Shown: positions 1-34,163 of the stretch, piece after piece
How positions within the stretch are numbered: the stretch's first letter is position 1
How the letters are laid out: every line of letters begins with the position of its first letter
Assembly (NCBI GenBank): GCA_014762625.1
Contig: JABURQ010000104.1
Coordinates: 1-34,163 of the forward strand
Reading direction: 5' to 3'
Length of the DNA stretch: 34,163 nt
From: Planctomycetaceae bacterium
GTDB lineage: Bacteria > Planctomycetota > Planctomycetia > Planctomycetales > Planctomycetaceae
Program-made: the position numbers and the translations under genes
The notes under the pieces: generated by a model
Databases searched by the model: none
Told to the model about the DNA's origin: nothing
The model's input: only the letters and a program-made list of their open reading frames with translations

Positions 1-160
1 ATGTGGTCTCACAATTGACTGTAAACGCAGCACAACGGGCCATTCCCAGACAGACCTGATTTCAGATTTCGCAGCGGATGGTCCCAAAACCGGGCAAAAC
101 CATCGGGTTTCGTTCGAAGATGAGAACTTGAGAAGTTGAGGACTTGCAAAAAGCTCATCT

Positions 161-184
161 TTGAAAACCCTCGGGAGTTTTCAA
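161..184 (-). terminator. Hairpin downstream of the BMC operon, possible terminator
   Basis: An inverted repeat with 8-base arms (TTGAAAAC and GTTTTCAA) encloses an inner CC/GG pair. It lies about 47 bases past the last minus-strand stop codon. Read on the minus strand, a run of five T follows roughly ten bases after the stem, which is further than in a textbook intrinsic terminator. The remainder of positions 1-230 shows no convincing gene. Confidence 0.4.
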
Positions 185-230
185 CAAAACAGCAGAAAGC
201 TTTCCGAACATGGAAAACACGAATTTGAGC

Positions 231-1421
231 TCAACCGAGCGTCCGTTTGAGTCGTTCGCGGTGGAAGGCGAGACGTTCTTCGGAACTCATTTTGGAGAAA
301 TCGGGAGCCGAGTTGGCAACATTTGTTTCCGAACTGGATCCAGACGTTGAGACTTTCGCTTTTGAGGGAGCGGGAGCGCTGATCGTCTTGCCGCTCCCCG
401 CGTAGCTCATGACGTTTGTTTGAAGTGTCATGTCGTCTTCGAGAGAGCGATGCGGTTGGACGCCGAGCTTTTCGAGGACGGCGTGGTACGCTCGCACGGC
501 TTCTTCGGGAGAGATATCGCCGTTGACGATATGTCGCAGGAATTCGATGAACGCCAACTGGTTTTCGGCGTTGTTGATTTTGCGTCCGTAGAGGGCGACT
601 TTCGCGCCGTACTTCTGTGCTTCGGCCAGCATCTTGAACGCGTCGTAAGTGGTTCCGGCAGAGCCGCCGAGAATACCGACGATCAGGTGTGGATCGTAGC
701 GAACCAGTTCCTCCATCGCCTGCGGTCCCTGATAAACGATTTTCAGGAAGACCGGACGACCGGCAGTCGCGACTCCCGCCAGAGTGCGGGCAATGACGTC
801 ATTGATGAATTGCGGAGTTTGTTCAGGAGAGACCACGTCGGGGAGATTGGGATTGAAGACCTCGAGAAAGTGACGGAAGCCTTTTCGCTCCGCTTCGGCA
901 CGGAACTCATTGTATTGATTCAGAGTCTCCAGATCGGTTTCCAGTTGATTGTTAAACGTGACCGAATAGAGTCCCAGAGACGAACCGATCGATCGTTCGT
1001 CGTCGGAGCAGTCGAGATGACCGCATTGCATGTGATCGATACTGGCAGTGCGGAATGGCTGAGCCGCTTCGAGATGAACTTTCCCTCCGCGCGGGATATG
1101 AACGTCGGTCGCATCATTTGCGCGGGTGGCGGGTGTGACGTGCGAATGCTCGAACAGTTTTTCGCGGATCGTCAACTGCTCGCTCGTACTGGTCGACATC
1201 AGGACGATATCGACCACCCCCTGCTTGATGATCTGACGAATCTGAGCGCGATACTCGGCCAGCGTTTTGTATTTGAGTTCGCTGTCGTGTCGTTCGGGAG
1301 AGAGACCCGGTGCGCCGATGCCGAACGCCATGTCCGCGTCCTTGGCGTCCGCGAGGATGAACTCGCGACAGCCGTGCGGGTCGGCGTGGATGGCGGCCAG
1401 TTTTTGATCGAGAGATTTCAT
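231..1421 (-). CDS. Class I aldolase-fold (DhnA/LacD/DeoC-like) protein, candidate BMC cargo
   Basis: This 396-residue protein is the last gene of the BMC operon. Residues up to about 340 read as a TIM barrel. A strand ending in VFLKIVYQGP offers a lysine where class I DhnA/LacD aldolases carry the Schiff-base Lys. It is followed by a GILGGSAGT phosphate-loop-like segment, an ALYGRKI segment and a helix resembling the family's C-terminal IVxGxxSxEEA pattern. A low-complexity Ser/Ala/Pro linker (about 343-370) then leads to a charged amphipathic helix (about 373-396), the layout of a BMC encapsulation peptide. The start codon overlaps the Doc toxin stop by four bases (ATGA). The aldolase fold is inferred from motifs; the substrate is unknown. 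It is clearly different from the class II aldolase in the same operon. Confidence 0.75.
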   Translation of the reverse strand: MKSLDQKLAAIHADPHGCREFILADAKDADMAFGIGAPGLSPERHDSELKYKTLAEYRAQIRQIIKQGVVDIVLMSTSTSEQLTIREKLFEHSHVTPATRANDATDVHIPRGGKVHLEAAQPFRTASIDHMQCGHLDCSDDERSIGSSLGLYSVTFNNQLETDLETLNQYNEFRAEAERKGFRHFLEVFNPNLPDVVSPEQTPQFINDVIARTLAGVATAGRPVFLKIVYQGPQAMEELVRYDPHLIVGILGGSAGTTYDAFKMLAEAQKYGAKVALYGRKINNAENQLAFIEFLRHIVNGDISPEEAVRAYHAVLEKLGVQPHRSLEDDMTLQTNVMSYAGSGKTISAPAPSKAKVSTSGSSSETNVANSAPDFSKMSSEERLAFHRERLKRTLG

Positions 1422-1822
1422 GACTCGGAAGATTCCATGATTTCACAATGAGCGATGAAGAACTCAGTAAGTTCCTGCTTCTCCATCTCACTCGCAGCGA
1501 CATTCAGTGTGACGGTTTCCAACTGATCGTTAGTGGCGTTCAGCTGCCATCCATTCACGATGAGAAAAACTTCTGCAGTCGCCAGTGCGACTCTTTTATT
1601 GCCATCAACAAATGGGTGATTTCGACAGAGATGAAATAGATAGGCGGCGGCCATTTCAGGAATTGTTTTATGGAGATATTCGCCACCATATTGGGCGGCA
1701 GGCATTTCAATCGCAGATTCCAATAAGCCCTGATCGCGCAACTCAGTCGTCCCCCCAAACTTTTTGATCAGTCTATTGTGAAGCCTCAATATCTGATCGA
1801 GTTTGACAAATAAAGGATCCAT
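1418..1822 (-). CDS. doc: Doc-type toxin (Fic/Doc family)
   Basis: This 134-residue protein is close to the usual size of Doc toxins. It carries the Fic/Doc motif HPFVDGNKR at residues 69-77, matching the Doc pattern HxFx(D/N)(A/G)NKR. Doc proteins are known to phosphorylate elongation factor Tu and arrest translation. The N-terminal part (residues 24-50, with LRDQGLLESAI) is typical of the Doc subfamily. Its start overlaps the antitoxin stop by one base (TAATG), and its stop overlaps the next gene's start by four. The pair therefore looks co-translated and embedded in the BMC operon rather than standing alone. The family call is secure; activity in this host is not shown by sequence. Confidence 0.9.
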   Translation of the reverse strand: MDPLFVKLDQILRLHNRLIKKFGGTTELRDQGLLESAIEMPAAQYGGEYLHKTIPEMAAAYLFHLCRNHPFVDGNKRVALATAEVFLIVNGWQLNATNDQLETVTLNVAASEMEKQELTEFFIAHCEIMESSES

Positions 1823-2049
1823 TACTGAGCGAGTTTCTTGAGGACTTCACTGCGTTCTTCGATGACTTTCTCAACGGCATCATCGAAATCAGAGTCAAGA
1901 ACTCTGGGAGTGACGGGTGTCACTACCAACGAACCGTTACTGACAGTGATTTGCACTTTCCCATTCTCTTTAAGTCCCATCATCTCCAGGAGCGACCGAT
2001 CGAGAATGATGGCCTGTGAATTCCCTACTTTGGTGAGGTTTTTAATCAT
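1822..2049 (-). CDS. AbrB/MazE/SpoVT-type antitoxin
   Basis: This 75-residue protein has a swapped-hairpin AbrB DNA-binding domain at the N-terminus (MIKNLTKVGNSQAIILDRSLL, about 1-20; LKENGKVQI onwards). An acidic C-terminal helix probably neutralises the toxin. I chose the ATG at 2049 because AGGGGAG lies about eight bases upstream; an upstream TTG at 2079 would add ten residues without such a site. Doc is classically paired with Phd, but pairing with AbrB-like antitoxins is also known. The family usually represses its own promoter, which fits the inverted repeat at 2083-2101. Confidence 0.85.
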   Translation of the reverse strand: MIKNLTKVGNSQAIILDRSLLEMMGLKENGKVQITVSNGSLVVTPVTPRVLDSDFDDAVEKVIEERSEVLKKLAQ

Positions 2050-2082
2050 CGCGTGGCTCCCCTTTTGTATTACTGCCAAGTC

Positions 2083-2101
2083 GTTATAACAATATTATAA
2101 C
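2083..2101. promoter_or_regulatory. Inverted repeat, likely antitoxin operator
   Basis: GTTATAA-CAATA-TTATAAC is a perfect inverted repeat with 7-base arms and a 5-base spacer. It lies 34 bases upstream of the antitoxin ATG, in a short AT-rich stretch between the dehydrogenase stop and the toxin-antitoxin pair. AbrB/MazE-type antitoxins bind such palindromes to autoregulate. The site suggests the pair has its own promoter inside the larger operon. Binding is inferred. Confidence 0.55.
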
Positions 2102-2142
2102 GTGGTTGGTGTTTGAGACAAGAGTGGTTTTGAAACGATCAA

Positions 2143-3072
2143 TTACCCCTTCAACACCTTATCGATCGTCTCCCGCAACACGCTTCCCGAACGTTGCAGG
2201 GCCATCTTCTCTTTCGGCCACAGGTCGACTTCGACGCAACCGAGAACTCCGGTTCGTCCAACGACCGTCGGCACGCTGATCGAGACATCCCGCAGACCGT
2301 AAAGTCCATTCTGCAGCGAAGAGACCGGCATGATGCGATTCGAGTCGAGAGCGATCGAGTGAACCACATCGGCAATCGACACGCCGACCGCGAAACCGGC
2401 TCCGCCTTTTTTCTTGATCACTTCGGCACCGCTGCCGCGAGTTTTCTTTTCGATCTCGGCGATCAGGTTCTGAGTCACGCCGGGAAATTTGTCCAAAGGA
2501 ATCCCGGCGATCTGAGCCGCCGACCAGATGGGAACCATGCTGTCGCCGTGTTCGCCATAGATGGTGACTTCGACTTGCGTCGGTTGGACCTGAAGTCGAG
2601 CGGCGAGCATTGAACGAAGTCGCGTGGTGTCGAGAACGGTTCCCAGACCAATGACTTGCGATGCGGGAAGTCCGAGTTCCTGAATGGCAAGGTACGTCAA
2701 GACATCCACTGGGTTCGAGACGACGAACACAATCGCGTCCGATTTCAATCCGTGCGACTTGACGTCCGCCAGAATGTTTTTGAACAACGCCACATTGCGG
2801 TTGATCAGGTCGAGTCGGCTTTCATCGGGTTTCCGACGCAGACCGGCGGTGATCACCACCACGTCGCTGTCGGTGACCTGTTCGGTGCCGCCGGCGTAGA
2901 TGTTTTGATCGTGAAGCAACGAACTACCGTGCAGCAGGTCGAGTGCCTGTCCTTCGACGAGGTCCTGATTGATGTCAACGAGGGCAATATCGCGGACGAT
3001 GCCGCCTGCCTGTAATGCGAATCCGGCACACGAACCGACGAGTCCGCCTCCACCGATGATACTGACTTTCAT
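2143..3072 (-). CDS. Lactate/malate dehydrogenase family NAD-dependent oxidoreductase
   Basis: This 309-residue protein has the Rossmann motif IIGGGGLVGS (5-14), the acidic residue D33 that favours NAD, and the LDH/MDH active site: D148 and R151 (LDTTR), H175 in YGEHGDS, and R86. Next to the R86 loop the sequence is AGLRRKPDESR. R80 falls where lactate dehydrogenases have Gln102 and malate dehydrogenases have Arg, whereas GEHGD and VPIWS look LDH-like. In PV-type BMC loci this gene is taken to recycle NADH made by the aldehyde dehydrogenase. No clear encapsulation tail is visible, so it may be cytosolic. The family is certain; lactate versus malate specificity is open. Confidence 0.88.
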   Translation of the reverse strand: MKVSIIGGGGLVGSCAGFALQAGGIVRDIALVDINQDLVEGQALDLLHGSSLLHDQNIYAGGTEQVTDSDVVVITAGLRRKPDESRLDLINRNVALFKNILADVKSHGLKSDAIVFVVSNPVDVLTYLAIQELGLPASQVIGLGTVLDTTRLRSMLAARLQVQPTQVEVTIYGEHGDSMVPIWSAAQIAGIPLDKFPGVTQNLIAEIEKKTRGSGAEVIKKKGGAGFAVGVSIADVVHSIALDSNRIMPVSSLQNGLYGLRDVSISVPTVVGRTGVLGCVEVDLWPKEKMALQRSGSVLRETIDKVLKG

Positions 3073-3150
3073 GTGAGGTCTCCCAAAATCAGGATGTGAT
3101 CAAGAATCTTGAAATTCCTGAACTTGTAGATTGAATTGATAGAAGGTGTG

Positions 3151-3221
3151 AAAAGTCAAAAGTGCGAAAAGTGAAAAGAGTGATCTTCCATTTCGGACTT
3201 GTTCTACTTTTCTTACCTTTC
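3151..3221 (+). repeat. Intergenic hairpin-type repeat, copy A
   Basis: The spacer between the aldolase and dehydrogenase genes holds GAAAAGT-type units, including GTGCGAAAAGT at 3162-3172. A complementary pyrimidine stretch, ACTTTTCTTACCTTTC, follows at 3206-3221. The same two blocks in the same order occur on the opposite strand at 5538-5593. The purine-rich and pyrimidine-rich arms can pair imperfectly, so the transcript could fold. No gene is visible in 3073-3231. Confidence 0.55.
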
Positions 3222-3231
3222 TGACTTTCGG

Positions 3232-4137
3232 TTATCGCATCGCGGCCATGACTTGATCGGTGATGGCCGAGACGAGGTTATCGATGTCCGCTCCATTGTT
3301 GGCAGCGGGGGCGGTGGCGGGAGCGGAAGAGCCGTTCGTAGCCGGTTTCGACAGGTAACCGGGATATTTCGGTCCGGGGCCAAAGGCATCGGTCCGCGGC
3401 ACGTTTTCCTGGTATCCTTCGCGGAACGCCGAGTTGCCGCAGAGGTCGCAGTCTTCGTTCTGGAAGCGAGGATCGTCGAAGCCGAGGCGTTTTTTCAGGT
3501 CGAGCAGTTCGCGAGTCTTCTCTTCGCTGAAGAAGTCGACGTTGCCGAGCTGACGCGAGAGCATCAGGATGCGACAGTAGGCGTCGAGGATTTCCGTTTT
3601 CCAGTAGGCATCTTCGAGGTCCTTTCCGAAAGTGACCGTACCGTGGCTTTTGAGAATCACGGTATTCGTTCCTTTGAGGAACGGTTTGACGGTGTCGGCG
3701 AATTCCTGTCCGCCCGGTGTTTCGTAGGGCGCGATCGGCACTTCACCCATGAAGACTTCCACTTCGGGGAGAATACACTGCGGGATCGCTTCTCCGGCGA
3801 CGGCGAACGCGGTGGCGTGAGGAGGATGGCAGTGAACCACGGCTTTGACGTCCGGACGCTCTTTCATGATCGTCAGGTGCAACAGCACTTCGCTGGTTCG
3901 TTTCCGTTTTCCGGCCAGTTGGTTTCCATCCAGATCGACGGCACAGATATCTTCCGGTTCCATGAACCCTTTACAGATCATGGTGGGAGAACAGAGGACT
4001 TCGTTCTCACCGACGCGGATGGAAATGTTTCCGTCGTTGGCGGCGGCGAAGCCTTTGTTGTAGACGCGGCGTCCGATTTCGCAGATTTGTTCCTTCAGGC
4101 GACGGTCGTTGATGCCGCTGTTCCATGAATTGGCCAT
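3232..4137 (-). CDS. Class II aldolase (fuculose/rhamnulose-1-phosphate type) of the PV BMC
   Basis: This 301-residue protein is an AraD/FucA-family zinc aldolase. Visible are the phosphate-binding GNIS (36-39), catalytic Glu candidate E83 (TSEVLLH), zinc ligands H102 and H104 in HCHPPH, and H165 in KSHGTV. It should split L-fuculose- or L-rhamnulose-1-phosphate into DHAP and L-lactaldehyde. Relative to FucA (about 215 residues) it has a C-terminal extension with a CDLC pair (C230/C233), then a Pro/Ala/Asn linker and a final helix ADIDNLVSAITDQVMAAM (283-300). That helix closely resembles BMC encapsulation peptides. It corresponds to the aldolase (PvmN) described for Planctopirus (Planctomyces) limnophila. 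Confidence 0.93.
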   Translation of the reverse strand: MANSWNSGINDRRLKEQICEIGRRVYNKGFAAANDGNISIRVGENEVLCSPTMICKGFMEPEDICAVDLDGNQLAGKRKRTSEVLLHLTIMKERPDVKAVVHCHPPHATAFAVAGEAIPQCILPEVEVFMGEVPIAPYETPGGQEFADTVKPFLKGTNTVILKSHGTVTFGKDLEDAYWKTEILDAYCRILMLSRQLGNVDFFSEEKTRELLDLKKRLGFDDPRFQNEDCDLCGNSAFREGYQENVPRTDAFGPGPKYPGYLSKPATNGSSAPATAPAANNGADIDNLVSAITDQVMAAMR

Positions 4138-4179
4138 GAGTCAGTTCCTTCGTTTTTGAAAGGTCGTGTGAATCGAGTG

Positions 4180-4539
4180 TTATTTTTTGCGGGCCGGACC
4201 ATCGAACAGAGTTCGCTGCCGCCCGTGAGTTTCTTTTTCAGCTTTTGATTTTGGAGAGGGATCGACATCCAGGTTGTCCAGAATCGCCGAGCAGTAGGCG
4301 TCGATTGGTTTTTCGTTGGGATGAAAGGGGGCTGCCGCTTCACCACCTTCGGAAAACGCGACAATCGAACCGTTCCCGGCTCCCCGTTCGTCCAGCATGA
4401 CGAGTGGTTCGCCGCGACCGGCGGGATCTCCATTCAAACCGGCGTGATTGAGAGGGACGCCGATCAGCCACGTCGAATTTGCGACGTGTGGATTGACCTT
4501 GGAGAGCACTACCTTGCCGACGATTTCAGCAATGCGCAT
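4180..4539 (-). CDS. BMC-P pentameric vertex protein (EutN/CcmL family), third copy
   Basis: This 119-residue protein begins MRIAEIVGKVVLSKV and carries the EutN/CcmL fold pattern, including the LDERGAGNGSIVAFSEG segment (the family's D-x-x-GAG-x-G-x-V stretch) and the conserved IDA tail. BMC-P proteins close the twelve vertices of the icosahedral shell. I use the ATG at 4539, which lies 17 bases beyond the upstream stop; a longer in-frame start would overlap the preceding gene and add residues unlike the family. A Lys/Arg-rich C-terminal tail of about 30 residues extends past the usual end. Confidence 0.9.
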   Translation of the reverse strand: MRIAEIVGKVVLSKVNPHVANSTWLIGVPLNHAGLNGDPAGRGEPLVMLDERGAGNGSIVAFSEGGEAAAPFHPNEKPIDAYCSAILDNLDVDPSPKSKAEKETHGRQRTLFDGPARKK

Positions 4540-4556
4540 TATCTCGTCCTCTCGGT

Positions 4557-5243
4557 TTACCAGTTCTCGGGGGCTTGCGGCGGACCACCCGCAGCAAGTG
4601 TTTTCATCATGTTTCGTAATTCGAAGAAGCCTCGATCGCCGGGGCAAACGGCAATCAGGTTGACACCCAGTTGTTGTTTCACTCGGGTGATGTCGGCGAC
4701 CTGGGCCACCGACGCGGCTCGCACGTGGGAATGTCGATTGGCTCGGCAGGCGACTCGTTCCGGCTCAGCCGTCAAAATCACGACCCCTTCAGTTTGTTCG
4801 TTCAAGCTGGTGACGCCGCAGACCGCGGCTTCTTCTGAGCCACTGACGCAATCCACCGACCAACCCCAACGGGTCACTTCGTCGTTCAGTTTGTCGATGG
4901 CCTCGGAAGGTGTCGCCACAATCAATCGCCAGAGAGCTTTCTCGGCGGAGGTAACCGCTTCATTGACGCGCTTCCAGGTGACATCATGTTTTCGTAACCA
5001 GTCTCGACCGCTGGGAGTAATCACCGCTCCTTGAATGATCAATAGTGATTCCGCACTGACTGCCTTCTCGGATAACAGTTCTTCTGTGATAACGATTTCA
5101 GATAGTCTGAGTGGTTGTTGACCGGATTGTGGCTTCTGAATAGTGGTTGAACTTCGAGGCGCGCGTGCCACGGTAGACGTCATTCCGAGTTGGCTCAGAA
5201 CGCCGGCAACGATGTCGTCGATGGCTTGTGCGTCGATGTTCAT
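4557..5243 (-). CDS. Conserved BMC-associated protein with RpiB-like C-terminal domain and N-terminal encapsulation peptide
   Basis: This 228-residue protein has three parts. Residues 1-21 form a helix (QAIDDIVAGVLSQLG) nearly matching the N-terminus of the aldehyde dehydrogenase. A linker of about 25 residues and a middle part with AVITPSGRDWL follow. The C-terminal half reads like RpiB/LacAB sugar-phosphate isomerases: RANRHSHVRAASVAQVAD followed by LGVNLIAVCPG aligns with the family's aNKxxGIRAA...NdaNvLclG. The catalytic CGxG cysteine loop is replaced by TAEPER, so isomerase activity is doubtful. The ATG at 5243 sits eight bases after the BMC-P stop, whereas the longer TTG start would overlap that gene. 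The function is unknown; lumen location is likely. Confidence 0.75.
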   Translation of the reverse strand: MNIDAQAIDDIVAGVLSQLGMTSTVARAPRSSTTIQKPQSGQQPLRLSEIVITEELLSEKAVSAESLLIIQGAVITPSGRDWLRKHDVTWKRVNEAVTSAEKALWRLIVATPSEAIDKLNDEVTRWGWSVDCVSGSEEAAVCGVTSLNEQTEGVVILTAEPERVACRANRHSHVRAASVAQVADITRVKQQLGVNLIAVCPGDRGFFELRNMMKTLAAGGPPQAPENW

Positions 5244-5251
5244 GGAGGTTG

Positions 5252-5506
5252 TTAGTCTTGTAATCCGATCACGGCCCAACGGACCGGTGTGTTGTTCGAT
5301 CCCATCATTTCCCGAACCGCTTTGCCGTCCGAGGTAATCATCACCATGTCGCCTCGTCCCGCTCCCAGATTGTCGATCGACATCACCGGGTCGCCTGACT
5401 CTTCCCCCTCGTTATTCACTGGCTGCACCACCAGCAGACGCCAACCATCCAGTGTGGGATGTTTGACAGTGGAGGTGGCTTGTCCGATGACGCGTCCGAG
5501 GTTCAT
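5252..5506 (-). CDS. BMC-P pentameric vertex protein, second copy
   Basis: This 84-residue protein starts MNLGRVIGQATSTVKH and has the EutN/CcmL hallmark IDNLGAGRGDMVMITSDG and the closing PVRWAVIGL. It is a compact vertex protein of standard family length. The reading frame stays open upstream to 5593, but that segment is intergenic repeat and shows no family similarity, so I start at the ATG at 5506. Three different BMC-P genes in one operon is normal for PV-type compartments. Confidence 0.92.
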   Translation of the reverse strand: MNLGRVIGQATSTVKHPTLDGWRLLVVQPVNNEGEESGDPVMSIDNLGAGRGDMVMITSDGKAVREMMGSNNTPVRWAVIGLQD

Positions 5507-5537
5507 GGTTTTCAAAGTTAAAAAGTGGAAAAAGTAT

Positions 5538-5593
5538 GAAAGGTAAGAAAAGTTAGTAGTGTGCAATCGAAGTAACTTTTTGACTTTTCGCAC
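5538..5593 (-). repeat. Intergenic hairpin-type repeat, copy B
   Basis: This is the second copy of the element at 3151-3221, in the opposite orientation. The block GAAAGGTAAGAAAAGT (plus strand 5538-5553) is the exact reverse complement of 3206-3221 (16 of 16). ACTTTTCGCAC at 5583-5593 is the reverse complement of 3162-3172 (11 of 11). It fills the gap between the aldehyde dehydrogenase and the second BMC-P gene. Confidence 0.55.
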
Positions 5594-5615
5594 TCTTCAA
5601 ACTTTTCTGACTCCC

Positions 5616-7043
5616 TCAAATAATTCTTAAATCGTCCACCATCGTGCAGCGACGCACGCGGGTGAAGGTCAGCGGGTTGGTCACCCCTTCGCCGGTGGGA
5701 GTCGCAATCGAGAAGGACAAATATCCTTCGCCGCCGAGACCCAGTCCGGCTCCGCACGGCCCGTTCTTGATAAACAAAGTCGTGTTCATCTCTTTGCCCA
5801 TGATGGACATGTGACGGACGTTGCGGCTGTGAATGAGGGCGGTGTGACCGAAACCGTGCTCGTGCTCTTTGGCCATATCAACGGCATGACGGAAGTCGCG
5901 AGCCCGGACGAACGGGACGAACGGCATCATTTGTTCTTCGGGGACAAACGGGTTCGACTCATCGGTTTCGCCGTACAAGATTTGTGTGTCAGCGGGAACG
6001 TTCAACCCGATGTGTTGTGCGAGGACGGCGGCATCCTGGCCGATCAGATCTCGATTCAGTTGATGATGACCGCCCGGCTCCTTGGGCGGGTTGAATGCGA
6101 TGTCGGTCAGTTGAGCGACTTGTTGAGCGTTCAGACGATAGCCGCCATGCTTGCCGACTTCGTCCATCAAGGAGTCGAAGATACTTTCGACGGCGAAGAC
6201 TTCTTTCTCGCCGATGCAGAGCAGATTGTTGTCGTAGGCGGCTCCGGAAATGATCGACTTGGCGGCCCCTTCCAGACAGGCCGAGTCATCGACGACGACG
6301 GGAGGGTTCCCCGGTCCGGCGACGATGGCCCGTTTCTTCGATTGAAGTGCGGCACGGGCGACTGCCGGTCCCCCGGTCACAACAAGTAGTCGAATGCCGT
6401 TGTGGTCGAAGATTTCTTGAGCCGATTCGATGGTCGGGTTTCCGATAATCGTGATCAGGTTTTTCAGACCGGTCGCTTCGTAGATCGCTTTATTGAAGCG
6501 ACGTGTTCCTTCACAGGCGATTTTCGCACCGCTCGGGTGCGGGTTCACCACCAGTGTGTTCCCAGCAGCCACCATGTTGATGACGTTCCCCGCCAGAGTC
6601 GGCAGTGAATGTGTCACGGGCGTGATCGCTCCGATGACGCCGAAAGGAGCATACTCGGTGACAGTCAATCCGTGGTCGCCAGAGACGGCATCTGTTTTCA
6701 GGAACTCGGTTCCCGGCACGAGCTTGATGATTTTGAGTTTTTCGATTTTGTGATCGAGTCGACCGATTTTGGTCTCTTCGAGTTCCAGGCGACCGAGTTC
6801 TTCGGCTTGCTGATCGCAAATTTGCCGCACGCATTCGATCGCTTTCGTTCGATCTTCCATGCTGGCGTTCGAGAGTTGTTCGAATCCCGCTTGAGCGACC
6901 TGCACGGCCTGATCGACACTGGAGCAGACTCCCCAGTCGCTACCGTCAGTTGTTGATGCTGACCTGTTGACGGGGCGTTTGCCAAGTTGCGCGAGTACTT
7001 CCTGCACCACCGTGCGAATGGCTTGTTCGTTAGCTTGAATCAT
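5616..7043 (-). CDS. CoA-acylating aldehyde dehydrogenase (PduP/EutE type)
   Basis: This 475-residue protein has the architecture of BMC aldehyde dehydrogenases. An N-terminal helix ([20 protein letters not shown], 2-21) acts as a predicted encapsulation peptide, followed by a short linker and the catalytic body. Cofactor-binding features include [10 protein letters not shown] and VVNPHPS, and the catalytic Cys is C276 in NNLLCIGEK. It should convert the aldehyde (L-lactaldehyde in the PV pathway) plus CoA and NAD to acyl-CoA and NADH inside the shell. The ATG directly abuts the stop of the membrane protein gene with no gap. Confidence 0.94.
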
Positions 7044-7550
7044 TTATTCCTCTCCTCCGAAGGGGTTCTTACCGCTGCTGGCGTTCACCCAGGCGTGGAA
7101 TTTATTGTTTGTAGGAAAATTGACGCCCATCCAGGCGAGCATGATCATCGCGATCAGGAACATCATCCAATCAGCCTCGACGATGAACAGAACTAGCGAG
7201 AAGAAGGCAATGCCTTCCAACATGGCGAGGGAGATAATCATTCTCGTCTGAAAAAGTCCGATCAGGTTTTGAGAATCGACGTCGTCGGAATCGACTTCAT
7301 CCAGGAGCTTTCCGAGTTGTCGATCCTGTACTCGTAGGACGACGTATCGAGCGCCCAGGAAACTCACTCCCATCACTGACAACACAACCAGCATGATCGG
7401 GAATTCTTCGTTGGCGGCCTGGTCGACAACTTCCGCTTCTCCGCCGCTCGTCATAAACAAGGCGATTCCGGCAAACATCGCAACGCCCATCATCAGCGCG
7501 GTAGCGATGATTTGACAGGTTTGCATGGATGCGGGTTGCTGTTGGTTCAC
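7044..7550 (-). CDS. Small four-helix membrane protein within the BMC operon
   Basis: I do not recognise the family. The 168-residue protein has four predicted membrane segments at about 11-33, 51-72, 105-124 and 128-145. An acidic loop lies between the second and third (DEVDSDDVDS), and the C-terminus FGGEE is also acidic. The start is GTG at 7550, supported by GAGAGGGA about 12 bases upstream. The gene is tightly coupled: 23 bases after the BMC-P stop, with its own stop touching the aldehyde dehydrogenase start. A membrane protein is unexpected among soluble shell and enzyme genes. Transport of substrate or product, or tethering, are guesses. Confidence 0.7.
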   Translation of the reverse strand: MNQQQPASMQTCQIIATALMMGVAMFAGIALFMTSGGEAEVVDQAANEEFPIMLVVLSVMGVSFLGARYVVLRVQDRQLGKLLDEVDSDDVDSQNLIGLFQTRMIISLAMLEGIAFFSLVLFIVEADWMMFLIAMIMLAWMGVNFPTNNKFHAWVNASSGKNPFGGEE

Positions 7551-7573
7551 GACGAATCGTCCCTCTCTACTGG

Positions 7574-7885
7574 TTACTCATCCGATTTGAAGATCGCTTT
7601 GTTACCGAGCGACACTTCATCGACGATGCCGATGATGGCGGCGTCGATCGGTAACTGTTTGGTAGCGGGAGTGTTACGAGCGGACGAGCCCTGGACGCAG
7701 AGCACGACTTCGCCCTCCCCTGCTCCGACCGTATCGACGACGACGAACGTACGTCCGGTCGGCTGCAAATCGCTTTTGTCTTTCTCGTTCACGCGCAGCG
7801 GCTCGACGATGAGGAGCTTTTGTCCCACCATCGTTTCCACTTTTTGCGTGGCGATCAGACTCCCAGTAATACGCCCGATAAACAT
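7574..7885 (-). CDS. BMC-P pentameric vertex protein, first copy
   Basis: This 103-residue EutN/CcmL-family protein begins MFIGRITGSLIATQKVETM and has the conserved pentamer core VVDTVGAGEGEVVLCVQGSS and the family's terminal IIGIVDEV. The extended loop LRVNEKDKSDLQPTGRTF between strands is typical for CcmL/EutN. Its start lies 10 bases after the kinase stop. It forms shell vertices, as do the other two BMC-P proteins here, from which it is clearly diverged. Confidence 0.93.
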   Translation of the reverse strand: MFIGRITGSLIATQKVETMVGQKLLIVEPLRVNEKDKSDLQPTGRTFVVVDTVGAGEGEVVLCVQGSSARNTPATKQLPIDAAIIGIVDEVSLGNKAIFKSDE

Positions 7886-7895
7886 AAGACGTCCT

Positions 7896-9089
7896 TTACG
7901 ATTTCAATTGACTGACGGCGTCCACGGTTTGCCGGGCGACCACGATCTCTTCGTTCGTAGGCACGACCCAGACCTGAACCGGGCTGTCGTCGGTCGAGAT
8001 GCGACACTCGCCATCCGCTTCCTGGTTGCGAGTCTCATCGAGATGAACGCCGGCCCATTCCATGTTCCGGCAGACACCTTCCCGAACTCGTTGGCTGTTT
8101 TCACCGATGCCTCCCGTAAACACGATGGCATCGGCACCGCCGAGAACGGTCATGTAGCCGCCGAGATAATGACGAATCGATACGACGAACGCTTTAAGTG
8201 CGAGGTCGGCTCGTTCGTTCCCTTCCGCGGCGGCTTCTTCCAGATCGCGGACATCGCTACTCAGACCGCTCATGCCGAGCAAACCGCTCTTGTGAGAGAG
8301 ATCGTCGAGCAATCCCGCGAGGTCTTTTCCGGTCGCTTTCATCAACACCGGTAACGCAAACGGATCGAAGTCTCCCACACGGTTATTGTGGGGAAGTCCC
8401 GTTTGCGGACTCATGCCGAGGCTGTTGGCTTGAGACACTCCGCCCTTCATCGCACACAGAGAGTTGCTGCCTCCCAGGTGACACGAAACGACGCGGAGAT
8501 CGTCACGGTCGAGAATCTCGCCGATGCGGCCTCCGATATAACGATGGCTGGCTCCGTGGAACCCCCAACGCTGAACCTCGTAGTCGTCTCGCCATTCGAG
8601 CGGAACGGCGTAGATGCGATTTTCCGGCGGAATTGTTTCATGAAACCCAGTCTCCAACGCCGCCACCAGAGGAATCTCTGGAAAGGCCGCGGAAAGCTCC
8701 CGCATGGCGCGAGCGTAAGGCGGGTTATGGGCGGGAGCGATATCACTCAGTGACTCCATCTTGCTGAGCAATTCTTCGTTCACAATTCGCACACCACTCA
8801 TGTTACCGGCGAACACGGCTTTGAAGCCGATCGCCGACACCTCACTCACATCCTTCAAACAGCCGGTCTCCGGATGCGTTAACTGTTCGAGACAGATACG
8901 CACGGCGGCGGCGTGATCGGGAATGTTGCGTGTGAGTTCCTCGCGGAAATCTCCAATCTCAACGAAGCAGTGACTTTCGTCCTGACCGATGCGATCGATG
9001 CCGCCGCGCGCGAGTTGCGTTTCGGCGGGGAGGTCGAACACTCGATACTTAAAGCTCGTTGAGCCGAGATTGGCGACGAGAACGATCAT
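7896..9089 (-). CDS. ackA: Acetate/propionate kinase family enzyme (AckA-like) with altered active-site residues
   Basis: This 397-residue protein is a member of the ASKHA acetate kinase family: NLGSTSFK (7-14), RWGFHGASH (174-182), CHLGGSNS (203-210), NNRVGDFDP (235-243) and FTGGIGEN. It would make ATP and the free acid from the acyl-phosphate supplied by PduL. Several residues are unusual. The family's HRVVHGG motif reads FKAVFAG (89-95), so the substrate-binding Arg (Arg91 in Methanosarcina acetate kinase) is Lys90. The DTAFH motif reads ETGFH, putting Glu146 at the usual Asp148. Such changes may fit lactyl-phosphate rather than acetyl-phosphate. No encapsulation tail is visible. Confidence 0.9.
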
Positions 9090-9155
9090 GGTGACATGCT
9101 TCCTGCGAACAAACTCCGAAAAACGATTCCGTAAACGAATCCCGAAAACAACGTC

Positions 9156-9431
9156 TTACTTGACGAAGTTATCGAGCAGGCTTTGCTCGGGACGCGGGAT
9201 CAAGTGAGCCGACACAAGTTCGCCCAGTTGCGATGCAGCGGCAGCGCCGGCATCCACAGCGGCGCGGACCGAACCGACGTCACCTTTGACGATCGTCGTC
9301 ACGAATCCGCCGCCGATCTGAACCTGTTTGACCAACGTGACGTTGGCGGCTTTCAGCATGGCGTCGGAGGCTTCGATCTGTGCGATCAAGCCTTTGGTTT
9401 CAATCAAACCGATTGCTTCACCCGTACTCAT
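9156..9431 (-). CDS. BMC-H hexameric shell protein, pore motif QIGGG
   Basis: This 91-residue single-BMC-domain protein (PF00936 type) begins [25 protein letters not shown] and has the [17 protein letters not shown] helix and the closing [10 protein letters not shown]. The loop that lines the central pore reads QIGGG, without the lysine of the companion BMC-H (KVGSG). The two hexamers therefore probably differ in what they let through. The gene lies 66 bases upstream of the kinase gene. Confidence 0.95.
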
Positions 9432-9515
9432 TTGTCATTTCCTTAGTTGGGTGGTTGAAACTGATACCGGACAAAGCCGCGCTTCGTCTCGGTCAAAAAA
9501 ACTCACGCAGAGTGA

Positions 9516-9815
9516 TTACTTGGAACCACCCGATTTGGCGGAAGGCAGCACGGCAGCCAATTCTTCGTGAGGACGAGGAATCACTTGCACGCTGACCACT
9601 TCACCGATCTTGCTGGCGGCTGAAGCGCCGGCATCGATCGCGGCTTTCACGGCAGCCACATCGCCGACGACAAACGCCGTCACCAATCCGCTACCTACTT
9701 TTTCCCATCCGACCATCTGGACGTTGGCGGCTTTCAACATTGCGTCGACCGCTTCGACCAAACTGACTAGCCCTTTGGTCTCAATCATTCCGAGGGCTTC
9801 CATCGCTTTCGCCAT
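9516..9815 (-). CDS. BMC-H hexameric shell protein, pore motif KVGSG
   Basis: This 99-residue BMC-domain protein shows [22 protein letters not shown], the pore loop EKVGSG, the helix [17 protein letters not shown], and the end [14 protein letters not shown]. It resembles PduA/EutM-type major shell proteins and is first of the two tandem hexamer genes. A short flexible Ser/Gly/Lys tail ends the protein. A stable hairpin upstream (9886-9923) separates it from pduL and could raise its level relative to the enzymes. Confidence 0.95.
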
Positions 9816-9885
9816 GACTTAAACTCCCAAATTCTTAGTAACTCTGGGACCGGTCCGACATTCGTCCGGCCTCTATGAACACTCC

Positions 9886-9923
9886 GTTGCGATTCCCGCG
9901 AGTCGCCTCCAGGCGATCGCAAC
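9886..9923 (-). promoter_or_regulatory. Intergenic hairpin between pduL and the first BMC-H gene
   Basis: Outer arms GTTGCGAT (9886-9893) and ATCGCAAC (9916-9923) are perfectly complementary and enclose an inner stem TCGCC/GGCGA with a TCCA loop. There is no T-run, so a terminator is unlikely. Between an enzyme gene and the abundant shell genes, an RNA-processing or stability element is plausible. A 10-base palindrome GGACCGGTCC lies nearby at 9847-9856. Confidence 0.4.
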
Positions 9924-9931
9924 CTAATGTC

Positions 9932-10642
9932 TTAATGAACGCGACAAGCACACGGCTCGGGTTTAATCAGCTCGACGTTAGTTGCTCGATCGAGGCTGAC
10001 CGCATTCCCCTCATCCGTATCCAGGTGCACTTCCAACTTGATGTTCTCTCCGGCTCGGATCACAAGATCCTCCAGCACCGTCGTGCATCCTTCCGACTCA
10101 ATCCGCAGGTTCAGCTTGTCGCCGTTTTCCACGCCGTAGTATTTGAGGTCAGCGGGGCCCATATGGACGTGTCGCATGGCCCGGATGACGCCTTGTTCCA
10201 ACGTGACGGCTCCATTCGGACCGACGAGCACACAGCCCGGCGTTCCCTTTACGTCGCCGCTGATTCGAACCGGCAGATCGATTCCCAATGAGATCCCGTC
10301 GGTAAAGGCCAGCTCCACCTGTGAATCGGGCCGGCAGGGCCCGAGAACGCGGACATTCGGGATCATTTTGCGGCGAGGGCCGACGACGGCGAGTGTTTCT
10401 TCGGCGGCGTAGTAGCCGTCCTGATAAAGATCCTTCATCGGCGTGAGCGTGTGCCCCTTGCCGTAGAGAATCTCAACGTGTTCCTGTGTGAGATGGACGT
10501 GTCGAGCCGAGATGTTAACGACGAGCGGATTTGGTTTGCCGTCTGTGGATGCCGCAGACGCTCCGCCCATTTTTTCGAGCAATAACTGCCTGACGAGCTG
10601 CTCGACGTCGGCGCGATTAATGTTTTGTGTGGTGGTACTCAT
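9932..10642 (-). CDS. pduL: PduL-type phosphotransacylase
   Basis: This 236-residue protein matches PduL, the BMC phosphotransacylase unrelated to Pta. The N-terminal helix [20 protein letters not shown] (7-26) is a likely encapsulation peptide, followed by a variable linker. The two beta-barrel repeats carry the metal-binding features SARHVHL (H48, H50), the acidic AAEE (79-82), [11 protein letters not shown] (H158, H160) and [10 protein letters not shown] (H206). It exchanges CoA for phosphate on the acyl-CoA, regenerating CoA in the lumen. The C-terminal CACRVH is an odd cysteine-bearing tail. Its start overlaps the regulator's stop by four bases. Confidence 0.95.
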
Positions 10643-11421
10643 GACTGTCCCTGATGTCTGTTCGAATCGCCGTCTTCTTCGAGGACCGCGACTCCCTGTT
10701 CCCTGATGAGACTCTTCCAGTTCTCGGGAACGTCGCGATCGACGATCAACTGATCCATCCGATCCAGGGGGCAGAGGTGAGCCAAAGCCGAGTGTCCGAA
10801 CTTGCCGTGGTCGGCGACCACGATGACTTCATCGGCTGAGTTCATCATCTGTTTCTCTGTTTCAACCAGCAGTGTGTTACTGTTGAACAACCCCTTCTCG
10901 GTAATTCCGCCGACGCTCATGATCAGCCGACGAACGTTGATGCTGCGTAACGCATCAACGGCGACCGGACCGAGTGAAACGCCGGTTTTGGGGTAGACGT
11001 ATCCTCCGATGAGGATCAGCTCAATGTTGCTGTGATTGGCAAGCAGGTTGGCGATGGGAAGTGAATTGGTCACGACCATCAACGACTTGTTCACCAGGTT
11101 TCGAGCGACTTCGAGCGTCGTCGTCCCTCCGTCCAAAATGACGCCTTCCCCTGGTTCAATCAGGTCAGCCGCCATCTTTGCGATCCGTCGCTTCGCCTCC
11201 ATGTTTTGCGTGCTTCGATCCTCGAAGCCCGTCAGCGATTCGCCAATGTACGAGGCTCCGCCTCGCGTCCGCCGAATCTGTCCTAATCCGTCAAGTTGCT
11301 CCAAATCCCTTCGGATGGTGGATTCTGAGGCGTCAACCTCGGTCACCAGCTCTTGTAAGCTGACATAACCACGGTTTTCCGTGATTTCTAGGATTTTTTG
11401 ACGTCTTTCGTCCGCCAACAT
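10639..11421 (-). CDS. DeoR-family transcriptional regulator
   Basis: This 260-residue protein has the DeoR arrangement. An N-terminal winged helix-turn-helix comes first: [13 protein letters not shown], then [20 protein letters not shown] and the wing IRRTRGGA. A DeoR sensor domain of the sugar-phosphate isomerase-like fold follows, with [23 protein letters not shown] and VVADHGKFG. Such regulators usually respond to a phosphorylated sugar, here plausibly fuculose- or rhamnulose-phosphate or DHAP. I take the ATG at 11421, where the family begins; upstream starts at 11451 or 11487 would add non-conserved residues, and the latter would run into the tandem repeat at 11481. It heads the BMC operon and overlaps pduL by four bases. 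Confidence 0.92.
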
Positions 11422-11480
11422 AGACCGATTCCGCAACGATTGGCCAATCATAGGAACAACACTACGACTAGAAATGATAG

Positions 11481-11500
11481 AAATCAATCAAAATCAATCA
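11481..11500. promoter_or_regulatory. Perfect 10-bp tandem repeat, candidate regulator binding site
   Basis: AAATCAATCA occurs twice head-to-tail, spacing two identical half-sites by one DNA turn. It lies 60 bases upstream of the chosen DeoR start, in the AT-rich region that should hold the operon promoter. Direct repeats at helical spacing are common for DeoR-family operators. Assignment is by position only. Confidence 0.45.
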
Positions 11501-11515
11501 TTAATATTTCGCAAT

Positions 11516-11535
11516 TGTGGGAGATATCTATCACA
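11516..11535. promoter_or_regulatory. 20-bp near-perfect palindrome in the divergent promoter region
   Basis: TGTGGGAGATATCTATCACA has the form TGTG-NN-AGATATCT-NN-CACA, symmetric apart from two base pairs. A second inverted pair, ATTGTGG (11514-11520) and CCACAAT (11541-11547), is nested around it. The site lies between the BMC operon and the sialidase gene and could bind a dimeric repressor or activator of either. The rest of 11548-11863 shows no convincing gene or clear -35/-10 pair. Confidence 0.45.
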
Positions 11536-11863
11536 TTCATCCACAATGTGTTGCCGTGAAATACTTTGCGTAAACTGCCTATTCTTCCGTGTCGTGGCAG
11601 GACTCTATCATTTAGTCGGCAGATCCGTGGCGTGACGTTTCTGCTCTCATGGTGGAATCCGCAGAGCCGCCATTCGTGTTGCCGATTCTGACGGTCCTAA
11701 GCAGAGAGTTGACTTGGCGGTCCTCGCACAACCGTGCCAGACGAATTGATGAGTCGGAAGGAAAGAATCCTTGCGACTGTCACAGGCGCGCCAGTACGTT
11801 AAGTGGCATCAGTTTTCAGTCGGCAACCTATTAGACTTCATCGTCTTAGTCGGAAAGACAACC

Positions 11864-12943
11864 ATGCGCTCTCTCCTGTTTCTATTCTGTTTCGTAATTC
11901 CTCTCAGTCCCCACTTGTGCGCGGAGGAGATGGATGTCTTTGTTTCGGGTGAAGGTGGCTATCACACGTACCGAATTCCGGCGATCATCCGGACGCAGAA
12001 GGGAACACTGATCGCCTTCGCGGAAGGACGCAAAAGCGGGCGTGGAGATTCGGGAAACATCGATCTTGTCTACAAGCGATCCTTCGACGATGGAAAAAAC
12101 TGGTCGGAGATGAAGGTATTATGGGACGATGGCGGTAACACGTGTGGCAACCCCTGCCCCGTAATTGACGCGGCAACCGGCCGAATCGTGTTGCCGTTGA
12201 CCTGGAATCATGGCGATGACCACGAGAGCGAGATTAAGAAGAGTTCCGGGAAAGACACTCGAAGGGTTTATCTTTCGTGGTCTAATGATGACGGCGAAAC
12301 CTGGGTCGATCCGCAGGAAATCACCGATCAGGCGAAAGAGCCTGCCTGGACCTGGTATGCGACCGGGCCTGGAAACGGGATTCAGCTTCAGCAGGGAGAG
12401 CACAAGGGGCGTCTCGTGATTCCGTGCGATCACAATATTCTGGTTGGTGAAGAGTCGGTTCGCCGCTCTCACTGTATTCTGTCAGACGATGGTGGAAAAA
12501 CCTGGCGAATGAGCGAGCCGCTCGAGCGAGACACCAACGAGTGTGCTGTTGTTGAGCTAAGCGATGGTCGGTTGCTACTCAATATGCGCAGTTACCACGG
12601 TAAGAATCTGAGAGCGATTTCGTATTCCGAAGACGGTGGAGAAACCTGGTCGGGAGTGCTGCTCGATCCCGAATTGATAGAGCCTGTGTGTCAGGCTTCG
12701 CTGATTACGCTTGACGATGGGGATTTGGCTTTTTCGAATCCCGCTTCGACGAAGCGGGATCATATGACCCTCAAGTTGAGCGAAAATGCAGGCAAGTCCT
12801 GGTCGGCTCACGAGATTTATCCCGGCTCAGCCGCCTATTCCTCGCTGGTAAATTTAGGGAACTCCTCTCTAGGCTTGTTGTACGAGAAAGATGGTTATTC
12901 GAGAATTGTGTTTCGGATTATCTCGGTGGAGAGTCTGAGGTAA
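11864..12943 (+). CDS. Secreted sialidase (exo-alpha-sialidase, GH33-like)
   Basis: This 359-residue protein begins with a signal peptide (MRSLLFLFCFVIPLSPHLCA). The sialidase motif YRIP (36-39) provides the first of the arginine triad. Five Asp boxes of the S-x-D-x-G-x-x-W type follow at about 73-80, 140-147, 207-214, 255-262 and 306-313 (the last degenerate, SENAGKSW). A GRGDSGNIDLV segment fits the acid/base Asp region, NMRS (R242) the second Arg, and YSRIVFR the third. It should remove terminal sialic acid from glycans outside the cytoplasm. I chose the ATG at 11864 because the signal peptide begins there; an in-frame start at 11771 adds a non-signal stretch. It is divergent from the BMC operon. 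Confidence 0.88.
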   Translation: MRSLLFLFCFVIPLSPHLCAEEMDVFVSGEGGYHTYRIPAIIRTQKGTLIAFAEGRKSGRGDSGNIDLVYKRSFDDGKNWSEMKVLWDDGGNTCGNPCPVIDAATGRIVLPLTWNHGDDHESEIKKSSGKDTRRVYLSWSNDDGETWVDPQEITDQAKEPAWTWYATGPGNGIQLQQGEHKGRLVIPCDHNILVGEESVRRSHCILSDDGGKTWRMSEPLERDTNECAVVELSDGRLLLNMRSYHGKNLRAISYSEDGGETWSGVLLDPELIEPVCQASLITLDDGDLAFSNPASTKRDHMTLKLSENAGKSWSAHEIYPGSAAYSSLVNLGNSSLGLLYEKDGYSRIVFRIISVESLR

Positions 12944-13174
12944 TGTCGGCTGAGAGACGCTGCGATTTCGTCGAGCCGTTTTACGGGACTGAAATTGCCC
13001 ATGAGTTGTGCTGGCGCCTCGCCATTGTCTTGTTGAGGCAGTAAAGAGAGTCGAATTCCCAGGATCTCACGCTCCAGGATGACAAAACGCAGCAGGCGGA
13101 CGCGATAATAGATGGGCTCAAAATGAAAACAGCAAGGTTTCCTTTTGGAGCTCGGGTAGACTGAGAGACTCTGT

Positions 13175-13206
13175 TTTGGCCTGAAAATGGCTGTTTTCAG
13201 GCCAAA
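13175..13206. promoter_or_regulatory. Perfect 13-bp stem hairpin in the sialidase-Rieske gap
   Basis: Arms TTTGGCCTGAAAA and TTTTCAGGCCAAA are exactly complementary with a TGGCTG loop. There is no T-run directly after the stem on either strand, so a simple intrinsic terminator is uncertain. It sits in the 517-base gene-free stretch 12944-13460. That stretch also holds a GC-rich imperfect inverted repeat (GGCCCGC at 13331-13337 with GCGGGGCC at 13345-13352) and presumably the promoter of the respiratory cluster, which I could not place. Confidence 0.45.
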
Positions 13207-13460
13207 TGGTTCCCAGCGGCGGGAATCGCTTTTCCGTTCACTTCCAGCTTTCGGGAAAACCGAAATCGTGACTCTGTGCAGAGTTGCCGTCTTTCTGTGA
13301 TCGTGACACAATTAAACGCCACGTAAATCGGGCCCGCATTTCGCGCGGGGCCGCGAGTCTATGATTTTTCACGATCGAGTTCCGATCGCTTGTCGAGTCT
13401 GAAGATTCCTCAATCTGGGGGATTCAGTGGGCGAGTTCGCTCGGACGTACGGATAGTCAC

Positions 13461-14561
13461 ATGGCTGACGAAAAGAAAAAACTCTCGACGGCAGACATTT
13501 TGGCGCAAGCGCGTGCCCAGGCAGCGGGCGGTGATGATGGTGGCGCAGAGTCTTCACAGGAAGATCAGCCTCAGGAATCAGCCGCTGCTCCCGAGTCTTC
13601 ACCGTCCGAAGCCCCCAAGTCAACTTCGGATATCCTGGCCGCCGCCCGAGCTCAGGCAAAGGGTGGCGAAGAATCGGCCAAGCCGTCAGGTGGGGATGCG
13701 CCCAAGGGGACTTCGGACATCCTGGCTGCCGCGCGGGCTCAAGCCGCAGGTGGTGATAAGCCTGCCGGTGGTGGAGCGGCTCCGAAAAGCACCTCCGACA
13801 TTCTGGCGGCTGCTCGAGCTCAGGCCGGTAAGGGGGGCGACTCTGGCGGAGCATCCGCTCCTGCTGCCAAGAAGCCTGCGGCGAAAGCCAAGAAGGAGGT
13901 CCCCGTTGGTGACCTGCCTCCCGTGAAGGACATGGTCGAGGCCATGAAGTCCGGAAAAACGACCGAAGAGGTCAAGGGGGGGCCGGCCAAGCCCAGGATT
14001 CCCACAAAGCCTCCCAAGTCGCCGAAGCCAGCCGCCAAGGCTCCCGAAGGCGGGTCTCGTCGGAACGCATTGTTGGCGTTCTTGTTGGCCCCCTTCGCGA
14101 TGGCCTGGACCTTTGTGGGTGTGGTGGGCGGTCTGGGGACTCTCTACGTGGCTCGATTCATGATGCCGAATGTTCTGGTTGAGCCTCCCAGTAAGTTCAA
14201 AATTGGTCCTCCGACGGATTACGGCTTTGGGACCGTGGCGACGAAGTGGAAAGCCCAATACGGGGTCTGGGTCGTTAATACTGAATACAACGGCCGCAAG
14301 ATGATTTACGCATTGATCTCAGTGTGTACGCACTTGGGTTGTACGCCGAACTGGCTCGGGGGTGAGCAGAAATTCAAATGTCCCTGTCACGGTTCAGGTT
14401 TTTATATCACCGGGATTAACTTCGAAGGCCCCGCTCCTCGTCCTCTGGAGCGGGCTGGTATCGCTTTGGGTTCCGATGGGATGCTGGAAGTTGATAAGAG
14501 TGTGAAGTTTCAGGAAGAATTGGGGCAATGGAACGATCCCGCCTCATTTGTGGAAGTCTGA
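13461..14561 (+). CDS. Rieske iron-sulfur protein with a repeat-bearing N-terminal extension
   Basis: This 366-residue protein ends in a Rieske domain with both cluster boxes: CTHLGC (C289, H291, C294) and CPCHGS (C307, C309, H310). C289, H291, C307 and H310 hold the 2Fe-2S cluster, and C294/C309 form the usual disulfide. One membrane helix lies at about 207-233. The first 200 residues are unusual: four copies of an S/G-T-S/A-DILAxARAQA unit (9-21, 54-66, 83-95, 110-122) separated by Gly/Pro/Ala/Lys-rich linkers, all presumably cytoplasmic. Typical Rieske proteins are under 200 residues. It is the first gene of the respiratory cluster and passes electrons from the quinol site of cytochrome b. 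Confidence 0.93.
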   Translation: MADEKKKLSTADILAQARAQAAGGDDGGAESSQEDQPQESAAAPESSPSEAPKSTSDILAAARAQAKGGEESAKPSGGDAPKGTSDILAAARAQAAGGDKPAGGGAAPKSTSDILAAARAQAGKGGDSGGASAPAAKKPAAKAKKEVPVGDLPPVKDMVEAMKSGKTTEEVKGGPAKPRIPTKPPKSPKPAAKAPEGGSRRNALLAFLLAPFAMAWTFVGVVGGLGTLYVARFMMPNVLVEPPSKFKIGPPTDYGFGTVATKWKAQYGVWVVNTEYNGRKMIYALISVCTHLGCTPNWLGGEQKFKCPCHGSGFYITGINFEGPAPRPLERAGIALGSDGMLEVDKSVKFQEELGQWNDPASFVEV

Positions 14562-14619
14562 GGAAAGTCGGTTCTCGAGTCTGGATAGCCCCGCTTAAAG
14601 TCAAAACAGAGAATTTATT

Positions 14620-15393
14620 ATGTCCATCGGCGAGTACATTCGCGAAACGCAACTTTGGAAGAGTATCTTTCGTCATCCCGCGCCGTACGATCGACGGAAT
14701 CGTATCGTGGTGATGCTGACGAACTTCTTCCTGCACCTGCATCCCGTTTCGATCAAACAGCAGGGGATCGCTCTGTCCTATACCTGGTGTATGGGAGGGA
14801 TTACATTCTTTCTGTTTCTGGTGGAAGCCATCACCGGCGTTCTGTTGATGTTTTATTACCGTCCGACGCTGGAATGGGCGTTTCGAGATATCTTATCGCT
14901 TCGCGATGTGCAGACTTTGGGGATCATGCGTGAAATTCATCGCTGGGGGGCGCATGCGATGGTGATCACTGTCTGGTTGCATATGTATCGTGTCTTCCTG
15001 ACCGGAAGTTATAAGCCTCCCCGGGAGTTTAACTGGGTGGTCGGCGTGATTCTGCTGGTGTTGACGCTGCTGCTGTCGTTTACCGGTTACCTGCTGCCTT
15101 GGGACCAGTTGGCGATCTGGGCGATCACGGTGGGCTCGAATATGGCGAAGGCGACTCCGATTCTCGGATCTGAAGGTCCCGGTTACCAACTACTAAATAT
15201 AGGAAATTATCCACTCATTACTCCGATCTCCGACGCGCGCTTCTTGCTCCTCGGTGCCCGGAATGTGGGTGAGGAAACGTTGAATCGATTTTACATTTTG
15301 CACTGTGTGGCCATTCCACTGGTGGTGGCGACCTTGATTGCGATTCACTTCTGGCGAGTTCGAAAGGATGGGGGAATCAGTCAGCCTCTGTAA
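14620..15393 (+). CDS. Cytochrome b6-type N-terminal cytochrome b
   Basis: This 257-residue protein carries the four-helix heme-binding half of cytochrome b. Heme-ligand pairs are H107/H121 (HRWGAHAMVITVWLH) and H228/H243. The 15-residue spacing of the second pair is the b6 pattern, against 14 in mitochondrial-type cytochrome b. Cys57 in TWCMGGIT aligns with the cysteine of cytochrome b6 (YCLGGIT) that covalently holds the extra heme c_n (c_i), and the C-terminus VRKDGGISQPL is also b6-like. It forms the quinol-oxidising core with the Rieske protein and the subunit IV-like protein. Encoded separately from the C-terminal half, as in b6f-type complexes. Confidence 0.93.
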   Translation: MSIGEYIRETQLWKSIFRHPAPYDRRNRIVVMLTNFFLHLHPVSIKQQGIALSYTWCMGGITFFLFLVEAITGVLLMFYYRPTLEWAFRDILSLRDVQTLGIMREIHRWGAHAMVITVWLHMYRVFLTGSYKPPREFNWVVGVILLVLTLLLSFTGYLLPWDQLAIWAITVGSNMAKATPILGSEGPGYQLLNIGNYPLITPISDARFLLLGARNVGEETLNRFYILHCVAIPLVVATLIAIHFWRVRKDGGISQPL

Positions 15394-15457
15394 AGAAGTT
15401 GTCTGCCTCGTGGTTTTGTTTTGCGACAGAAAGTGTCTCCAACGGATTTAAACAGTC

Positions 15458-16840
15458 ATGCTTGAAACGCATCCCGATCTGACATCCAGCGTGATTTTCG
15501 GTCTCGGCTGGCTCTACTTCCTGCTGTTCCTGATGAACGCCGGGTGGACGGTTCGTGCCTACAAACTCGACCTGGAAAATAAGTTTCTGAGTGGAATTAG
15601 TGGTTCACACATTCCCTCGGCGGCTGTCTGGGCGTTTTACAGTTTTCTGATGTTGATGACATCGATTGCTCACTTTACCGGATCGGCAAGTCCTGGATCA
15701 TTTCTGATTCGGATGCCGGAGATCGCAAAATCGGGTATCGACTGGTTTGCTAATCCCGTTCGTTATTTTGTGTTGTCGATTGGATTGTTTGTCGGCGTTG
15801 TCTGGTTCCGAAAACAACTGGTGAAGCCGACGGTCGCCTGGTCGATCTTGAACGTGGCGATTCTGTTCCTCGGTTTGTCGATGACCGACTACGATTTTCG
15901 TCTGATTGTCGGAAAGCCGGACAACGTGCCGATTGTCGGCATGTTGTTTATTCTCGGTTTCTTTACCTGGCTCTACTTCAAGCGAGCGGTGGATAACGAT
16001 CAGCGGATCAAAGATGGGCGCCCGCTCTTCGAGCAGGAGAAGAACGATAAAATTCTGGTCTGGCCCGACCTGGTTTATTCTGAGTTGATTTGCATGGTCG
16101 CTTTGACGGCGTTTCTAGTGTTGTGGGGAATTGCCTTACAAGCACCGTTGGAAGAGCCGGCGAACGCGGCCGCCACGCCGAACCCCTCCAAAGCTCCCTG
16201 GTACTTCCTCGGTTTGCAGGAAATGCTGGTGTACTTCGATCCCTGGTTGGCGGGGGTGGTGTTGCCGAGTCTGATTCTGGTCGGCCTGGCCGTCATTCCG
16301 TATATCGATTTCAATAAGCGCGGTAACGGCTACTACTCCTATGAGGAGCGGAAGTTCGCCGTGCTGACGTTCCTGTTCGGTTTTCTCCCGTTATGGGTGG
16401 CGATGATTGTGTTGGGAACGTTCCTTCGTGGACCCAACTGGAACATCTTCGGGATTTATGAATATTGGGACGTGCACAAGCTCGAAGCTGCGAACAACAA
16501 AAACCTGTCCGACTTCTTCTGGCTCTACTGGCCAACCGGAGATTTGCTGGGTGGGATGCCGAAATACGATCCGCAAGGTTCCGCGGCGAATATGTTTGCC
16601 ATGATCCTGCTGCGGGAGTGGTTGGGGATTGTTTTGATTCTCGGCTACTTCATGGTTTCACCGATCATTATGGCGTTGACCGTTTTCCGGAAGTTCTACG
16701 TGAAGATGGGTTTCATTCGATACATGATCATGGCGAATCTGCTGCTGTGGATGGCCGCTTTGCCGATCAAGATGGTTTTACGCTGGACGGTCTCGTTGAA
16801 GTACATCGTGGCGATTCCCGAATACTTCTTTAATATCTGA
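15458..16840 (+). CDS. Cytochrome b subunit IV-like protein with N-terminal membrane extension
   Basis: This 460-residue protein contains the C-terminal cytochrome b half in its middle: KILVWPDLVYSEL, then ATPNPSKAPWYFLGLQEML, and further helices. The Qo-site motif PEWY reads APWY (246-249), so the catalytic Glu is replaced by Pro247. The first 190 residues add about five hydrophobic segments absent from standard subunit IV (about 160 residues), and the C-terminal 150 residues add more helices. The combination is much longer than the b6f subunit. It sits between cytochrome b6 and the giant cytochrome c. The assignment as subunit IV is firm; the roles of the extensions are unknown. Confidence 0.88.
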   Translation: MLETHPDLTSSVIFGLGWLYFLLFLMNAGWTVRAYKLDLENKFLSGISGSHIPSAAVWAFYSFLMLMTSIAHFTGSASPGSFLIRMPEIAKSGIDWFANPVRYFVLSIGLFVGVVWFRKQLVKPTVAWSILNVAILFLGLSMTDYDFRLIVGKPDNVPIVGMLFILGFFTWLYFKRAVDNDQRIKDGRPLFEQEKNDKILVWPDLVYSELICMVALTAFLVLWGIALQAPLEEPANAAATPNPSKAPWYFLGLQEMLVYFDPWLAGVVLPSLILVGLAVIPYIDFNKRGNGYYSYEERKFAVLTFLFGFLPLWVAMIVLGTFLRGPNWNIFGIYEYWDVHKLEAANNKNLSDFFWLYWPTGDLLGGMPKYDPQGSAANMFAMILLREWLGIVLILGYFMVSPIIMALTVFRKFYVKMGFIRYMIMANLLLWMAALPIKMVLRWTVSLKYIVAIPEYFFNI

Positions 16841-16888
16841 GTCGTCATCCCGAGTTTGTTGAATATCGTTTAATAGAGAACTTAATAC

Positions 16889-16907
16889 TGCCGATCGACG
16901 ATCGGCA
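16889..16907. promoter_or_regulatory. 19-bp perfect palindrome upstream of the giant cytochrome gene
   Basis: TGCCGATCG-A-CGATCGGCA is a perfect odd palindrome ending 24 bases before the ATG of the octaheme cytochrome. As RNA it can form a 7-bp stem with a 5-base CGACG loop just ahead of the ribosome-binding region. It could be an operator, a translational control hairpin, or an mRNA stabiliser; the sequence does not decide. Confidence 0.4.
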
Positions 16908-16931
16908 ATCAGACAAAGAGGTCGACCGCCC

Positions 16932-19900
16932 ATGCCGGCAACTGACGATTATCTGAGACAACCCAAAAAAATGCACCGGTGGTTCCTGGGGTCCGCCGTG
17001 GCGATGTTCGTTGCCTTCCTCTGGATGACGGCTGCCGATCACTCTCGCGAGTGGAAACAGTATCAGTCGAAGTTTTTTGATATTCAGATCCAGACTCTGG
17101 AGAAGGAACGAGAAGATTACAATCAGAGTGACGCCACTCAGCTGATCTCGCAATTGGAACAGGATCTCGAAGCCGCCAAGAGCACCGTCGACACGAATAA
17201 CAGTGAAATCGATGCGCTGAAGGAGGAAGTGGAGACTGCGGAAGCGAAATTTAATCTGATGGGAACGCAGGTTAAGTCGACCCGCGCCCAGCGAGATGTC
17301 GCCCGCGCTAATTACGATCTTGGCGTCCGCGATGCGATCCCCGAAGATCAACTGGCTGAGCTAAGAACTATATTTGATGATTGGCAAGCCCGGGTCGATC
17401 GGGAAGAGCTCACGCTTGAGGAATTGAAATCAAAAGTTGATTCTCTGTCGGCGGAATTGAAAGTGGCGACCGCCACCCGTGATAAAGCAGCGGAGCGTCT
17501 GGCTCAAGTGGCCAAAGACAAAGAGCAGCAGGAAAAACGGCTGGATGAACTGAATCCGAAAGCCGACGGCGTGATTGGCTTCGTGAATGTCGTTAAACGA
17601 GAGATCATGGAATGGCCGATTATCGACGGCTTTAACTCCCATCTCAGAATTCAGCAGGACTGGCTGCCCGACCTTGAAGAGCATCTGGGAATGACCAGTT
17701 CCGCTCGTTTCGATCGTTGCCGAACCTGTCACCTCGGGATTGATAAAGTGGCGGCGGGTAACGTTCCGCTCTATCCGCACGGTGGCGACATTGAAGAGCT
17801 TGGCGACAATTACAAACAGTGGGTCGAAGAAGGCAAGTTTCCGCATCCCTATTCGACACATCCGAATCCCGATCTGTATCTGACATCGACCAGCCCTCAT
17901 CCCACCAAAGACTTTGGATGCACCATCTGTCACCAGGGGCAAGGATCGGGAACCAGTTTCCAGAATGCGTCTCACGGCCCAAACAGCCCCGTTCAGGAAC
18001 ACGAATGGAAAGAAGAATACGGCTGGTTTGATAACCACTTCTGGGAATATCCTATGATGCCGAAGCGATTCCAGGAATCGCAGTGCATCAAGTGTCACCA
18101 CAACGTCGTCGAACTGGGAGTGCATCCCGAGTTCGGAGCGTCGGCTCCGAAAGTGTATGAGGGGTATCAACTCGTTCGCACGTATGGCTGTTTCGGTTGT
18201 CATGAAATCCAAGGATACAAAGGGACCGACCCGATTGGTCCCGATTTGCGGCTCGAACCGCAAACGCCGGAAGAAGCAGAGCGGATTGCCAACGACCCGA
18301 ATCAGATCGCCGGCAAGATGCGAAAGGTCGGCCCCTCGTTGCGACATCTCGCTTCGAAAGTGGATCGCGGTTGGATCGAACATTGGACCGAAAATCCGAA
18401 AAACTTCCGTCCCTCCACTCGCATGCCTCGCTTCTTCCATCTCACCAACCAGCAGGATGAGGAGGCTGTGAAATACCAGCCGGTGGAAATCGCCGCCATA
18501 GCTCAGTTTCTGCTGAAGAACTCGGAAGAGTTCGATTACCTTGAACCGAAAGACGGCTACGAGCCGGATCCCGAGCGTGGCAAGTTACTGTTTTCGCAGA
18601 AAGGGTGTTTGGCCTGCCACTCTCATGAAGATTTCCCGGAAGCGACGGCCAGCTTTGGACCTGTTCTCAATCGAGTGCATGAGAAGTTGCCCGCCGGAGC
18701 GGATGGCTTTAAGTGGCTTTACACTTGGGTCAAGGAGCCTACAAAGTACCACACCCGTACCAAGATGCCCGATCTCTACCTCGATCCTTATAAAGAAGGA
18801 GAGACGGAAATCGATCCCGCTGCGGATATTGCCGCCTATCTGCTTCAGGGAGGATCGCAGGAATGGTCCACGATCGATGTGAACGAAGAGGCTCTGAACG
18901 AAATGGTTCAGCTTTTCTTGCGAGATGTGCTGACCAAGGATCAGTTCGATCGCTTTATGGAGTCTCGAGACCTGTCATTGGGCGGCGAACTCCTTGAGGC
19001 CAACCTGAAAGGGGATGAGGTCGAATTGTGGTTGGGTTCCGATGTGGGTGAAGTCAGCGATGAGAAGTGGAAGGAAATTCGCCTGAACTACATCGGACGC
19101 CGAACGGTCACACGTTACGGCTGTTACGGTTGCCACGACATGAGCGGCTTTGAGTCGGCTCGTCCGATCGGAGTGGCGTTACAGGACTGGGGTCGAAAAG
19201 ACCGAACCAAACTGGCGCCCGAGCACATTGAAGAATACCTCCATCTGCACGAGTTCAATTTTCTCGCGGTTCCATTACAGGAGAGTGAAGATGCAGAAGA
19301 AATTCTGGCCGACATCGAATCTCCCAAGGAGTTTGAGGAATGGGCGGAAGCTCGCGTCGCGGATGAGTCGATCTCCCGCAAGCCGTTCGAAGAAATGGTT
19401 CGCGAAACCGAACGAAGCCAGATACTCGGTGATGTGGCTCACGTTCTCGAAGAACTCGAACCAAACGAGTGGACTGAAGAACCTTACGAACACGATGGTG
19501 TCAAATACGTGCTGCTGTTACTTGAAAATGAGAGCATGCATCACAAAGTCGAAGGCTATGTGAAACGAGGTGAGGCGGGCTCCTTCACGAGTGAAGAAGA
19601 TCGTGAAAACGCAATGTCTGTCTCGTATCTGGTCGAAAATCTGCTGCACCACGGGCGAGCCGGGTTTGCCTGGCAGAAGATTCGCCAACCTCGCAGCTAC
19701 GATTTCGAGAAAGTCGAAACGAAAGATTACGACGAACGATTGCGGATGCCGAAGTTCCCATTCGACCAACAGCAGATCGAAGCCATCACCACCTTCGTAC
19801 TTGGCCTGGTCGCTGAACCGCCGGTCGAAAAATATCTCTACCGGCCCGATGGGCCGGCGGGAGATCGAATTGCCGGTGAGTACCTACTCCAGCAATATAA

Positions 19901-21413
19901 TTGCACAGGTTGCCATGTTTTGGAGATGCCTCAATACGAATATCTGGCCGAGATCGACAGCTTTCCTTCAGCCGCTGCGGGTGAGCCGGCAGATAATGCG
20001 GAGGCGATGTCGCTGTTAAACTCAATCGCCCCGCCGCGTAAAGTTTCTGTTCCGGGACACCTTACGAGTTTCCCGTATCAAGTGAGCGGATTCATGTCGA
20101 ACGTTCTGGACCTAGAAGAAGGTGAAGCTCCCGAGCATTGGGAAGCTTTTGTGAAAGCTCCGGGGGAGAGTGTCGCGGAGAAAGTGGCGAATTCCGGATA
20201 CGATTGGGAAACCGATCCGACCGAAGACTGGGAATTCTTCCTGACGTTGTGGGAACATCTGATCGTCGAACGTGAGAAATTGATGTCGCCGATCTACCCT
20301 CCTCGCAGCGAGAGTGAGTCTCAGGTGGTGGCTGTATTGGCGGAAGATCAAAGCGTCAATGCCGCCTTTACGATTCACGAAGAAACGGGCGACCTGGTCG
20401 TGAAGATTGTGGAGGAAGATTTGGAGTCTGCGTTGCAGCCTGAATCGGTCACTCTCGATCTGGATCTGGTTTCGGGGGCGGCAGAATTTACCCTCGTTGC
20501 GGAAGGTGAAACTTTCCTGCTTAAAAAAGATCAGTTCCCGGATAGCTTTAAGTCGTTGAGAGACCTGTATGGAACGGTGACGGTAAAATTCCCGGACGTC
20601 AAGATCACCCCTTCTTCCAAAGTGTCGTTCACCGGTGGCGGCTTGAAAGGCTATGAAGAAGCGCGAGGTGGTGACTTTACCTTCTGGCTGGTCGATCAGT
20701 TAGTTGAAAATGATAAGCGAGTGGGGGGATCGCGGGATGATGCCTGGAATTACGTCGCGCCGCCACTGATTCGCGAAGGGGCCAAAGTTCAGACTCCGTG
20801 GCTGTTCCGCTTTCTGCAGAATCCGGAAATGTTACGGCATATGACCGTTCTACGTATGCCGAAATTCAATATGTCTCCGGATGAAGCTCAGACGTTGGCC
20901 AATTATTTTGCCGCGGTGGACGAAACGCCCTATCCTTATCAAGAGGTTCCGCAAAAAGATGCCCCTTACCAGCGAGCGATGAACGAAATCTTCCACGAGA
21001 AGTATGAAGAAGCTCGAACGGACGATTACCTGTCGGAGTCATGGCAGATGTTTATGTTTAAGGGGAATAAGTGCATCGGCTGCCACTCGGTTGGAGGCCG
21101 CGAATACTTCTCAGCTGCCAAGCCGGGAGAGCCGGAAGTTCGCGGACCGAATTTACCGCGGGCTGAAGACCGTTTACAGCCGGATTGGACCCTGATGTGG
21201 ATTTATTATCCGAAATGGGCAACGCCCTACACCAAAATGCCTGTGAACTACCCGCTCGATAAGCCTTCGTCGTTGCCGTTGTTCGGTGCCGATCCACAGG
21301 CCCAAACGAAAGCCGTACGGGACGCCCTGATGAATCACGCCAAGCTTCTCGAAAAAGAAGGTGTGAAAATTTGGGACCTCCCTATGAATACAGAAGAGCA
21401 ATCCAATGACTAA
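16932..21413 (+). CDS. Giant membrane-anchored octaheme cytochrome c (bc-complex partner)
   Basis: This 1493-residue protein has one N-terminal membrane helix (about 16-35), a long coiled coil (about 45-210), and eight CxxCH heme sites starting at residues 263, 330, 385, 420, 559, 731, 991 and 1381. Several modules repeat a pattern ending in a methionine-proline pair suited as the distal heme ligand: TENPKNFRPSTRMPRFF, KEPTKYHTRTKMPDLY, RQPRSYD...LRMPKFPF and LQNPEMLRHMTVLRMPKF. Two heme-free insertions occur, at about 772-905 (acidic, parvulin-like in pattern) and about 1125-1245 (beta-rich). It occupies the place where cytochrome c1 or f would be and should carry electrons from the Rieske protein outward. 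Its stop overlaps the next gene by eight bases. No family name is claimed. Confidence 0.93.
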   Translation: MPATDDYLRQPKKMHRWFLGSAVAMFVAFLWMTAADHSREWKQYQSKFFDIQIQTLEKEREDYNQSDATQLISQLEQDLEAAKSTVDTNNSEIDALKEEVETAEAKFNLMGTQVKSTRAQRDVARANYDLGVRDAIPEDQLAELRTIFDDWQARVDREELTLEELKSKVDSLSAELKVATATRDKAAERLAQVAKDKEQQEKRLDELNPKADGVIGFVNVVKREIMEWPIIDGFNSHLRIQQDWLPDLEEHLGMTSSARFDRCRTCHLGIDKVAAGNVPLYPHGGDIEELGDNYKQWVEEGKFPHPYSTHPNPDLYLTSTSPHPTKDFGCTICHQGQGSGTSFQNASHGPNSPVQEHEWKEEYGWFDNHFWEYPMMPKRFQESQCIKCHHNVVELGVHPEFGASAPKVYEGYQLVRTYGCFGCHEIQGYKGTDPIGPDLRLEPQTPEEAERIANDPNQIAGKMRKVGPSLRHLASKVDRGWIEHWTENPKNFRPSTRMPRFFHLTNQQDEEAVKYQPVEIAAIAQFLLKNSEEFDYLEPKDGYEPDPERGKLLFSQKGCLACHSHEDFPEATASFGPVLNRVHEKLPAGADGFKWLYTWVKEPTKYHTRTKMPDLYLDPYKEGETEIDPAADIAAYLLQGGSQEWSTIDVNEEALNEMVQLFLRDVLTKDQFDRFMESRDLSLGGELLEANLKGDEVELWLGSDVGEVSDEKWKEIRLNYIGRRTVTRYGCYGCHDMSGFESARPIGVALQDWGRKDRTKLAPEHIEEYLHLHEFNFLAVPLQESEDAEEILADIESPKEFEEWAEARVADESISRKPFEEMVRETERSQILGDVAHVLEELEPNEWTEEPYEHDGVKYVLLLLENESMHHKVEGYVKRGEAGSFTSEEDRENAMSVSYLVENLLHHGRAGFAWQKIRQPRSYDFEKVETKDYDERLRMPKFPFDQQQIEAITTFVLGLVAEPPVEKYLYRPDGPAGDRIAGEYLLQQYNCTGCHVLEMPQYEYLAEIDSFPSAAAGEPADNAEAMSLLNSIAPPRKVSVPGHLTSFPYQVSGFMSNVLDLEEGEAPEHWEAFVKAPGESVAEKVANSGYDWETDPTEDWEFFLTLWEHLIVEREKLMSPIYPPRSESESQVVAVLAEDQSVNAAFTIHEETGDLVVKIVEEDLESALQPESVTLDLDLVSGAAEFTLVAEGETFLLKKDQFPDSFKSLRDLYGTVTVKFPDVKITPSSKVSFTGGGLKGYEEARGGDFTFWLVDQLVENDKRVGGSRDDAWNYVAPPLIREGAKVQTPWLFRFLQNPEMLRHMTVLRMPKFNMSPDEAQTLANYFAAVDETPYPYQEVPQKDAPYQRAMNEIFHEKYEEARTDDYLSESWQMFMFKGNKCIGCHSVGGREYFSAAKPGEPEVRGPNLPRAEDRLQPDWTLMWIYYPKWATPYTKMPVNYPLDKPSSLPLFGADPQAQTKAVRDALMNHAKLLEKEGVKIWDLPMNTEEQSND

Positions 21414-22290
21414 TACCTCAATCAAAAAACTTGCGATATTGACTGTTCTGCCATTGCTGGTGATAGGCATTTGCCTCAGCGGTGTCGGTTGCGGAGGGGG
21501 AGCCGGTTCGGAAACGACGGTCACCCTGAAACCCGCCAGCTTGGAGTCTGAAGACTCAGGCGAGGAGTCAGGCGGAGGAAGCTCTTCCAAAGGCGGGACA
21601 CCCGCCGCAGGTTCCGGCCCCGGAAATCTAGTGGGCCGTTTCATGCTCAGCGGCTCGGCTCCCAACCTGTCTCCGTTAGTAGCGCAGGGTGCTGCCGTCA
21701 AGGATGCGGAATTCTGTTCGGCCAATGCAGTGCCCAATCAATCACTGGTCGTGGGAGACGGTGGCGGAATCGCCAATGTATTCATATTCCTCGATGAAGC
21801 TCCAAAAGGTTATGAGCCTCCGGAAGAACTTCCAGAACTGGTATTCGACCAGGATAATTGTACGTTTGAGCCTCATGGGCTTGTTGTGCAAGTTGGCCAG
21901 ACTGTCAAAGTGATGAACGCCGATGGTTGCGCTCATAACACAAATATGAAAGTGATCCGTAATAAAGCCTTCAATCAGGTCGTCAATGGAAACGATCGTA
22001 CTGGAGTGCCACTTATTTATGAAAAGCCGGAACCCAGTCCCATTCAGGCGGCTTGCGATTTCCACGCCTGGATGAAAGCTTACCATCTCGTTGTGGATCA
22101 TCCTTTTGCAGCATGTTCCAAAGCTGATGGGACGTTTGAAATCAAAAATCTACCGGCGGGAACCCATAAGTTTCGCATCTGGCATGAAAGTGCCGGGCTT
22201 CTCGAACGCGGTTTGAAAGTTGAGATTAAACCGGGCGTTGATAACCAACTCGAACAATCTTACGCGATAGGTGATTTTGCGGATCTGTAA
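21406..22290 (+). CDS. Cupredoxin-like (type I copper) exported protein
   Basis: This 294-residue protein has a hydrophobic export signal ending near SGVGC (C29). That resembles a lipobox but has Gly at -3, so lipid anchoring is uncertain. A Ser/Gly-rich spacer (about 46-75) leads to a cupredoxin-like domain with candidate copper ligands H177 (GCAHNTN), C217, H220 and M223 (CDFHAWM, the C-x2-H-x2-M pattern of type I sites). A C-terminal FEIKNLPAGTHKFRIWH strand pattern follows. Its position between the octaheme cytochrome and the oxidase genes suggests it shuttles electrons between them. It starts inside the previous gene (eight-base overlap). Confidence 0.8.
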   Translation: MTNTSIKKLAILTVLPLLVIGICLSGVGCGGGAGSETTVTLKPASLESEDSGEESGGGSSSKGGTPAAGSGPGNLVGRFMLSGSAPNLSPLVAQGAAVKDAEFCSANAVPNQSLVVGDGGGIANVFIFLDEAPKGYEPPEELPELVFDQDNCTFEPHGLVVQVGQTVKVMNADGCAHNTNMKVIRNKAFNQVVNGNDRTGVPLIYEKPEPSPIQAACDFHAWMKAYHLVVDHPFAACSKADGTFEIKNLPAGTHKFRIWHESAGLLERGLKVEIKPGVDNQLEQSYAIGDFADL

Positions 22291-22318
22291 GCTCCGCTCC
22301 CGATCAGAGTTAAACATT

Positions 22319-23878
22319 ATGAGACTTTCCAGCTTCGGAGTCCTCCCTGTGAGTATCCGTCAAAAAATCAAATTGTTGGCAGTTCTGTGTGTCGGTTTTG
22401 TATTGACCGGATGCGATGCCTTTTCGCCACCCGAAGCCAAATTCGTCGTGCGCGAAGAAACTACTGAGTTGACCGATGACGTCGCCGATTCTGTCGAGAA
22501 GGAATTAGAGAGTGCGTTTGGCACGCCTCACGAATTGGTAGCCTGGTTGAAATTGCCGATCGATTACGGCGGTATTCCGGGGGCGACGGAAGAAAGCGAT
22601 ATCGAAGGTCCGCTCAACAAATTCCCGGTGGCTTTTGACGCCGAGGCGGATGAAGTATTTCAGTCGCAGTTTCGGGAGGAAGACGGAGAGTTTCATTTTG
22701 GTGAGAGAGGTACGCGCCTCGATTGGGTCACAGGTGAGTACGCGGGCCAAACCATGCACGTTACCGGTTACGATCCCGAAAAGAACTTTCTGACGACAAG
22801 AGAAAAAATGGAGATTGCACCCGCAGCTGGAGACACATTCGTGCTCAGCGCCGGTGACAAGCTGAAAGCAGGCCGGGCTCTCTACATGGAGCACTGTATG
22901 CACTGCCACGGAGTCAGCGGTGACGGCAACGGTCCGACGGCCCCGTATTTGAATCCCCGCCCGCGTGATTATCGACTGGGACAGTTCAAATTCAAATCAA
23001 CCAAACCTGCTGAAAAAATTCGCCGGGACGATCTGAGTCGGATTATCAAATACGGAATCCCCGGAACGTATATGCCCTCTTTCCTACTCCTCGAAGAGGA
23101 TCAATTACTGGCTCTGGTGGAATATGTACGCTGGCTCTCGATGCGAGGAGAATTGGAATATCGAGCAGACCAGGAGTTGATTCTGGCCAGCGGCTTGACC
23201 GAAGAAATCATCGACGAACGTATTGAAGACGGCGACACTCCAGAGGAAATTCAGGAAGAAGTGGACGATGCCGTAGCTGAAATGCCCGAGCTATTCGATG
23301 GCTTAGCGGAAGGTTTAGCGGAGAGTTGGGCGTTTGCTGAAGACGAGGAGAGTCTCATCGTACCGACCGTCGCCCGAGTTCCCGATACTTTCGAATCCCG
23401 AGCTCGAGGACGGAAATTCTTCCTCGAAAAATGTACCAACTGTCACGGCTACAACGGTCGCGGTAATGGTTCCATGACCGAGGACTTCCAGGAGAATGAG
23501 CAGACGAAGGAACTCTACCCTGAGCCTGGACTGTTCGATATCTGGGGGAACCCAATTAAGCCGAGGAACCTGACAAAAGGACTTTATCGCGGAGGACGTC
23601 GTCCGATCGATTTATACCGTCGCCTCTTCGGCGGCATCGGCCCTTCAAAGATGCCGAACTTTGCGACGACCGATCCTTCGACTTTGTGGGATACCGTGAA
23701 CTACGTGATGCACATCCCGTTTGAAAAACCAGATGAGTACACTGAGGTGGATCAGGAATATTTCGAACAGAAAAAAGCCGCTGGCGGTGAGGAACCGAAA
23801 ACCGCCGATCGGGATGCTGATTCCGCCGAAATCAAACAGACTTCGACCGGAACGACTGAGTCGTCCGATCAGGGATAA
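22319..23878 (+). CDS. Diheme cytochrome c lipoprotein
   Basis: This 519-residue protein has a signal with a good lipobox (VLTGC, C32) and two CxxCH sites, CMHCHGVSGDGNG (193) and CTNCHGYNGRGNG (372). Each is followed by a Met-containing distal segment (for example GTYMPSF and SKMPNF). Between the hemes is an acidic helical stretch of about 100 residues (TEEIIDERIEDGDTPEEIQ). I chose the ATG at 22319, where the signal begins. A role as donor to the adjacent CoxB CuA site, like the cytochrome domain of caa3 oxidases but on a separate lipoprotein, is inferred from the gene order. Confidence 0.88.
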   Translation: MRLSSFGVLPVSIRQKIKLLAVLCVGFVLTGCDAFSPPEAKFVVREETTELTDDVADSVEKELESAFGTPHELVAWLKLPIDYGGIPGATEESDIEGPLNKFPVAFDAEADEVFQSQFREEDGEFHFGERGTRLDWVTGEYAGQTMHVTGYDPEKNFLTTREKMEIAPAAGDTFVLSAGDKLKAGRALYMEHCMHCHGVSGDGNGPTAPYLNPRPRDYRLGQFKFKSTKPAEKIRRDDLSRIIKYGIPGTYMPSFLLLEEDQLLALVEYVRWLSMRGELEYRADQELILASGLTEEIIDERIEDGDTPEEIQEEVDDAVAEMPELFDGLAEGLAESWAFAEDEESLIVPTVARVPDTFESRARGRKFFLEKCTNCHGYNGRGNGSMTEDFQENEQTKELYPEPGLFDIWGNPIKPRNLTKGLYRGGRRPIDLYRRLFGGIGPSKMPNFATTDPSTLWDTVNYVMHIPFEKPDEYTEVDQEYFEQKKAAGGEEPKTADRDADSAEIKQTSTGTTESSDQG

Positions 23879-23917
23879 ATAAGACGTTCGGAGTTCCGAA
23901 CATAAGGAGTACATATC

Positions 23918-24721
23918 GTGCGTTGGTTCTGGATCCTGTTTTTTGCCGTCTGTCCGATTGCGGCTCTGGTGATTTGCATCATTGCCCCCGGCATGGATTG
24001 GTGGTTTCCGAGTGAAGCCGGTTCTCCTCTGGGAGAACGGATCGATTCGCTCTTCCACCTGATTCTGTACATCGTGACCGGGACGTTTATCGGGACGCAA
24101 ATTGCCATGGTCTTCGTGTTGTGGAAAAGTTCCAAACAGGACGATGAACGAGCTTGGTTCTCTCACGGTTCGCACAATCTGGAAGTGATCTGGACCATCG
24201 TACCTGCGGGGATTCTGCTCTTCATCGCGCTGTATCAGATGGATGTGTGGGCGGAATACCGAGTGGTTTCCAATTTCCCCAAAGAAGCGCGGAGAGCCCC
24301 CGTTGCCGAGGTCATGGCTCGCCAGTTCGAATGGCGAATCCGCTATCCCGAACCGGGACGCATCCTCCAGATTCAGGCTCAACCGACCGACCTGTACGCG
24401 GTGAATGAATTGATCGTCCCCGCGGCGAAACCGGTGATGATTTATCTGAAAACGCAAGACGTTCAACACTCGTTCTTTCTTCCCGAGCTGCGTGTCAAAC
24501 AGGACGCAGTCCCTGGGCAGATTATTCCGGTTTGGTTTGAAGCGACGAAACCCGGAGAATACGACCTTGTCTGTGCCGAATTGTGCGGATGGGGACACTA
24601 TAAAATGGGAGCGCGTGTTGTCGCCCTGGCGGAAGAAGAGTTTGCAGCCGCCATGGAACAGCTCGAAACCGAACAATCAGACGACGGCTTCGCCGAATCT
24701 GGCGATGACGACGAAGAATAA
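23918..24721 (+). CDS. coxB: Cytochrome c oxidase subunit II
   Basis: This 267-residue protein has two N-terminal membrane helices (about 4-24 and 44-69) and a periplasmic cupredoxin domain with a complete CuA site: H184, C219, E221, C223, H227 and M230 (CAELCGWGHYKM). It lacks a fused cytochrome c domain, and the C-terminus is acidic. Start is GTG at 23918, backed by AAGGAG nine bases upstream. It accepts electrons, probably from the diheme lipoprotein or cupredoxin upstream, and passes them to CoxA. Confidence 0.96.
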   Translation: MRWFWILFFAVCPIAALVICIIAPGMDWWFPSEAGSPLGERIDSLFHLILYIVTGTFIGTQIAMVFVLWKSSKQDDERAWFSHGSHNLEVIWTIVPAGILLFIALYQMDVWAEYRVVSNFPKEARRAPVAEVMARQFEWRIRYPEPGRILQIQAQPTDLYAVNELIVPAAKPVMIYLKTQDVQHSFFLPELRVKQDAVPGQIIPVWFEATKPGEYDLVCAELCGWGHYKMGARVVALAEEEFAAAMEQLETEQSDDGFAESGDDDEE

Positions 24722-24737
24722 CCAATTGAGGTGAATT

Positions 24738-26552
24738 GTGAGTGAAGCACATCCCACAACCCACGACGACGCTCATGGCCATGGTCACGAGCAGGGGTTC
24801 GTCAGTAAATACATTTTTTCCACCGACCATAAAGTGATTGGGATTCAATTCCTGGTCACCACACTGTTGATGTTGATGGTAGGAGGTGCGTTAGCGCTGG
24901 GTGTCCGCTGGCAGTTGGCCTTCCCTTGGGAAAGCATGCCGATTGTGGGACCGATGCTGTTCAGCGGTGATGGTGGACAAATATCCCCCGAGTTTTACAC
25001 GATGCTGTTTACGATGCACGCAACGGTGATGATTTTTCTGGTCATCATTCCGATCCTAGCCGGGGCGTTTGGGAACTTCCTGATCCCGCTGATGATTGGT
25101 GCCGACGATATGGCATTCCCCGTGCTGAACATGCTCAGCTACTGGTTCATGTGGCCGGCAATTACCTGTTTCTTTGCCAGCTTCTTCTGTGCCGGAAATG
25201 GAGCGGCGGCGGGATGGACGTCTTATCCTGTCCTGTCGGCGATCGCGGAATCGGCTCCGGGCTCGGGGATGGCCCAAAACTGGTGGTTGCTCGGCGTGAC
25301 TCTGGTGGGCGTCTCGTCGATGATGGGATCGGTCAACTACATGACCACCATTATCAATATGCGAGCTCCCGGCATGACTTTGTTCCGGATGCCGCTCACG
25401 ATCTGGGGAATGTTTATTACGGCGATTCTACAGGCCTTTGCGTTGCCGGTGCTGACCGCGGCAGGTTTCATGCTGGTCGCCGACCGCTTACTGGGGACTT
25501 GTTTCTTCATACCCGCCGGTCTGGTGGTCAACAATGCCGATCCAACCGTTGGTGGCGGTCAGTCTTTGTTGTGGCAGCATTTGTTTTGGTTCTACTCGCA
25601 TCCGGCGGTCTACATCATGTTGCTGCCGGCGATGGGAATGGTGTCCGATATGCTCTCCGCAGCGGCTCGAAAGCCGATCTTCGGGTACAAGCCGATGGTT
25701 TACTCGATGGCCGCGATTGCCGGTCTCGGGTTTATCGTGTGGGGACACCACATGTTTACCTCGGGGATGAATCCGGCACTCGGAATGACCTTCATGACCT
25801 CAACAATGATGATCGCCTTGCCCTCCGCGATCAAAACCTTCAACTGGATCGGAACGATCTGGGGTGGAAAGATTGAGTTCAATACCTTTACCCTCAACAG
25901 CATCGCTTTTGTTTCCATGTTCGTCGTGGGTGGTCTGAGCGGGATTTTCATGGCGGCGGTTCCCGTCGATATTTACATCCACGATACCTATTTCATCGTC
26001 GCTCACTTCCATTACGTTCTCTTCGGGGCCACGTTGTTCGGCGTGTTCGGTGCTATCTATTTCTGGTATCCGAAAATGTTCGGACGCAAGATGAACGACA
26101 CCCTTGGGAAATGGCACTTTTTCCTGACCTTCCTGGGAGCCAACGGAACATTCTTCCCGATGCACCTGTTGGGAGTCGCCGGAATGCCTCGCCGATACGC
26201 GAACCCCTACCTTCACGACTATCTCGAGCACTTGTTGCCGATGAACCAATTCATGACTTACTCCGCGATCCTGATGGGGAGCGCCCAATTTCTATTGCTG
26301 TTTAACTTCGCTTACAGCTTGTTTTACGGCGAAAAAGTGGGACGCAACCCGTGGAAAGCAAACGGACTCGAATGGACGGCCCCGTCTCCTCCGGGACACG
26401 GCAATTTCGATGTTCTGCCAGTCTGCTACCGCGGACCTTACGAGTATTCTTCGCCCTTGGTCGAAGAAGATTACCTCTTGCAGACAGAATACATTCCTCC
26501 TGAAGGTCAGAAGGAATCCAAAGAAGAACACGCCGAACCCGAACACGCCTGA
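24738..26552 (+). CDS. coxA: Cytochrome c oxidase subunit I, A2 type
   Basis: This 604-residue protein is a heme-copper oxidase catalytic subunit with about 12 membrane helices. Ligands visible are H94 (low-spin heme), H288 with Y292 (HPAVY), H337/H338 (CuB), H423 and H425. The helix VI motif is FWFYSHPAVYI. Tyr-Ser at 286-287 replaces the Glu of A1 enzymes (HPEVYI), which marks an A2-type oxidase. The N-terminus contains five histidines in its first 17 residues. Start is GTG with GAGGTG nearby, 16 bases after coxB. Confidence 0.96.
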   Translation: MSEAHPTTHDDAHGHGHEQGFVSKYIFSTDHKVIGIQFLVTTLLMLMVGGALALGVRWQLAFPWESMPIVGPMLFSGDGGQISPEFYTMLFTMHATVMIFLVIIPILAGAFGNFLIPLMIGADDMAFPVLNMLSYWFMWPAITCFFASFFCAGNGAAAGWTSYPVLSAIAESAPGSGMAQNWWLLGVTLVGVSSMMGSVNYMTTIINMRAPGMTLFRMPLTIWGMFITAILQAFALPVLTAAGFMLVADRLLGTCFFIPAGLVVNNADPTVGGGQSLLWQHLFWFYSHPAVYIMLLPAMGMVSDMLSAAARKPIFGYKPMVYSMAAIAGLGFIVWGHHMFTSGMNPALGMTFMTSTMMIALPSAIKTFNWIGTIWGGKIEFNTFTLNSIAFVSMFVVGGLSGIFMAAVPVDIYIHDTYFIVAHFHYVLFGATLFGVFGAIYFWYPKMFGRKMNDTLGKWHFFLTFLGANGTFFPMHLLGVAGMPRRYANPYLHDYLEHLLPMNQFMTYSAILMGSAQFLLLFNFAYSLFYGEKVGRNPWKANGLEWTAPSPPGHGNFDVLPVCYRGPYEYSSPLVEEDYLLQTEYIPPEGQKESKEEHAEPEHA

Positions 26553-26569
26553 CGGCGATTTGAAACCTG

Positions 26570-27550
26570 ATGGGTCACTCTCCCTCCTACAATCCCTGGT
26601 TACACCGCTTTGCGGTCCTGACAACGTGCGTTGCACTGTTGCCGGTGACGCTGGGCGCCCTGACAACTTCGGAAGGGGCCGGGATGGCGTTCCCAGATTG
26701 GCCCACTTCTGACGGCTACAACATGCTGTTCTATCCGTGGCTCCAATCGACGGGAGATGAGTTCCTGGAACACGGTCATCGACTGGCGGGCATGCTCATA
26801 GGACTGTTCAGCATGGGACTGGTGACTCTGGTCTGGAAATACGAAAGCCGATTGTGGGTCACTTTTGCCGGTTTTGTGGTTTTGTTAAGCGTCATCGCCC
26901 AGGGGATCCTGGGAGGCCTTCGAGTTCTCGAAAACGATCCGCGACTCGCCATGGTTCACGGTTTGTTTGCCGCTCTGGTCTTCGCGCTGATGGCAGCCGT
27001 CTCGCTGTTTACCAGTCGCAAGTGGCTCTCCGCCGAACAGAAAAACGTGGAACGCGATCCGAATTCTCTCAAACCATGGGCCATCGCTGCGGCAGTCTTA
27101 ATTCTGGGGCAGTATGCTCTCGGTGGTTTTCTCCGTCATCGAGGAACGGCACTGTTTGAACATATGGGAATGGCGGTTGTCGTTCTCGCCGTTGTGATTT
27201 CCCTGGTCATCGCATCCCGGAAGACGCGAGAACTGTGGGTCACTCGCCCGGCGTGGGGATTACTCGCTTTAACGGTGATTCAGATTTCGTTGGGACTGGC
27301 GACATTCATTACAAAATTCGGCCTGAAAGCGGCTGGCTGGGTGGCTGTCGCCGGAACAACCTTGCAGACTTCTATTCGCAGCGGGCACACCATTGTCGGC
27401 ATGTTGCTGCTGATGACAGCGATTGTGATTGTGCTGCGAGTGTACCGTCTCTCTCACGTTTGGAACTTACAACATCCGGAACAGATGGCCGACAGGCCTC
27501 TCACTGGTTCATCATTCAATCGGATGACGATGGAAGGAGGGACCCCGTGA
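26570..27550 (+). CDS. ctaA: Heme A synthase (CtaA/Cox15 family)
   Basis: This 326-residue protein has eight hydrophobic helices in two halves, with conserved histidines in FLEHGHRLAG, MVHGLFA, LFEHMGMA and SGHTIVGML, and the early AFPDWPT motif typical of the family. It converts heme O to heme A for the neighbouring A2-type oxidase. The stop overlaps the ctaB start as GTGA. Confidence 0.93.
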   Translation: MGHSPSYNPWLHRFAVLTTCVALLPVTLGALTTSEGAGMAFPDWPTSDGYNMLFYPWLQSTGDEFLEHGHRLAGMLIGLFSMGLVTLVWKYESRLWVTFAGFVVLLSVIAQGILGGLRVLENDPRLAMVHGLFAALVFALMAAVSLFTSRKWLSAEQKNVERDPNSLKPWAIAAAVLILGQYALGGFLRHRGTALFEHMGMAVVVLAVVISLVIASRKTRELWVTRPAWGLLALTVIQISLGLATFITKFGLKAAGWVAVAGTTLQTSIRSGHTIVGMLLLMTAIVIVLRVYRLSHVWNLQHPEQMADRPLTGSSFNRMTMEGGTP

Positions 27551-28482
27551 GTTCCGCCGGACCTTCCAGTACCCGAACCATGACTCTTTCCGGTCGCAAC
27601 GCGATTGCGTCACGGCTGGCTGATTACGTCGAACTGACCAAACCGAAAATCGCCGTCATGGCGTTAGTGACGGTGACTGTTGGCTATACACTGGCGGCTC
27701 AGGGGCCGTGGTTCAGTTGGTCCTTGCTCTCCGCCATGGCCGGGATTGCCCTGATGGCCATCGCCTCCAGCAGTCTCAATCAATGGGTGGAACGAGAGAC
27801 GGATGCCCTGATGCATCGTACTTCCGATCGCCCGATACCGGCCGGTCGTCTCCATCCCGCTGAAGTTTTCTGGTTTGGGTTGGGATGTGGTCTCTCCGGG
27901 ACATTCATCCTGGCGGTCTATGTGAATGCGACCACTGCCTGGTTGGGTCTATTCACGTTCGCACTTTATACGTTCCTCTATACGCCGCTGAAACGATATA
28001 CCTCGTTATGCACGGCGATTGGAGCGATTCCGGGGGCTTTGCCTCCTGTGTTAGGTTGGACGGCCGGCGGAGGAGAGTTGAATTCCTCCGCATTCGCTCT
28101 GTTTGGGATCCTGTTCCTGTGGCAGTTTCCACATTTTCTCGCCATTGCCTGGCTTTATCGAGAAGACTATTCGCGAGCAGGTTTGAAAATGCTTCCGGCG
28201 AAAGTCCAGTCTGACGGAGCGAAGAAGATCACCGGATATCTCGCGACCGCTTATGCGACCGCGTTGATTCCTGTGAGCGTGCTGCCGAGCGAAGTTGGAC
28301 TGGCGGGTTCACGTTACCTGTGGTCGGCGTTAGTGTTGGGCCTCGGTTATCTGGTTGTCAGTCTGCTGATGATTCGGGACGAGTCCCGCCGGTCGGCACG
28401 ACGCGTCCTTTATTACTCTTTAGTTTATTTGCCGCTGTTGTTGATCGCACTGACGTGGGATCATCTGGCGCTTTTGCAATAA
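27547..28482 (+). CDS. ctaB: Protoheme IX farnesyltransferase (heme O synthase)
   Basis: This 311-residue UbiA-family membrane prenyltransferase carries the catalytic Asp-rich stretch NQWVERETDALMHRTSDRP and the second loop YTPLKRYTS. It attaches farnesyl to heme B, upstream of CtaA. I place the start at GTG 27547, because GGAGG lies about seven bases upstream and it gives a four-base overlap with ctaA. An ATG eleven codons later is a weaker alternative. A longer frame opening at 27235 lies inside ctaA and is not coding. Confidence 0.93.
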   Translation: MSSAGPSSTRTMTLSGRNAIASRLADYVELTKPKIAVMALVTVTVGYTLAAQGPWFSWSLLSAMAGIALMAIASSSLNQWVERETDALMHRTSDRPIPAGRLHPAEVFWFGLGCGLSGTFILAVYVNATTAWLGLFTFALYTFLYTPLKRYTSLCTAIGAIPGALPPVLGWTAGGGELNSSAFALFGILFLWQFPHFLAIAWLYREDYSRAGLKMLPAKVQSDGAKKITGYLATAYATALIPVSVLPSEVGLAGSRYLWSALVLGLGYLVVSLLMIRDESRRSARRVLYYSLVYLPLLLIALTWDHLALLQ

Positions 28483-28521
28483 TACGATACAACGTTTCCT
28501 TTTAACGGTAAGTGACTCCTG

Positions 28522-29544
28522 ATGTCTCACTCCACTTCACATCAAGCCGGTTCCAATCTGAAAATGGGTCTCCCCATTCCGAATTCCAAACTCGGGATGT
28601 GGCTGTTCCTCGGAACCGAAATCATGTTTTTCACGGCTTTCATCGGTTCGTACATCGTGCTGCGTATGGGGTCACAAGGTTGGCCCAGCGATCCGCATGT
28701 GACACACATCAATGTTTTTCTCGGTGGAACGAACACTTTCGTGCTGATCGTCTCCAGCTACTGTGTGGTGGTGGCTCACGAATCGATGTCTAAAAAGAAC
28801 TTCAAACGTGCCTTAAAATTCCTGTGGGTGACGACCTGTCTGGGGTTTGTCTTTATGGGGATCAAATCGGTTGAATATTACGGCAAGATCAGTCACCGAA
28901 TTCTGCCGGGCATGATCGCCGAAAACGACTGGCAAGCAACACAGATGGCGATGGACGATTTCGATCACGCCGTAGAGAAGACCGGTTACAGTGACATGAA
29001 ACTGGAACTGGGGGACCTGCAGAAAGAGTTAGCAGCTGCTGAGGAGGATGACAAAGCGTCGATTGAAACGCGGATTGAAGAACTCCAAAAATCAATTGCT
29101 GCGATTGACCCGTTTGCCAACGCCGTAAAGCGATTCAAAGCAGAGGCGAAGAAAGAGCAAATGGAATACGATCTGCAATCGGGAGAGGAGGAGTTGATCG
29201 CCTCCCAAGTCGAGGGTGACTCCGAACTGAACTTTGAGCCGCTTTCGTTGACCGGTTCCGTGCAGGCACTGAAGGGTAAATACCCGGACTATGCGTCTCA
29301 CGTTCACGAGCCGCACGTCATTCTGTACGGCAATATCTTCGCTTCGACTTACTTTCTAATGACCGGCTTTCATGCGATTCACGTGATTGTCGGCCTGATT
29401 CTGTTTGCTTTTGTTCTCAAACAGGGAGCGAAGCTGGATGAAACCTGGACCGATTGGGTCGAAAACAGCGGCTTGTATTGGCACTTTGTCGACCTGGTTT
29501 GGATTTTCCTGTTCCCCTTGCTGTATATCGTCGACTTCACATAA
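28522..29544 (+). CDS. coxC: Cytochrome c oxidase subunit III with a coiled-coil insertion
   Basis: This 340-residue protein has the family features [15 protein letters not shown] at the start and [12 protein letters not shown] and [17 protein letters not shown] at the end, with about five membrane helices. Residues about 130-262 are a soluble insertion rich in Glu, Lys and Ala ([20 protein letters not shown] and similar), predicted as a coiled coil, between two membrane helices. Ordinary subunit III of this type is near 200 residues. The insert likely projects to one side of the membrane and could contact another complex. Confidence 0.93.
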
Positions 29545-29610
29545 TTTGATCTCAAGCACGACTTGATCGACTTGGAAAGCTTTCTTGCCGAGTCATTTGA
29601 GGAAACCATC

Positions 29611-30132
29611 ATGGCCTACCGCGATACTGGACACGAAGATCATTCCCACGGTCACGTTTCGTACATCGCCGTCTTTTTTGCTCTGTGTATTTTTACTGGC
29701 CTCTCGGTTTTGGCAGATGTCATTCATCTACCGAATACGGCTGTGAAAACTGTGATCGTGATGGCGATTGCGGTGGCCAAAGCCACCTGTGTGATGCTGT
29801 TCTTCATGCACCTCAAATTTGAGGGAAACTGGAAATATATTCTTTTGGCACCGACGACCATTCTGGCGATTGGCCTACCGATCGCCCTGATGCCGGATGT
29901 AGCCACCAGTTATTACATCAGCGATGTCCCGCAGAAGTACGATTACGAAGAGTTCATGGCCGTGCACGGTCATCATGAGGGCGAAGCACACGCCGAAGGC
30001 GACCACCACGCAGGAGACGCTCATGAAGAAGGCGAGCACGAACATACTGAAGGTGACGATCACAATAGCCATGAAGGCGAAGAACATGAGGAGCACGGCG
30101 GTACCGAGGCCGCGGAATCCAGCGAAGAATGA
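29611..30132 (+). CDS. Cytochrome c oxidase subunit IV-like (CoxD/CyoD) with a His-rich tail
   Basis: This 173-residue protein has three membrane helices in the prokaryotic COX4 pattern, including AKATCVMLFFMHLKFE and then PTTILAIGLPIALM. The N-terminus carries HEDHSHGH. The C-terminal ~57 residues hold 13 histidines among Glu, Asp and Gly, a likely metal-binding tail. The ATG at 29611 is preceded by GAGGAAA; an upstream TTG is less likely. The stop overlaps the ABC ATPase start (ATGA). Confidence 0.88.
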   Translation: MAYRDTGHEDHSHGHVSYIAVFFALCIFTGLSVLADVIHLPNTAVKTVIVMAIAVAKATCVMLFFMHLKFEGNWKYILLAPTTILAIGLPIALMPDVATSYYISDVPQKYDYEEFMAVHGHHEGEAHAEGDHHAGDAHEEGEHEHTEGDDHNSHEGEEHEEHGGTEAAESSEE

Positions 30133-31073
30133 TATCTGAACCCGCCGCCATTCAAGTTGAGGCTGTCTCCTACGCCTACGGTGAACGGCCTGCATTGCGG
30201 GATGTTTCTTTTCAGGTCGAGTCGCAGGAGATCTTCGGTCTTCTCGGCCCCAACGGTTCCGGTAAAACAACGCTGTTTCGCCTGTTGTGTACGCTCCTGC
30301 CCATCCAGTCCGGGCAGGCGTCTCTCGCTCAAGCCGATGTGGCCACGGCTCCCGAGGCTGTCCGGCGCAAGATTGGAATCACCTTTCAGGCTCCCAGTCT
30401 GGATGATCGGTTGACGGTCCGGGAAAATCTGAAACATCACGGTCATCTCTATGGATTGCGTGGGTCGGAGTTATCGCAGCGCATCGCGGAATTGCTCGAA
30501 CATGTTGGTCTGTCCGACCGAATCAACGAAACCGTTTCCAAACTCTCGGGCGGAATGAAACGTCGCGTTGAAATTGCCAAAGGATTATTACATCGACCGG
30601 AAGTGCTCCTCCTCGATGAGCCGAGTACAGGGCTCGATCCCGGAGCGCGTCACGACTTATGGCGTTATCTCCATCGTCTTCGCGACGAGCAACGCGTGAC
30701 CGTTCTAGTGACCACACATTTAATGGAAGAAGCCGAACGCTGCGATCGTCTGGCGATTTTGAACCACGGGGAACTGGTGGCGTTAGAGACTCCCGAGCGA
30801 TTGCGAAGTTCAATCGGCGGGGATTGCATCACGATTCAAACCGACGACAACGAGCTTCTCCGCAAAAAACTGGCGGATCAATTTCAGATCGAGGCCACAC
30901 CGATCGGTCCGCAATTAAGAATTGAGCGAGAAAACGGGCACGAACTGATCCGCGATCTCGTGGCTGCTTTCCCTGAAGAGATCGAATCCATCTCCCTCGG
31001 AAAACCGACACTCGAAGATGTCTTCATTCAGAAAACTGGGCATCGATTCTGGGAATCGGAGGATGTGGAATGA
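30129..31073 (+). CDS. ABC transporter ATP-binding protein (NodI/DrrA/CcmA-like)
   Basis: This 314-residue ATPase shows Walker A GPNGSGKTT (40-48), Q-loop TFQAP, signature LSGGMKRR (139-146), Walker B VLLLDEPSTGLDP (159-171) and the switch His TTHLMEEAERC. A C-terminal extension of about 90 residues, ending in LEDVFIQKTG, is typical of the DrrA/NosF-like branch. It works with the permease encoded four bases downstream. The placement between oxidase and Sco genes suggests a job in oxidase assembly, perhaps metal or cofactor handling, but the cargo is not shown by the sequence. Confidence 0.92.
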   Translation: MISEPAAIQVEAVSYAYGERPALRDVSFQVESQEIFGLLGPNGSGKTTLFRLLCTLLPIQSGQASLAQADVATAPEAVRRKIGITFQAPSLDDRLTVRENLKHHGHLYGLRGSELSQRIAELLEHVGLSDRINETVSKLSGGMKRRVEIAKGLLHRPEVLLLDEPSTGLDPGARHDLWRYLHRLRDEQRVTVLVTTHLMEEAERCDRLAILNHGELVALETPERLRSSIGGDCITIQTDDNELLRKKLADQFQIEATPIGPQLRIERENGHELIRDLVAAFPEEIESISLGKPTLEDVFIQKTGHRFWESEDVE

Positions 31074-31912
31074 GTTCGACCTCTTCCTTCTCCAATTCTT
31101 GCTTGGCGGTGTTCTCGTTGACTCAACGTGAGATCGTCCGCTTTTTGCGCCAACGAACTCGAGTCGTCGGAGCCTTGGGACAACCGGTCATCTTCTGGAT
31201 TCTATTCGGGGCGGGATTGTATGGATCGTTTCAGCCCCCCGAGTGGGCGTCCGCCGACATGACCTACCAGGAATATTTTTTCCCGGGTGTCGCCGTCATG
31301 ATCTTACTGTTCACGGCGATCTTTTCGACCATTTCAATCATCGAGGATCGCCGCGAGGGATTTTTACAGGGGGTGCTCGTTTCGCCGGTTCCACGATCGG
31401 TCATCGTGTTTGGTAAGTTGTTGGGTGGTACGGTGTTAGCTGTGGGGCAAGCCGTGATCTTCCTGATCTTCGGATTTTGTCTGCATGGGGTGGGTTTGGC
31501 TCCGGAAATTCACCTCGACCTGACTGTCCTCGACTGGTGCCAGGTCCTATTATTCATGTGTCTGTTGGGTATGACACTCACCGCCTTGGGCTATGTCATC
31601 GCTTGGCCGATGTCGTCGACGCAAGGGTTTCACGCCATTATGAGTGTGTTCCTGTTGCCGATGTGGCTACTGTCGGGAGCCATTTTTCCGGTGGGGGCGA
31701 GTGGCTGGCTCTCTTGGGTGATGTGGTTAAATCCCTTAACCTATGGTGTGGCCTGTTTACGTCGCTTGATGTACGCGGGGGCGATCAGTTCCAATGCTGT
31801 AGGATTACCGACACTCGGCACCAGCCTGATTGTGACGAGTCTATTTGGTGTGGTTTGTCTGATCCTGGCGACTTACTTCACGGCTCGTCGATCTTCCCTG
31901 AATACTCGATAA
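31070..31912 (+). CDS. ABC-2 type permease
   Basis: This 280-residue protein has six hydrophobic segments and the ABC-2 family layout. A cytoplasmic lead-in (LTQREIVRFLRQRTRVVGA) is followed by a FPGVAVMILL helix, the conserved REGFLQGVLVSPVPR loop, and the late WLLSGAIFPVGASGWLSWVMWLNPLTYGV stretch that ends in the family's NPLTY. It overlaps the ATPase gene by four bases (ATGA) and forms one exporter with it. Confidence 0.9.
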   Translation: MSSTSSFSNSCLAVFSLTQREIVRFLRQRTRVVGALGQPVIFWILFGAGLYGSFQPPEWASADMTYQEYFFPGVAVMILLFTAIFSTISIIEDRREGFLQGVLVSPVPRSVIVFGKLLGGTVLAVGQAVIFLIFGFCLHGVGLAPEIHLDLTVLDWCQVLLFMCLLGMTLTALGYVIAWPMSSTQGFHAIMSVFLLPMWLLSGAIFPVGASGWLSWVMWLNPLTYGVACLRRLMYAGAISSNAVGLPTLGTSLIVTSLFGVVCLILATYFTARRSSLNTR

Positions 31913-31941
31913 TCAATCTCTCCGCTCAGGAGTGTTTCCCA

Positions 31942-32793
31942 ATGTCTGAAAACACCACTACGACTAAAAAATCTGAATCGGAGTCTCCTCCGAAGAGTCT
32001 CGAAATGAAGTTCATGTACAGCTTCATTGTGTTGCTGTGGATAGCCGCCGGTGCGGCGGTCTACGTCACTTTTTTCTCGGAGGAAGCGCGACAGCAGATC
32101 ACCAATGCAGATTCCAATCTCAATAAATATGCTGACGTCGAAGGGTTGGAACCGGCGGAGGTCGATGAAGCGCAGAAGAAAATCGTCTTCAATTCTCAAG
32201 GCGAAGTGGTCGATCCGGAAGCAGCGAACGAGTTACCGCGGGCGTTAGAGCCGTTCACGCTCACGAATCAGTCGGGAGAAACTATCGGTTTGGAAGAGCT
32301 GAAGGGAAAACCGTGGGTGGGAACTTTTGTGTTTACGAGTTGTCCCGGCCCCTGTTCGATGATTACGGGGCGCATGAAACAATTGCAATCGGATCTGGAA
32401 GGCGTCGATTTCAATCTGGTTTCCGTGACCGTCGATCCCAAAAATGATACTCCGGAAAAATTGACCAAATACGCCGACGCCTTTACCGCCGACCTCAACA
32501 ACTGGCAGTTTCTCACGGGGGACGCGGAAGTGATTTACGAATTGATTCGCGGCGGCTTCAAGATGCCGGTCGCGGAGATGAAACCGGGGGATATCATGCA
32601 TACCAATCGGTTCGTGGTTGTGGATGCCGACGGAAATTACGTCGATTCTTTTATTGCTCTCAAGGATGACGAATACTTTGCCTTGAAGAAACGGATTCGC
32701 GAACTCGCGGAAGCCAGTCAAGAGGACTCCCCGGTGAGCGAGCCCGAGTCTGTCGGCAAAGCCTCCTCTGGAGAGGAGTCCGAGACGCCGTGA
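31942..32793 (+). CDS. Sco1/SenC-family copper chaperone
   Basis: This 283-residue protein has one N-terminal membrane anchor (about 25-45) and a thioredoxin-like domain with the Sco copper site: C134 and C138 (TSCPGPCSM) and H220 (IMHTNRFV). DPKNDTPEKLTKY is the usual Sco segment after the second strand. It should deliver copper to the CuA centre of CoxB. The ATG at 31942 places the anchor at the normal position; the frame upstream lies within the permease gene. The stop overlaps the next start as GTGA. Confidence 0.94.
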   Translation: MSENTTTTKKSESESPPKSLEMKFMYSFIVLLWIAAGAAVYVTFFSEEARQQITNADSNLNKYADVEGLEPAEVDEAQKKIVFNSQGEVVDPEAANELPRALEPFTLTNQSGETIGLEELKGKPWVGTFVFTSCPGPCSMITGRMKQLQSDLEGVDFNLVSVTVDPKNDTPEKLTKYADAFTADLNNWQFLTGDAEVIYELIRGGFKMPVAEMKPGDIMHTNRFVVVDADGNYVDSFIALKDDEYFALKKRIRELAEASQEDSPVSEPESVGKASSGEESETP

Positions 32794-33239
32794 CTGCTCC
32801 CGATTGGGTCTATTTCCTTCCGACTGTGAACGCCGGTCTCAATTCCCTGGCCACGGTGTTATTGATCACCGGCTATTTGTTGATCAAACGGGGTCATCAA
32901 GCGGCTCACAAACAAGTCATGCTGGGAACGTTTGCGACGTCGGTGTTGTTTCTGGTGTGCTATCTAGCTTATCACTTCGCATTGAAGCATTATACCGGCG
33001 CCTCCTCACAACCCTTTCAGGGACAGGGAGTGATTCGTCCCGTCTACTTCATCATTTTGATCACCCACGTCATTCTGGCCGCGGTTGTTCCCATATTAGC
33101 TTCGGTTACGATCTATCGGGGATTGAAACAACAATGGGAAAAGCACCGTCGGATTGCCAAGGTCACTTTTCCAATTTGGCTGTACGTTTCTCTGACAGGG
33201 GTTATAATCTATGGGATGCTTTATCACTGGCCCGTCTGA
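32790..33239 (+). CDS. DUF420 family membrane protein
   Basis: This 149-residue protein has four membrane helices and the DUF420 features: PTVNAGLNSLATVLLITGY near the start, RGHQAAHKQVML, YHFALKHYTG, YFIILITHVILA and the final PIWLYVSLTGVIIYGMLYHW. The conserved histidines on helices suggest heme or metal contact. Members often lie next to Sco and oxidase genes and are thought to aid oxidase biogenesis. It starts with GTG overlapping the sco stop. Confidence 0.9.
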   Translation: MTAPDWVYFLPTVNAGLNSLATVLLITGYLLIKRGHQAAHKQVMLGTFATSVLFLVCYLAYHFALKHYTGASSQPFQGQGVIRPVYFIILITHVILAAVVPILASVTIYRGLKQQWEKHRRIAKVTFPIWLYVSLTGVIIYGMLYHWPV

Positions 33240-33254
33240 GACGGGGGAATAAAA

Positions 33255-33545
33255 ATGAAACGTGTAACTGGATTCGTTCTGACCTTGCTGGTAGCGGTGA
33301 CCCTCATTGTCTCGTCACCGAACCCGGCGTCCGCCTGTCCGATGTGTAAAGCGGCCGCGGAGCAGGATGAAAACCAACCGAAGGCTTACATGTACAGCAT
33401 CCTCTTCATGCTGGCGATGCCGGCCGTGATCTTTGGATCGTTTGGTTACGGGCTCTATCGCATGAACCAACGCGAAACCGAGCTTGAGTCTCTGGATCAG
33501 CCGTTGCACTCTGCTCAAGACTCCGCTGCCGAATCTGATTCGTAG
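33255..33545 (+). CDS. Small exported membrane protein with CPMC motif
   Basis: This 96-residue protein has an N-terminal signal or helix (3-27), then ACPMCKAAAEQ, then a second membrane helix (about 45-66) and a polar tail. A CxxC immediately after the signal suggests metal or thiol chemistry outside the cytoplasm. I do not know a family name. It follows the DUF420 gene by 15 bases and ends the plus-strand cluster, so a role in oxidase copper handling is a reasonable guess. Confidence 0.75.
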   Translation: MKRVTGFVLTLLVAVTLIVSSPNPASACPMCKAAAEQDENQPKAYMYSILFMLAMPAVIFGSFGYGLYRMNQRETELESLDQPLHSAQDSAAESDS

Positions 33546-33562
33546 TTTCTTTCCGAAAGAAA
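33546..33562. terminator. Short palindrome between convergent genes
   Basis: TTTCTTTC-C-GAAAGAAA is a perfect palindrome in the 20-base gap between the plus-strand CPMC gene and the minus-strand DUF983 gene. The stem is AT-rich and without a T-run, so termination activity is only a possibility. Confidence 0.25.
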
Positions 33563-33565
33563 GCG

Positions 33566-33937
33566 TCAGTCTTCGTGCCAGAAGTCTTGCGTATCGAAAA
33601 AAGAGTCGAGACTGATCCAGAGTGCGCGTGCGTAGCGGTAAAAAAGCGTCGGAAACAGAATACAGAATCCGATCAGAAACGGCATCACTTGACTATTTGG
33701 CATCCCCTGCCCGAAGTGCAAGCTCACATAACCGATGGTTACCAGCAGCGCTGTCAATCCATAGTTGATGTAGATCGACCCCAGGAAGTATCCGGGCGCA
33801 CGTTCGTATTTGAGACTGCAATTGTCGCAAGTCTCATGCATCCGAAACGCGGTACGGAACAGCTTCCCAACTCCGCAGCGAGGGCAACGAAGCCGAAACG
33901 CTCGACCGAGTAGAGTTCCCAATGGTGGCTTTTGCAA
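33566..33937 (-). CDS. DUF983 family protein
   Basis: This 123-residue protein has a zinc-ribbon-like start (CPRCG at 18-22 and CDNC at 37-40) and two membrane helices at about 55-73 and 83-101, the DUF983 layout. In alphaproteobacteria, DUF983 genes also lie in cytochrome oxidase clusters, so proximity here may be functional. No ATG is available at the N-terminus; the start at 33937 is TTG, and the frame is closed upstream by the stop codon of the adjacent gene. The start is therefore uncertain. Confidence 0.85.
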   Translation of the reverse strand: MQKPPLGTLLGRAFRLRCPRCGVGKLFRTAFRMHETCDNCSLKYERAPGYFLGSIYINYGLTALLVTIGYVSLHFGQGMPNSQVMPFLIGFCILFPTLFYRYARALWISLDSFFDTQDFWHED

Positions 33938-33961
33938 TGTCGTTGTCTCGATTCGATCAAA

Positions 33962-34163
33962 TCAGGAGGAATGAAGTTTGAGGGGGTCGTTTTCTTGGTG
34001 GCTGGGAATCGCGGTCACTCCTGGGCAATTTTCGGCGATCAAGGTCGCGAGCTTTTCCACAGCCGGACGCTCCGTGGCGTAATGACCGACAATGATTAAA
34101 CCAGTTCCGTGGGTTCGTGCTTCCAAGCAAGCGTAGAAGGGCGCCTAGCCCGTGATGAGAGCA
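33962..34163 (-). pseudogene. C-terminal end of a Nif3-like protein, interrupted by an in-frame stop
   Basis: Reading the minus strand from the window edge gives a Nif3-family C-terminus: APFYACLEARTHGTGLII, then VGHYATERPAVEKLATLI and a tail ending PLKLHSS. The GHYATERPAVE stretch is characteristic of Nif3/YbgI dinuclear metal proteins. Upstream of APFYACLEA the frame reads ALITG followed by TAG (34145-34147), where the family usually has Glu. One base (GAG to TAG) would account for it. It could be a real nonsense mutation or a sequence error at the edge of the window. The N-terminus lies outside. Confidence 0.6.

Follow-up and report, generated by a model that had tools for sequence, protein, structure and literature searches.

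An octaheme cytochrome c at the c1/f position of a b6-type Rieske/cytochrome b gene set in a Planctomycetaceae bacterium

We analysed a stretch of 34,163 nucleotides from a Planctomycetaceae bacterium (hereafter the window) that encodes an octaheme cytochrome c directly behind a Rieske protein and a split cytochrome b. We conclude, with a probability of about 75%, that the octaheme protein belongs as a subunit to a b6-type Rieske/cytochrome b complex like that encoded by Kustd1480-1485 in Kuenenia; in this bacterium the complex most likely serves aerobic respiration. This reading is based on the gene set, the homology to the Kuenenia-type locus, the co-occurrence of the genes across genomes, conserved ligand residues and predicted helices (Table 1).

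Table 1. Features of the window that bear on the octaheme complex; residue numbers within the octaheme refer to the 1493-residue protein, and the assignment of ligands to haems is putative.
Feature	Position	Strand	Basis
Rieske [2Fe-2S] protein, 366 aa	13461..14561	+	Pfam Rieske; best PDB match 9rk3
Cytochrome b6-type subunit, 257 aa, with Cys57 and His39	14620..15393	+	Pfam Cytochrome_B; alignments
Subunit-IV-like C-terminal half of cytochrome b, 460 aa	15458..16840	+	Pfam Cytochrom_B_C
Octaheme cytochrome c subunit, c1/f position	16932..21413	+	ATG start, 1493 aa, eight CxxCH, homology to the L042 octaheme
Predicted N-terminal membrane helix, residues 11-37	16962..17042	+	AlphaFold2 secondary structure; hydropathy 17-36
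Putative coiled-coil helical hairpin, residues 40-207, turn at about 134-137	17049..17552	+	AlphaFold2 helices; weak SMC-type match
Haems 1-3 (CxxCH 263, 330, 385), candidate distal ligands His310, His323, His348	17718..18098	+	three His in 80/80
Class-I-like cytochrome c unit, haem 4, candidate ligand Met498	18189..18428	+	Met in 80/80
Class-I-like cytochrome c unit, haem 5, candidate ligand Met612	18606..18770	+	Pfam Cytochrom_C 548-639; Met in 80/80
Haem 6 (731), candidate ligand Met939, insertion-enlarged	19122..19751	+	Met in 80/80; motif spacing vs compact relatives
Haem 7 (991), candidate ligand Met1309, insertion-enlarged	19902..20861	+	Met in 80/80; motif spacing vs compact relatives
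Haem 8 (1381), candidate ligand Met1436	21072..21242	+	Met in 79/80, one row gapped
Cupredoxin-like protein, candidate electron carrier	21406..22290	+	conserved ligand set; start overlaps octaheme stop
Diheme cytochrome c, candidate electron carrier	22271..23878	+	Pfam Cytochrom_C, two stretches
Cytochrome c oxidase subunit II	23918..24721	+	Pfam COX2; NCBIfam CoxB above cut-off
Cytochrome c oxidase subunit I	24738..26552	+	Pfam COX1, E 1.6e-147
Haem A synthesis gene, CtaA type	26570-27550	+	Pfam
Haem A synthesis gene, UbiA/CtaB type (ORF)	27235-28482	+	Pfam
Oxidase subunit III (COX3)	28522-29544	+	Pfam
Oxidase subunit IV (COX4)	29563-30132	+	Pfam
Accessory genes: ABC transporter pair, Sco-type protein, DUF420 protein	30129..33239	+	Pfam

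The initial annotation had described a membrane-anchored protein of 1493 residues with a long coiled coil and eight CxxCH sites, and the open reading frame, the motif count and the helix prediction agree with this description. The motifs are found at residues 263, 330, 385, 420, 559, 731, 991 and 1381, and each of the 16 cysteines lies inside one of them. When the composition was shuffled 20,000 times, CxxCH occurred 0.005 times on average and at most once. Hydropathy identifies a single hydrophobic segment (residues 17-36). An AlphaFold2 model of residues 1-980 (pLDDT 80.9, pTM 0.73) places helices at 40-65, 68-87, 90-133 and 138-207; the gap between predicted helices suggests that the coiled coil folds as a hairpin. 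A weak SMC-type coiled-coil match (NCBIfam) covers residues 45-212.

Eight candidate distal haem ligands, three histidines and five methionines, are conserved in 79-80 of 80 aligned octahemes including that of the window, and from the sequence they can be provisionally paired with haems as listed in Table 1. The 80 rows were picked for having eight CxxCH, thus the conservation of the haem motifs in this alignment is a product of the selection. Among relatives the protein ranges in length from about 940 to 1802 aa. Neither Pfam nor NCBIfam has a family that covers the whole protein, and the model has no Foldseek match among solved folds at E <= 0.001; profiles of single cytochrome c units match promiscuously. 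The earlier claim that no named family matches thus stands for the two family databases, but not for the literature, where such an octaheme is already in print (PMC3578206, PMC12954380).

The cytochrome b is split, with its N-terminal and C-terminal halves encoded by two genes (Pfam). In the b6-type half, Cys57 is at the haem cn/ci position, where it lines up with the cysteine of b6 in b6f structures, and this cysteine is present in 80 of 81 b6 proteins examined. His39, the histidine of the HLHP motif, is by alignment the equivalent of Kustd1481 His62. Subunit IV carries KAPWYF in place of the PEWY of bc1-type cytochrome b, as do all 80 subunit IV proteins examined, the window included. The Rieske protein has a long N-terminal part followed by one hydrophobic segment (202-226), and its best PDB match is 9rk3 (E 2e-38), aligned through to the common C-terminus. 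We thus find what characterises an octaheme Rieske/b6-type complex: a homologous octaheme, a clustered Rieske gene and split b6/subunit IV genes, and both the haem-cn Cys57 and the HLHP His39.

The complex Kustd1480-1485 of Kuenenia stuttgartiensis has been modelled by Hauser et al. 2025 with the octaheme Kustd1485, and PDB 9rk3 is Kustd1480 (PMC12954380). As the Rieske protein of one relative locus (L042) is identical to 9rk3 at 117 of 117 positions, we take L042 to be the Kuenenia locus, and this match ties the window to the Kustd1480-1485 complex. The residues His62, Arg266 and Lys267 quoted for Kustd1481 land on the same residues in the b6 of L042. Window and Kuenenia locus have in common a Rieske protein, a split b6/subunit IV with the KAPWYF and HLHP motifs, and an octaheme with a membrane helix and long helices. 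The two octahemes align along their length with candidate ligands in both (phmmer E 6.8e-65; 248 of 909 aligned positions identical), whereas their sizes differ (948 aa in L042). Furthermore, L042 has an NAD(P)-oxidoreductase-type gene between b6 and subunit IV where the window has none, and the window, unlike L042, has cupredoxin, diheme and oxidase genes alongside. The Nitrospina gracilis genome paper of 2013 also reports an 'atypical octaheme cytochrome c', located next to a b6f-like operon, in Nitrospina, Kuenenia and Methylomirabilis (PMC3578206). Compared by published description, the nitrite oxidiser Nitrospina gracilis and the nitrite-driven methane oxidiser Methylomirabilis oxyfera likewise have an Fe-S subunit and a split b6-like cytochrome b beside the octaheme.

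For Kuenenia, it has been proposed that an extra haem b, with Kustd1481 His62 as its putative ligand, passes electrons on to NAD(P)+ (PMC12954380). The window complex could accordingly be an NAD(P)H-generating, electron-bifurcating complex in which the low-potential electron passes to an FeS/flavin subunit and on to NAD(P)+ without a Q cycle. The four core subunits and the putative extra-haem histidine are the same in both, and the Rieske cluster loop is nearly identical to that of Kustd1480, whose cluster is reported at +335 mV (PMC12954380). However, when the open reading frames of 100 relative loci were searched for the Kuenenia reductase (L042 3541-5241), homologues turned up in just two of them, L041 and L042, with one further match of 24 bits in L110, and the Pfam scan of 20 open reading frames between 9932 and 33545 of the window revealed no such reductase. 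An NAD(P)H-generating role is therefore already disfavoured for the window, and we regard it as very improbable.

To examine how regularly the octaheme accompanies this type of cytochrome b, we counted both across 199 Planctomycetota genomes. A strong b6 match was found in 84 and an octaheme profile match in 85, with both in 83 and neither in 113 (Fisher p about 1e-52, with species that are not independent); the profiles were derived partly from the same genomes, and haem counts were checked in 20 loci only. One genome (G106) has the b6 type but yielded no octaheme in the profile search. One octaheme with eight CxxCH is present in 57 of 61 loci that extend at least 3.5 kb beyond subunit IV, and across relative loci it starts a median of 51 bp after that gene. 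Within 20 relative loci, the order Rieske-b6-subunit IV-octaheme is contiguous in 16 and interrupted by a reductase gene in 2 (L041, L042); of the remaining two, L034 runs into a contig end, and the stretch examined of L040 contains no b6/subunit IV. As counter-examples, two loci (L093 and L112) have b6 and subunit IV of the octaheme-complex type, but about 8.7 kb of downstream sequence shows no octaheme. No match to cytochrome f (PF01333) was found in the whole genome, and the only match to cytochrome c1 (PF02167) covers 32 positions inside a 1282-aa diheme open reading frame on a different contig. The proposal that the octaheme occupies the c1/f position is thus well supported by the recurrent gene order and by the 83 of 84 genomes with the b6 type, and the unlinked conventional c1 or f gene that would have spoken against it was not found.

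The haem count and size of the protein exceed the needs of a c1/f subunit, and octaheme proteins of the HAO family are enzymes. The window protein might therefore be an independent periplasmic electron hub or a reductase (of nitrite or metals) that merely neighbours the bc-type genes, all the more as the other Kuenenia complex, Kuste4569-4574, carries an HAO-like octaheme. We consider this improbable, as the octaheme and the b6 type almost always occur together and the octaheme gene starts so soon after subunit IV. In addition, the HAO-like eight-haem protein of the Kuste4569-4574-type locus (L140 5723-7477) was matched by neither the window protein nor the octaheme profile at E <= 0.001 in this single comparison. 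L140 resembles the window in b6 and subunit IV proteins with the same motifs, and its hexaheme protein has a weak 41-bit match to the octaheme profile. It differs in that this protein has six haems and 363 aa, and in two additional genes, one for an HAO-like protein with eight haems and one of reductase type with 581 aa (gene identities from PMC12954380). Comigration of subunits is reported for Kuste4569-4574 (PMC12954380).

Two classical assignments were rejected. The window shares with cytochrome b6f the split cytochrome b and the aligned cysteine for a covalently bound inner haem, but the octaheme replaces cytochrome f and subunit IV has KAPWYF; an assignment to b6f does not fit, as cytochrome f has no match genome-wide. 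An assignment to cytochrome bc1 fits neither the split cytochrome b nor the short c1 match elsewhere. Another contig of the genome (C8) encodes a fused-diheme bc complex of the Kuste3096-3097 type, which belongs to the same Rieske/cytochrome b family; in contrast to the window, its cytochrome b is unsplit with PEWY and two c haems fused on, and lacks HLHP and the haem-cn cysteine motif. Besides this second bc complex the genome carries a cluster that resembles alternative complex III, so that it has further quinol-oxidising complexes, and it has three haem-copper oxidases.

The setting of the octaheme between Rieske/b6/subunit IV genes and cupredoxin, diheme and oxidase genes, as initially annotated, agrees with the Pfam scan and with the cupredoxin ligand set. 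The protein encoded at 21406 has no Pfam match and contains a type-1-copper-like set (H177, C217, H220, M223), each residue of which is present in 66 of 67 aligned sequences. Among loci with enough sequence, a cupredoxin follows the octaheme in 39 of 52 and a diheme in 24 of 49. The diheme, which is the other c-type cytochrome of the cluster, is therefore a poor candidate for a constant c subunit. Relatives of the cupredoxin and the diheme also adjoin another oxidase, cbb3-like in our reading, in the same genome.

In the actinobacterial bcc-aa3 system, where cytochrome b is unsplit, a diheme c subunit wires quinol oxidation to the aa3 oxidase without a mobile carrier. We use it solely as a comparison of function and claim no membership. 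By analogy, the octaheme could directly bridge the b6-type complex to the aa3 oxidase in an obligate III-IV supercomplex. Its multi-haem architecture is consistent with this, as is the cluster of genes that continues on one strand through cupredoxin, diheme and oxidase. So are the oxidase genes (subunit I or II) downstream in 24 of the 49 loci whose sequence extends at least 3.5 kb beyond the octaheme, a lower bound as flanks are short. On the other hand, no oxidase gene was seen in those short flanks in the other 25 loci, likely carriers (cupredoxin and diheme) stand between, and the genome has two further oxidases. The 25 loci also weigh against our main reading. We thus consider an obligate supercomplex unlikely, and the earlier suggestion of one dedicated quinol-to-oxygen chain, possibly a supercomplex, is unproven.

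For the preferred reading, an octaheme subunit of a b6-type complex, we infer from the genes how the complex would form in the host and how electrons would flow. The Rieske head and the KAPWYF stretch of subunit IV would together form the site of menaquinol oxidation. Of the two electrons, one would pass through two b haems to the cysteine-bound haem cn and reduce quinone on the inner side (Q cycle), and the other would pass through the Rieske cluster to the octaheme. The latter, whose first three haems are probably bis-His and whose remaining five would be His/Met, would serve both as a fixed wire of several haems and as a store of electrons. From it, electrons would reach the CuA of the aa3 oxidase via the cupredoxin and diheme proteins. 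By way of its coiled coil, the octaheme is probably clamped round the Rieske protein, an arrangement that has been modelled for Kustd1485 (PMC12954380).

Lastly, what is new here is that the histidine proposed to bind the special haem for NAD(P)H formation in Kuenenia is conserved in 81 of 81 b6 proteins examined. As no such reductase was otherwise found in the examined flanks of the loci (apart from the one 24-bit match), either the haem is general to the complex or the histidine has another role. The published proposal of an extra haem b that relays electrons to NAD(P)+ (PMC12954380) thereby becomes testable. More tentatively, b6-octaheme complexes might be a third widespread class of Rieske/cytochrome b complexes beside bc1 and b6f, present at least in Planctomycetota, Acidobacteriota, Bdellovibrionota and Omnitrophota in addition to the published Nitrospina and Methylomirabilis. 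In such a class, the octaheme (three bis-His and five His/Met haems) would be a standing wire and reservoir that takes the place of c1/f as well as of the first mobile carrier. The extra histidine, located where the b6 dimer has its face and with a possible extra haem b, would serve an ordinary aerobic complex rather than the making of NAD(P)H. The distribution of the gene set in planctomycetes, with b6 type and octaheme matched in 83 of the 199 sampled genomes, suggests that the octaheme complex is common. A curiosity of anammox bacteria and nitrite oxidisers thus moves into what looks like ordinary aerobic respiration. The operon is also present in Adhaeretor mobilis (L076), a planctomycete with a complete genome, which would permit the biochemistry of the octaheme complex without anammox cultures.

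The octaheme cytochrome that the initial annotation had placed in the window is real, and so is its claimed position where cytochrome c1 or f would be expected. All 16 cysteines of the protein lie inside its eight CxxCH motifs, and in 20,000 shuffles of its residues no sequence contained more than one such motif. Upstream of the octaheme gene are those for a Rieske protein, a b6-type cytochrome b and a subunit-IV-like protein (SUIV). Downstream, a cupredoxin-like protein and a diheme cytochrome c are followed by subunits of an oxidase, COX1 and COX2 among them, and by its assembly factors. The window b6 protein retains the cysteine that bears the inner c-type haem in b6f. All 80 SUIV proteins examined (pieces of 300 residues or less left out) have KAPWYF at the place taken by PEWY in the unsplit cytochrome b that the window genome also encodes. 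A search of the whole genome led us to reject a cytochrome f or c1 elsewhere. Ahead of the membrane segment, the N-terminal part of the window Rieske protein is long and contains repeated units of the STSDILAAARAQA type; long Rieske reading frames also occur in several related planctomycetes.

Coordinates of the individual features, each in its own stretch
Feature	Stretch	Coordinates	Strand	Length (aa)
Octaheme cytochrome	window	16932-21413	+	1493
Rieske protein	window	13461-14561		
Octaheme cytochrome	L042, Kuenenia-type locus	6313-9159		948
Compact octaheme cytochrome	L097, Acidobacteriota MAG	11924-14782		952
b6 protein with Gly replacing the haem-cn cysteine	L100	9932-10822		
b6 protein with Gly replacing the haem-cn cysteine	L044	5076-5966		
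Oxidase subunit I, apparently in two ORFs	L136, contig C69 of the window genome	9292-11678		113 + 426

When comparing the window to its relatives, we find that such complexes have been described before. The Rieske protein of L042 (genome G088) is identical at 117/117 positions to PDB 9rk3, which PMC12954380 gives as Kustd1480. Furthermore, the residues His62, Arg266 and Lys267 of Kustd1481, described in the same text, map onto the same residues of the L042 b6 protein. We thus conclude that L042 is the Kustd1480-1485 locus of Kuenenia stuttgartiensis or a near-identical one. The window octaheme matches the L042 octaheme with an E value of 6.8e-65 (248 of 909 aligned positions identical). In PMC12954380, hexa- or octaheme cytochromes stand where cytochrome f would, and the long helices of the modelled Kustd1485 wrap half round the complex, Rieske protein included. 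An octaheme operon is also reported for Nitrospina, Kuenenia and Methylomirabilis in the Nitrospina genome paper (PMC3578206). Taken with the match to L042, this operon makes the window complex a member of a described kind. The claim that the octaheme has no known relatives was therefore wrong, since octahemes of the Kustd1485 type and those of Nitrospina and Methylomirabilis have been described. PMC11266412 describes its octahemes as HAO/Onr-like and reports no bc1 complex for Phycisphaerales; an HAO-type identity for the window protein was rejected by one sequence comparison.

NCBIfam contains no family for the whole octaheme, and the nearest NCBIfam model of the window b6 protein is ExtP, with 261 bits, under its cut-off of 290. 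The octahemes of L042 and L097 pass the SoxX cut-off (TIGR04485, NCBIfam) via single cytochrome units. We take this match as a naming hazard and not as kinship; automatic pipelines may label such octahemes SoxX. In a tree of the octahemes (a quick build with no mixture model and with long branches flagged), all forms of about 940-990 residues are found in the half that does not contain the window. The same half reaches 1695 residues, and size thus marks no single clade. Three MAG records titled Candidatus Kuenenia stuttgartiensis (L070, L074 and L086) have octahemes that this tree places among Planctomycetia, at a great distance from the 9rk3-identified locus, and their labels look wrong.

AlphaFold2, run on residues 1-980 of the window octaheme (pLDDT 80.9, pTM 0.73), shows a single hydrophobic helix at the N-terminus and then long helices at residues 40-207. 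The full-length model of the compact L097 octaheme (pLDDT 81.8, pTM 0.67) has the same N-terminal layout, with helices at 13-39, 42-139 (with short breaks) and 146-216. Foldseek returned no PDB match at E ≤ 0.001 for either model; the hits listed above that value were mostly coiled coils, and for L097 SoxX, a single-haem cytochrome, was also near the top. The window protein is 541 residues longer than that of L097, and by motif positions 418 of the extra residues fall in the interval from haem 6 to haem 8. We aligned 80 octahemes, window included, picked for eight CxxCH motifs; L103, where six are visible and two are hidden by unread bases, was added, whereas contig-end fragments and L061, whose octaheme is spread over two ORFs (2+6 haems), were left out. 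His310, His323 and His348, among haems 1-3, and Met498, Met612, Met939 and Met1309, after haems 4-7, are present in 80/80 sequences, and Met1436, after haem 8, in 79/80 with one gap. This pattern points to bis-His ligation of three haems and His/Met ligation of five, with ligands paired to haems as we infer from the sequence.

PMC12954380 proposes that a histidine of the Kuenenia complex binds a novel haem b that serves NAD(P)H production. This residue is His39 in the window b6 protein. It has an equivalent in 16/16 sequences of our b6 alignment and is present by motif in 81/81 b6 proteins (80 HLHP-type, and LHLHS in L100); it is absent from the unsplit cytochromes b of the window genome and L141. 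Among 100 relative loci, a Kuenenia-type reductase was found only in L041 and L042, plus one 24-bit match in L110, within limited flanks and among linked genes. On these linked genes we reject an NAD(P)H-making complex for the window. The conservation of the histidine, set against the rarity of a linked reductase, is a point against the published proposal. Two b6 proteins of the same type (L100 and L044, see table) provide a natural test of the role of haem cn.

The cupredoxin-like protein keeps His177, Cys217, His220 and Met223 each in 66/67 sequences. It follows the octaheme in at least 39 of 52 loci with at least 2.5 kb downstream, and the diheme and the oxidase each do so in at least 24 of 49 loci with at least 3.5 kb; these counts are lower bounds because the flanks are short. 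Relatives of both carriers adjoin another oxidase elsewhere in the window genome, which by our reading is cbb3-like, and the carriers are thus probably general ones. The genome has three haem-copper oxidases in all. Contig C8 contains a Rieske/cytochrome b complex with a fused diheme c. On contig C69, an NrfD/FeS/cytochrome cluster similar to alternative complex III adjoins an oxidase with a CxxCH in its subunit II. This genome encodes several chains, that of the window among them, and the dedicated chain and the supercomplex suggested by the initial annotation are hypotheses. Subunit I of the oxidase on C69 appears split (L136, see table), which may reflect either a disrupted gene or faulty assembly.

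Lastly, we analysed the distribution of the complex. Among 199 planctomycete genomes, the b6 type was found in 84, an octaheme profile match in 85 and both together in 83, using profiles built partly from the same genomes, with haem counts verified only in 20 loci and four genomes with only ~270-bit b6 matches set aside. The sole b6 genome without an octaheme match (G106) belongs to the same family as G088, and the two octaheme genomes without b6 (G072 and G119) are fragmented. G048, G069, G181 and G152, which belong to the same family as the window genome, had no match to the b6 type or to the octaheme at the thresholds used; the complex is thus patchy even among kin. In 20 relatives' loci, picked from the best matches, all octahemes have eight CxxCH motifs, and the order Rieske-b6-SUIV-octaheme is consecutive in 16. 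L041 and L042 have the reductase gene between b6 and SUIV, the L034 contig stops short of the place for a Rieske gene, and the stretch fetched for L040 lacks b6 and SUIV, with a b6 match upstream of it. The best-conserved stretches of our octaheme alignment were mostly CxxCH motifs, and cytochrome b6 was used in its place to scan the collection, with at least 591 matches. The best 80 come from Planctomycetota, Acidobacteriota, Bdellovibrionota and Omnitrophota, with single MAGs labelled Woeseiaceae and Epsilonproteobacteria, a spread that is a lower bound and biased to b6 proteins near that of the window. Among these 80, one eight-haem octaheme occurs in 57 of the 61 loci with at least 3.5 kb past SUIV; the other four are L061 and L103, described above, and L093 and L112, which have this type of b6 and SUIV with no octaheme within ~8.7 kb downstream. 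The window complex is ordinary in kind, yet it is spread more widely than the published descriptions, in the parts available to us, suggest.
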